Origin: Thermoflexales bacterium
Lineage (GTDB): Bacteria; Chloroflexota; Anaerolineae; J036; Brachytrichaceae
Length of the DNA: 52,106 nt
Assembly (NCBI GenBank): GCA_019694215.1
Contig: JAIBCK010000010.1
Location: 1-52,106 of the forward strand
Direction: 5' to 3'
The notes under the pieces are model-generated. The model ran no database searches and had not been told where the DNA came from. It saw only the letters and a list, made by a program, of their open reading frames with translations. The position numbers were made by a program, and so were the translations under genes. Positions 1 through 52,106 of this stretch are shown in pieces (the first letter of the stretch is position 1; every line of letters begins with the position of its first letter).

Positions 1-86
1 ATGGGCCTTGCAGATTCTGCCACGTGTTCGCAACACCAGGAGCGTGCGCGTGCGTTCCGGACAGTGTCGCGCAGCGTGTCGCCCGC

Positions 87-1070
87 TCACTCCCGCGCCA
101 ACGCGCTGAGCTGGGCCAGGCGCGCGCGCTCGGCGACGATGTCCGCGCCGATGTTGTCGCGGTTCCCCTCGGCCAGATACTGCCGCTTGCGCTGGGCGAG
201 CTCGGCCGCGGCCTGAATCAACGCCCGCCGCCGCCGCGAGATCAGCCGCAGCCGCGCACCGGCATTGGCCCCCAACCCCGATAGCGCCCAGAAGTCCTCT
301 GCCTTGAGCGTCATCGGCACCTCATCGGCCAGATAGCGCCGGAAAAGCAGGCGATCCCGATCCGCCGCGACAAAGGCCAGCCCGATGAAGAGCGCGGCTA
401 CCACCGCGTAGTTGAACAGCGCCACCAGGAAGGTCGCGCCCCCACTCGCCTCGATCAGCGTCACCGCGGTGTTGTGCGCAAAGTGCGAGAGCATCGCCAA
501 CGCCAGCATCCCCAGCACCAGCGCGACCTTGACCAGCCCCGAGCCCGTCCGGTTGCGCGCCAGCCCAAACCCGATCCCCACCAGCGAGGTCCAGAAGCCG
601 TGCAGAAAGCCAAACACAAACACGCGCAGCACATACAGCGCCACCCAATCGCCCCAGCTCTGTGAGCCGATCAGATACAGACAATCCTCGACAAAGGCAA
701 AGCCAAAGCCGGCCGCCGCGCCATACACGACGCCATCCACCCAGCCATCAAACTCGCGCCGGCGAAAGAGATAGATCAGCGCCAGCGCGCCGGCCTTGAG
801 CGTCTCCTCCGTCAGCGGCGCGAAGAGGCTGCTCTCGATCAGCTTGCTGCCCAGCGACTTCTCCCCGAACAACACCTCGACCGGCACGCCCAGGATGAGC
901 TGGGCGACGAGGCCGAGGATCACCGCCGGCACCGCCCCCCACAACACGGCCGCGATCACGTAGCGGGTGGGCTCGCGCTCGAAGCGGTCGATGCCGCTCA
1001 ACACGCGCAGGAAGATGAGCAGGGGCAGCCCAACGGCGAAGGGGGTGATGAGCGCAATCACGCGGCCCAT
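87..1070 (-). CDS. PrsW-family intramembrane glutamic protease
   Basis: Predicted polytopic membrane protease of 327 residues. PrsW relatives are CAAX-protease-like enzymes that cut membrane substrates such as anti-sigma factors. The three PrsW signature elements are visible: EE(x2)K at residues 88-92 (LTEETLKA), an FVED segment at 126-129, and a conserved His (FGFLHGFW) near 157, all inside hydrophobic helices. About eight membrane segments can be counted; the C-terminal 60 residues are charged and probably cytoplasmic. I chose the ATG at 1070 because it begins the first hydrophobic helix (MGRVIALITPF); the open frame runs further upstream but that part is antisense to the next gene and low-complexity. 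It is divergent from the SDR gene, with only 67 bp between the two starts. The substrate is unknown; no anti-sigma factor lies nearby. Confidence 0.88.
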   Translation of the reverse strand: MGRVIALITPFAVGLPLLIFLRVLSGIDRFEREPTRYVIAAVLWGAVPAVILGLVAQLILGVPVEVLFGEKSLGSKLIESSLFAPLTEETLKAGALALIYLFRRREFDGWVDGVVYGAAAGFGFAFVEDCLYLIGSQSWGDWVALYVLRVFVFGFLHGFWTSLVGIGFGLARNRTGSGLVKVALVLGMLALAMLSHFAHNTAVTLIEASGGATFLVALFNYAVVAALFIGLAFVAADRDRLLFRRYLADEVPMTLKAEDFWALSGLGANAGARLRLISRRRRALIQAAAELAQRKRQYLAEGNRDNIGADIVAERARLAQLSALARE

Positions 1071-1137
1071 TCTAGGGCCGCGTAACCCGGCCGTGACCGG
1101 ACGGGCGTAGGCTGCGCGCACCCAGCGAGGCATCTCC

Positions 1138-1908
1138 ATGAACCTATCCCTCTCCGGCCGCGTGGCCGTCATCACCGGGGGCGGCGCCGGCATCGGCCGG
1201 GCCACCGCCCAGCACTTCGCCCAGGCCGGCGCCTCCGTCGCCGTGTGGGACTTCGCCGAGGCCGCCGGCCTCGACACCGTCGCTGCCATCGGCGCGCAGG
1301 CCGCCTTCTTCAAGGTCAATGTCGCCGCCGCGGCCGAGGTCGCCGCCGCCGTGGAGGCCACGCTCGCCCGCTTCGGCCGTATCGACATCCTGGTCAACAA
1401 CGCCGGCATCACCCGCGACGCGCAGCTGGTCAAGGTCAAGGACGGCGAGGTCGTCGGCCGGATGAGCGAGGCCGACTTCGACGCCGTGATCGGCGTCAAC
1501 CTCAAGGGCGTCTTCACCTGCACCCAGGCCATCGCGCCCGTGATGATCCGCCAGGGCTATGGCCGCATCCTGAACGCCTCCTCGGTCGTCGGCGTGTATG
1601 GCAACTTCGGCCAGACCAATTACGTCGCCAGCAAGGCCGGCGTGATCGGGATGACCCGCGTGTGGGCGCGCGAGCTCGGCCGCAAGGGCATCACCGTCAA
1701 CGCCGTCGCGCCCGGCTTCATCGCCACCGACATGACCCGCGCCATGCCCGAGAAGGCGCTGGCCGCGATGATCGAACATACGCCCGTTGGACGGGCCGGC
1801 ACCCCGGATGACATCGCCAACGCCTATCTCTTCCTCGCCTCCGAACAGGCCGCGTATGTCAACGGCGTGGTGCTCAATGTGGATGGCGGCCTGGTGATCG
1901 GCACCTGA
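1138..1908 (+). CDS. SDR-family 3-oxoacyl reductase (FabG-like)
   Basis: Classical short-chain dehydrogenase/reductase of 256 residues, expected to reduce a 3-oxoacyl thioester with NAD(P)H. Visible motifs are the TGxxxGxG nucleotide site (TGGGAGIG, residues 13-20), NNAG at 87-90, the structural Asn in NLKG at 121, catalytic Ser149, and YxxxK with Tyr162 and Lys166. The C-terminus (NVDGG) is typical of FabG. The ATG follows a GAGG about 8 bases upstream. It is the first of four closely spaced genes (SDR, AMP ligase, KAS III-like, alpha/beta hydrolase), so it more likely serves a dedicated acyl pathway than housekeeping fatty acid synthesis; that part is inference. Confidence 0.9.
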   Translation: MNLSLSGRVAVITGGGAGIGRATAQHFAQAGASVAVWDFAEAAGLDTVAAIGAQAAFFKVNVAAAAEVAAAVEATLARFGRIDILVNNAGITRDAQLVKVKDGEVVGRMSEADFDAVIGVNLKGVFTCTQAIAPVMIRQGYGRILNASSVVGVYGNFGQTNYVASKAGVIGMTRVWARELGRKGITVNAVAPGFIATDMTRAMPEKALAAMIEHTPVGRAGTPDDIANAYLFLASEQAAYVNGVVLNVDGGLVIGT

Positions 1909-1923
1909 TCCTGCGAGGTGGCC

Positions 1924-3432
1924 ATGACGCAACCTGCGAGCTGGGCGACGGACTGGCTGGCCCGTCGCGAGTCGCTCTCCCCGAACAAGGTGGCGCTGAT
2001 CGACACGCTCAACGCCAACCGCGCCATCACCTATCGCGAGTGGAACCGCACGGCCAACCGGACCGCGAACTGGCTCCAGACGTTGGGCATCCGCAAGGGC
2101 GACCGGGTGGCCATCCTCGCCACCAACGAGGTCGCCTATCTCGACCTGTGGTTTGCCTGCGGCAAGCTGGGCGCCATCCTGCAGACGCTGAACTGGCGCC
2201 TGACGCCCGCAGAACTGGAAGGGCTCATCCGCGACGGCGAACCCGGCGTGCTGATCGTCTCCCCCACGTTTGCGACCACCGGCGCGGCCATCCTGCGCGG
2301 GGCGGGCTCGCAGGCGGGGCTGTTTGTGCTGGATGAGACCTTCCGCGCCCGCCGCGATGCGCAGAGCGACGCCCCGCCGCCCGACCCCGGGCTGTGCGAC
2401 AGCGACCCGTGGGTGATCTGCTACACCGGCGGGACGACCGGCCTGCCCAAGGGCGCGCTGCTCACGCACGGCAGCATCACCGCCAACTCGGTCAACACCG
2501 TCATGAGCTGGGGGCTGGACGCCCACGATGTGGCGGTGCTCAACGCGCCGCTCTTTCACACCGGCGGGCTGAACGTCTTCACCGCCCCGCTCGTCCATTG
2601 CGGCGCGACCAGCATCGTGTGCGCGGGCTTTGAGGCCGGGCAGGTCTTCGACCTGATCGCCGACGCCGGCGTCACCGTCTTCTTCGGCGTGCCGACCATG
2701 TTCATCGCGCTGCAGCAGCACGAGCGTTGGGCGGGCGCGGACTTCAGCCGGCTCAAGATCGTCATCAGCGGCGGGGCGGCCTGCCCGCTCCCGGTGTTCG
2801 AGAAGTTCTGGGCGCGCGGGGTGGACTTCAAGACCGGCTACGGGCTGACCGAGGCCGGGCCCAACACCTTCTGGCTGCCGCGCGAGGATGTGCGCCGCAA
2901 GCCGGGCGCGGTCGGCCGCCCGCTCTTTCACGTTCAGACGCGCATCGTCGACGAGCACGGCGCGCCGTGCGGCCCGGACGAGGTCGGCGAGCTGCTCATC
3001 CGTGGCCCACATGTGGCCGGCGGCTACTGGCGACGGCCCGAGGAGACCGCGCGCGCCATCGACGCGGCCGGATGGCTGCGCACCGGCGATCTCGCCCGCT
3101 GCGACGCCGAAGGGTACTACACCATCGTTGGGCGATCCAAGGACATGATCATCTCGGGCGGCGAGAACATCTACCCCGCCGAGGTCGAGAGCGTCCTGCA
3201 CGCCCACCCCGCCGTCGCCGAAGCCGCCCTGGTCGGCGTCCCCGATCCGAAGTGGGGCGAGGTCGGGCGCGCCTTCATCGTCCTGCAGGCCGGCGCGAGC
3301 GCCGACGAGGAGTCGTTGCGCGCCTTCTGCGCGCCGCGGCTGGCGCGCTATAAGATTCCCAAGTCCTTTGTCTTCGTGCCCGGCCTGCCCAGGACCGGCG
3401 CGGGGAAGATCGACAAGAAGCTGCTGCACTGA
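1924..3432 (+). CDS. AMP-dependent acyl-CoA synthetase / acid ligase
   Basis: Member of the ANL (acyl-CoA synthetase) superfamily, 502 residues. It should activate a carboxylic acid as acyl-AMP and then pass it to CoA. The A3 P-loop reads YTGGTTGLPKG (about 168-177), the A5 region GYGLTEAG, then the TGD motif (LRTGDLA), the A8 hinge GRSKDMIISGGENIYP, and the A10 lysine in RTGAGKIDKK (Lys495). Substrate cannot be read from sequence; medium/long-chain fatty acid is likely. I chose the ATG at 1924, preceded by GCGAGG with about 5-base spacing; a GTG at 1918 is in frame but overlaps that ribosome site. It starts 15 bp after the SDR gene and 27 bp before the KAS III-like gene. In olefin/beta-lactone pathways the analogous enzyme (OleC) is also in this superfamily. 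Confidence 0.9.
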   Translation: MTQPASWATDWLARRESLSPNKVALIDTLNANRAITYREWNRTANRTANWLQTLGIRKGDRVAILATNEVAYLDLWFACGKLGAILQTLNWRLTPAELEGLIRDGEPGVLIVSPTFATTGAAILRGAGSQAGLFVLDETFRARRDAQSDAPPPDPGLCDSDPWVICYTGGTTGLPKGALLTHGSITANSVNTVMSWGLDAHDVAVLNAPLFHTGGLNVFTAPLVHCGATSIVCAGFEAGQVFDLIADAGVTVFFGVPTMFIALQQHERWAGADFSRLKIVISGGAACPLPVFEKFWARGVDFKTGYGLTEAGPNTFWLPREDVRRKPGAVGRPLFHVQTRIVDEHGAPCGPDEVGELLIRGPHVAGGYWRRPEETARAIDAAGWLRTGDLARCDAEGYYTIVGRSKDMIISGGENIYPAEVESVLHAHPAVAEAALVGVPDPKWGEVGRAFIVLQAGASADEESLRAFCAPRLARYKIPKSFVFVPGLPRTGAGKIDKKLLH

Positions 3433-3459
3433 GGCGCACAAGGAGCACAAGCGAGGCCC

Positions 3460-4458
3460 ATGAACCGAGCCCATATCCTGTCCGTGGGGAGCTATGCCCC
3501 CGAGCGCGTCGTGACCAACGCCGAGTGGGAGAAGATCCTCGGCGAGCCCGTCGATGCCTGGCTGCGCCAGAACGTCGGCATCGCCGAGCGCCACTACATG
3601 GCCGATGACCAGACCACCAGCGACCTCGTCGACGCGGCGGCGCGCACCGCGCTGACCCGGGCCGGGCTTGGCCCCGAGGCGCTCGACGTGATCATCGTCG
3701 CCACCGACACGCCCGACTACATCAGCCCGGCCACCGCCACCGTCGTGCAGCACAAGCTCGGCGCGCCCAACGCAGGCACCTTTGATGTCAACTGCGCCTG
3801 CAGCGGCTGGGTGACCGCCCTCGACATGGCGGCCAAATACATCGCCACCGACGACGCCTACCAGCACATCCTGGTCGCCGGCGCGTATGGCATGAGCCGC
3901 TTCATCAACCCGGCCGACAAGCGCACCGCCACGCTCTTCGCGGATGGCGCCGGCGCGGTCATCGTCGGCGCGCAGGGCGACCCGGCGCGGGGATTTCTCG
4001 CGTCCAAGATCATTGCGTTTGGCGAGCACCATGACGCGCTGGGCGTGTTCGAGGGCGGGGTCTGCCGGCCCGCGCGCGGCGATGTCTCCTCGCACGTCAA
4101 GTTCGTCAAGCCCTTCCCCAAGACCTTCAACACCGAGCACTGGCCGCGCCTGATGCGCGACACGCTGGCCAAGGCCTCGGCGATCGAAGGCCGCGCGCTG
4201 GCCTTCGATGATGTCGACCGCTACTACTTCACGCAGCTGAACATCCGCACCATCGAGGCCACGCTGGCGATCATCGGGCAGCCGGCCTCGAAGACGCATA
4301 CGATCATGGACAAGTGGGGCTACACGGGGTCGGCCTGCATCCCGATGGCCCTGGACGATGCCATCACCCAGGGCAAGGGCCCGCGACCCGGGGACCTTGT
4401 CATGTTCTGCGCCAGCGGCGGCGGCCTCACCATGGCCGCCAGCCTGTGGCGCTACTAG
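3460..4458 (+). CDS. KAS III-like (FabH-fold) acyltransferase with altered active site
   Basis: Thiolase-superfamily protein of 332 residues, most like beta-ketoacyl-ACP synthase III. The acyl-accepting Cys is present (FDVNCACSGW, Cys114, aligned with Cys112 of E. coli FabH). The other two catalytic residues are not: the FabH His in PHQAN corresponds to Thr258 (FTQLN), and the Asn in GNTSAAS corresponds to Tyr288 (GYTGSAC). The rest of the fold is well kept, including the DGAGA segment near 162 and the C-terminal ASGGGLTMAAS. Loss of His/Asn argues against ordinary decarboxylating condensation; an acyl transfer or non-decarboxylative role like other divergent KAS III enzymes (PqsD/CerJ/OleA relatives) is possible. 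It sits in a four-gene cassette with a ligase, reductase and hydrolase. Confidence 0.85.
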   Translation: MNRAHILSVGSYAPERVVTNAEWEKILGEPVDAWLRQNVGIAERHYMADDQTTSDLVDAAARTALTRAGLGPEALDVIIVATDTPDYISPATATVVQHKLGAPNAGTFDVNCACSGWVTALDMAAKYIATDDAYQHILVAGAYGMSRFINPADKRTATLFADGAGAVIVGAQGDPARGFLASKIIAFGEHHDALGVFEGGVCRPARGDVSSHVKFVKPFPKTFNTEHWPRLMRDTLAKASAIEGRALAFDDVDRYYFTQLNIRTIEATLAIIGQPASKTHTIMDKWGYTGSACIPMALDDAITQGKGPRPGDLVMFCASGGGLTMAASLWRY

Positions 4459-4486
4459 CAACCAACGATCAGGAGGTTGAACCAAC

Positions 4487-5548
4487 ATGAGCGTGATCCC
4501 AACCCTGCCCGGTGTCCACTCGACCTTTGTCGACACCCCGCGCCTGCGCCAGCATGTGCTGACCAGCGGACCGGAGAACGGCGTGCCCGTGCTCTTCATC
4601 CACGGCAACGCCTCGTCGGCGGCCTTCTGGGAGGAAGTGATGACCAAACTCCCGGCCGGCTACCGCGCCATCGCCCCCGACCTGCGCGGGTATGGCGAGA
4701 CCGAGGACAAGCTCATCGACGCCACGCGCGGCTTTGGCGACTGGATCGATGACCTGCTCGCGCTCAAGGCGGCGCTCAAGATCAACCGTTATCACATCGC
4801 CGGCCACTCGCTGGGTGGCGCCATCGCGATGTGGCTGATCGCCGCAGATGCCAACCACATCCGCTCGGCGACGCTGGTCGCGCCGGGCTCGCCCTACGGC
4901 TTTGGCGGGACGAAGGGGCTGGATGGCAAGCCGTGCAACCCCGACTTCGCCGGCTCGGGCGGCGGCATCGTCAACGCCGCCTTCACCCAGCGCATGGCCA
5001 AGGGCGACCGCAGCCTGGACGATCCGCAGTCCGCGCCTCGCGTGGTGATGAACTCCTTCTACTTCAAGCCGCCCTTCAAGGCCTGGCGCGAGGAGGACCT
5101 GCTCTCCTCGATGCTGAGCGAGAAGATCGGCCCGGACAAATACCCCGGCGATCTGACGCCCTCACCGAACTGGCCGCACGTCGCGCCGGGCGGCAAGGGG
5201 CCGGCCAACGCCCTCTCGCCCAAGTATCTCGGCGAGAGCGTCCAACGCTTTATCACCTGCGCGCCAAAGCCGCCGATCCTGTGGGTGCGCGGCTCGCACG
5301 ACCAGATCGTCGCGGACATGTCGCTGTTCTGCCTCGGCACGCTGGGCAAGCTCGGCGTGGTGCCGGGCTGGCCGGGCGATGACGCCTATCCCCCGCAGCC
5401 AATGGTGGGCCAGACCCGCGCGGTGCTGGAACAATACGCATCGCACGGCGGCGCGTTCAACGAAGTCATCATGACCGACACCGGACACTCGCCCTTCATC
5501 GAGCAGCCGGATGCCTTCATGAAGCACTTCCTCGCCCGCCTGGCCTGA
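4487..5548 (+). CDS. Alpha/beta hydrolase
   Basis: Alpha/beta-hydrolase-fold protein of 353 residues. The oxyanion segment HGN is at 39-41, the nucleophile elbow is GHSLGG with Ser108, the acid is probably the Asp in GSHDQIV, and the catalytic His lies in DTGHSPF near the C-terminus. A cap of about 100 residues (roughly 140-250) is unusually polar and Gly/Pro-rich. The start is well supported by AGGAGG at 4471-4476, about 10 bases upstream. It is the last gene of the acyl cassette and ends just before a strong hairpin. OleB of olefin clusters is also an alpha/beta hydrolase but uses an Asp nucleophile, so this Ser enzyme is not a plain OleB; a thioesterase or ester/lactone hydrolase is more likely. 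Confidence 0.85.
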   Translation: MSVIPTLPGVHSTFVDTPRLRQHVLTSGPENGVPVLFIHGNASSAAFWEEVMTKLPAGYRAIAPDLRGYGETEDKLIDATRGFGDWIDDLLALKAALKINRYHIAGHSLGGAIAMWLIAADANHIRSATLVAPGSPYGFGGTKGLDGKPCNPDFAGSGGGIVNAAFTQRMAKGDRSLDDPQSAPRVVMNSFYFKPPFKAWREEDLLSSMLSEKIGPDKYPGDLTPSPNWPHVAPGGKGPANALSPKYLGESVQRFITCAPKPPILWVRGSHDQIVADMSLFCLGTLGKLGVVPGWPGDDAYPPQPMVGQTRAVLEQYASHGGAFNEVIMTDTGHSPFIEQPDAFMKHFLARLA

Positions 5549-5590
5549 CCGCACAACGCCGCAAGATCATACCATCCCGGGAGACAAATC

Positions 5591-5619
5591 GCGCCCGGCC
5601 TGTGACCCAGGCCGGGCGC
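5591..5619. terminator. Bidirectional hairpin between convergent genes
   Basis: A perfect 12-bp inverted repeat (GCGCCCGGCCTG, a 5-base loop, CAGGCCGGGCGC) lies between the end of the alpha/beta hydrolase and the end of the E1-rhodanese fusion gene, which converge here. There is no long T-tract on either side, so it may act with Rho or as a 3'-end stabiliser. Confidence 0.7.
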
Positions 5620-5646
5620 GCTGCTTGTGCGGGGGTGCCTCGCGCG

Positions 5647-7092
5647 TCAGTAGGTTGGCAGGCTCGGGTCGATCTCGCGCGCCCAGGCCAGCACGCCGCC
5701 CGTGACGTTCTTGACGTTCGAGAAGCCGACCGTGCGCAGGAAGCGGACGATGTCGGCGCTGCGCCGGCCGCTGCGGCAGACCACCAGCAGCTCGCTCGCG
5801 GTGGCCAGCTCGTCGAGGTGATCGGGCACCTGCGCCTTGGGCAGCAGCTGCGCCCCGGGGACGCGCACGATGTCCCACTCGTTGGGCTCGCGCACATCGA
5901 TCAGGCGCGCCGCGCCCAGCCCCGCCTTGAGGCGCTCGGACAACTCGCGCACGCTGATCTCGGGGACCGCGTCGACGGGCTCGGCCTGCGCCGGCGAGAC
6001 GCCGCAGAACTCGTCGTAGTCGATCAGCGCCTTGATCGTGGGATGCTCGCCGCAGATCGGGCACTGCGGGTTCTTGCGCAGCTTGAGGGTGCGGAAGGTC
6101 ATGTCCAACGCATCGTAGACCAGCAGCCGGCCGATCAGCGGCTCGCCCGCGCCGGTGATGAGCTTGACCGCCTCGGTGGCCTGGATCACGCCGATCACGC
6201 CGGGCAGCACGCCCAGCACGCCGCCCTCCGCGCACGAGGGGACCAGCCCCGGCGGCGGCGGCTCGGGATACAGACAGCGGTAGCACGGCCCTTCCGGCGC
6301 GCCAAACACGCTGGCCTGCCCGTCGAAGCGGAAGATGCTGCCATACACGTTGATCTTGCCCAGCAGCACGCAGGCGTCGTTGACCAGATAGCGGGTCTGG
6401 AAGTTGTCGGTGCCGTCCACCACGATGTCGTAATCGCGGATGATGTCCAACGCATTTTCACTCGTCAGCGGCTCGTTGTAGAGCGTGACCTCGACAAAGG
6501 GGTTGAGGTCGTGGATGCGCGCCCGGGCGCTGTCGACCTTGAGCTGGCCGAGCGTCGAGACGCCGTGGATGATCTGGCGCTGCAGGTTGGACTCATCGAC
6601 GACATCGAAATCGATCAGCCCGATCTGCCCGACGCCGGCCGCGGCGAGATACAGCGCCGCCGGTGACCCCAGCCCGCCCGTGCCGACCAGCAGCACGCGC
6701 GCCGCCTTGAGCTTCTTCTGCCCGGCCACGCCGATGTCGGGCAGGATGAGGTGGCGCGAGTAGCGGCGCATCTCCTCGTTGCTGAAGCGCATCGCGCTGC
6801 CGTCGATGTCCAGCCCGCCGGCCACGCTCGGGATGATGCTCAGCGTCGCGCCGGCGGCCAGCGGCGTGTCGAGGCCCTGCAGATAGCGGATGTCTTCATC
6901 GCCGAGATAGACGTTGACAAAGGCGCGCAGCGCGCCGTCCTCGCCAAACAGGTGCGGCTGCAGGCCGGGATGCGCCGCGATCAACGCATCGAGCGCGGCC
7001 CCGGCCGTGGCGGCCGTCACGCTGACGCGGCGCGCGCCGCCGGCATGCGGGCGGAGCGGTGTGGGGATCTGGATGTGAATCTGGTTTGACAT
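5647..7092 (-). CDS. ThiS/MoaD-like carrier + MoeB/ThiF E1 + rhodanese fusion
   Basis: A 481-residue three-domain protein. Residues 1-93 form a beta-grasp ThiS/MoaD-like carrier ending in an internal Gly92-Gly93 (IIPSVAGG). Residues about 101-370 are a MoeB/ThiF-type E1 adenylyltransferase with the ATP loop GTGGLGSP and two CxxC zinc pairs (CYRC and CPIC). Residues about 385-481 are a rhodanese domain with Cys439 in the loop CRSGRR. Known relatives (MoeZ, HcyF, ThiF) adenylate the C-terminal Gly-Gly of a carrier and the rhodanese supplies sulfur to make a thiocarboxylate. Here the carrier is fused in cis, so its Gly-Gly is not free. An in-frame Met101 (6792) could start a carrier-less form, but no good ribosome site precedes it. 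It follows the JAMM gene by 6 bp. Molybdopterin synthesis is the alternative role; no other moa genes are present. Confidence 0.9.
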   Translation of the reverse strand: MSNQIHIQIPTPLRPHAGGARRVSVTAATAGAALDALIAAHPGLQPHLFGEDGALRAFVNVYLGDEDIRYLQGLDTPLAAGATLSIIPSVAGGLDIDGSAMRFSNEEMRRYSRHLILPDIGVAGQKKLKAARVLLVGTGGLGSPAALYLAAAGVGQIGLIDFDVVDESNLQRQIIHGVSTLGQLKVDSARARIHDLNPFVEVTLYNEPLTSENALDIIRDYDIVVDGTDNFQTRYLVNDACVLLGKINVYGSIFRFDGQASVFGAPEGPCYRCLYPEPPPPGLVPSCAEGGVLGVLPGVIGVIQATEAVKLITGAGEPLIGRLLVYDALDMTFRTLKLRKNPQCPICGEHPTIKALIDYDEFCGVSPAQAEPVDAVPEISVRELSERLKAGLGAARLIDVREPNEWDIVRVPGAQLLPKAQVPDHLDELATASELLVVCRSGRRSADIVRFLRTVGFSNVKNVTGGVLAWAREIDPSLPTY

Positions 7093-7098
7093 GTTTGG

Positions 7099-7557
7099 TT
7101 ATGCGATTTCGAGGGCCAGGCCGTCAAAGGCGCTGCGGTCGTCGCGCAGCACCCAGGCCGCGGCGTCGCCGACCCGCCCGGCCGGGACGGAGACGATGAG
7201 AAAGGCAACCACCGGCCACGCCCAGGCGCGGTCGGTCTCGGAGGGCTGGCAGGGCCAGTCCGGATGCGAGTGGAAGAAGCCGATGATGTCGAGATTGCGT
7301 TTTGCGGCATCGCGGTCGGCGCGCACGATGTCGTGCGGGTCGATCAGGTAGCGGTCGCGCAGCGAATGCGCGTCGGCCTGCGGATCATCGGGCGCGGCCG
7401 CGTCGGCCGCCCAGGCGTTGCGGGTGAGGATCGCCTCATGCACGCGCAGCTGCGCGCCGTCGATCTCGCCGATGAGGATGCCGCAGGCCTCGTGCGGGTA
7501 GCCAGCTTCGAGGTGCGCGACGATGCGCGCCCATTCCGCGCGCGGGACGCTCAGCAT
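7099..7557 (-). CDS. JAMM/Mov34-MPN metalloprotease (Mec/HcyD-like)
   Basis: Small single-domain JAMM zinc protease, 152 residues. All ligands are visible: Glu23 (PHEACG), His96 and His98 (HSHPDW), Ser106 and Asp109, matching HxH-x7-SxxD exactly. Bacterial relatives act with sulfur-carrier proteins: Mec in Mycobacterium releases cysteine from CysO, and HcyD in Wolinella trims the HcyS carrier. The gene overlaps the end of the PLP-enzyme gene by 7 bp and precedes the carrier-E1-rhodanese fusion by 6 bp, so the three are surely co-translated. It probably cleaves after the carrier Gly-Gly, either to release an amino acid product or to free the carrier from its fused E1. Confidence 0.9.
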   Translation of the reverse strand: MLSVPRAEWARIVAHLEAGYPHEACGILIGEIDGAQLRVHEAILTRNAWAADAAAPDDPQADAHSLRDRYLIDPHDIVRADRDAAKRNLDIIGFFHSHPDWPCQPSETDRAWAWPVVAFLIVSVPAGRVGDAAAWVLRDDRSAFDGLALEIA

Positions 7558-8768
7558 GCCGCCCCGTCCAGTGCCTGGGTCAGGTCCGCCAGCAGGTCGG
7601 CGGCGTCCTCGATGCCAATCGAGAAGCGCAGCAGCCCCTCGCTGATGCCCTGCGCGGCGCGCTCGGCGGGGCTGACATCGCGGTGCGACGAGACCGGCGG
7701 ATACGTGACCAGGCTGTAGACATCGCCGAGGCTGGTGGCCGGCAAAACAATCCGCAGGCGGGACATCACGGCGGCCGCCGCCGCGCGCGTGTCAGCGCGC
7801 AGGCGCACGGCCAGAATCCCGCCAAACAGCCCGCCGAACTGGCGCGCGGCCAGGGCGTGTTGCGGGTGACCGGGCAGCCCGGGGTAGACGACCTCGGCGA
7901 CCTGCGGGTGCGCGCCCAACGCATGGGCGAGCGTGAGCGCGGTCGCGCATTGCTCGCGCACGCGCAGGGCCAGCGTCTTCATCCCGCGCATGATGAGCTT
8001 GGCTTCGAAGGGGCTGAGCACCGTGCCGAGCAGGATGCCGTAGCGGCGGGCGGTGTCGCTCAGCAGCGTCGCGCGGGCGGCCAGCGCGCCGCCGAGGGCG
8101 TCGCCGTGGCCGGAGAAATACTTCGTCGCGCTGTGGACGACCAGATCCACGCCCAACGCAAGTGGCTGACACAATACCGGGGTCGCCATGGTCGCGTCGA
8201 CGACCAGGCGGGCATCCACGGCATGGGCGAGCTCGGCCAGCGCGGCGAGGTCGACGACCTTGAGCAGCGGGTTCGAGATCGCCTCGCACAGCAGCACATC
8301 CGGCTCGCCGGCCTCGATCGCCTGGCGGGTGGCCGCGAGATCGGTCATGTCGCAGGTGCTGACCCGGACGCCCTGCGCGGCAAAGAACACCTTCAGCTGC
8401 TTGTGCGTGGTGCCGTAAAGATCGTTGGACACCAGGATGTGACGTGGGGCGGGTTCGAGGTTGCCGCGCGGCGTGCCGGCGGCAAGCAGGGCCAGGTGCA
8501 GGGCAGCCATCCCCGAGCCCGTCACCACGGCCCCGCGCCCGCCTTCGACATCCGCGATCAGCGTCTCGAGGGCGTGCGTGGAGGGGTTGCCGTGGCGCGC
8601 GTAGGTCACGGCGTCTCCGCCCCGCTCGAACGCGCCGGTCAGGGCGTCGAGGTCGGGGTAGTAGAAGGTGGCGCTGGCGTGCACGGGCAACGCCGTCGGG
8701 GTGTAGCCCTGCGCGGTGGGTTGATGCTCACCGGTGTGGACGAGGCGGGTATTGAGCGCGTGTGGCAT
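7551..8768 (-). CDS. Transsulfuration-family PLP enzyme (CGS/OAHS/MGL type)
   Basis: PLP-dependent Cys/Met metabolism enzyme, 405 residues. Landmarks are YARHGNPSTHALE (about 56-68), the phosphate-binding SGMAA, the stacking Tyr in NDLYGTTH, DATMATP with the PLP-ring Asp, and the Schiff-base Lys216 in HSATKYFSG. The family includes cystathionine gamma-synthase, O-acetylhomoserine sulfhydrylase and methionine gamma-lyase, and sequence reading alone does not separate them. Its position as first gene of an operon with a JAMM protease and a sulfur-carrier/E1/rhodanese protein favours a sulfhydrylase that takes sulfur from a protein thiocarboxylate, as MetY does in Wolinella. The ATG at 8768 is supported by GGAGG 7 bases upstream; the open frame extends further but into promoter sequence. 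Confidence 0.88.
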   Translation of the reverse strand: MPHALNTRLVHTGEHQPTAQGYTPTALPVHASATFYYPDLDALTGAFERGGDAVTYARHGNPSTHALETLIADVEGGRGAVVTGSGMAALHLALLAAGTPRGNLEPAPRHILVSNDLYGTTHKQLKVFFAAQGVRVSTCDMTDLAATRQAIEAGEPDVLLCEAISNPLLKVVDLAALAELAHAVDARLVVDATMATPVLCQPLALGVDLVVHSATKYFSGHGDALGGALAARATLLSDTARRYGILLGTVLSPFEAKLIMRGMKTLALRVREQCATALTLAHALGAHPQVAEVVYPGLPGHPQHALAARQFGGLFGGILAVRLRADTRAAAAAVMSRLRIVLPATSLGDVYSLVTYPPVSSHRDVSPAERAAQGISEGLLRFSIGIEDAADLLADLTQALDGAAC

Positions 8769-8775
8769 CGTGTCC

Positions 8776-8827
8776 TCCAGGTTGGAGAATGAAACGCCCC
8801 CCCGCGCGCGTGCCGTGCGGGAGGGCG
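8776..8827 (-). promoter_or_regulatory. Structured 5' leader of the sulfur operon
   Basis: The untranslated leader contains an 11-bp stem (8817-8827 pairing with 8795-8805, one G-U pair) followed on the minus strand by GTTTCATT, which resembles a weak intrinsic terminator/attenuator. Just downstream, CTCC-aacct-GGAG can fold so that the ribosome-binding GGAG is paired. I do not recognise a known SAM riboswitch class. Regulation by transcription attenuation or masking of the ribosome site is inference. Confidence 0.4.
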
Positions 8828-8847
8828 AGTCCTGTCGCTGGCGCGGG

Positions 8848-8875
8848 ATGGTAGCGGGATTCGGCCCGTTGTCAA
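8848..8875 (-). promoter_or_regulatory. Promoter of the sulfur-carrier operon
   Basis: A consensus -35 TTGACA (8875-8870) and a -10 TACCAT (8853-8848) are separated by 16 bp and read towards the PLP-enzyme gene, giving a leader of about 70 bases. The -35 overlaps that of the divergent WXG100 gene. Confidence 0.6.
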
Positions 8876-8896
8876 GACGGCGATCCCCCCTATACT
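8869..8896 (+). promoter_or_regulatory. Leaderless promoter of the WXG100 gene
   Basis: -35 TTGTCA (8869-8874), 16-bp spacer, -10 TATACT (8891-8896), then only 7 bases to the ATG at 8904. The expected transcription start therefore coincides with the start codon, and no Shine-Dalgarno sequence is present. Confidence 0.65.
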
Positions 8897-8903
8897 CCGC
8901 GGC

Positions 8904-9806
8904 ATGAGTTCCGACCGCGTTCGCGCCGACCATGATCAGCTCGCGCAGATCGCGCGCGGGTTTCAAAGCGAAGCCGACAACACCCGGCACGCCACGCAGA
9001 CCGTCCGGCAGGCCATGGACACCCTGCAGGGCGGCGACTGGGTGGGCGTCGGTGCCACGGCCTTCTACACCGAGATGAGCGGCCAGGTGCTGCCCAGCCT
9101 CAACCGCCTGTCCAACGCATTGAGTGAGGCGGCGCGCGCCACCCAGCAGATCAGCGCCACCTTCAAGCAGGCCGAGGATGAGGCTGCCGGCGTGCTGCGT
9201 CGGGGGCCGCAGGGCGGGGGCGGCACGGGCGGGGGCGGAGCCTCCGGGAGCAGCGGGCCGACCGGGATTCCCTTCATCGATTCGGCGATCGACAACCTCG
9301 CCAAGACCTTCAAGCTGAAGGGCAAGTTCACCGCGGGCAAGGGCTTTGAGTTTGGCGTCGATCTGTTCAGCGGCGCGCTGGCGAAGGGCGAGTTCTTCGG
9401 CGGCTATGGCAAGTGGGAGGCGGGCGGCGGGCTGGCCGGGATCGGCTTGAAGAAGGTGGATGGCAAATGGTTGTTGGGCGGCGCGGCCGAGGTTTACGCC
9501 GGGCGGGCCAAGGTCGAGGGCACCATGGTCGGTGACCAGAACCTGGGCTGGACGGGCGGCGTGGACGTCAAAGTGCTACAGGCAAAAGCCTTCGCCGGCT
9601 ACTATGATGGCTCGGTCGGCGCGGAAGCGGGCATCAACCTGGCCTCGATCAAGGGCGAGACCGGCGTGAACATTGCCGGGGCCAACGTCGGGGTGAATGC
9701 CGAAATCGGGTTCAAGCTCGAGCTGGGGTTGAGCGTGGGCAAGAACACCAAGGTCAAGCTCGGGCCCATCTCCTTTGGAATCAGCTTTGGCGGCGCCAAG
9801 AAGTAA
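8904..9806 (+). CDS. WXG100-domain protein with Gly-rich linker and beta-rich C-terminal domain
   Basis: A 300-residue putative type VII secretion substrate. Residues 1-95 form a WXG100-type helical hairpin with the turn GGDWVGVGA. Residues about 100-120 are a Gly/Ser linker. The C-terminal 180 residues alternate hydrophobic and polar residues with frequent Gly (EFGVDLFSGALAKGEFFGGY and similar), suggesting a repetitive beta structure; no Cys, no obvious catalytic motif and no signal peptide. Similar beta-Gly domains occur in long WXG100 proteins of Actinobacteria, but I cannot name the family. It is followed 10 bp later by a membrane-anchored protein and then an EspG-like protein. A toxin, scaffold or surface protein are all possible. 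Confidence 0.72.
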   Translation: MSSDRVRADHDQLAQIARGFQSEADNTRHATQTVRQAMDTLQGGDWVGVGATAFYTEMSGQVLPSLNRLSNALSEAARATQQISATFKQAEDEAAGVLRRGPQGGGGTGGGGASGSSGPTGIPFIDSAIDNLAKTFKLKGKFTAGKGFEFGVDLFSGALAKGEFFGGYGKWEAGGGLAGIGLKKVDGKWLLGGAAEVYAGRAKVEGTMVGDQNLGWTGGVDVKVLQAKAFAGYYDGSVGAEAGINLASIKGETGVNIAGANVGVNAEIGFKLELGLSVGKNTKVKLGPISFGISFGGAKK

Positions 9807-9816
9807 TCGCCATCCC

Positions 9817-10476
9817 ATGAACACGAGCGCCTTCATCATCGTCATCGTCGGGCTGCTGATCTTTGCGGCGCTCGCCGTCGTGCTGCTGCTGAGCAACCGC
9901 GGCGCGCAGGCGCCCGCCAGCCGTGAGACCTGGCGCGCCTTCGCGCAGCAGAGCGGGGGCAGTTACAGCGAGAACCCCCTGGGTCGGGCGCGCAAGGTGA
10001 CGCTCGCCGAGCGCGGCTGGCCGCTCTCGCTCGAAGCGTGGAGCACGCTGAACGGTCCCGGGGACAGCATCCAGTCGTATACGCGGCTACTGGCGCAGGG
10101 CGCCTTCGCGCCGCTCGCGGCGTATGTGCTGCATGCCGAGTCGCGGCTGCCGGGCGCGCCGGCGATCAACCTCACCCAGCGCGGCGGCGAGGCGTTTGCG
10201 ACCGGCGACCGCGAGCTGGACGCCGGCTACACCTTCCGATCGAGCGATCCGGCCCGCGCCAGCGCGCTGCTGCGCACACCGGTCGTTCGCGACCTGCTGC
10301 TGCGCCTGAATGCGCCCGAGGCGTATCTGGACATCGCCGTCGAGGGCGGCGCGGGCGTGGTTCGTTTTGGCGGCGAGGACACGCCCTTGAGTGTGGCGCG
10401 TCTGGACGACACGCGGCGGCTTGTTGTCGCCGTTCTGGATGGACTTGCCGCGGGCGGGGCTGCCCGCACACCGTAG
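9817..10476 (+). CDS. Membrane-anchored protein of unknown function (type VII-associated)
   Basis: A 219-residue protein with one N-terminal membrane helix (about residues 4-24, IIVIVGLLIFAALAVVLLL) and a soluble domain on the other side. The soluble part contains an Arg/Trp-rich segment and regular hydrophobic spacing but no motif I recognise. The open frame extends upstream over the end of the WXG100 gene; I chose the ATG at 9817 because the hydrophobic helix begins there, 10 bp after the preceding stop. It lies between the WXG100 gene and the EspG-like gene, which suggests a role in presenting or exporting the WXG100 protein. Confidence 0.75.
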   Translation: MNTSAFIIVIVGLLIFAALAVVLLLSNRGAQAPASRETWRAFAQQSGGSYSENPLGRARKVTLAERGWPLSLEAWSTLNGPGDSIQSYTRLLAQGAFAPLAAYVLHAESRLPGAPAINLTQRGGEAFATGDRELDAGYTFRSSDPARASALLRTPVVRDLLLRLNAPEAYLDIAVEGGAGVVRFGGEDTPLSVARLDDTRRLVVAVLDGLAAGGAARTP

Positions 10477-10485
10477 GGGCTTTGC

Positions 10486-11259
10486 ATGCAGATTACCTTT
10501 TCCCGGGCCGAGTTCTTCACCCTCGCCGCGCTGATGCGGGCCGGCGGCATCATCGGGCTTGACCCGAGCCGCCTGCTGCCCGAAGCCGCCGCGGAACGTC
10601 AGGCGCTGTATCAGGCCGGCGAGCGCGGCCTGGTCGCGCGCGGCCTGCTGCGCGTGTCAGGCAACGACGCGCAGCTCGAAGAAGGCGTCCAGCGCATGCT
10701 GGAGGCCGTCGTCCACCCGCAGGCCGCCCTGGTCTCGGTGAAGACGCAGCCCGAGGTCGGACAGCAGCTCTTCATGCATTACGGCCAGGCGGGCGGCTTT
10801 GTCGAGCAGACCCTGCCCAACGATCAAACCCATCGCCTCGCCGATGTCGGGGATGCCGCCGCGCTCCGCGAGCGACTGTTGCAGGTCTTCCCCCTGCCGG
10901 GTGGCGCCGACGGCGGCGGGTTTGAGCTGGACACGGCGGCGATGCTGGCCGCGTACAACTTCATCCGCAGTGGCGACACGGCCGAGGGTCTGGCGGCGCT
11001 GGGGCAGAACGGCCCGGTGGGGGCCGCGCACCGCGGTTTCCTGGCCTCGATTGCGGGGCTGCAGTTCTCCGGCACGCTCAGCCTGATTCAGATTCGTCCG
11101 GACGAGGAGAGCGAGGCCCGCGAGATTGCGCTGGTGTGCGGCGAGGGGCGGGCGTGGCTGGTGGTCGGCGAGGACAACGGCAAGAGCCAGATCGGCGCGA
11201 TCGACGCCGCCGGCTTCGCGCGCGTGCTCGATACCCTGCTCGCGGCGGTGATGGGATAA
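10486..11259 (+). CDS. EspG-like protein (possible type VII secretion chaperone)
   Basis: A 257-residue soluble protein with no signal peptide or membrane helix. The layout recalls mycobacterial EspG: an N-terminal helical pair (ERQALYQAGERGLVARGLL), a segment ending in a conserved-looking Pro before beta strands (VVHPQAALVSV), a middle helical region, then strands with a charged loop (LSLIQIRPDEES) and a final helix. EspG proteins bind WXG/PE-PPE substrates in the cytosol before export. The match is by pattern and by position 10 bp behind a type VII-like pair, not by a diagnostic motif, so the call is tentative. No EccC ATPase or other core component is in the window. Confidence 0.55.
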   Translation: MQITFSRAEFFTLAALMRAGGIIGLDPSRLLPEAAAERQALYQAGERGLVARGLLRVSGNDAQLEEGVQRMLEAVVHPQAALVSVKTQPEVGQQLFMHYGQAGGFVEQTLPNDQTHRLADVGDAAALRERLLQVFPLPGGADGGGFELDTAAMLAAYNFIRSGDTAEGLAALGQNGPVGAAHRGFLASIAGLQFSGTLSLIQIRPDEESEAREIALVCGEGRAWLVVGEDNGKSQIGAIDAAGFARVLDTLLAAVMG

Positions 11260-11586
11260 CCGACTGACCGTTTATCGCGAGCAGGTTCCCATTTCGCACG
11301 TAGATTGGATCTTGTCTTCACCACCGCAGAACGAGTGTTGTCCGGGGAATGCCAGCCACCACACCATCGACGATGTCTATGGTTTCGACGTAAGCCACGA
11401 AGATCCGTGATAGCATGCTTGCACAGTTAGTCATGACCTGTGGTGCGACCTGGTGCCCTGGAGCATTGGACCGGGCAGTTGTCCACACTCCCGAGTTCAA
11501 ACTTCGCCGGGCCCTTCGGTCTGTCATCGCGAAACCGACCATCCACCAGGCCGTCCAATGAAGTCGCCAGTTGAACAGGAATCATC
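11260..11586. other. Intergenic region, lower GC
   Basis: About 330 bases without a convincing gene. GC drops visibly compared with the genes on the left. I see no terminator, strong promoter or repeat; AGGA at 11576-11579 serves as ribosome site for the next gene. The change in composition probably marks the left edge of an acquired segment that continues to about 13,290. Confidence 0.5.
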
Positions 11587-13251
11587 GTGAAGTCGACCAT
11601 TGCCGCGCTATTGGAATCTGGCGAAGGCCAGTATGTTGAATTCAAGAGTGTCTTCGATCGTTCGGGCGTGTCATCCAAGAGGCGCACGAACAAGGCGCTT
11701 GCCAAGGACATAGCCATTTGCCTCGCCGAGTTTGCCAATAGTGATGGGGGAACTCTGATTCTCGGCGTGGAGAACGACGCCACGGTCACAGGCGCGTCCT
11801 TCGATTCCAAAACCCTGAACATGTTGTGCGAGATTGCTGGGCACTCATGGCAGCAAGCGGTGCCCTACACTGTCGAAGTCATCCCCTATGAAGGCCACGA
11901 CCTTGTTGTGTTTTCAGTGGATGCTCAGCCCGACACCTATACGCTAACGGATGGCCGCACACCGTATCGTACCAATGAACAGACCACCTGGCTCTCCCAA
12001 TCGGATGCCAGACGGCTCAAGGCGGGCAAGCGGACCACACTCGTCGAAAGAGAAAGGGTGCCAGATGCAACCGTCAAGGACCTCGATCCCGTTCTCATCG
12101 AACGCCTGCGAAAGAAGTCAGGGTTTGCCGAGGACGTCAGCGTGGAAGAGATGCTCACGCACTATGACCTCGCCATACAGAACGGTTCGCATGTGGTGCT
12201 GACCATGGCAGCCTGCCTCCTGTTCGGGAAACCACCCATGATGCGATTTCATGAGAGGTGCGGTATCACCATCAGGCGTTTTGACGGCACAACAACATTG
12301 GGTGGCAACCAGAACAATGAAATCATTAGCCGCACCCTTGAAAAGCCTTTGCCCGTTCTGATCGAGGAGACTTTCGGCTTCATGCGGGACCAAATCCCCG
12401 TCTCTTCGAAACTACGCAATTTGTTCTTCGAAGAGCGCCCCGAGTACCCTACAGCCGCTTGGCAGGAGGCGGTGGTCAACGCCGTTGCGCACCGCAACTA
12501 TTCATATCGCGGAAATGATGTGGAAATTCGGCTTTTCGACGACCGAATGGAAATAGTGAGCCCCGGACTTCCCCCTGAGCCCGTCACAATCAAAGAACTT
12601 CAGGATCGTCAGTCTGTCCATGCATCCCGAAATCCTCGGATCATGAGAGTTCTGAAGAATCTCGGGTTTGTGCGAGAACGCGGTGAGGGTATGCCGCGGA
12701 TATTCGGGGAGATGGAGCAGTCGCACTTGCCGCTTCCAGAGGTTCGCTCGCAGGGGGAGTTTTTCTCAATCGTGCTGCGCAATACGCCCATCTACGATGA
12801 GGCAACAATGACGTGGTTGAGCCAGTTTCCGTTGTCCAAGCTTTCCATCACGCAGAGACGTGCACTGGCCCATGCCCACTCTGGCGGCCGTGAGTTCTTC
12901 AATCTGCAGGACTATGTCGAAATCAACGACATTGACAAGGAAGCCGCCCGCAGGGAAATCCGTGACTTGCTTGTGCTGGAAGTGGTCGACAAAGTTGGCG
13001 AGCGTCGCGCCACGCGCTACTTTCCACGTCTACAGGCAGGAGCCCTTGAAGAGCGGCTGCGCGACCACTTTTCACGTCATGAGGAAATCAGCAACTCCGA
13101 GTATCGGAAGCTGGCCGGTGGCATCAGCATGACAACCGCTTCAGGCCAATTGCGCAAATTGGTGGCCGAAGGTATTCTGGTTCGATCAGGCGAGCGCCGC
13201 TGGTCGCGCTATGCGCCGGGTCCCGAATTTCCAAATATGTCACTGCCCTAA
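11587..13251 (+). CDS. AlbA_2/Schlafen-domain ATP-binding regulator
   Basis: A 554-residue protein of the widespread AlbA_2 plus GHKL-like ATPase family, often annotated as ATP-binding or transcriptional regulator. Residues about 10-140 are the AlbA_2 (Schlafen) domain, recognised by VEFKS and the following FANSDGGTLILGV. Residues about 290-400 carry the HATPase_c_4 domain (EAVVNAVAHRNYS, EIVSPG, GEGMPRI). The C-terminal third contains winged-helix-like segments. Molecular function is not established; some relatives act in phage defence or regulation. The start is GTG with AGGA 7 bases upstream. GC content and codon choice are clearly lower than in neighbours, and it interrupts otherwise unrelated functions, consistent with horizontal acquisition. 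No transposase, integrase or direct flanking repeat is visible. Confidence 0.85.
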   Translation: MKSTIAALLESGEGQYVEFKSVFDRSGVSSKRRTNKALAKDIAICLAEFANSDGGTLILGVENDATVTGASFDSKTLNMLCEIAGHSWQQAVPYTVEVIPYEGHDLVVFSVDAQPDTYTLTDGRTPYRTNEQTTWLSQSDARRLKAGKRTTLVERERVPDATVKDLDPVLIERLRKKSGFAEDVSVEEMLTHYDLAIQNGSHVVLTMAACLLFGKPPMMRFHERCGITIRRFDGTTTLGGNQNNEIISRTLEKPLPVLIEETFGFMRDQIPVSSKLRNLFFEERPEYPTAAWQEAVVNAVAHRNYSYRGNDVEIRLFDDRMEIVSPGLPPEPVTIKELQDRQSVHASRNPRIMRVLKNLGFVRERGEGMPRIFGEMEQSHLPLPEVRSQGEFFSIVLRNTPIYDEATMTWLSQFPLSKLSITQRRALAHAHSGGREFFNLQDYVEINDIDKEAARREIRDLLVLEVVDKVGERRATRYFPRLQAGALEERLRDHFSRHEEISNSEYRKLAGGISMTTASGQLRKLVAEGILVRSGERRWSRYAPGPEFPNMSLP

Positions 13252-13343
13252 ACAGCAATAGAAGTTGATAGCCTAATGTGGTTTTGACATAATTCATTGG
13301 ATCGCTCGTCGGTTGTCCGCTGCACCAGCCCGAGAACGGGCCC

Positions 13344-14389
13344 TCAACAAATCCGGGGCAATTGCTCGCCCAGCTGCATGGCGATGACCCGCGTGCCGCC
13401 GATGGCGGTGCGCGCCATCAGACGCCCGGGCTGCGCCGCGGTCACCTCGCCGATGATCGCCGCCCGCGCACCCAGCGGATGCGCCCGCAGCGCCGCTAGG
13501 GCCGCATCCGCGGCCTCGCGCGCGACGATCGCGATCATCTTCCCTTCGTTGGCCACGTAAATCGGGTCCATGCCCAGCATCTCGCACGCGGCCTGAACGG
13601 CGGGATTGACCGGCAGCGCGCGCTCATCCAGCAGCACGCCCACCCGCGAGGCGCGCGCAATCTCGTTCAGCGTCGAGGCCGCACCGCCGCGGGTCGGATC
13701 GCGCAGCACATGCACTGCGCCGGGCGCCGCAGCCAGGAGGGCCTGCACCAGCCCGTTCAACGGCGCGGAGTCGCTCTCGATCACGCTCTCGAAAGCCAGC
13801 CCCTCGCGCACACTCATGATCGCCATTCCATGGTCGCCGAGCGTGCCGCTGACCAGCACAATGTCACCGGGCCGCGCAAGCGAAGGCCCCACGCGCAGGC
13901 CCTCGGGGATCACGCCAACGCCGGCGGTGTTGATGAAGAGCTCGTCGCCGTGGCCGCGGTCGACGACCTTGGTGTCGCCGGTCACCACGCGCACACCGGC
14001 GTCGCGCGCGGCGGCGGCCATGCGGTCGACCACGCCACCCAGCTTCGCCATCGCCAGGCCCTCCTCCAGGATGAAGCCAGCGCTGAGATACAGCGGCGTC
14101 GCCCCGGCCATCGCCAGGTCGTTGACGGTGCCGTTGACCGCCAGATCGCCAATGCAGCCACCCGGGAAGAACAACGGACGGACCACATACGAATCGGTCG
14201 ACATCGCCAGCCGCCCGGGAGGGACTTCGAGCACGGCCGCGTCACCCAGGTCATCGAGGGCGGGATTGCGAAAAGCCGGCGCAAAGAGGTGCTCCACCAG
14301 CTCGGCCGACAGGCTGCCGCCACCGCCATGCCCCAGCGTGATGGTGGGCGAATCGCGCAGGGGAAGCGGGCACGACCATGCGTTGAAAT

Positions 14390-14393
<4 letters not shown>
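13344..14393 (-). CDS. hypE: Hydrogenase maturation protein HypE
   Basis: HypE (carbamoyl dehydratase) converts a C-terminal Cys thiocarbamate to thiocyanate, giving the CN ligand for the [NiFe] hydrogenase iron. The protein has 349 residues from a GTG at 14393 and ends in PRIC, with the essential C-terminal Cys. The PurM-like ATP-binding fold is evident (LGHGGGG near the start, [41 protein letters not shown]). The GTG start overlaps the hypD stop by four bases (GTGA), showing translational coupling. The longer open frame with an ATG at 14546 lies inside hypD and is not needed. Confidence 0.95.
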
Positions 14394-15481
<1,088 letters not shown>

Positions 15482-15492
15482 CGCCGAGCCGC

Positions 15493-15750
15493 CTAACGGT
15501 TTTCGTTTTCCTGCAATTCCTCGCCCAGCGTGCCGATCTCCTCGAACATGCGCAGCGTCTCCAGCGCCGAGGCCTCGTCGATGCGGGTGATGGCAAAGCC
15601 GACGTGCACGATGGTGTAGTCGCCGACGACGATCTCCGGCACATACGCGAGGCACACTTCCTTGACGATGCCGCCGAAATTGACCTTTCCCATCGTCACG
15701 CCATTGGCCTCGAAGATTTCATCCACCCGACCGGGGATTCCCAGACACAT
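15493..15750 (-). CDS. hypC: Hydrogenase maturation chaperone HypC
   Basis: Small chaperone of 85 residues. It begins MCLGIPG, with the N-terminal Cys that coordinates iron in HypC-HypD complexes, and contains the [13 protein letters not shown] segment typical of the HypC/HupF family. It starts 3 bases after the hypB stop. Confidence 0.95.
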
Positions 15751-15753
15751 CGC

Positions 15754-16437
15754 TCACGCCCCCTTGTGCGCGCCGCCGGGGACCGACCGCGCGTCAATCA
15801 GAAAGTCCAGCCAGGCCTGCATCCCCGTGCCCGTCTTGGACGAGACCTCGAACACCCGAATCCCGGGCCGCACCGCTCGCAGGTTGGCATGCGCCGCTGT
15901 GCGATCGAACTCACACACCTCGGCCAGATCGATCTTGGTGATGACCGCAACATCGGCCGAGTGAAAGAGCGGCGGGTATTTCAGCGGTTTGTCCTCGCCC
16001 TCGGTCACGCTGAGCAGCGCCACGCGGACATCCTCGCCCAGGTCGTAGCTGGACGGGCAGACCAGGTTGCCGACGTTCTCGATGAAGAAGAAGTCCAACG
16101 TATCCAGATCAAAACCAGTCAGGTGCTCGGCGATCATCTGCGCTTCGAGGTGGCACTCGCCGCCGGTGACGATCTGCCGCACCGGTGCGCCGCTGCGGGC
16201 CAGCCGCCGCGCATCGTTGTCGGTCTGCAGATCGCCGACCAGCGCCGCACAGGCGTGGCCGCCCTCGCGCAGGCTGCGCAGGGTGCGCTCGAGGAACGCG
16301 GTCTTGCCCGTGCCGGGCGAGGAGACCAGGTTGAGGGTGAAGACGCCAGCGGCGTGGAAGCGCGCGCGGAGCGCAGCGGCGAGCGTGTCGTTCTTACTCA
16401 GCACGCCCTGGCGGATTTCGAGAAGTCGGGTTGGCAT
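15754..16437 (-). CDS. hypB: Hydrogenase nickel-insertion GTPase HypB
   Basis: HypB GTPase of 227 residues, which with HypA delivers nickel to hydrogenase. The P-loop is SSPGTGKT; downstream are the switch segment VGDLQTDND, a metal-site region ECHLEA with Cys-His, ENVGNLVCP, and TKID in place of NKxD. It lacks the N-terminal high-affinity nickel motif and His-rich stretch present in some HypB proteins. The start lies 6 bases after the hypA stop. Confidence 0.95.
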   Translation of the reverse strand: MPTRLLEIRQGVLSKNDTLAAALRARFHAAGVFTLNLVSSPGTGKTAFLERTLRSLREGGHACAALVGDLQTDNDARRLARSGAPVRQIVTGGECHLEAQMIAEHLTGFDLDTLDFFFIENVGNLVCPSSYDLGEDVRVALLSVTEGEDKPLKYPPLFHSADVAVITKIDLAEVCEFDRTAAHANLRAVRPGIRVFEVSSKTGTGMQAWLDFLIDARSVPGGAHKGA

Positions 16438-16443
16438 CGGGGT

Positions 16444-16812
16444 TCAGGCGGCGAGGGGCTGTTCATCCACCTCGATCTCGATCCCGCTGATCTCGAGCTC
16501 CTTGCCCTGGATCAGGCGCGGCGCGGGCGCGCCGCAGGCGGGACAGGTGAGGTTCTGGATGCCGTCCAGCGTCGACGTGGTGCCGCAGCTTGCGCAGGCC
16601 ACGACGGCGGGCAGCGTGACGATCTCGAGCGCAGCGCCGGCCAGCGGGGTGTCGCGGGTGACGATCTCGTAGCCAAAGCGCAGCGCATGCTCGACCACGC
16701 CGGACAGCGCGCCGATGCGCAGCGTCACGCGGGTGATGGCCCGCGCGCCGGCCGCCTCGGCGGAGGCGCGGACGGATTCAACCATCGCGTGGGCGATGGA
16801 CAACTCATGCAC
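16444..16812 (-). CDS. hypA: Hydrogenase nickel-insertion protein HypA
   Basis: HypA of 122 residues. It begins MHELSIA, where His2 is the nickel ligand, and carries a zinc ribbon (CASC and CPAC). The start is a GTG at 16812, fixed by the invariant MHE beginning; the ATG just downstream is out of frame. First gene of hypABCDE. HypF, the carbamoyl transferase, and hydrogenase structural genes are not in the window. Confidence 0.95.
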   Translation of the reverse strand: MHELSIAHAMVESVRASAEAAGARAITRVTLRIGALSGVVEHALRFGYEIVTRDTPLAGAALEIVTLPAVVACASCGTTSTLDGIQNLTCPACGAPAPRLIQGKELEISGIEIEVDEQPLAA

Positions 16813-16818
16813 GGGATG

Positions 16819-16824
16819 ATTTTA
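16819..16824 (-). promoter_or_regulatory. -10 element of a leaderless hyp promoter
   Basis: TAAAAT reads on the minus strand and is followed by six bases and then the hypA GTG, so transcription would begin at the start codon. No clear -35 hexamer is visible in the low-complexity repeat upstream. Confidence 0.45.
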
Positions 16825-16919
16825 AGCGACGGCGGACGGAGGACCGCTGTCCGCGGACGGAAGACAGAGGACCGAGGACGGAAGAAGGCGCTTTGTGGCG
16901 GCAGACCGCGGACTGCGGC

Positions 16920-17085
16920 GATGCAGAGACGCCCAACGGCCGACGAATGACGCAGGACGCGCGCCAGCAAGCGCCCTCCTTCCCCGCCCCTTCGTGAACC
17001 TTCGTTTCTTCGTTCTTCTGTTGAAATGGACGGCCGACGGCAGACCGCGGACCACCGCCATGCAGACGCACCTAACGCATGACGT
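16920..17085 (+). repeat. Long direct repeat, copy 1
   Basis: About 165 bp repeated almost exactly 215 bp further on. It begins GATGCAGAGACGCCCAACGG, contains a pyrimidine-rich core with repeated TTCGTT steps, and ends near CACCTAACGCATGACG. It is embedded in low-complexity GGACNGA-like sequence. No open frame is conserved and no transposase is present. Confidence 0.9.
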
Positions 17086-17134
17086 CGATCGACCGCGGAC
17101 GGCGGACCGCCGACAGCAAACCGAGGACCGCGGT

Positions 17135-17299
17135 GATGCAGAGACGCCCAACGGCCGACGAATGACGCAGGACGCGCGCCAGCAAGCGCCCTCCTTCCCC
17201 GCCCCTTCGTGAACCTTCGTTTCTTCGTTCTTCTGTTGAAATGGACCGCCGACGGCAGACCGCGCACCGCCGCCATGCAGACGCACCTAACGCATGACG
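17135..17299 (+). repeat. Long direct repeat, copy 2
   Basis: Second copy of the same unit, differing by only a few substitutions. A shorter element starting GGCAGACCGCG occurs three times (near 16900, 17039 and 17254), so the repeat is nested. The gene-free stretch from hypA to the adaptor gene (16813-17341) otherwise holds only this material. Confidence 0.9.
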
Positions 17300-17341
17300 G
17301 ATGACGTAGGACGAGGGTCGACCTACACGATCCTCACTCGA

Positions 17342-18514
17342 TCAGCGCGCAACAATATCCGCCTGCCCGGTCATGCCGGGGTAAATCACCTTGTCCGTCG
17401 GGGCGAGCGAGATCTGCGCGGTGTAGAGCGCCGAGGAGCTCTGCACGCCCGACGACTGCGCCAGCACCGAGCGCACCGTGCCCGTCAGCGGCTCGCTGTA
17501 GGCCTTGAGGCGGATCGTCACCGGCGCACCCACCTGAATCTGCGCGACGTTGCGCTCGACCAGGTTGGTCGTCACGAACTGCAGCGCCGAAACATCGATC
17601 AGGCTGAAGGCCACGCCGGAGGGCGTCGAGCCCACGCCGACATTGACCGCCTGCACGATGCAATCACACGGTGCCAGCAGTGTCGCCTTGGCGAGGTTCT
17701 CCGTGGCGGTCTCGAGCGCGGCCTTGGCCTGGCTGCGCTGGGTCTCGGCCTGCTTCTTGGCCAGATCGGTCGGGCCGGCGGTGAGGTCTTCGAGCTTGGA
17801 CTTGCTGGTCTGCACCGCGGCGTTGGCCGAAGCCACCGATGACGCGGTCACCGGTTGCAGCGTCTTCTCGTAGTTCGAGCGGGCGAGCATCAGGCTCTCA
17901 TACGCGCTGCCAAACGAGGCTTCGGCCTGCCGGCATTGCATCGTCTCGGTGCCCGTCGAGCACGCCCGGTCACGGCTGATCTGCGACGACAGATAGCTCA
18001 GCCAGGCCGATTCCGCGCTCTGGCGGGCGTTCTCGATCTCGGTCGAAGTCGCCCCGGCGACGGTCGTGCTGTAGGTGGCATAGGCGGCGTTCAGCGCGGC
18101 CTGGGCGGCGGCGATGGCCTCCTTGGTCGCAGGCACGCTCGACGCCAGGATATTGGCCTCGGTCAGGTCGAGCGCCAGTTGCGCGTCGGCGACCGCATCC
18201 TTGAGCGCGGTCGGGTCCAACGTTGCAAGCACATCGCCTTTCTTCACCTTCTGGCCGGGCCGGACATTGACGGCGGTGACCTTGGCGTTGGTCTCGAAGC
18301 GGACGCTGATTTCGTTGGCGATGGTGGTGAGCTCGCCGTTCACGCTCACCGTCGCCACGGCGGGGGTGGCTGTCACGGCGACGCGCGGGCCGCCGCCAAA
18401 GCCGGCTGCGGCCGGCGTGGCCGTCGCCGCAGGGGTCGAGTTGGAGCACGCCGCCAGCATGCAGGCCAGACCCGCGATGCGCAGGGCGGCCGGGATCGTT
18501 ATCTTGCGAATCAT
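17342..18514 (-). CDS. Lipoprotein membrane-fusion adaptor (MacA/HlyD-type), copy 1
   Basis: A 390-residue extracytoplasmic adaptor of an ABC exporter. The signal peptide ends in the lipobox LAAC (Cys23), followed by a Thr/Ala/Pro linker. The first lipoyl half is near 65-100 (VNVRPGQKVKKGDVLATLDP), a long Ala/Gln-rich coiled-coil hairpin spans about 100-275, and the second lipoyl half starts at about 280. Where most adaptors read APFDGVV, this one has APCDCIVQAV with Cys283 and Cys285; a second Cys pair sits in the hairpin (ACSTGTETMQC). Both pairs are shared with the neighbouring paralogue. Last gene of an operon with a paralogue, permease and ATPase, 13 bp behind the paralogue. Confidence 0.9.
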   Translation of the reverse strand: MIRKITIPAALRIAGLACMLAACSNSTPAATATPAAAGFGGGPRVAVTATPAVATVSVNGELTTIANEISVRFETNAKVTAVNVRPGQKVKKGDVLATLDPTALKDAVADAQLALDLTEANILASSVPATKEAIAAAQAALNAAYATYSTTVAGATSTEIENARQSAESAWLSYLSSQISRDRACSTGTETMQCRQAEASFGSAYESLMLARSNYEKTLQPVTASSVASANAAVQTSKSKLEDLTAGPTDLAKKQAETQRSQAKAALETATENLAKATLLAPCDCIVQAVNVGVGSTPSGVAFSLIDVSALQFVTTNLVERNVAQIQVGAPVTIRLKAYSEPLTGTVRSVLAQSSGVQSSSALYTAQISLAPTDKVIYPGMTGQADIVAR

Positions 18515-18527
18515 GGTGTTTTCTCGC

Positions 18528-19976
18528 TTAGCGGATCGTGATGTCGACGGACCCCGTCATCCCCGGCAGAAGGTTGGCGGTGGACGGATCGAGATCGATC
18601 AGAACCGTGAACAGGGCAGTGCTGCTTTGCATCCCCGAGGAGGCAGGCAGGACAGCCGCGACTTTGCCGGTGAAGAGGTCGTTGAAAGCCTTGAGGCGAA
18701 GCGTGGCGCTCTGCCCCGGCTTGATGGCAATGACATCCCGCTCGGTGATGTTGGTGGCGCGGAAGATCAGCCGGGCCGTGTCGAGCAGGGTGACGTTGCC
18801 TTCGCTGGTCGACCCGGCCGTCAGCGTGACTGCCTGCACAACGCAATCACACGGCGAGAGCAGCTTGGCCCGGGCCAGGTTGCGCGTCGCGCGGTCCACC
18901 GCGACCTGCAGCTGCTTGAGCTGCAGCTCATACACATGGCGCTTCTCTGCGCTCACCCCGTTCTTCAAGTTGGCGAGGTTGTTCTGCGCGGAGGCGACCG
19001 CCGACCAGGACTTGACCAGCTGGTCGTTGCTGGCCGGCTTCTGGGCATCGAGATAGCTTTGATGCGCGGTGGCCTCGCGCATCTCGGCCTGCTGCACCGA
19101 GAGCTGCGCGCTCTTGCAGCTGGCCTCGTTGCTGCCCGGGATGCCCGGCACAAGACCACAGGCCTGGTCGCGGTTGAGCTGGCTTGAATACAGGCTGTTC
19201 CTGGCCTGGTTCCAGCTGCGCAGCGCGCTCTCCAACGCATATTTGTCAGCACCTTGCAGAAGCTGGGTGTAGCTGGCATACGCGCTGCCCAACTGGGCGG
19301 CGGCGTTGTCGATATCGCTCTGCGAAGCCGGCTCGAGCGCCGTGGCGATCTCGGTCTCCTTGAGCGCGAGCGATTCCTTGGCCTTGCGCAGCACTTCGTT
19401 GAGGTCGGACAGGTCCAGCTCGGCCAGGACATCACCCTTCTTCACGGTCTGCCCGGCCACGACATTGACCTTGCTGATCTGGCCGCTCGTCTCGAACTGG
19501 GCCAGCACCTGCGGCGTGCGCAGCGCCAGGACGCCCGTCCCGGCGACCGTCGCGGCGGTCTCCGTGCGGGTGACGACGCCGCCGACCACGGCGCCCGCAG
19601 CCGCCCCGGTCCCGGTGAAGACACGCGTGCCCGAGAACGGCACGGTGCCGCTGATTGGGCGTCCCCCGGTGAAGGGGACGGTCCCGCTGATCGGCCGCGT
19701 GCCACTGAAGGGTGCCGTTCCACTGAAGGGCACAGTCCCGCTGATGGGGCCCCGCGGGCCACCCGGTCCGCCACCCTGGCCCTGGCCACCGCCCTGGCCC
19801 TGGCCGCGACCCTGGCCAAATCCACCCTGTGGAGGGGCGCCCTGTGCGGCCGGATCGCCTGCCGCAGCCGCGGGCTGCGCGGTGGGCACGGCGGTCGCCG
19901 GGGCCTGCCCCTGGCACGCGACGAGCAGGGCGCTTGCCGCCACGAGGGCGATTCTCTTCACTGTTGTCAATGCCAT
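18528..19976 (-). CDS. Lipoprotein membrane-fusion adaptor (MacA/HlyD-type), copy 2
   Basis: Paralogue of the preceding adaptor, 482 residues from the ATG at 19976 (MALTTVKR...), with lipobox LVAC at Cys21. An alternative ATG at 20003 adds nine residues and lies 4 bases after the permease stop. After the lipobox comes a Pro/Gln/Gly-rich stretch and then a tandem peptide repeat of the type PISGTVPFSGT, seven units long (19606-19760). Lipoyl halves flank a coiled-coil hairpin as in copy 1, and the same Cys pairs occur (SPCDCVVQAV; ACGLVPGIPGSNEASC). It probably forms a mixed hexamer with copy 1 on the FtsX-type permease. Confidence 0.88.
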   Translation of the reverse strand: MALTTVKRIALVAASALLVACQGQAPATAVPTAQPAAAAGDPAAQGAPPQGGFGQGRGQGQGGGQGQGGGPGGPRGPISGTVPFSGTAPFSGTRPISGTVPFTGGRPISGTVPFSGTRVFTGTGAAAGAVVGGVVTRTETAATVAGTGVLALRTPQVLAQFETSGQISKVNVVAGQTVKKGDVLAELDLSDLNEVLRKAKESLALKETEIATALEPASQSDIDNAAAQLGSAYASYTQLLQGADKYALESALRSWNQARNSLYSSQLNRDQACGLVPGIPGSNEASCKSAQLSVQQAEMREATAHQSYLDAQKPASNDQLVKSWSAVASAQNNLANLKNGVSAEKRHVYELQLKQLQVAVDRATRNLARAKLLSPCDCVVQAVTLTAGSTSEGNVTLLDTARLIFRATNITERDVIAIKPGQSATLRLKAFNDLFTGKVAAVLPASSGMQSSTALFTVLIDLDPSTANLLPGMTGSVDITIR

Positions 19977-20007
19977 GATGTGTTTCTCAGAGACGTTGTA
20001 CATCTCT

Positions 20008-23000
20008 CTATCGCTCGCGCAGGATGGTGATGGCCTTGCGGCGGATCACCGGCTGGGTGGCCATCGCCCCGCCGACGACGGCGGCGACGATGATCAATGC
20101 GATGATGATGCCGGCCGTGCTGAAGTCAAAGGCCAGCAGAATGGGCTGATCGTTTTGCAGGCGCTGGCTGGCGACGAAGGCGTAGCCCAGCAGTGTTCCG
20201 GCGATGATGCCGGCCATGCCGGCGGCCAGCGTGGTGATGACGGCCTCCCCGATGAAGACGCCGCGCAGGATGCCGCGCGAGGAGCCAATCGCCTTGAGCA
20301 TGCCGATCTCCACACGCCGCCCCATCACGGCGGTGTACATCACCGCCAGCACGCCAAAGATGGCTGTGATCATGGAGAGCAGCGTGAGCAGGACGATGAA
20401 GACGCGGCTCTGTTCGAGGTTGGCCCGCGCGGTCGCAATCTGGTCCGAGGTCGCCGTCAGGCTCAGGCCGTTGACCTGCGTGATGGTATTGCGCAGCTGA
20501 CGCAGCAGCTGGGTCTGGTTCACCCCGGGCTGCGTGGTCGCCAGGATCTTGGTCATCAGGTTGGTCGTCGGATCGGGCGCGCCAAGCGTCGGGTCATTCT
20601 TGAGCTCGCGATACGTCTCGAGGTTGATCAGCACGCCGCTGTCATTGGCATCGCTCGTGCTGCGCGAGAAATAACGGCTGAAGCCCGGCACCCGCGCGGC
20701 GACCGCGGCGATGGTGAGGTTGACGACGTGATCGGCCCCGGTGCCCTTGACCTGCAGGACATCGCCGGTCTTGAGGTCGAGCGAGCTGGCCAGCCCGGTC
20801 CCGATCACCGCGATGTTGCGCTCGGTGGCGAGGCGGTCGAAGACGCTGGCATCCCCTTCCGAGAAGGTCAGCAGATCGGTATACAGGACCTTGTTGAGGT
20901 CATCCGAGACGCCCACCATGTTGACGCGCGCACTGCGCAGGCCGATGCGATCGCTCACCTGCACGCCGTTGTAGGCATCCGCCACGCCCACCACGTTGGC
21001 AACGCCCGTGTTGGCCTTGACTGCGGCGAAGTCGGCATTGGTCAGCGTAGTGTCCGCGCGGTCGACCTGCCGGAAGACGACAAACTGGCCCGGGCCACCC
21101 CCGCCGCCGAAGTTGCGGACCTGGGCGACGATCGGTGCGCCGTTGTTGAAGCGCGCATCGGTCTCGACGTTGGCGTGCTGCAGGGCGAGCTGCGTGGCCA
21201 GCAGACACGGCAGCACCCCGCTCATCACGACCATGAGCGAGATCAGCGCATTGCGTCCCTTGCCGCGCAGCGAGTAGCGCCCGGCGAAATACGCCGCGCT
21301 CGGGCTGATCACGTTGTAGATGGCGATCAGCACGCGCTCGAGCGGGATGGTGAGGAAGTAGAAAAGCAGCGCGATGCCAACCACCATCAGCAGCAGCGAA
21401 CCGGAGTTCAGGATGGTCTGACCGGTGACGTTGCCGCGGGTGAAGACTGTCGGCAAGGCAATCAGGATCACGCCGCTGAAGGCCAGCAGCACCAGGCCGG
21501 CGATGAGCAGGCCCGTGTCGCTGCGGCGCTCGCGCAGGTGCGAGAGGTCCTCGAGCGTGGGCTGGTCGGCCGCCGATGGGTTGAGCACGACCATGACCTT
21601 GGTCTCGGCCGCGGCGCGGGCCGGGCTGATCGTCGCCAGCGCCAGCACGACGGCGGTGATCGCCGTCGGGGTGAGCACCGTGGCCAGCGTCCAATCCGCG
21701 CGCACGCCGGTCGGCAGGTTGAGGTTGGCCATCATCACCGGGACGATGAGCTGATCGTTGATGAGCTTGCCCAGTAACAAGCCCAGCGCCACGCCGATCA
21801 CCCCGAGCAGGATGACCTCGATGATCACCACTTCATACAGGCGGTAGCGCGGCGAGCCCAGCACGCGCAACACGGCCAGGTCATGCTTCTGTTCGTTGAC
21901 CGTCGTGGTCATCAGCGCATTGACCATCAAACCGACGATGCTCATACTCAGGATGCCGTAGAGCGTGATGTAGGTCTGGGTAAAGGTGAAGGCCGCCGAG
22001 GTGTTCTCCAGCTGCGTGTATTTCGGCAGGCTGACCGTGAATTCCTTGCCCAGCTTGCTCTGCAGGTCGTCGCGCACCTTCTCGCCGATGGCGCGCGCCT
22101 CGGTCACCGTGGCCTTGGCGTTGGTCGAGCCAGTGCTCCCGGACTGCCACACCAGCAGCATCTGGTTGGCCTGGCCGGGCTGCTCCACCCAGGCCTGGGC
22201 GTCCTCGAGCCGCATGACGATGGCATTTGACACGCCGCTCGGCAGCCCGCTCAGCGGGCCCACGCCCGTGATGACAAAGCGGGCCGTCAGACGCGGGGCG
22301 CTCACGCCGCTCGCCGCGGTCTCGCCCGACAGGCGTTGGCTGGGGATGGCGTATGAAAGCTCGACCACGTCACCGGTCGACAGACCCAGCGTATCGGCCG
22401 TGGTGCTGTCCAGGAAAATCGTGCCCGCGCTGGGCGGGAAGACGCCGCTCGAGCCCGTTGTGCTGGCGGGATTGCGATTGGCGGCGTTTCCACCAAACGC
22501 AGCATTGCCACCTCCGGGTCCGCCACCCGGCCCACCCCCGGGCGGCCCACCGCCGCCAGGCCCCCCGCCGGGGATCCCGCCGCCGCCGCCACCTCCGCCA
22601 CCGCCAACACCCCCGACGCGAATCCCGGCCACGCTCACCCCGCCGGTGCGGGAGTTGCTGGCCGAGGCGCCGGTCACCGAGACCAGCGCGTCGTTGTTGG
22701 TGTCGATGGCGATCAGCGTCACCGACTCGCCCGTGGCAGCGCCGGGGCGGCGCGCCTCGATCGAGCTCAGGATGCGCGGCAGCACCTGGGCGATCTCGGG
22801 GTAAGCCTGGCGGGCCAGCCCCGTGACGCTGTTGGTGTTGAAGAACGTCGACGCCGCCAGGTCGCTTTTGGCGATGCTGAGGTCGTAGTTGCCCGTGGTA
22901 TTGCCAACGGTTTGAATGCTGAACTGTCGCTGCGTGTCGACCAGGGCGAGCAGCGCGCCCACCAGCGCCACGCCGACGACCAGCGCAAGCGCGATGATCC

Positions 23001-23052
23001 CGGTGCGCAGCTTGCGCCGTCGCCAGGCATTGAGTACGTAAGTCAGACCCAT
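20008..23052 (-). CDS. Large FtsX/MacB-type ABC permease
   Basis: A 1014-residue permease with two FtsX modules. One membrane helix at residues 18-38 is followed by a large extracytoplasmic domain, then three helices (about 360-480), helices near 515-600, a second extracytoplasmic domain, and a final set of helices (about 880-1000). The first outer domain contains a Gly/Pro run (about 145-190, nucleotides 22,485-22,615), an unusual insertion that may be disordered. MacB-type permeases do not translocate substrate through the membrane but transmit ATP-driven movement to the adaptor. It follows the ATPase gene directly, with GAGGAGG as ribosome site inside the junction. Confidence 0.9.
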   Translation of the reverse strand: MGLTYVLNAWRRRKLRTGIIALALVVGVALVGALLALVDTQRQFSIQTVGNTTGNYDLSIAKSDLAASTFFNTNSVTGLARQAYPEIAQVLPRILSSIEARRPGAATGESVTLIAIDTNNDALVSVTGASASNSRTGGVSVAGIRVGGVGGGGGGGGGGIPGGGPGGGGPPGGGPGGGPGGGNAAFGGNAANRNPASTTGSSGVFPPSAGTIFLDSTTADTLGLSTGDVVELSYAIPSQRLSGETAASGVSAPRLTARFVITGVGPLSGLPSGVSNAIVMRLEDAQAWVEQPGQANQMLLVWQSGSTGSTNAKATVTEARAIGEKVRDDLQSKLGKEFTVSLPKYTQLENTSAAFTFTQTYITLYGILSMSIVGLMVNALMTTTVNEQKHDLAVLRVLGSPRYRLYEVVIIEVILLGVIGVALGLLLGKLINDQLIVPVMMANLNLPTGVRADWTLATVLTPTAITAVVLALATISPARAAAETKVMVVLNPSAADQPTLEDLSHLRERRSDTGLLIAGLVLLAFSGVILIALPTVFTRGNVTGQTILNSGSLLLMVVGIALLFYFLTIPLERVLIAIYNVISPSAAYFAGRYSLRGKGRNALISLMVVMSGVLPCLLATQLALQHANVETDARFNNGAPIVAQVRNFGGGGGPGQFVVFRQVDRADTTLTNADFAAVKANTGVANVVGVADAYNGVQVSDRIGLRSARVNMVGVSDDLNKVLYTDLLTFSEGDASVFDRLATERNIAVIGTGLASSLDLKTGDVLQVKGTGADHVVNLTIAAVAARVPGFSRYFSRSTSDANDSGVLINLETYRELKNDPTLGAPDPTTNLMTKILATTQPGVNQTQLLRQLRNTITQVNGLSLTATSDQIATARANLEQSRVFIVLLTLLSMITAIFGVLAVMYTAVMGRRVEIGMLKAIGSSRGILRGVFIGEAVITTLAAGMAGIIAGTLLGYAFVASQRLQNDQPILLAFDFSTAGIIIALIIVAAVVGGAMATQPVIRRKAITILRER

Positions 23053-23061
23053 GGCGCCTCC

Positions 23062-23811
23062 TCAGGCGGCCGGAGCGGGTTCCGGTTGATGAATTTCGTC
23101 GACGAGCAGGCCATCGCGCATGTTGATCACCCGGTGGGCGAACTTTGACATGCGCGGGTCATGCGTGACGAAGACGATCGTGGTGCCGCGTTCCTTGTTG
23201 AGCTGGACGAGCAGACGCATGATTTCGTAGGACGTCTCGGTGTCCAGGTCGCCGGTCATTTCGTCACCGACCAGGATGGGCGGGTCATTGGCCAGGGCGC
23301 GGGCAATGGCCACGCGCTGCTGCTGGCCGCCGGAGAGCTCGCTCGGATAGTGGTTCATCCGATCGGCCAGCCCCACCATGCGCAGCAGGGACTGGGCGCG
23401 CTTCATGTCGCGCGAGCGGGCCAGCGCCATCGGCACCTGCACGTTTTCGACCGCCGTAAACGAGCTGAGCAGGTTGAAGTTCTGGAAGATGAAGCCCATC
23501 TTCTTCAGGCGCAGGGCGGCCAGCTTCTCCTCGTTCAGGGCGACAATGTTCTCGCCGTCGACGATGACGTGGCCGCGGCTGGCCGTGTCCAGCCCGCCCA
23601 GGATGTTGAGCAGCGTGGTCTTGCCACTCCCGCTGGGTCCCATCAAACACAGAATCTCGCCGCGCTTGACATACAGGTTGACGCCGCGCAATGCCGCGAC
23701 GGCCTCCTTGCCCATCACGAAGCTCTTGCGCACGTCTTCGATCTGGATGATGTAGGGGTTGGCGGCGTCCTTCTGGACGCCCGGGGATGCCGGAGCGGCT
23801 TTGTCGTTCAT
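23062..23811 (-). CDS. MacB/LolD-type ABC transporter ATPase
   Basis: ATPase of 249 residues in the FtsE/LolD/MacB group. Walker A is GPSGSGKT (about 58-65), the Q-loop FIFQNFNLL, the signature LSGGQQQR, Walker [13 protein letters not shown] and the H-loop VTHD. The usual DEPTGNLD is changed to DEMTGDLD, but the catalytic Glu is kept. First gene of the export operon; ATG at 23811 with GAGG 8 bases upstream. Confidence 0.93.
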
Positions 23812-23912
23812 GTCGGGGACCTCACTAGACCCTGGAAAAGGCTACGCGGTTCGTGCAAAGAAAGTGTTTAGGTGGCGTGGGCTTGTGCTATAGAAGGTGT
23901 GAAAACCTCTAC

Positions 23913-23918
23913 AGGATA
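23913..23918 (-). promoter_or_regulatory. Candidate -10 of the export operon
   Basis: TATCCT on the minus strand, separated by exactly 10 bases from the last of three phased heptamers. This is the spacing seen when an OmpR/PhoB-type activator replaces a -35 hexamer. No good -35 is present. The match to TATAAT is 4 of 6. Confidence 0.35.
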
Positions 23919-23928
23919 GGGCATCCAC

Positions 23929-23957
23929 CTGAACAGAAACTGAACATGGCCTGACTA
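23929..23957. promoter_or_regulatory. Three 11-bp-phased heptamers, likely response-regulator site
   Basis: CTGAACA at 23929, CTGAACA at 23940 and CTGACTA at 23951 lie exactly 11 bp apart, one helical turn. Tandem direct repeats with this period are the normal binding pattern of OmpR-family dimers. They lie between the export operon and the response-regulator gene, so they could control both. Confidence 0.6.
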
Positions 23958-23995
23958 GGCTATATCCTACCGGCAACTGGCGAAACGAGACAAGC

Positions 23996-24679
23996 ATGGC
24001 AAAGACAATTCTGGCCGTCGACGACAAGGAAAACGTCCGCACCCTCCTGCGCGAATACCTGACCGAGGAAGGCTATCGCGTCGTGACGGCCGACAACGGT
24101 CAGAACGCGCTCTACGTCGCGCGCCAGGAGAAGCCCGACCTCGTCCTGCTCGACCTGATGATGCCCGAGATGGACGGCATCTCGTTCATCCGTGCCTTCC
24201 GCAAGGAGAGCGACGCCCCCATCATCGTCCTCACCGCCAAGCTCGAGGAGTCTGACAAGGTGCTCGGCCTGGAGCTGGGCGCCGACGACTACATCACCAA
24301 GCCGTACAGCATGCGCGAGGTGCTTGCCCGCACGCGCGCGGTGCTCCGTCGCGTCGCGCCACAGGCACGCACCAGCCCGGTGCTGCGCGTGGGCGATGTC
24401 AGCCTCGACCGCGACACGCGCGAGGTGCTGGTGGGCGAGAAGGAGGTGCGCCTGACGCCTTCCGAGTTCGACCTGCTGGCCGTGCTCATGTCGGCGCCGG
24501 GCAAGGTGTTCAGCCGCGCCGATTTGCTCGAGACGATTCAGGGCAGCTACTTCGAGGGCATCGCGCGCACCATCGACGTGCACGTCCGAAACCTCCGATC
24601 CAAGATCGAGCCCGATCCCGCCAACCCGCGCTATGTCGAGACCGTGTTCGGGGTTGGATATCGATTCGCCAACCGCTGA
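23996..24679 (+). CDS. OmpR-family response regulator
   Basis: A 227-residue two-domain regulator. The receiver has the acidic pair Asp9-Asp10, phosphoacceptor Asp53 (LLDLMMP), Thr80 and Lys102 (TKPYS). The C-terminal winged helix carries LTPSEFDLLAVL and ends in TVFGVGYRFANR, typical of PhoB/OmpR. The histidine kinase follows 5 bp later. Divergent from an ABC export operon, with phased repeats between, so control of that exporter is likely. Confidence 0.94.
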   Translation: MAKTILAVDDKENVRTLLREYLTEEGYRVVTADNGQNALYVARQEKPDLVLLDLMMPEMDGISFIRAFRKESDAPIIVLTAKLEESDKVLGLELGADDYITKPYSMREVLARTRAVLRRVAPQARTSPVLRVGDVSLDRDTREVLVGEKEVRLTPSEFDLLAVLMSAPGKVFSRADLLETIQGSYFEGIARTIDVHVRNLRSKIEPDPANPRYVETVFGVGYRFANR

Positions 24680-24684
24680 AGGCC

Positions 24685-26076
24685 ATGCCGCGCACCATCT
24701 CCGCCCGCCTCATCCTGGCCTTTCTGGCGGTGAGCATCCTCGGGGTGGCGCTGGCCGCGGCCATCACCTACTGGCTGACCGAACGCGAGTTCATCCAGCT
24801 CTTCTACGATCAAAGCCGCACGCGCTACGTCAACGAGGCCGAGCAGTATTACGCCGTGGTCGGGAGCTGGCAGGGCATCGAGGCCGGGCTGCGCCCCTTC
24901 CCCAACGCGCGCGAGGGCATTCCCCAGCGCGATGAGCGCGAGCCGCAGGGCGGCGGCCCGGTCCGCGGTGGGGGTCGCGGCGGGCAGAGCGCCTTTGCGC
25001 TGGCGGATCAGGCCGGCCGCATCATTCTGGGCGCGCCACCGGTCGTCACCGGCACCCAGCTCACGGCCGCGCAACTCGCCGCCGGGAGCGCGGTCGAATA
25101 CAACGGCGAGCGCGTCGGCACGGTGATCGCCGCGTCACCGCCCCAGCTCGGCCCGCTGGAGAACAGCTTCCTCGACCGCACCAACCGGGCCTTTCTCTAT
25201 GCCGCGCTGGGCTCGGCCGCGCTTGCCTTGCTACTGGGCGTTGTGCTGGCGCGCACCCTCACCCAGCCGCTGCGCGCGCTCACGGTGGCCATCCGCCGCA
25301 TGGCGGCCGGCGACCTCAAGCAGACGGTGCGGGTGCGCACCAACGACGAGCTGGGAGAGTTGGCGGCCGCCTTCAACCACATGAGCGCCGATCTGGACGC
25401 GCTCACGCAATCGCGCCGGCAGATGACCGCCGACATCGCCCACGACCTGCGCACGCCGCTGACGGTGATCGGTGGCTATGTCGAATCGATGCGCGACGGC
25501 GTGCTGAAGCCCACGCCCGAGCGCCTGACCACGGTCGGGCGCGAGGTGCAGCTGCTGCAGCGGCTGGTGACGGACCTGGGCACGCTCGCCCAGGCCGAGG
25601 GCGGGCAGATGCGGTTGAACCGCGCCCCGCTCGCCGCCGACGCACTCCTGTCGATGCTGGCAAAGAGCTATCAACCGTTGGGCGATGCGCGCAACGTGCG
25701 CGTCCTCGTCGATGCGCCCGCAGACCTGCCGCATTTCAGCGCTGACCCGGACCGGCTGGCCCAGGTGTTTGGCAACCTGGTGACCAACGCGCTGCGCCAC
25801 ACCCCGCCCGGCGGCAGCGTCACGCTCAGCGCGCGGCGCGCCGCAAACGGCGTCGCGCTCATGGTGACCGACACGGGCGAGGGGATCAGCCCGCAGGACC
25901 TGCCGCACGTCTTCGACCGCTTCTACCGCGGTGACAAGGCCCGCAGCGCCGACGGCGCCGAGTCCGGGCTGGGGCTGGCCATCGCCAAATCCATCGTCGA
26001 GGCGCACGGCGGCACGATCAAGGCGGAGAGCGCGCCGGGCCAGGGCACGACGATGCGCATCGACCTGACGGCGTAG
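24685..26076 (+). CDS. Sensor histidine kinase (BaeS-like)
   Basis: A 463-residue membrane kinase. Helix 1 spans about 8-30; an outer sensor domain of about 135 residues includes a Gly/Arg-rich segment (QGGGPVRGGGRGG, about 88-100); helix 2 spans 169-189; HAMP follows (about 190-240). The phosphorylated His253 is in ADIAHDLRTPL. The ATPase domain shows N (NLVTNALRHTP), G1 (DTGEGIS), F (FDRFYRG) and G2 (SGLGLAI) boxes. It pairs with the adjacent regulator. It converges with the TauE gene, leaving 6 bp between stops. Confidence 0.94.
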   Translation: MPRTISARLILAFLAVSILGVALAAAITYWLTEREFIQLFYDQSRTRYVNEAEQYYAVVGSWQGIEAGLRPFPNAREGIPQRDEREPQGGGPVRGGGRGGQSAFALADQAGRIILGAPPVVTGTQLTAAQLAAGSAVEYNGERVGTVIAASPPQLGPLENSFLDRTNRAFLYAALGSAALALLLGVVLARTLTQPLRALTVAIRRMAAGDLKQTVRVRTNDELGELAAAFNHMSADLDALTQSRRQMTADIAHDLRTPLTVIGGYVESMRDGVLKPTPERLTTVGREVQLLQRLVTDLGTLAQAEGGQMRLNRAPLAADALLSMLAKSYQPLGDARNVRVLVDAPADLPHFSADPDRLAQVFGNLVTNALRHTPPGGSVTLSARRAANGVALMVTDTGEGISPQDLPHVFDRFYRGDKARSADGAESGLGLAIAKSIVEAHGGTIKAESAPGQGTTMRIDLTA

Positions 26077-26082
26077 CCGCGC

Positions 26083-26862
26083 TCAGCCGCGGATGAAGTA
26101 GATCAGTGAGACGATCACGCCGATCACAACGACCAGCGTGCGCAGCACGTTGGGCTTGATCCGCCCGGCCAGCCGCCCGCCCAAAGCGCCACCGACGATC
26201 GCGCCGACCGCCATCACTGCCGCGGCCAGCCACACCACCTGCCCCGAGCCAAGGAAGAACAGTGCCGCCGCGACATTGACGCAAAAGGCCACGGCCTGCT
26301 TGAGCGCGTTCAGCCGCGTCAGCGAGTCGTCGATCACCAGACCCAGCACCGCCAGGACGATCACGCTCAGCCCGGCGCCGAAGTAGCCGCCGTAGATCGA
26401 GGCCAGGAAGATCGGCAGTGCCACCCAGGCATCGTTGTGCGCGCCGCCCTTGCCCTGCCGCGCCGTCAGCCACTTGCGCAGCGGCCCCTGCAGGGCCAGC
26501 AGCAGCGAGGCCACCAGGATCAGGAAGGGGACGAGCTGCTTGAAGAGCTTCTCGCCCGTGTTGAGCAGGAGATAGCCGCCGGTGATGCCGCCCAGGATCG
26601 CCGCGGGGGCCAGCCAGAGCAGGCGCTTGCGCTGGGTCTTCAGGTCATTCCACTGCGCAAAGGTCGCGCTGAGGTAACCCGGCGAGAGCGCGACCGTGTT
26701 CGTCACGCTGGCCGCGACGTTCGAGATGCCGGCCGCGGTCAGGGCGGGGAAGGAGATCAGCGTCCCGCCGCCGGCGATGGCGTTGATCCCGCCCGCCAGC
26801 AGGGCGGCCAGCGCAATGAGGGCGAGCTGGGGGAGTTCGAGCGTTGGGCTTGCGGGGTTGAT
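26083..26862 (-). CDS. TauE/SafE-family anion exporter, apparent ATC start
   Basis: A 259-residue membrane protein with about eight helices and the TauE/SafE pattern ([18 protein letters not shown] near the N-terminus, [12 protein letters not shown] in the middle). The family moves sulfite, sulfoacetate or related anions; the substrate here is unknown. No ATG, GTG or TTG lies in frame near the natural N-terminus. The best start is an ATC at 26862: GGAGG (26873-26869) precedes it by 6 bases, and translation from it gives the expected protein beginning. The ATG at 27057 lies upstream of the predicted promoter and adds an unrelated 65-residue segment. Confidence 0.85.
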
Positions 26863-26901
26863 GGTGGGCCTCCGGCACGGCGTATCGGTCGTGTCGCGGG
26901 C

Positions 26902-26929
26902 ATTGTAGCGGAGGGGGACGGCGCGCCAA
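26902..26929 (-). promoter_or_regulatory. Promoter of the TauE/SafE gene
   Basis: -35 TTGGCG and -10 TACAAT (26907-26902) with a 16-bp spacer read towards the transporter. The predicted transcript begins near 26895, about 30 bases before the ATC codon, which rules out the far-upstream ATG as the start. Confidence 0.5.
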
Positions 26930-26991
26930 ATGCCGGATGCACCCTCACGCGTAGCGCTGGCCCCGACCGCGACCTTGCGGAAAAGTTGCGC

Positions 26992-27007
26992 GTCAAGGAC
27001 AATTGAC
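26992..27007. promoter_or_regulatory. Inverted repeat GTCAA-N6-TTGAC
   Basis: A short perfect inverted repeat lies between the divergent TauE and giant-protein genes and could be an operator. The only basis is its symmetry and position. Confidence 0.3.
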
Positions 27008-27078
27008 TCGCCGAAGGGCTTCCACCCTGTATCAAGCTGCCACGTCAAGCCATCCATTGAAGCTGGAGTCTGTCGCCA

Positions 27079-30000
27079 ATGTACTCAATCCGATTGATCC
27101 TCAACATCCTTCTCGCCATTGCCCTGCTGCTGCCTGCCCGCCCCGTGCCTGTGAGCGCAACCCGGCCAGCGGCACCCGCGACCCAGGTCATCGGTGACCT
27201 TCCGCGCGCCCTGCTTGCGCCTGCCGCGGAAGCCCCTGCCTCGGTCGACCACGCGATAGCACTCAGCAAGGTCCAGTCGGCCTACCGCGGGGCCGATGCC
27301 GTAGCGGGCAGGATCACCGTCACCTACACGTTGAGCAACCTGCGCCCGCCGGCCAATGCGCCCGCGCTGGCAGACGGGTTGACGGTCACCGACACGATGG
27401 CGGCCCTGTCTGGGCTCGATCCGTTGGCTGATGCGAACACACTGCGAAGTGCCCTCTTCACCACGGTTCTCACCCCGGGTATCAGCGTGGTGAGTGCCTC
27501 GCGGCCCTACAGCGTCAATGGTTCGGCCCTCCAGGTGGCCTGGGGCGATGTCGCCCCACTCTCCAACGTCACACTCACCCTGACGCTCGCGACGCCGACG
27601 GCGTCACCCGATTTCATGTCCCTGGACGGCGGCGCACGCGCCTACGCCGTGCTGCAGGGCCGGATGGTCCTGGCCTCCGCGGGATCGATCCGCTTTGCGC
27701 CCGATGCGCTGGGCGCCTACCTGAACTGGACGCCGGATGCCGACACGCGCGATGCCTGGATGCTGCGTCAACTTTCCCAGTTGGGCGATGACCCGTCCGG
27801 GCTGTTTGCCTTTGTCCGCGCCCTGCGCACCGAAAGCTATCCGGGCTCGTTGCGCGGCACCCGGGGGACGCTGTGGAGCCAGGCCGGCAACAGCCTCGAC
27901 AAGGCCTCCCTGCTGATCGCTTTGTTGCGCGCCTCCGGCATCCCTGCCCGCTACCGGCACGGCAGCCTCTCGCCTTCCATGGCCGAAACACTGCTCGGCG
28001 CACTCTTTCCCGCGCTGCCCGATACTACGGGTCTGGTCCCGGCGGATGCGGACGTGTTCGATCCCCTGCATGACGATGTCCTGCTCGCAGAGACCGGTGA
28101 TCACTGGTGGCTGGACGCCTATCTGCCAGGACAGGGCTGGACGGCGATGGATCCGGCCTTCGCCTCGGCGACGGCCGGCGCGACCTTTCATGCCAGCCTG
28201 GCGGGTGATGGCAGTGACCTCGTGGCCGAAGTCCCAGATACACAACGTCACAAAGTCACCTTCCGTCTGACCGTCGAGCGGTTCGGCCCGTTTTCATTCA
28301 CCAGCCTGGGCATGGGCACGATCCAGCCGCTCAGCGCCACGATTCCAACGGTGCAGCTGGTGGGCAACCCGGTCTCGCTGGAACACTGGGTGGACACTGT
28401 CAACCAGGGCGGTCTGGTCTTCGCCACCACCATCAACACCTACCTCCCCTATCTCGTAATTGGCGATGAGGCCATCGACGGGCAGGCCTTTCAGGACATC
28501 ACCAGCAACTTCCCCATGGGATATGAGGTCAGCACGGCCGAGTGGCTCTCGGTCGACCTCCAGCATCCCTCGGGGGCGCGCGAGACGTTCACCCGCACCA
28601 TCGTCGACCTGATCGGCGTCGCGGCCCGCAGCAGCGGCGGAACCATCACCAACAGCTTTGGCAGTGGCACAACGCTGGTGGACGAGGGCAACGTCTATGC
28701 CTTTCTGTTCGCACCCTCGGTAGTTCCGATCGATGCCGTCAACGCCGCCTATCCCAACCTCGCCGCGGCGGCCTCAAAGGCGCAATCCCTGATCGCGACG
28801 GCCGATACCGTCACGGGCACGAGCCCATCGGAGATCGCCCAGCTTCAGCGCGCGAGCGTGGCCATGCGTTCGGCCCTGCGCGCCGAAACGGGCGCGCAGG
28901 CGCTGTGGTTTGCGGCGGCCTCCGACTTTGGGACGCCGGGCCTGGCGGCGGCGGCGCACGTGGCCGCGTACTACGAAATGCCCCGTCTCATCATCGCCTC
29001 GATTCAGAAGGACAAAGGCGATGCGCACTCGCGCGCGGTGCTCGATCTGGCCCTCAATCGCATCCGCTCCGTGCCGTATCCCGGTCAGACGGTGGAAGGT
29101 GCCATCCCCTTCAACCTCACCTGGGGACTGATGCAGGGCGAGCTCGAACACGCCCTGATGTCCGCCTGGCATGGAGTGGCGCCCACCGGCGTCCCGGCCG
29201 TCTTCGCACAGGCCCGCACCGAGGAAGTCCCCCTCGTGCTGCTCGCCCACAGCAACGTCGCGATGCTGGATGCGCTCGAGCTGTCTGCTCAGGCACGCAC
29301 ACGCATCGCGCAGACGCTGGCCGGCCGGCCCGATCTCATGGTCGTCGTTCCCAGCCGCATGATCACGGTGGCGGGCACCTCCACGGTCGGCTGGTACACC
29401 ATCAACATGCTGGACGGCGAAACGCAGGACATGATGGAGGATGGTCTTCACACTGCGGCGATCGAATACGGTTTCCTGTTGAAGTCCAACTTACAGAACT
29501 TTGGCTTTGCGATTGCCGGCTTCGGACATGGCTTCTTCGCCGAAACGATGTTCTTTCTGGGCTACTTTCTGCAGGAGTGCCCGATTCGCTCGGGGAATAT
29601 CAAGAACATCTACGCGCAGGCCCTGACCCGCGCGACGCAATCCGCCCTGGATCTGGCCAAACGCATCGGTCAGGCGGACAAGGCATCGGGCGGGAAGGCC
29701 AATGACTGGATCGACTGCTATCTGAACGGCTGCACCTACGCGATCGGCTTCAAGTGGTCGACCAAGTTCAAGATTCCGAAGTACCTCTCGACCGGTGCGG
29801 ATCTTGCAACCGATGGCAAATTGAAGGAAAAGGCGGGGCCCTGCTCCTTCAATCTGACGAGCCTGAGCGGAGACTGCAAATACGAATGGCATGGCCCCCT
29901 CAGTTTCAAGAGCGGTATTTCGGCTGCTGCGGCGATCATTGGCAGCCACAACGATCCGCCCGTGCCCGGTGGATTGGCCGGCCAGGCGCGCTTTACCCCA

Positions 30001-33000
30001 CAGCCAGACACGTCTGTTTCGCGGGCCATGACCCTGGCAGCCACACGGGCTGGCAGCACCCTGACGATGACGGCCCAGGTTGGGTATGCGTCCGTCGCGC
30101 GCGGCGCGGCCGCCTATGCGTCAGCCACAGCCGGTCTGGCAGTATCAGGCGTGCCGCCGACGTTCACCGCCTTTGCGCCAGGCGGGAGTGCGGCGCTCGC
30201 CGGTGCTGGGTTGATGCTCGGCCCCGCCGACGCCCCGCTGTATGTCAACGGTTCCGCCGTGGCGATTCCCGAGGGCGTGGGACTACCCGCCTACACGGGC
30301 ACACTGACGATCAGCGAGACGAGCGCGATCCTTGATCGCATATCGCTTTCGGGCGTTGGCCATTTCCTCGTCGTACGCGCGACCCCGGCCACGGCAAGCA
30401 TCCTGCCAGGCGCAACGACGGCCTTCACCCTCGCCCACGAGACCAACGTCACCGCCCTCTACACCGTCACGGCCGAGGCACCCGCGGGCTGGGCGCTCGG
30501 GCTGACAGCCGCAGGTGCGGTGACCGCAACCGCGCCCTTGGCCGCACCACCCGGCGAATACCGGATTCTGGTGACGGCGGGCGATGCCCGGTCGCGCGTC
30601 TTTGCCAGCACCTGGCACACCGTATCGGTCGGCCCACGCAACGGGGTTGATGTGGTCGTTCAGGTCGATCCCCTCCACACCGTGGCCTGGGGGAGCGTGC
30701 CGAACACCGAGCTGACAGGCGACACAAACAACGGGCAAATGCAGCTCACGGATGCTGCATTCACCATCGTCATCTCCAACACGTCGTCCGTCACGCGCAG
30801 CTACGGGCTGAGCGTGGCAGGCCTCCCGGCCAGCTGGAGCTATTTGAGCACGGCCAGCGTGACGCTGACCGCAGGTGCGGTCGGCAGGGTTGGGCTGGCC
30901 GTGTCCCCCACGCTCGGCACGCTCGCCGGAAGCAGCCATCCTTTTTCAGTGACCGCCAGCGCAACGGACGGCGCCCTCGCAGCGACCGGTGCGGCGGTGT
31001 TCGTGATGCCTGGCCGCGCCTATGCCCATCTGGACGCGCCAGCGCATGACCGTTATGCGGTGGCGGGAAGCACCCTCGCGATGACCGCCGCAGTCCGCAA
31101 CGTGGGGAACCTTGCGGGGACCTTCCCCTTCACGGTCGAGGCACCCGCCACCTGGGCGCTTGCCGCGCCATCCAGCTTCACCCTCGCGGCCGGGCAGACC
31201 GACATCATCACGTTCAGCGTGGTGCCAACGGGACCGCTCTACAGCGCCAGTGCGGTGTGGATGAGAACGCGATCGGAACCGTATGACCAGTCCGACTACA
31301 CTTTTGTCCAGCTCGTCACGCCCTACGCGGGAGCGATCTTTGCGACAGCCGCATCGTGCGCCGGAGCGGGGAACACCCAACTCGCCAGCGCCTGCGAGAA
31401 CCTTGCCAATGCCGTCCTGCGCCTGGAGGCCAGGCCCGATGACGTCGCGTATCGTGATGCCGTGGTCGTCGCGCTCGGCACCGTCATCGATCTTCTTGCG
31501 GCAATCGGGCAAACACCGGCGCTCGACGCACTCGACGCCCTGGCCAGCAGCCTGAGCGGGCATCTGGGCACCGGGCTGGACGCCGATCTGGCGGCCATTG
31601 CACCAGCCCTCCTGACCGCCTGCACCGAAGCGGACGCCGTGACCAGCCACGCCTTTGAGGCCACCTTCACGCCGGGTGCCGCGCTGGCGCTGCCCGGTCG
31701 TGAGCTATCGTTCCTGTTCAATTTGCACAACGCCGGAACAACATCTACTTCCTATACCGTGGTGCTGACGTCGCCGGTCATTGCCGGGCCGGTGCTCCTG
31801 GCTCCCACGCTCGCCGCGGGGGCGAACGCCAGTCAGGCCGTCACGGTGTCTCTCGGGACACCCGGGTTTGTGCCGATCCATGCGCACATCAGCGCCAACA
31901 CGGGCCTGACCAGCATGCCGACGCTCGACGATTCGGCGATTGCGGGCGCGACCTTTGTATCCCCCATCCTGCAGATGCTCGATGTCGTCGCCACCCCCGC
32001 CTTTGTCGACAGCGGCGTCAGTGCGACCGGGCTGACGGCGCGCGTGGTCAACGTCGCCAACAGCCCATTGCAGGCCATGGCGACCCTGACGGTAAGTGCA
32101 CCGGGCGGAGGGGTAAGCGCCACCCTGCACGCATCCGCCGCAATCATTCCCGGCAACGTGACGCTGATCAATTTTGGAAGTTTGACCACCAGTGGCTTCC
32201 TGACCGGGGTCTACACGCTCACGGGCAGCGTGGTGGTATCCGCGCCGACGGGGCTCGCCGGGGCGACATCGACGGCCACGGGCGGGTTCGCCGTCGGCCA
32301 GGCCCTGTTTGCTGCAGCGGCGGCCTCTCCCGTGTTGGTGGCGCCTGGTGATATCACCGTCACCACGCTGGTCACCACCTGGGTGCATCAGGAAGCCCCG
32401 CTGCCCCTGCTGAAGGCATCCCCCGCAGCAAGACCGGCGGCGTCAAGCACCCTGCTTCCGCCCCTGACCAAGCCACTTCCTTCGCCGACAGGTGAAAGCA
32501 TCGCCGCGCCGGAGACAGCGCTTCCGGCCATGCCTTCCGCATGGGCCGAGGAGGACGGCGCGACCCGCGCAGAAGCCTGGGTGGAGGCCGACCTGGGCGG
32601 TCTGCCCAGCGCACCCACCTTCTCGGGTGGGCTGACCCGCACCGATGGGGGCAATTCAACCGTTACGCGCACCGGGACCTGGACGACGGTGTCGGGATCG
32701 AACATGGCCCACAACGGCAACTACAGCCGAACCAGCGTGGTGTCCAGCACGCTCACCTTCACCTTTACCGGTGTCTGGCTGAGCATCGGCTACCTTGCCG
32801 CAACCGATGGCCGCACCTTCGATGTGGAGATCGATGGCGTTTCGCAGGGCGTCATTGACAGCTACGTCAACCGCGCGGACACTCCCATGAGCGCGGTCTA
32901 TGCCGGCTTGAGCGCGGGCGAGCACGTCGTCCGCATCACGACACTGAGCGGCAAGAACGCCTTCGCAGCCACCACGGCCTATGTCAAGATCGACTACTTT

Positions 33001-36000
33001 GATGTTTGGGACGGCAGCACACTCGCGGATGGCACCTTCGAACACACCGACGGCCGGGTGATCCTGGGCCCGGGATGGACGACGCAGACGCTTGCCACCG
33101 CAAGCGGCGGGAGCTACGCGCGCAGTCCGTTCTCCTTCGGCGTGGCCTGGCTGGCCTTCACCGGAGACAGTGTCAGCTACCGGATGATCAAGGACTTCAG
33201 CAACGCTGGGGCCGTATCCGTTTTCGTCGACGGCGTCCTGAAGGCGGACCTGGACCTGTATTCCACGCTGCTCACCGGGAGCAGCGTGACGACGCCCGTT
33301 GTGAGCTTCAACGGTCTCGGCGCTGGCGCGCACATCCTGACCCTCGTCCTCCGGCGCGGCACGTATCTCGCGCTCGACCACTTCACCACGCCGGGCAGCG
33401 CACCCTTCTTCAGCGTCTCGACGCCCAACGGTGTGTATCGTGTCGAGGAGGGGGATTCCAGCCTGCGCTACAACGGCTTCCCGCTCACCCGGACCCGCAG
33501 CACCTGGAGCGAAAGCGCGAGCAGCTCGGCCAGCGGGGGCTTTGTGATCGCCTCATCCACGGCTGGCGATTCCATTGAAATGACTTTCTCGGGACCCTGG
33601 GCGAGCCTGGGCTATGTGGCCACCACCAATTCGGGGCGGGTCGAGGTCTTTATCGATGGCGTCTCGCGGGGCACGGTGGATGCATATGCGCGCTACGAGA
33701 TGCCACGCAGCGTTGTGTTTGCCGATCTCGGCGCCGGCGCGCACACGCTGAGCGTGACGGTGTTGAGTGGGCGCAATGCGTTTGCCACGACACCGGGCAA
33801 TTTCTACTTCGACTACCTCGATGTTTGGGACGGCAGCGCGCTGCCCGATGGCACTTTCGAAGAGGACAGCGCAAGGATGCTGTACAGCCGCAGTTGGACA
33901 CTTGTCAACCAGGCCAACGCTGGCGGCGGCAGCTACGCGGTGTCGCCCTTCCAGAGTGGGGCCGCCTGGTCGGTGTTCGCCGGAGACACGGTCAGCCTGC
34001 AGTTCTTTGCCGCCTTCGCCAACGCCGGAAGCGTCGATGTTGCGATCGATGGCGTGACCCGCAGCACAGTGGATCTGCGCGTGGCCCTGACCGGGACCAC
34101 CAACCTCACGCGCGTGCTTTCACTGAACGGGCTGGGGAGTGGACCCCATGTTGTCACCCTGGGCATGGCGCGGGCGTCGTATCTTTCCCTGGATCGCATC
34201 AGCACGCCGGGCGACGCCCCCTTTGCCACACCGCCAGCGATGACCGGCGTGTATCGATACGAGGAAAATGATCCGGCGCTGCTCTACGATGGCGCCCCGT
34301 ACACCATGACCCGTCAGACCTGGTTCGAGACCACTGCGTCGGAGGCCAGTAGCGGATACGTGCGCTACAGCGCAACCGCCAGCGACACGATCAGCCTGGT
34401 CTTTACCGGCACCTGGGTGTCGCTGGGTTATCTCGGCCGCGCCAATGCCGGCCGCTTCGAGGTCTATGTCGATGGCACGCTGCGACAAGTGGTGGATGGC
34501 TATGCCCATGATGATGAGCCGCGCAGCGCCGTGTTCGGCGGCCTGACCCCGGGCACGCATTCACTGTCCGTCACCGTGACCGGCGCGCGGAATGCCCTCG
34601 CCACGACACCGGGCAACTTCTATCTGGACTACATCGACGTCTGGGATGGGAGCGCCCTTCCGGACGGCAGCGTGGAGGAAAACAGTGGCCGCTTCTGGTA
34701 CAGCGCCGGTTGGACGCGCCCGGCGCTGTCCGCTGCCAGCAACGGCGACTATGCCCTCTCGCCCTTCGGCGGGGGTGCCGCCTGGATGGCCTTTGCCGGC
34801 GATAGCGTCAGCGTACAGCTCATCGGCGGCATCAACGGTATCGGCATCCTCGAGCTTGACGTGGACGGCGTGATGCGCACAACCGTCGATCTCAGGGTTC
34901 CACTGACCGGCACGACCGGCTTCACACGACCCATCTCCCTGAACGGGTTGGGCAGCGGCGCGCATGTGCTCACCGTGTTCGCCAGGCGCGGCGCCTACGT
35001 GAACATCGATGCGGCTGTGACCCCGGGGGTGGCCCCCTTCATCACCCCGTTCGTGCCGCTGGGGTTCACGCGCTACGAGGAGGCCAACCCGGCCATTCTG
35101 TACAACGGTCTTCCCTATTCCATCACCCGACAGACGTGGACGGACGGCAACTTGACGATGGCCAGCGACGGCTACGTGCGCCTGAGCGCCACCGTCAGCG
35201 ACACCCTCAGCCTTACATTTACGGGCACCTGGGCGGCCCTGGGTTACATCGGTCGGTCGAACGCCGGTCGCTTCGAGGTCTTTCTGGATGGCGTTTCGCG
35301 CGGGATCGTCGATGGCTACGCGCATGCCGAGGAGCCGCGCAGCCTGACCTTCGCCGGCCTTGTGACGGGCACACACACGCTCTCCGCCACGGTGCTGGGG
35401 ACGCGCAACCCGCTGGCCGCCTCACCCGGAAACTTCTATCCCGACTACATCGATGTCTGGGACGGCTCGGCGCTGCCGATGGCCACCCTCGACGAATCCA
35501 ACCCCCTGATTGTGTACTCCAATGGTTGGACGCGCCCGGCATCCGCACTCGCTGAAGGAGAGGCCTATGCGCTCAGCACCGTCTCGGGGGGAGCGGTCTG
35601 GGCGCGCTTCATCGGCGACAGCCTGCGCGTCCAGGCTCTGGTCGGGACCGCCAGCGCAGGCGAACTGGGCGTCTGGATCGATGGCGCTTTCCGCGAATGG
35701 GTGGACCTGGACGCCACGGCCCCGGCCACACGCAGCATGGCCTATGGCGATCTCGGCCCGGGCGCGCATGTGCTGACGCTCGCAACGCACCGCTCGTCCT
35801 ATATCAACTGGGATGTTGCGACTGTGACCACGCCTGCCCCGTACCGCCCGCTGACGCGCACGGGCGTCTATCGCCTGGAGGAGGATGATCCTTCCCTGCG
35901 CTACAACGGCGCACCCTTTACGGCCACGGCGAGCAGCTGGAGCGAGTTGCTGCGCACCGTTGCAAGTGACCGGTATGTCGCGCGTTCGAGCACCGTCAGT

Positions 36001-39000
36001 GATACGGTCAGCCTGACCTTCGCCGGGCCCTGGGTGGCGGTCAACTTCGTCACACGCGTGGATGGGCGCCACGCCGAAGTCTTCCTGGATGGGGCCAGCC
36101 AGGGCATCGTCGACACATACACCGCCAGCGATGACGTGTTGTCGCGCGTGTATGGCGGGTTGACGCCAACCACGCACACCCTTTCCATCACGGTGCTCTC
36201 CACGGCCAATGTCAGCGTCACGGCGGCCACCAAATATGTCTACCTGGATGCCATCGATGTCTGGGATGGCACAGCCGAAGCGAAGGGCTTGTTCCAGCAT
36301 CTGCCTTCCGAGCAGGACGGCGGACGCATGTATCTGAGCGACGACTGGACGCGCAGCGCCCGCGTCTCCGCGTCGAACGGCGACTTCATCGAGGATGGCA
36401 GCAATGCCTGGTTCCTCTTCACCGGCGTCAGCGTGACCGTGATCGGGATGAGCGACAACCTCACCCCGAGCCTGGCCGAGATCTTTGTCGATGGCGTGAG
36501 CGCCGGGGTGCTGGACCTGTCCTATGCTTTCGGGCGTGCGCCCATGCCCTTCACGCTGAACGGGCTGGGTGACGGGGCGCATGTGCTGCGCTTTGCCGAT
36601 CGCAGCGGGGCTGGCTCTCAGCTGGGAGCCGGGCTGGACGGCTTCCTGACCGCCGCCGACGTTGCACCGCTCCCCCGCGTGGCTTGGACGGCATCCGTGC
36701 CGGGCGACCTGCGCCTGGCAACTACGCCCCTGGTCGGCGATCTGGACGGGGACGGGCAGCCGGAAGTGATCGCAACGGGCTCGCGCGAAAGCTGCATTTT
36801 TTCGTTGTGCACGTTCACGCCGGGCGCTCTGTTCGTCTTCCGCGGAGACAGTGGCGCGCTCGTCTATTCACGCACCCTGACAGGCACCGCAGCCAGCTGC
36901 TCGGGCGGCACGCTCTGCGGCGGGACCGGCGCCCCGGCCATCGTCAATCTGGATGGCGGTCCACAATCCGAGATCATTGTCGACAACGCCGGAGGGCTCA
37001 ACGCCTTTGCCGCAGATGGCACCTTGCTGTGGATCAACCCCGCAGTCCGTGGGACCTGGGCGAGTGCCCCTGCCATTGGCAACCTGGATGATGACGAGGA
37101 TCCCGAGATCGTCACCGTTCACGATGTGGCCACGTCCAACCAGCGACGCATCCATGTCGTCCAGCCGGATGGAAGCGTCAGTTGGACGTATACCTTGCCC
37201 AACACTTCGCCTGGCCCACGCATGCCGGTACTGGCCGACTTCAACGGCGATGGCCGACTGGACATCTTCGTGGCTTCCGGACAGACGGCCTACCTCTTCC
37301 ACAACAATGGCGTCTCGATGACGCTCGCCTATACACGGGCTTCAGGGCTCGACCACTACGGCGCTCCGGCAGTTACAGATCTCGACGGCAATGGCCTGCC
37401 CGAGATTGCTATCGGCTGGACGGGTGTCCTGGCCGCCTACCGCAATGACCTCACGCCCATGTGGATCTACACCACCGGCGGGATCTATCCCAGCACCGTC
37501 TCCGTTGCCGACCTCGACGGCAATGATGGCGGCGCGCCCGAGCTGGTGCTCTACTCCAAGACCAGCAACGGCACCGAGGAGGGGCGCGTCTTCGCCATCA
37601 ATGCCGATGGCACCCTGCTCTGGTCGCAGGCCGCCAAGGACACCACCAATTCGAGCGCCGGCGTTGCGGTGCTGGATCTGAACGGCGATGGCGTGTACGA
37701 GGTGGTGTGGAACGGCTATGTCTCCGGCACCCTGATCTTCGATGGGCCAAGCGGCGCAATCACCTTCGCCGATGAAGTCATCAACAGTGGCACGGTCAAC
37801 GAGACACCGGTCATTGCCGACATCGATATGGATGGCCACGCCGAAGTCGTGCTCGTGGACAACACGCAAGTTGTCGCGCTCGCCAACGATGCCGGCTGGG
37901 CGGGCTCGCGCGCCATCTGGAATCAGCACAGCTATCACGTCACCAACATCAACGACGACCTCACCGTTCCGCCGTTTGAGCCCAACAGCTGGGCATATCA
38001 CAACACCTATCGCACCCAGTCGCCGCTCGAGGCACCGGCCCCGGTCTACTATGTGCAGATCACCCACACCCTGGCCACCAGTGCCTCGCTGGTTGCCGGA
38101 TCCTTCACCCGCCCGTACTCGGACTTCAGCCCGCTGCTGTACTGGGGCTACAAGCACTACTGGTTCGAGCCGTTCCGGGTGACGCGCTTCGATGTTGCGG
38201 TGGCGGGCTTGCGGCCCGGTGAAGTGCGGGCCATCAGCCTGGGAACGGTGGTGAGCTACACCGTCAACGCGGGCCGCAATCGCCTGGAGTTGCCGCCGAT
38301 CTACGTGACCGCCGGGCACCTCATCGCCGTCTCGCCAACGGAAGCGAGCGTGCTGGCCGGCGGCACCACCCGCTATGACGTGGTGCTGACCAACGCGGAT
38401 GCGAATCCGCGGGTGTTTACCCTGACCATCGCAGGGCTGCCCAGCACGTTCAGCCACACCGCGCCGCCAACCCTGACCCTTGCCGCGGATGCGTCCATTA
38501 CCGTGGCCGTCGATGTCTCTGCGCCGGCCGGAGCCGTCCCTGCCGAGCTTGCCCTGGCGTTCGTGGCCCGCACGGAGCTGGGGGCCGAGGAAGCCGCCGC
38601 AGCCACCCTGACCGTGCACGACGGCAACGTGATGGCGCTGCTGCCCGAGCTGCAGAACACGGTCGTGGGGACCTCCGTGCCGTTCACGGTCATCGTCACC
38701 AACACCACCGCGAACCCGATCACCTATGCGCTCAGCCTGTCCGGTCTCGGCACCAACCTGGTGACGCATCCGCCGACCGTGTCGGTCAGCGCGGGACAGA
38801 GCGTCAGCGTCCCGGTCACCGTGACGGCAGTCGAGAACAGCACCAGCCTCTTCGTCAGGGCCTGGTTGACCGATGCCCTGCACAACGCAGCGTTGTCGGA
38901 TGTGTCTATTCTTAACATTCTGGGCGCGCGCGCGGTGACGGGCGCCTTCGCTCCGGCCTCGGTGCGCAGCGGTCAGAGCACCCTGACCCGGACCCTGCTC

Positions 39001-39915
39001 ACGCTGACGAACACGGGCACGCTGGATGACGTCTACACAGTCACGCTCAGCGGTCCCCAAACCGGGAGTGTGCGCTTCGACGCAGACGCGGCCACCACCC
39101 GCGTCATCGCGCTGCCAGTGGGGGTGCTCAGCCACGCAAGCTGGGGGGTGATCCTCCACGCCGATGGCACGCTCGCCCCGGGGCTGTATCCGTTCACGGC
39201 CACGGTCACCACGGATAGCGGCCTGCAACCACGCGCGGTCATCACCGGTCTGTGGTTGATCGAGGCCGGTGACGTGGCCGGCAGCCTGAGCCCGGCAACG
39301 CAGACGGCTGCACCCGGGCAGTCGGTGGGCCTGACCCTGCGGATCACCAACACCGGCGACATCGCCATGACCTACGCCATCACCGGTGCCGGCGTCCTGG
39401 CGACGAGCCTGTCCTTTGGCAGCGCGTCTGTCACGCTTGCGCCGGGGGCCGTCGCCCTCGTGCCCGTCACCGTGACAGCGCCGCTCTGGGTTGTCGGGTT
39501 CGGCTATCCCATCCAGGCCCACATCGCCGCCATCACGGCCCCCGAGATCTCAGCGGTTGCGACCGGATGGTTGAGCATTGCCACACCCGCCCCTGCCATG
39601 GCGGCCGTGCTGCTGCCACCGGTCCGCACAGTGACCAATACGACGCCGGTGACCTACACCTTTGTCCTGACCAACCTGGCCGGCGTGTCCCTGGAATCAA
39701 CGCTCTCGATCACCTCGACGGCGGACGTGACCCTCCTCGCGCCTGCGATGTATCTGCCGGGCGCGCACGCGGGTCAGGTCGAGGTGGTGGCGTCCGCCCC
39801 ACGCCTCGGGGTGTTCCCCATCACCGTGACCGCCACCAGCAGCGCGGGCAGTGTCGCGGCGACGGCCGAGCTGCGCCGGATCGGCTGGACCTTCGTGCCA
39901 AACGTTTTACGCTAA
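27079..39915 (+). CDS. Giant secreted multidomain protein, 4278 residues
   Basis: A signal peptide (residues 1-27) starts a huge extracellular protein. Order of parts: a beta domain (55-175); a transglutaminase-like domain (about 215-365) with His342 and Asp358 but Ser272 where the catalytic Cys belongs ([10 protein letters not shown]); a long unassigned region with a Cys cluster (about 830-940); CARDB/NEW3-like beta repeats (about 1100-1420 and 1530-1750) around a helical insert; a Pro-rich linker (about 1768-1845); five large tandem repeats (about 1857-3195), three with period 272, 272 and 267 residues; an FG-GAP propeller with eight DxDGDG-like calcium loops (about 3204-3614); more CARDB-like repeats; and a C-terminal tail ending FVPNVLR. 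No membrane anchor or LPxTG motif. An adhesin or surface fibre is likely. GGAG lies about 10 bases before the ATG. Confidence 0.93.
32650..36660 (+). repeat. Five tandem coding repeats of about 810 bp
   Basis: Equivalent positions (the Gly of the G-[VF]-[YT]-R motif) fall at 33430, 34246, 35062 and 35863, giving periods of 816, 816 and 801 bp; a first copy, lacking that beginning, starts near 32650. Each unit holds two jelly-roll-like halves, the first ending in [11 protein letters not shown]-type sequence and the second in LNGLGSGxHVxTL. The copies have diverged, so they are old duplications. Confidence 0.88.
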
Positions 39916-39923
39916 TCTGCGTT

Positions 39924-39965
39924 CCGGGGGTCGAAGCACAGCGTTCGCCGCGCTTCGGCCCCCGG
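39924..39965 (+). terminator. Hairpin after the giant gene
   Basis: A 14-bp stem (CCGGGGGTCGAAGC with GCTTCGGCCCCCGG, one G-U pair) around a 14-base loop begins 9 bases after the stop codon. It lacks a T-tract and ends just before the -10 of the next gene. Confidence 0.6.
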
Positions 39966-39972
39966 CGCGGTC

Positions 39973-39978
39973 TATACT
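39973..39978 (+). promoter_or_regulatory. -10 element upstream of the HD-domain gene
   Basis: TATACT in the context CTATACTCCGCG, the same 12 bases as at the WXG100 promoter. The ATG is 13 bases downstream, so the leader would be only about 6-7 bases and has no ribosome site. No clear -35. Confidence 0.45.
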
Positions 39979-39991
39979 CCGCGCCGTTTGC

Positions 39992-40615
39992 ATGGCGACA
40001 CTCCCCGATCTCCCCACCGCGATGGCGCTGCTCGAAGAAGGCCATCGACGCAACCCCGGGCCGTGGATGGCCCACTCGATCAACGTCGGCGCGGCGGCCC
40101 GACACATTGCCGCGCGCCTGCCGGGGCTCGACCCCGAGCGCGTGTATCTGCTGGGCCTGCTGCATGACATCGGCCGGCGCGAGGGCGTGACCGGGATGCG
40201 CCACGTCTACGATGGCCATCGCTTCCTGCTCGACCTCGGCTACGCCGATGCCGCCCGCATCGCCCTCACCCACTCCTTTCCGGTCAAGGACATCGGCGCC
40301 GTCTTCGGTGCCTGGGATTGCACCCCCGCCGAGGTGGCCGAGCTCTCGTCCGCGCTCGACGCCGTGACTTACACCGACGAAGATCGTCTTCTTCAGTTGT
40401 GCGATTGTCTCGCCATCGCCAATGGCTTCTGTCTGCTGGAGAAGCGGCTGGTCGACGTCGTCATGCGCTACGGCAAGGCCGGCTTCCCGGCCTGGGTGCA
40501 TGTCAAATGGGCCGCCTATTTCGACTTGCTCCACCACTTCGACCGCCTGCTCGGGCATTCCGTCTACGATCTGCTGCCGGGCGTGGAAGCGATCACCTTC
40601 AACCGCAGCGTCTGA
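39992..40615 (+). CDS. HD-domain hydrolase
   Basis: A 207-residue metal-dependent phosphohydrolase of the HD superfamily. The metal ligands are visible: an N-terminal His in WMAHSIN, His-Asp in LLHDIGR, and a later His in THSFPVKD. Relatives hydrolyse nucleotides or phosphate esters; the substrate is unknown. I chose the ATG at 39992, since the open frame before it lies in the terminator and promoter region. The Nudix gene follows 5 bp after the stop, so the two are co-transcribed. Confidence 0.85.
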   Translation: MATLPDLPTAMALLEEGHRRNPGPWMAHSINVGAAARHIAARLPGLDPERVYLLGLLHDIGRREGVTGMRHVYDGHRFLLDLGYADAARIALTHSFPVKDIGAVFGAWDCTPAEVAELSSALDAVTYTDEDRLLQLCDCLAIANGFCLLEKRLVDVVMRYGKAGFPAWVHVKWAAYFDLLHHFDRLLGHSVYDLLPGVEAITFNRSV

Positions 40616-40620
40616 TCCGC

Positions 40621-41262
40621 ATGAACACCGTCAGCCCCGCCTGGCACGCCTTCTGCGCGCGGACGCGCGCCGCGCTGGCCGCACCCCTGCCCGGCTTTGC
40701 CGCGCAGCGCGAGATGATGCCGCCCGGCCGCGTCGTGCCGCCAGACCTGAGCGGGGCGCGCATCGGCGCGGTGCTGGTGTTGCTGTATCCGGTGCAGGAT
40801 GCGCCGACGGTGATCCTCACCCTGCGCTCGGACCAGCTCGACCGCCACCGCGGCCAGGTCTCTTTCCCCGGCGGTCGCCGCGACCCGACCGACCCCGACC
40901 TGACCGCGGCAGCGCTGCGCGAGACGCGCGAGGAACTGGGCGTCGACGACGGCGCGCTGACCGTGCTGGGCGCCCTCACCCCGCTCTACATCCCGCCCAG
41001 CAACTACCTGATCCACCCCTTCGTGGCGGCGGCACCGGCGCGGCCGACCTTCACCCCCAACCCGGGCGAGGTGGCCGGCCTGATCGAGGTGGGGTTGGAT
41101 GACCTGCGCGCGCCGTACACGCGCGGCGTCGCCGCGATGCCCATCACCCGCAACGGCACAACGGAGATTTTGCAGATGCCGCACTTCGTCGTCGGGCCGC
41201 ACCGGGTGTGGGGGGCCACCGCAATGGTGCTGTGCGAGCTGCTGGCTACAATAGGCGCATGA
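40621..41262 (+). CDS. CoA-type Nudix hydrolase (NudL-like)
   Basis: A 213-residue Nudix enzyme. The CoA pyrophosphatase signature before the Nudix box is present (LTLRSDQLDRHRGQVSFPGG), followed by a box ending RETREELGV with the metal-binding Glu residues. CoA-type members cut CoA or acyl-CoA to 4'-phosphopantetheine derivatives and 3',5'-ADP. The ATG follows the HD-domain stop by 5 bp with no Shine-Dalgarno, so translation is probably coupled. Its stop overlaps the lpdA start (ATGA). Confidence 0.88.
   Translation: MNTVSPAWHAFCARTRAALAAPLPGFAAQREMMPPGRVVPPDLSGARIGAVLVLLYPVQDAPTVILTLRSDQLDRHRGQVSFPGGRRDPTDPDLTAAALRETREELGVDDGALTVLGALTPLYIPPSNYLIHPFVAAAPARPTFTPNPGEVAGLIEVGLDDLRAPYTRGVAAMPITRNGTTEILQMPHFVVGPHRVWGATAMVLCELLATIGA
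41247..41252 (+). promoter_or_regulatory. Possible internal leaderless -10 for lpdA
   Basis: TACAAT inside the end of the Nudix gene is followed by six bases and then the lpdA ATG. No -35 hexamer is evident. It may give lpdA its own leaderless transcript in addition to read-through. Confidence 0.35.
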
Positions 41263-42692
41263 CCACATCCGCACCCAAAGCCCCGCAGAAATTTGATGTC
41301 GCCGTGCTCGGCGCCGGCCCGGGCGGCTATGTCGCCGCCATCCGCGCCGCACAGCTCGGCCTGAAGGTCGCCATCATCGAGCGCGACAACCTGGGCGGGG
41401 TCTGCCTGAACTGGGGCTGCATCCCGACCAAGGCGCTGATCCGCAACGCCGAGGTCGTCCATCTGCTGGGCGAGGGCAAGGATTACGGCTTCTCGTTTGA
41501 CAACCTGCGCGTCGACTACTTCGCGGCGTATCGCCGCAGCCGCCAGGTGGCGGAGCGGCTGGTCAAGGGCGTCGAGTTCCTGATGCGCAAGAACCAGATC
41601 ACCGTCATCAAGGGCAGCGGCACGTTGGTCGGGCCGAACGAGATCAATGTCGAGAACCGCGGCGAGGACAGCCGCGTGCAGGCCGAGCACATCATCCTGG
41701 CGACCGGCGCCCGCCCGCGTATGCTCTTCGACCTCGTCCCGGATGGCCGACGCGTGTTCACCTCGCGCCAGATGCTCGAAGCGCAGAGCATGCCCAAGAG
41801 CCTGATCGTCATCGGCGCTGGCGCCATCGGGATGGAGTTCGCCTACGTCGCCAACGCGTATGGCTGCGAGGTCAAGGTGCTCGAGGTGCTGCCGCGCATC
41901 CTGCCCAACGAAGACGAGGAAGTCAGCGCCGAAGTCAAGAAGTCATTTCAGCGCGCCGGCACCCAGACCCTCGCCGGGGTCAAGATCGAGTCGGCCGTCG
42001 CCACGCCGGAGGCGGTCACGCTGAAGGTCAATGACGGCGGCAACGTTGTCACGATGCAGGCCGAGGCGCTGCTCGTGTCGGCGGGCGTGATCCCCAACAC
42101 CAGCGGGATCGGGCTGGAGACGGTCGGCGTTGCGCTCGACAAGCGCGGCATGATCACCGTCGATGAGCACATGGCGACCAGCGTGCCGAGCATTTACGCC
42201 ATCGGCGACATCACCGGCAAGCTCGCCCTGGCGCACGTCGCCTCGGCGCAGGGCGTCGTGGCCGCGGATTCCATCGCCGCGCGGCGCGGCAAGTACGCGG
42301 GTCGCATCCCCCGGTTGGACTACAACGCCATCCCGCGCTGCACCTACACCATGCCGCAGGTCGCCAGCATGGGGCTGACCGAGGCGCAGGCGCGCGAGCA
42401 GGGCCACAAGGTCAAGGTGAGCAAGTTCCCGCTCAGCGCCAACGGCAAGTCCCTGGCGATGAACAACCGGGACGGCTTCGTCAAGATCGTCGCCGATGAG
42501 AAGTACGGCGAGCTGCTGGGCGTGCACCTGGTCGGCCCGGATGTCACCGAGCTGCTGCCCGAGTTCGTGCTGGCCAAGAGCGCCGAGCTCACGCCCGAGC
42601 AGATCGCCGAGGCGGTGCATGCGCATCCGACGTTGGGCGAGACGCTGATGGAAGCCGCCCACGGCATCGAGGGCCTGCCCATCCACATCTAG
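41259..42692 (+). CDS. lpdA: Dihydrolipoyl dehydrogenase (E3)
   Basis: FAD-dependent disulfide oxidoreductase of 477 residues that reoxidises dihydrolipoamide in 2-oxoacid dehydrogenase or glycine cleavage complexes. FAD site GAGPGGY, redox-active GGVCLNWGCIPTK, NAD site GAGAIGMEFAYV, FAD-binding YAIGDITG, and the C-terminal His-Glu in HAHPTLGE are all in place. ATG at 41259 overlaps the Nudix stop; in-frame sequence before it belongs to the Nudix gene. No E1/E2 genes are adjacent, so it serves a complex encoded elsewhere. Confidence 0.94.
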   Translation: MTTSAPKAPQKFDVAVLGAGPGGYVAAIRAAQLGLKVAIIERDNLGGVCLNWGCIPTKALIRNAEVVHLLGEGKDYGFSFDNLRVDYFAAYRRSRQVAERLVKGVEFLMRKNQITVIKGSGTLVGPNEINVENRGEDSRVQAEHIILATGARPRMLFDLVPDGRRVFTSRQMLEAQSMPKSLIVIGAGAIGMEFAYVANAYGCEVKVLEVLPRILPNEDEEVSAEVKKSFQRAGTQTLAGVKIESAVATPEAVTLKVNDGGNVVTMQAEALLVSAGVIPNTSGIGLETVGVALDKRGMITVDEHMATSVPSIYAIGDITGKLALAHVASAQGVVAADSIAARRGKYAGRIPRLDYNAIPRCTYTMPQVASMGLTEAQAREQGHKVKVSKFPLSANGKSLAMNNRDGFVKIVADEKYGELLGVHLVGPDVTELLPEFVLAKSAELTPEQIAEAVHAHPTLGETLMEAAHGIEGLPIHI

Positions 42693-42715
42693 ACCGGGCG
42701 ACCAGTCCCCCGCGT

Positions 42716-43648
42716 TCAGCCTTGGCGACGGGCCCGCACCAGCGTGCGCGGGTCGAGGGCATCGCGCAGCCCGTCGCCGACAAAATTGATCGCCAGCACG
42801 GTGGCGAAGATGGCCAGACCGGGCACAATCGCCGTCCATGGCGATGTGGTGATGAACGACTGCGCGTTCTTGAGCATGTTGCCCCAGGTCGGGGTCGGGG
42901 CCTGCACGCCATAGCCCAGAAATGACAGCGTGCTCTCGGTGATGATCGCCGCGCCGACGCGCAGCGTGGCGGCCACGATGATCGGGCTGATCGCGTTCGG
43001 CAGGATGTGGCGCAGGATGATGCGGCTGTTGGCCACGCCCAGCGCGCGCGCCGCGTCGACGTAGTCGAGCGTTTTGAGCGAGAGGAACTGGCCGCGCACC
43101 AGGCGCGCCACCGGCATCCACGCCAGAATGCCGATGATGAGGATGATCGGGACCGGCCCACTGCTCAGCTCGGGATTGTTCGTTGCGCGAAGCAGCTGCC
43201 CGAAGATCAGCAGCAGAAAGAGCTGCGGGATGGTCAGCATGACATCCGTGAAGCGCATCAGCAGGTTGTCCACCAGCCCGCCGTAAAACCCGGCCGCCGC
43301 GCCAATCAGCGTGCCCAGCGCGATGGCGATGGACATCGTCGCCACGCCGATCAGCAGCGAGATGCGCGCGCCCGCCCACAGCCGCACAAACAGGTCGCGC
43401 CCCAGCTCATCGGTGCCAAACCAGTGCGCGGGCGAAGGCGGCGAGAACTTGTTGATCAGATCGGTCTTGCCCGGGTCATAGCCCGTCAGCAGGGGAACGA
43501 ACGTGGCCAGCGCGAGCACGAGCACGATCACGATCAGCCCCAACATGGCTGTCCGGCTCTGACGCAGGCGCCGCCACAGCAGCTGCTGGGGCGTGCGCAC
43601 CGGCGACAAGGCGGCGGGACCGGGGCGGGAGAGGGGAAGCGCGCTCAT
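42716..43648 (-). CDS. Peptide/nickel-type ABC permease (DppC-like)
   Basis: A 310-residue permease of the family 5 importer group, with an N-terminal cytoplasmic segment, a first helix at about 35-55 and five further helices. The OppC-type N-terminal domain ends in FGTDELGRDLFVRLWAGAR, and the coupling loop shows RGQFLSLKTLDYVDAARALG. Last of three genes (binding protein, DppB-like, DppC-like). The two ATPases usually found behind it are absent; lpdA converges instead. Confidence 0.92.
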   Translation of the reverse strand: MSALPLSRPGPAALSPVRTPQQLLWRRLRQSRTAMLGLIVIVLVLALATFVPLLTGYDPGKTDLINKFSPPSPAHWFGTDELGRDLFVRLWAGARISLLIGVATMSIAIALGTLIGAAAGFYGGLVDNLLMRFTDVMLTIPQLFLLLIFGQLLRATNNPELSSGPVPIILIIGILAWMPVARLVRGQFLSLKTLDYVDAARALGVANSRIILRHILPNAISPIIVAATLRVGAAIITESTLSFLGYGVQAPTPTWGNMLKNAQSFITTSPWTAIVPGLAIFATVLAINFVGDGLRDALDPRTLVRARRQG

Positions 43649-43669
43649 GCGGATGCGTGGGCGTTGCGG

Positions 43670-44641
43670 CTAGTCGAAGCGAATGCGCGGGTTGAGTACC
43701 GCGTACATGACATCGGTGAGCAGCCCGAAGACGATGATCAGCGTGGCGCTCATCATCAGGATGCCCATCATCACGCCGTAGTCGCTGCGCTCAATCGAGG
43801 TGAAGAACAGACGCCCCATCCCCGGCCAGCTGAAGATGGTCTCGGTTATCAGCGCGCCGTTGAACAGGCCGGGCAGCTCCAGCCCGATGATGGTGATGAG
43901 CGGCAGGATGGCGTTGCGCAGCGCGTGCTTGGCCAGCGCCATGAACTCGCCCAGGCCCTTCGCGCGCGCCGTACGGACGAAGTCCTGATGCATGACGTCC
44001 AGCATCCCGCTGCGCATGTAGCGCACATGCGTGCCCATGTTGAAGAAGGTCAGCGCGAGGGTGGGCAGGATGAGGTGACGCAGCCGGTCGCCGAGATCGA
44101 AGTCGGCGCCGATGGTTGACATGCCCCCGCCCGGCAGAAGGGGCGCGCCGCTGGCCTGCTTGAGCGTGACGTTGAAGAAGATGATCAGCAGCAGCCCCAG
44201 CCAGAACAACGGGATGGATTGCCCGAAGAAGGCCAGGGTGGTGAAGACCGCGTCGAAGCGGCTGTACTGGCGGGCCGCGCTGATCGCGCCAATCGGAATC
44301 GCGAGCAGCAGCGAGCAGGCGAAGGCGAGCAGCGAGAGCTGCAGCGTGTTGGGCAGGCGATCGCCGATCTCGGCCATCACCGGGCGCTTGGTCACCAGCG
44401 AGGTGCCGAAGTCACCGCGCAGGGCGCTGCCCAGCCAGTTGGCATAGCGCTGCGGGATCGGGACATCCAGCCCGAACTCCGCGCGCAGGCGCGCCAGATC
44501 CTCCGCCGTCTTGTTCGGGTCATTCTCGTAGACCGAGGTTGGCCCGCCCGGGATCAGCTGCATCAGCAGAAAGACGATCATGCTGATGACCAGCAGCAGC
44601 GGAACCGCCTGAATCAGACGGCGGAGGACGTAGCGTGTCAT
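43670..44641 (-). CDS. Peptide/nickel-type ABC permease (DppB-like)
   Basis: A 323-residue permease with the DppB/OppB beginning (MTRYVLRRLIQAVPLLLVIS), six helices and the coupling loop MRSGMLDVMHQDFVRTARAKG. It follows the binding-protein gene by 10 bp. With the DppC-like protein it forms the membrane channel. Confidence 0.92.
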   Translation of the reverse strand: MTRYVLRRLIQAVPLLLVISMIVFLLMQLIPGGPTSVYENDPNKTAEDLARLRAEFGLDVPIPQRYANWLGSALRGDFGTSLVTKRPVMAEIGDRLPNTLQLSLLAFACSLLLAIPIGAISAARQYSRFDAVFTTLAFFGQSIPLFWLGLLLIIFFNVTLKQASGAPLLPGGGMSTIGADFDLGDRLRHLILPTLALTFFNMGTHVRYMRSGMLDVMHQDFVRTARAKGLGEFMALAKHALRNAILPLITIIGLELPGLFNGALITETIFSWPGMGRLFFTSIERSDYGVMMGILMMSATLIIVFGLLTDVMYAVLNPRIRFD

Positions 44642-44651
44642 CGTTGTGCGG

Positions 44652-46346
44652 TTACTGGATCCACCACTCGGCCGCGTTCCAGCCGACGCTGTTCCAGACG
44701 TTTTCCTTGAAGCCCTGCAGCTTGACGTTGTAGCTGTCGATCTTCAGGCGCTGGTACAGGTAGATCATGTTCACCTGGTCGTAGCCCATCTGGGCGACCT
44801 GGCAGTACAGGTCACGGCGCTTGGCGGGATCCGGCTCCTTGGCCGCCGTCGCAAGCAGGTCATCGGCCTTGGGGTCGCTGAAGCGCGTGTAGTTCGTGCC
44901 GCCCTTGTTCGCCTCGGTCGGGATGGACTTGCTGGAGAACAGGTTGACCATCTGGCTGTGCGGGTCGATCGAGGCGTTCGTGGTGTACATGATGATGTCG
45001 AAGTTGCCATGCCGGCGCGGCGAGTTGGCATCCCACGACCCGATCACCACCGACGACGGCGCGTTCTCGATGTAGAACTCCACGCCGATCGCCTTCATGT
45101 CCTCGAGGATCAGCACCTGCGAGTCCTCGCGCAGCTTGTTGCCGCTGGTGGTGCTGTACTTCAGGCGCAGGCGGACGCCTTCCTTGACGCGGATGCCATC
45201 CGCGCCCGGCTTCCAGCCCGCTTCATCGAGCAGGGCCTTGGCCTTGGCCGCATCGTACGGGTAGGCCTGGATGTTCTTGCACTCGAAATAGCCGGCGTTC
45301 AGCTCGCTCGTGCCGGGCTTCGCCTCGCCATACAGCAGGTTGTCGATGATGCGCTGCTTGTTGATGCCATACGCGATGGCCTGGCGGACCTTGAGGTCGC
45401 TCAGGATCGCGTGCGGCTTCTTGGGATCGCTCGGATCCTTGTTCTCGGCCAGGTTGAGGAACATGCGCTCGCCGCCGATCTGGACCGGCTTCGACAGTTT
45501 GACATTCGTCATCGTCTTGAGCTCGGGCAGGTCGGCCTCGGTGTTGTTCCACATCACATCCACTTCGCCGGACTTGAGCAGCTGCAGGGCCACCTGGCTG
45601 CTCGGGACGATGCGGACGATCACCTCATCGAGATACGGCTGATCCTTGACGCGGTAGTCCGGGTTGCGGACCAGGCGGACATACTCCTCGGCCTTGAACT
45701 CGGCGACCTTGAACGGGCCGGTGCCGATGGGCTTGCGGTTGTATTCCCAGTCCTTCATCTTGGCCGGGTCACCGGCCGTGCGCGGCAGCAGCTCGAGCCC
45801 GTTGAAGAGCTGGAGATACGGCGCGTAGAAGTTCTTGAACTTGATCACGGCCGTGTTCGGCGTGGAGCAGTCCACCGAGTCGACGTCGCTGTAGCCCGTC
45901 GTCGAGACCACACCAACGTCCTTGGTCATGATCGCCTTGAGCGTGAACTGGATGTCCTCGCAGCCGAAGACGGTGCCATCATGCCACTTGACGCCCTCGA
46001 CCAGCTTGTAGGTGATGGTCTTGCCATCCGCGCTGACGCCGCCATTCGCGACGGTCGGCACTTCCTTGGCCAGCACGGGGACGCGCGAGCCGTCCGGCTG
46101 GGTGTTGGTCAACCCATCGACGACAAACGCAAGAACATCATTCATCACGGTTTGCGTGCCAAGCAAGCCGTTCAGCAGCGTGGGGGACTGCCACACCGCC
46201 ATCGTGACTTTGCCGCCCCGCTTGGGGCCGCTCGCAGCCGCGGGCTTGGCGGTGGGTGCCGCCGTGGTGGGTGCCGCGCCACAGGCGCTGAGCAGGGTGG
46301 TGATCGCCAGCCCTGCCAGCAATCGCGCACGGGTCATTGGAACCAT
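44652..46346 (-). CDS. Family 5 solute-binding lipoprotein
   Basis: A 564-residue binding protein. Lipobox LSAC (Cys22 from MVPM) is followed by an Ala/Pro/Thr linker. Family features are WHDGTVFGCEDIQFTLKAI, GTGPFKV, and the C-terminal NVWNSVGWNAAEWWIQ. Ligand (peptide, sugar or nickel) cannot be read; the family is broad. The ATG at 46346 is strongly supported by GAGGAGGAGA just upstream. A GATAAT -10-like element lies near 46395-46400 beside a direct repeat of ACCGATT. Confidence 0.92.
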   Translation of the reverse strand: MVPMTRARLLAGLAITTLLSACGAAPTTAAPTAKPAAASGPKRGGKVTMAVWQSPTLLNGLLGTQTVMNDVLAFVVDGLTNTQPDGSRVPVLAKEVPTVANGGVSADGKTITYKLVEGVKWHDGTVFGCEDIQFTLKAIMTKDVGVVSTTGYSDVDSVDCSTPNTAVIKFKNFYAPYLQLFNGLELLPRTAGDPAKMKDWEYNRKPIGTGPFKVAEFKAEEYVRLVRNPDYRVKDQPYLDEVIVRIVPSSQVALQLLKSGEVDVMWNNTEADLPELKTMTNVKLSKPVQIGGERMFLNLAENKDPSDPKKPHAILSDLKVRQAIAYGINKQRIIDNLLYGEAKPGTSELNAGYFECKNIQAYPYDAAKAKALLDEAGWKPGADGIRVKEGVRLRLKYSTTSGNKLREDSQVLILEDMKAIGVEFYIENAPSSVVIGSWDANSPRRHGNFDIIMYTTNASIDPHSQMVNLFSSKSIPTEANKGGTNYTRFSDPKADDLLATAAKEPDPAKRRDLYCQVAQMGYDQVNMIYLYQRLKIDSYNVKLQGFKENVWNSVGWNAAEWWIQ

Positions 46347-46394
46347 GGTGTCTCCTCCTCGTTGGGTCCCCAAAATCGGAGACCGATTGAACCG

Positions 46395-46400
46395 ATTATC
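46395..46400 (-). promoter_or_regulatory. -10-like element of the peptide-type importer operon
   Basis: GATAAT on the minus strand, about 50 bases before the start codon. A short hairpin (TCTCC-gcaaaat-GGAGA) and ACCGATT repeats at 46382 and 46391 overlap it. No acceptable -35. Confidence 0.35.
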
Positions 46401-46427
46401 TCCATTTTGCGGAGAAAAGCGACACCT

Positions 46428-47264
46428 TCACACAGCGTTGGACGCGCGGCCGCGACGCAGGTGGGTGCCGAGATACGCGGCCAGAAAACACAGCGCGGCG
46501 ACCAGCACCACGGCGGCCCCCGGGACGACATTCAGGTAGTACGACCCGTACAGCCCAATCACGACACTGAACACCGCGGTGCCAATCGAGAGGGCCACCA
46601 TCCGCGGCAGGCGATGCGTCAGCGTGCTGGCCGTGGCCGCCGGGGTGATCAGCAGCGCCGTCACCATCAGCACACCGACCGCCTGCGCGCCAGCCACGAT
46701 CGTCAACGCCAGCGCGAACATCAGCCCGCCCCGCACGGCGTTCACCGGCAGGCCGAGCTTGCGCGCGTGCGTTGGATCAAAGGCCGTCGCGACCAACTCC
46801 TTGAAGAACAGCCATACGGCCACCACGATGACGACGGTCAACGCCGCGATCAGCCACATGTCCTGGATCGAGATGCCCAGCGTGTTGCCAAAGAGCAGGC
46901 TGGCCAGGTCGCGCGCATAGCTGCGCGTGGCGCTGAGCACGAGCACGCCCAGGGCCAGCGCGCCGGTGAACACCACGCCAATGGCGGTGCTGTCGCGCAG
47001 GCGGCCATCCCGGCTGAGGGCGTTGATCACCGCAGCGGTGATCAGCGCCGAGACCAGCCCGCCCAGGAAGAGCGAGCCCTGCAGGAGGTAGGCCACGACG
47101 ACGCCGGGCAGCACGCTGTGCGCGATGGCATCGCCGATGTACTCCATCCCGCGCAGGACGACAAAGACCCCCAGCGTGCCGCACACAACGGCGACGAGCA
47201 AGCCGCCGACCAGCGCCTGACGGAAGAAGCCGAGTGCCAGCGGGGAGAGCAGCGCGTCAAGCAT
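46428..47264 (-). CDS. Zn/Mn-type ABC permease
   Basis: A 278-residue permease of the ABC-3 (ZnuB/MntB) family with about eight helices. Characteristic parts are GVFVVLRGMEYIGDAIAHSVLPG near the N-terminus and LLITPAATASTLTHRL. Its start overlaps the ATPase stop by 8 bp. Confidence 0.93.
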   Translation of the reverse strand: MLDALLSPLALGFFRQALVGGLLVAVVCGTLGVFVVLRGMEYIGDAIAHSVLPGVVVAYLLQGSLFLGGLVSALITAAVINALSRDGRLRDSTAIGVVFTGALALGVLVLSATRSYARDLASLLFGNTLGISIQDMWLIAALTVVIVVAVWLFFKELVATAFDPTHARKLGLPVNAVRGGLMFALALTIVAGAQAVGVLMVTALLITPAATASTLTHRLPRMVALSIGTAVFSVVIGLYGSYYLNVVPGAAVVLVAALCFLAAYLGTHLRRGRASNAV

Positions 47265-48027
47265 AGGCCTCCCGCAGGCGCTCGGCGCGCAGCGCCTCGT
47301 CGGGCGCCGCGTCCGCGATGATGCGCCGGTTGAGCAGGATCACCCGCTCCGCAACATCGCCGGCCAGCACGCTGGCCAGATCATGGGTCGAGACCACGAT
47401 GGTCATGCCCTCCTGCTGCAGGCCGCGCAACAGCGCCAGCACACTCTGCTGCGACCGCACATCCAGCCCGGCCAGGGGCTCATCCAGCAGAAGCAGGCGG
47501 GCCTGCTGCGCCAGCGCGCGGGCGAGAAACGCGCGCTGCTGCTGCCCGCCCGAGAGATCGCCAATGGCGCGGCCCGCCAGCGGCAGCAGGTCCACCCGCC
47601 GCAACGCCTCATCGACCGCGGCGTGATCGGCACGCGCGGGGCGGGCAAACCAGCCCACACCGGAATAGCGCCCCATCATCACCACGTCGCGCACGCTGAC
47701 CGGAAAGCGCAGGTCAACCTCCGCCCGTTGGGCGAGATAGGCCGTGTGCGGATGACAGGTATCGACCGGGGTCTCGAAGACGCGCACGGCCCCGGGCGTT
47801 GGTGAGGGGAGCAATCCGGCCACGAGTTTGAGCAGTGTGCTCTTGCCGGCTCCGTTGGGGCCGAGCAACGCCACGCGCTCGCCCTGCCGGATGCAGGCGC
47901 TGACATCCAGCAGGGCCTCGGCCGGCCGCCCGGGATAGGTGTAGGTCAGCGCCTCCAGGCAGATCGCATGTGCCGACGCGGTCAGCGCATCGTTATGCAC
48001 GTGGCTGGTGTAGGGAAAGCGGGCCAT
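47257..48027 (-). CDS. Zn/Mn-type ABC transporter ATPase
   Basis: A 256-residue ATPase of the ZnuC/MntB group. Walker A GPNGAGKS, Q-loop YLAQRAEVD, signature LSGGQQQR, Walker B LLLLDEPLAGLD, H-loop STHD. Its ATG overlaps the binding-protein stop (TGATG). The N-terminal 18 residues have several His and precede the domain proper. Confidence 0.93.
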   Translation of the reverse strand: MARFPYTSHVHNDALTASAHAICLEALTYTYPGRPAEALLDVSACIRQGERVALLGPNGAGKSTLLKLVAGLLPSPTPGAVRVFETPVDTCHPHTAYLAQRAEVDLRFPVSVRDVVMMGRYSGVGWFARPARADHAAVDEALRRVDLLPLAGRAIGDLSGGQQQRAFLARALAQQARLLLLDEPLAGLDVRSQQSVLALLRGLQQEGMTIVVSTHDLASVLAGDVAERVILLNRRIIADAAPDEALRAERLREAYA

Positions 48028-48962
48028 CAGCGCAGGGCCTCCACGATGACACGGGTGTCGTAGCGCAAAAGCGCCGCATACGTCGGCGCAAGCCCGCCCG
48101 CAGGCGTGAGCGTGTCCACGACGAGCGGCTCAGCCACCCGCACGCCGGCCTCGCGCGCGACGGCCTCGACCAACTGGGCGTTCACGCCGACCTCGACAAA
48201 GATCGCCCGCACATCGTGCTGGCGGATGAGCGCCACCAGCGCGGCCGTTTGCCGCGCGGTCGGGGCGGCCTCGGTGCTGGCGGAGGGGATGACGGCCCCG
48301 ACCACCGTGAAGCCATAGCGGTCGGCGTAGTAGCCCAACGCATCATGGCTGGTCACCAACGCGCGCCGCGCGGTCGGCAGCGCCGCGACCATCTCCTTCA
48401 GCTCCGCATCCAATGCCAGCAGAGAGGTGGCCAGTTGCTCGGAATTGCGGTCCAGCGCGACCGTGTGGGTGGACAGAAACGGCTTGAGCTGGCGGGCCAG
48501 CCCGCGGCCCGCTTCCGCCCAGGTTTTCGGGTCCATCCAGATGTGTGGGTCCGGATGCGCCATCTGATCCGGCGTCTCGGAGAGCACCCGGCGCAGCGGC
48601 AGTCCGTCGGTCAGCGCCAGAAAGGGCGGGTTGCCGGCAGCTTTCAGCATGCCCGTCAGCCAGCCCGCCTCATACCCGACCCCGATCCCGACCACGAGCG
48701 AAGCCTGAGCGAGCGAGCGCGCATCGGCGGGCGTGGCCTCGTAGTCGTGCGGGTCGGCGCCCGGCGGAACGAGGCTGACGATAGTCACCTCCGGCACACC
48801 CGCCACCACCGCCTGCACGAGTTCGGCCACCAGCGGCGTCGTCGCCACCAGCCGGACGCCACCGCCCTCCGGACGGGGGGCGTTTGAGGGGGCGGCGCAG
48901 GCGCTCAGCCACAGCGCGCCGGACAATGCCAGGCGCGCCAGACGGACAAAGCGGCTAGGCAT
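48027..48962 (-). CDS. Zn/Mn-type solute-binding lipoprotein (ZnuA/MntC-like)
   Basis: A 311-residue cluster A-I metal-binding protein. Lipobox LSAC at Cys22. Expected ligands are His72 (GADPHDYE), His140 (DPHIWMDP), His206 (TSHDALGYY) and Asp283 (VVDTLTP). The His-rich loop common in zinc-specific ZnuA is short here, so zinc versus manganese is undecided. I chose the ATG at 48962 because it gives a normal lipoprotein signal peptide; it overlaps the regulator gene by 8 bp, and the further-upstream ATG lies inside that gene. Confidence 0.92.
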   Translation of the reverse strand: MPSRFVRLARLALSGALWLSACAAPSNAPRPEGGGVRLVATTPLVAELVQAVVAGVPEVTIVSLVPPGADPHDYEATPADARSLAQASLVVGIGVGYEAGWLTGMLKAAGNPPFLALTDGLPLRRVLSETPDQMAHPDPHIWMDPKTWAEAGRGLARQLKPFLSTHTVALDRNSEQLATSLLALDAELKEMVAALPTARRALVTSHDALGYYADRYGFTVVGAVIPSASTEAAPTARQTAALVALIRQHDVRAIFVEVGVNAQLVEAVAREAGVRVAEPLVVDTLTPAGGLAPTYAALLRYDTRVIVEALR

Positions 48963-49299
48963 GGGTGACGCTCCCCGCCTCGACACAACGGGGGCACTCA
49001 AACCACGGCTGACGCGGCAACGCCTCCAGCGCCGCGGCGCCGCTGCCGCGCTCAAAGACCGGGCGATAGACCAGCTCGCCCTTGCGATGCCGTCCCCCGC
49101 AGGTGTGACAGGCTTCAGGGCGGTCCAGCACCACCGTGGTGTAGCCGGCGATCACCCAGCCCATGTGGCGGGTGTGCGCAGCCAGGCTTTCCAGCGCGGC
49201 GCGCACGGTCTGCGACTTGTTCCCGCCGTAGTAGGTGTTGGCCAGCGTCTCGAGCAGCTCGGCCGTCGACGCATCAAAGGTGAAGTTCAATCGTTGCAC
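48955..49299 (-). CDS. Ribbon-helix-helix protein with C-terminal zinc ribbon (putative metal regulator)
   Basis: A 114-residue protein at the head of the metal importer operon. Residues 1-45 look like a ribbon-helix-helix DNA-binding domain: a polar strand (VQRLNFTFD), a helix (AELLETLANTYY), and a second helix after GGNKSQTVRAALESL. The C-terminal half has a zinc-ribbon pattern, CHTC near 65 and CPRC near 105, separated by about 40 residues. Unlike NikR, there is no ACT domain. Both possible starts are GTG: 49299 has AGGAG 9 bases upstream and is preferred; 49305 leaves only 3 bases. Position and zinc site suggest a metal-responsive repressor of this operon; this is inference. Confidence 0.75.
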   Translation of the reverse strand: MQRLNFTFDASTAELLETLANTYYGGNKSQTVRAALESLAAHTRHMGWVIAGYTTVVLDRPEACHTCGGRHRKGELVYRPVFERGSGAAALEALPRQPWFECPRCVEAGSVTHA

Positions 49300-49312
49300 A
49301 GTCACACACTCC

Positions 49313-49332
49313 TATACACACTCAGTATACAC
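49313..49332. promoter_or_regulatory. TATACAC direct repeats over the metal-importer promoter
   Basis: TATACAC occurs at 49313-49319 and 49326-49332, and a minus-strand -10 TATACT (49329-49324) lies within them. Ribbon-helix-helix dimers often bind short direct or inverted repeats, so this is a good candidate operator for the adjacent regulator. Confidence 0.45.
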
Positions 49333-49344
49333 TTGAGGAAGAGG

Positions 49345-49380
49345 GGGACCGCCGACCACGGACGGCAGACGGCCGGGCCG
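49345..49380. repeat. Degenerate GACCGCCGAC-type low-complexity tract
   Basis: A short purine-rich tract resembling the GGACNGA/GCAGACCGC material at 16,830-17,300. It suggests a dispersed intergenic repeat family in this genome. Confidence 0.4.
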
Positions 49381-49441
49381 GGCGCGTCGCTGCACTCGCC
49401 AGATCGCGCGACCGTGCAGAGGGCGGCAGGGACTGGCGTGC

Positions 49442-49470
49442 TTGCAGCAAGAGCATGGGCATGCCACAAT
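49442..49470 (+). promoter_or_regulatory. Leaderless promoter of the phosphoesterase gene
   Basis: -35 TTGCAG (49442-49447), 17-bp spacer, -10 CACAAT (49465-49470), then five bases to the ATG at 49476, so the transcript would begin at or next to the start codon. Confidence 0.5.
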
Positions 49471-49475
49471 GCGGC

Positions 49476-51887
49476 ATGCTCATCCGAAGTACCCTCATTG
49501 CTGCGCTCACCATCACAACCCTCCTCGCCGGGGGAAGCGCGCCCGTTCCCGGACCGGCCCGCGCCGACGCTGCGCGCAGCGCGGCCATCGACCTGCTCCC
49601 CGCGGGCAGCGCCTGGCGCTATCGCGACACCGGCGAGGACCTGGGCACGGCCTGGCGCGCGCCGGGCTATGACGACAGCGCCTGGGTCAGCGGGCCCGCC
49701 CCGCTCGGCTACAGCGATCCCGTCTCCACCACGGTAGGCTACGGGCCAAACCCCGCCGCGAAATACATCACCACCTACTTCCGCACGACGTTCACGGTCA
49801 CCGATCCGCTGGCCTACACCGCGCTCTCGCTGGGGCTGCGCCGTGATGACGGCGCCATCGTCTATCTCAACGGCAATGAAGTCGCCCGCAGCAACATGCC
49901 CGCCGGCACCGTGACGACGGCCACGCTTGCCGCCAGCGGCATCGGCGAGGACCAGAGCTTCCACCCCTTCAGCCTCCCGATCACGGCGCTGCTGGCCGGC
50001 CCGAACGTCTTCGCCGTCGAGATCCATCAGGCCAGCCCGGGCAGCTCCGACATCGGCTTTGACCTGGCGCTGTCGGCCGTGATGCCGGAACCCCCACCAC
50101 CACCGCCGCCGGCCGGCGCGGTCCGCTTCGCCATCATCGGCGACTACGGCGTGAACAGCGCGGCCGAGGCCGATGTATCCGCCCTCGTGCATGGCTGGGC
50201 GCCGGGCTTCATCATCACGGTTGGAGACAATAATTATCCGTTGGGCAGCGCCGACACCATCGATGCCAACATCGGGCAGTACTATCACGACTTCATCGCC
50301 CCCTACAGCGGAGCGTATGGCGCGGGCTCGCCAAACGGCAACCGCTTCTGGCCGGCCACGGGCAACCACGACTGGTATTCATCGCCGCCCCTGCAGCCCT
50401 ATCTCGACTACTTCAGCCTGCCGGGCAATGAACGCTGGTATGACCGCCGCGAAGGGCCAACGCACTTCTTCTTCCTCGACAGCGAGGATATGGTCTCGCG
50501 TGGGGCGGTGACGAGCACGCAGGCGGCCTGGTTGCAAGGCGCGCTGGCCGCCTCCGATGCGCCCTGGAAGATCGTGGTCCTGCATCACCCGGCCTATTCG
50601 TCGGGCCCGCACGGCAACACCCCGCTCATGCAATGGCCCTTCGAAGAATGGGGGGCGACGGCGGTGCTGCAGGGCCACGACCACCTCTACGAGCGCTTCG
50701 CCATCGGCAACATCCCCTACTTCGTCGACGGCAGCGGCGGCTACACCCTGTATGGCATCGCCAGTGTACAGCCCGGAAGCGTTGTGCGCTACAACGCCGA
50801 CTACGGCGCCATGCGCGTCGAGGCCAACGACTGCGCGATCGTCTACCAGTTCTTCACCCGGACCGGCGCGCTGATCGACACGCACACGCAGACCCGCGCC
50901 TGCGGCCGGCCGGCCACGCGCTTCGCGGTGATCGGCGACTACGGCGCGGCCGCCAGCGGCAACCCGACCTACATCGCGGGCGAGAGCAGCGTGGCGGCAC
51001 TGATCAGCGACACCCTGCGCCCGGACTTCGTCCTCACCGTGGGCGACAACAACTACGGCACCCGGCCGCCGCAGGGCAGCACGCCCGACACGCGCGGATC
51101 GGCCGAGTACATCGACCAGAACATCGGCGCGTTCTATCACCGTTGGATCACGCCCTACCTCGGGACGCAGGGCGCTGGCTCGCCCGACGGCAACCGTTTC
51201 TTCCCCGCCCTGGGCAACGCCGACTGGTTCCAGCCCTACCCCACCTCGACCGTCGCGATCAGCGTCGCGCTGGCCGCGCACTTTGACTACTTTCCCTGGC
51301 TCGAACAACGCTTGTATTACACCTTCACCGCCCCGGGCGCGCCCGGCGTGATCGAGGTCTTCGTCACCAGCGTCGACAGCCGCGACCCGGATCGCCTCCA
51401 GCTCGCCGCCAGCCCGCAGCGCGCCTGGCTGCAAAACGGTCTCGCGCAGTCCACGTCGGCGTGGCAGATCGCCGTCGTGCATTACCCGCCCTTCAAGTCC
51501 GAGGGCGTGACGAGCACGGCGTCATACAGCGGGGCAGTCAACCTGCGGCTGAGCTACGCCGACTGGGGCGCGGATGCCGTGCTGAGCGGCGACGCACACC
51601 TCTACGAGCGGGTGATGGTGGGGCCGGCGGCGGATGGGCGCAGCATCCCCTACTTTGTGAACGGCGCGGGCGGGGCAGGGCTGGCCAGCTTTGGGGCGGG
51701 CGTGCTGCCCATCCCGGGCTCGGCGGCGCGCGACGACGCGCACTTCGGCGCGCAGTTGGTCGAGGCCAGCAGCTGTCACCTGACCTTCACGCAGTACGCC
51801 GCCGATGGCACGCCGCTGGACACGTGGACGGTGCTGCGTGATTGCCTCCCGATCCAGCGCGTCTATCTGCCAGCCGTCACCCGCTAG
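49476..51887 (+). CDS. Secreted tandem metallophosphoesterase, second domain degenerate
   Basis: An 803-residue secreted protein. The signal peptide (MLIRSTLIAALTITTLLAGG) supports the ATG at 49476; an ATG at 49455 would add seven residues upstream of it. A jelly-roll domain (about 38-205) starts with GSAWRYRDTG, a motif common in bacterial surface hydrolases, then a poly-Pro linker. Phosphoesterase domain 1 has every metal motif: GDYG, GDNNY, GNHDW (50361), HHPAYSSG and GHDHLYER (50673). Domain 2 repeats the fold, but GNHD is GNAD (51213) and GHDH is GDAH (51588), so it is probably inactive. The C-terminus is RVYLPAVTR, like the tail of the giant protein. The family cleaves phosphate mono- or diesters outside the cell. 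Confidence 0.92.
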   Translation: MLIRSTLIAALTITTLLAGGSAPVPGPARADAARSAAIDLLPAGSAWRYRDTGEDLGTAWRAPGYDDSAWVSGPAPLGYSDPVSTTVGYGPNPAAKYITTYFRTTFTVTDPLAYTALSLGLRRDDGAIVYLNGNEVARSNMPAGTVTTATLAASGIGEDQSFHPFSLPITALLAGPNVFAVEIHQASPGSSDIGFDLALSAVMPEPPPPPPPAGAVRFAIIGDYGVNSAAEADVSALVHGWAPGFIITVGDNNYPLGSADTIDANIGQYYHDFIAPYSGAYGAGSPNGNRFWPATGNHDWYSSPPLQPYLDYFSLPGNERWYDRREGPTHFFFLDSEDMVSRGAVTSTQAAWLQGALAASDAPWKIVVLHHPAYSSGPHGNTPLMQWPFEEWGATAVLQGHDHLYERFAIGNIPYFVDGSGGYTLYGIASVQPGSVVRYNADYGAMRVEANDCAIVYQFFTRTGALIDTHTQTRACGRPATRFAVIGDYGAAASGNPTYIAGESSVAALISDTLRPDFVLTVGDNNYGTRPPQGSTPDTRGSAEYIDQNIGAFYHRWITPYLGTQGAGSPDGNRFFPALGNADWFQPYPTSTVAISVALAAHFDYFPWLEQRLYYTFTAPGAPGVIEVFVTSVDSRDPDRLQLAASPQRAWLQNGLAQSTSAWQIAVVHYPPFKSEGVTSTASYSGAVNLRLSYADWGADAVLSGDAHLYERVMVGPAADGRSIPYFVNGAGGAGLASFGAGVLPIPGSAARDDAHFGAQLVEASSCHLTFTQYAADGTPLDTWTVLRDCLPIQRVYLPAVTR

Positions 51888-52106
51888 CGGTCTGTAGCCC
51901 AAATGCCGCAACGAATTGGCACAGGGGCGCGAGGTTTGGACGATGCGCGGCCGAATACCCAATCGCTTTGTTCTGAAGACAGCCGATGAACCGCAGTTGC
52001 GCAACCTTCTCCGAATAGGGGATTCACCGCTACGCGTTGCGCGTCGGGCGCACATCTGGCCAGCGCGCCTCCCGCGGCCACAAATCGTGAGTTGACTCAC
52101 GGGTCG
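51888..52106. other. Unassigned lower-GC end of window
   Basis: About 220 bases with visibly lower GC. A 65-residue minus-strand frame (51884-52081) overlaps the phosphoesterase stop and has no recognisable domain, promoter or ribosome site. I see no terminator. It could be the edge of a mobile or foreign segment that continues beyond the window. Confidence 0.4.

Follow-up and report, generated by a model that had tools for sequence, protein, structure and literature searches.

The window, by which we mean the whole stretch of 52,106 nt analysed here, contains two diverging gene sets separated by an intergenic region at 23812–23995. On the plus strand, a 227-aa OmpR/PhoB-type response regulator (23996–24679; hereafter RR) is followed by a 463-aa sensor histidine kinase (24685–26076) with HAMP, HisKA and HATPase_c domains. 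The minus strand carries genes for a 249-aa ABC exporter ATPase (23062–23811), LolD/MacB-like with matches below the cut-offs, a 1014-aa FtsX/MacB-type permease (20008–23052) and two HlyD-type membrane-fusion proteins (18528–20003 and 17342–18514). The RR scored above cut-off for both Pfam Response_reg (PF00072, 107.6 bits) and Trans_reg_C (PF00486, 92 bits), which places it in the OmpR/PhoB family. It scored below the equivalog cut-offs for PhoB (TIGR02154, 230.9 against 296.2 bits) and MtrA (NF040689, 231.1 against 300 bits), and the kinase, whose best NCBIfam model was BaeS_SmeS, scored below the equivalog cut-off for BaeS (NF012163, 269.7 against 500 bits); none of these names was therefore applied. 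Elsewhere in the window, 16901–17299 holds two direct copies of a 184-nt sequence, 96 % identical and 215 bp apart from start to start, beside reading frames that presumably resemble hydrogenase-maturation genes. At 27079–39915, one reading frame of 4278 aa contains repeated modules and reads like a large surface protein.

Relatives of the kinase were found in at least 80 records. Of those listed, 77 were titled Chloroflexota, mostly Anaerolineae or Chloroflexi (for some genus names in these records the phylum is the one we take them to belong to), and the remainder were two titled ‘uncultured bacterium’ and one ‘Bacteroidetes’. The nearest relative among the kinase records listed was a Thermoflexales MAG (L032; L-numbers denote the loci compared), with an RR 81 % identical to that of the window and the same exporter diverging from it. 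All 60 genomes searched, including the window's own, contained an RR match at E≤1e-40, and the own genome held nine such RR-like matches, the RR of the window among them. Draft genomes of metagenome-derived organisms make up most of the records compared.

A sequence-only reading of the intergenic region had pointed to three heptamers, CTGAACA, CTGAACA and CTGACTA, starting at 23929, 23940 and 23951, and their exact 11-bp phasing was confirmed. The first two (23929–23935 and 23940–23946, plus strand) are direct half-sites 11 bp apart on one strand, as in a tandem operator; the third (23951–23957) is a doubtful half-site that overlaps the first bases of a candidate −10 element, TAGGCT (23956–23961), nine nt past the second half-site. 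This hexamer had not been remarked on previously, and neither had a plus-strand TATCCT at 23963–23968, also towards the regulator gene, which lies 17 bp after CTGAAC at 23940–23945 and represents an alternative −10. The pattern CTGAACA-N4-CTGAACA-N4-CTGA, allowing up to three mismatches, matched once in the window, and any match was obtained in only 1 of 100 dinucleotide shuffles. At the same tolerance no further copy of the array was found in the 3.4 Mb of its own genome, where the backward control also gave 0 matches.

The regions upstream of related RRs were compared across 100 non-redundant loci outside the genus of the window. RR identity to that of the window was 47–73 % in this set, whose members were treated as relatives and not as locus-by-locus orthologues. 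Duplicates, defined by identity of the 50 nt immediately preceding the RR start (L002, L032, L035, L042, L043 and L080), were removed together with two loci with a truncated RR (L055 and L103) and one with no RR (L063), and the window genus (L001–L003 and L032) was kept out of training. A matrix of 33 columns (7+4+7+9+6) was fitted by expectation-maximisation to the 100 upstream regions of 250 nt. The seed consisted of heptamers like those noted previously and a −10 element after N9; shuffled regions were seeded identically and run for 40 rounds against 60. The log-likelihood ratio of the fit was 502, whereas 20 dinucleotide shuffles averaged 118 and did not exceed 144. The resulting consensus was CTTAACAAtTTCTnAACAtcTTTcTGnTATnCT, with CTnAACA as the family form of the half-site.

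The same layout was apparent from a matrix-free count. Among 132 occurrences of CTGAACA with up to two mismatches, a further copy stood exactly 11 bp upstream in 22 cases and exactly 11 bp downstream in 12, compared with 0–5 copies at any other spacing between 7 and 20 bp. The hexamer TAnnnT followed the half-site pair at offset 9 in 45 of 62 pairs and at every other offset in at most seven. Across 103 loci totalling 704 kb, and counting the training sites, 65 sites exceeded 20 bits, against a mean of 0.08 for 12 permuted matrices. A box was present on the RR strand no more than 3.3 kb upstream of the RR, as far as each locus reaches, in 54 of the 100 loci outside the genus, and none was found in this range in the other 46; the corresponding count with 20 column-permuted matrices had a mean of 0.25 and a maximum of 2. 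In 32 of the 54 loci the box lay within 250 nt, and in 22 it lay only farther away, beyond the training regions. An ORF start was found downstream of 81 of 82 boxes, which is weak as evidence since random positions gave 736 of 1000.

The recurrence of the 11-bp pair upstream of the RR relatives supports the earlier view of the phasing as a predicted tandem OmpR/PhoB-family operator. The same cannot be said of the suggestion that the three-heptamer array, together with a minus-strand TATCCT, forms the operator and promoter of the exporter. This hexamer does occur at 23919–23914, with nine bases separating it from the array, and the array lies between both gene sets. However, the repeats face the opposite way: the family −10 element stands on the repeat strand, at the offset given above, and an opposite-strand hexamer of the type A...TA at a gap of nine was seen in only 1 of 82 boxes. 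In addition, the 11-bp array of these heptamers occurs next to related RRs that have no neighbouring exporter ATPase match, and a separate box with a higher score points at the exporter. An exporter promoter built on the array was therefore considered very unlikely.

This exporter-directed box, which the sequence-only reading did not include, was identified by scoring both strands of the window with the matrix trained outside the genus. The best two sites were 23871–23839 on the minus strand (10.5 bits) and 23929–23961 on the plus strand (7.9 bits), followed by a third at −0.9 bits, and both of the best sites fall in the one RR/exporter intergenic region. The minus-strand site reads CTAAACA-CTTT-CTTTGCA-N9-TAGCCT, with half-sites at 23871–23865 and 23860–23854 and, after nine nt, the hexamer TAGCCT at 23844–23839. 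At 2.4 bits, its second half-site is about as weak as the doubted third heptamer of the array. Near-identical 11-mers in opposite orientation, CCACCTAAACA and CCACCTGAACA, contain the first half-site of each box, and apart from this pair no inverted repeats of at least 8 nt were found in the intergenic region of the window.

In a 333 kb sample of the own genome, consisting of the window and 20 sampled stretches, the exporter box and the array ranked first and second, with the next site at 2.3 bits; with the window's own base composition they scored 13.6 and 11.2 bits, and the next in the 333 kb scored 7.6. Both are weak members of the family, the array at 7.9 bits comparing with 22.8–43.1 bits for the 31 best RR-upstream sites elsewhere. 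Column-permuted matrices reached 7.9 bits in 11 of 300 scans of the window and 10.5 bits in 6 of 300, so that each score alone is modest and gains weight from the strand, spacing and location of the site. A chance origin of the repeat would fit the modest score of the array and the frequency with which permuted matrices attain it. Against this stand its rank of second in the 333 kb sampled and the expected gene directly downstream, on the expected strand and at the expected spacing, and we regard chance as the most improbable of the explanations.

Because the same layout is found upstream of related RRs and the matrix trained outside the genus places the two sites at ranks 1 and 2, the array is read as an autoregulatory PhoB-type operator/promoter. 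It would most likely be the pho-box-like operator and promoter of the RR–kinase genes, comprising heptamers 1 and 2 and a −10 element TAGGCT starting at 23956. The position of the third heptamer relative to the family argues against a functional role, and it was not retained as a half-site. It scored 2.3 bits with the half-site matrix against 9.9 for the first two. Extra half-sites in 70 related boxes are found at −11 in 14, at −22 in 27 and at +22 in only one; moreover, nine nt beyond half-sites 1 and 2 comes TAGGCT, and nine nt beyond half-site 3 comes CTACCG, which is no −10 element. As the family extras lie upstream and CTACCG follows half-site 3, we doubt the third heptamer. It may echo a CTG that commonly stands ahead of the −10 element, found at offset 23 in 13 of 70 related boxes and at the offset of the window, 22, in 2 of 70.

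The candidate −10 element is itself poor, TAGGCT being a weak hexamer at the 9-nt position where TAnnnT predominates elsewhere. On the RR side of L032 it is instead half-sites 2 and 3 that have the right spacing, with CTGAACA, CCACACA and, at nine nt, CATAAT (8.8 bits), so that the register there seems shifted by one half-site and the register in the window is less than certain. Global alignment of the intergenic regions of the two genus members did not bring their RR-side boxes into register. We also considered a repressive array, in which the RR on half-sites 1 and 2, and perhaps 3, would cover the −35 and −10 elements of a plus-strand promoter formed by CTGAAC (23940) and TATCCT (23963). 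The 17-bp spacer of this promoter is that of sigma-70 promoters, and half-site 3 would overlap the −10 element. The constant N9 spacing of the related loci speaks for activation instead, TAnnnT occurred at offset 16 in 0 of 62 half-site pairs, and no sigma-70 consensus promoter was found in 23780–24010, a weak argument as only 0.1 was expected. Repression was consequently judged unlikely, and activation through the TAGGCT register is preferred.

For the exporter, control by the same RR through the box at 23871–23839 is the most likely arrangement. The earlier proposal that the kinase/regulator pair governs the exporter would thus hold by way of this separate minus-strand box, and not by way of the array, which points at the RR–kinase genes. 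A search for the ATPase in 31 genomes gave seven further matches at 67 % identity or more, and these were read; their ATPases are 77–81 % identical except for that of L155 (65–67 %). Boxes precede three of these seven relatives (L149, 21.6 bits; L153, 17.8 bits; L152, 14.8 bits), one is weak (L150, 5.7 bits) and none was found before the other three (L151, L154 and L155). The sites at L149, L150, L152 and L153 all lie outside the training set. No RR or kinase match was present in the 6–7 kb read at L150, L152 and L153, so that control there would be in trans, and the ATPase match of L152 contains one in-frame TAG. In L092 and L104, with RR identities of 58 and 60–61 %, an HlyD gene diverges from the RR with a box on each strand between them.

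The counterpart of the exporter box in L032 is CTAAACA-ACTT-CTTTGCG-N9-TACAGT, which scored 5.5 bits. Between the RR-side and exporter-side boxes of that locus lies a perfect inverted repeat (L032:3175–3222) with 24-nt arms and no spacer, giving z = −8.75 as single-stranded DNA.

Taken together, the region 23812–23995 probably comprises a pair of diverging promoters, both of which would carry a PhoB-type operator, so that the RR would activate its own genes from one and the exporter from the other. In the proposed mechanism, the kinase would phosphorylate the RR, and the phosphorylated RR would bind CTGAACA-N4-CTGAACA (23929–23946, plus strand) head-to-tail. The bound RR would replace the −35 element and recruit RNA polymerase to the −10 element nine bases downstream, switching on its own putative RR–kinase operon in positive autoregulation. 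The minus-strand operator CTAAACA-N4-CTTTGCA-N9-TAGCCT (23871–23839) would likewise switch on the ABC/FtsX/HlyD exporter genes, presumably also as an operon.

This arrangement resembles the pho box, which PMC4415409 describes as two 7-nt conserved units, each with 4 less conserved nt, forming 11-nt direct repeats that are bound head-to-tail. Pho boxes overlap the −35 site according to PMC3348028, and strict spacing to the core promoter elements is proposed for PhoB-activated promoters in PMC10294691. The likeness to the Escherichia coli PhoB promoters lies in the tandem 11-nt direct repeats of the window and family boxes, whereas the half-site letters, which according to PMC4415409 are CTGTCAT in E. 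coli and vary between species, are CTGAACA, CTAAACA or CTTCACA here. The Streptomyces PhoP PHO boxes (GTTCACC repeats), whose number and organisation vary according to PMC4415409, also share the 11-nt direct-repeat units and differ from the boxes of the window in half-site letters and phylum. The distance to the −10 element in the boxes analysed here is 9 nt. It is about 10 nt in examples of E. coli PhoB promoters. Some likeness also exists to BaeSR-type envelope-stress systems, in that the best NCBIfam match of the kinase is a BaeS model and export genes are near. The kinase falls far below that cut-off (269.7 against 500 bits), however, and the pump, an ABC/FtsX exporter with HlyD proteins, differs from the RND pumps for which BaeSR is known. 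Among the matches listed from the open-licence literature, no described operator for such a two-component regulator in Chloroflexota was found. With operator, promoter spacing and target genes predicted, the regulator is open to direct testing in vitro, and the box offers a way to predict the targets of this two-component system in many such draft genomes.

Further sites in the own genome were sought with patterns and a covariance model. The half-site-pair pattern gave one match, the array itself, against two control matches, and the 33-bp pattern with up to two mismatches gave six, both boxes included, against six. A covariance model of 70 outside boxes gave nothing in the own genome at E≤10, an empty answer that shows little. 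At E≤0.1 it gave matches in 5 of 29 genomes, with one of the six matches being a box used in building it, and no match in either of the two genus members. With pattern matches no more numerous than controls and the covariance model empty, a genome-wide regulon in the own genome was not upheld. One of the four other 33-bp pattern matches, C92:142–174 on the minus strand (L118), scored 9.6 bits, so that at least one site outside the sampled 333 kb beats the array; the best sites in the other three loci scored −2.7, −6.9 and −6.0 bits. C92:142–174 may be a further target or a chance match. An ATG follows 7 nt after its end, and because the frame opened there is cut off by the contig end in about 130 nt, the gene that the site faces cannot be named; the site faces away from a frame that we take to be acyl-CoA-dehydrogenase-like.

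The identity of the binding regulator was considered in relation to the recognition helix. Of 34 boxes adjoining their own RR, all seven with a K helix had a TCA-type second half-site and all 27 with an R helix had another type, and the window (helix R, CTGAACA) fits its class. This agreement was rejected as independent proof, as it reflects a single change on the RR tree. Binding by another OmpR-family paralogue in place of the adjoining RR might be envisaged, given the nine RR-like matches in the genome (this RR included) and the possibility that paralogues have like boxes. The recurrence of the box beside relatives of this RR across many genera, and the match of half-site letters to the helix class of the adjacent RR in 34 of 34 cases, albeit through that single change, make a paralogue quite unlikely, and we infer that the adjoining RR is the binder.

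Boxes elsewhere precede genes for YceI, DUF4405/cytochrome b561-like, PMT_2/YkcB, Lcl_C, YHYH, VTC, Yip1, dioxygenase, HlyD and DUF5666 proteins, and also DUF2680-like secreted proteins that fell below the cut-off. Of 21 box-following proteins in other loci, 18 were scanned and two lacked any match; no phosphate gene was found among those scanned apart from the VTC-domain protein, VTC being tied to polyphosphate. Since many of these proteins have the look of secreted or membrane proteins, an envelope role for the box-linked genes is suggested. A broader reading, whose prospects we consider evenly balanced, is that of an undescribed envelope regulon of the Chloroflexota, mainly Anaerolineae, under one kinase–regulator pair. 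It would have a shared operator code with half-sites at −22, −11, 0 and +11 in exact helical register and 9 nt to the −10 element, with the helix residue R or K (VHx[R/K]NLR) and the half-site (CTGAACA-like or CTTCACA) switching together. Its targets would be lineage-specific, namely the ABC exporter here and YceI, DUF4405 cytochromes, PMT glycosyltransferases and DUF2680-like secreted proteins elsewhere.

Pairs of diverging boxes were also observed at L045:7976–8136, L048:7758–7923, L090:3777–4259 and L106:6364–6503. In L048 the diverging boxes lie between genes with YceI and Yip1 domains (Pfam). L090 and L106 have look-alikes of these two proteins flanking the boxes on either side; in L045 the YceI-side look-alike is present, and the locus stops short of the point at which the gene opposite could be read.
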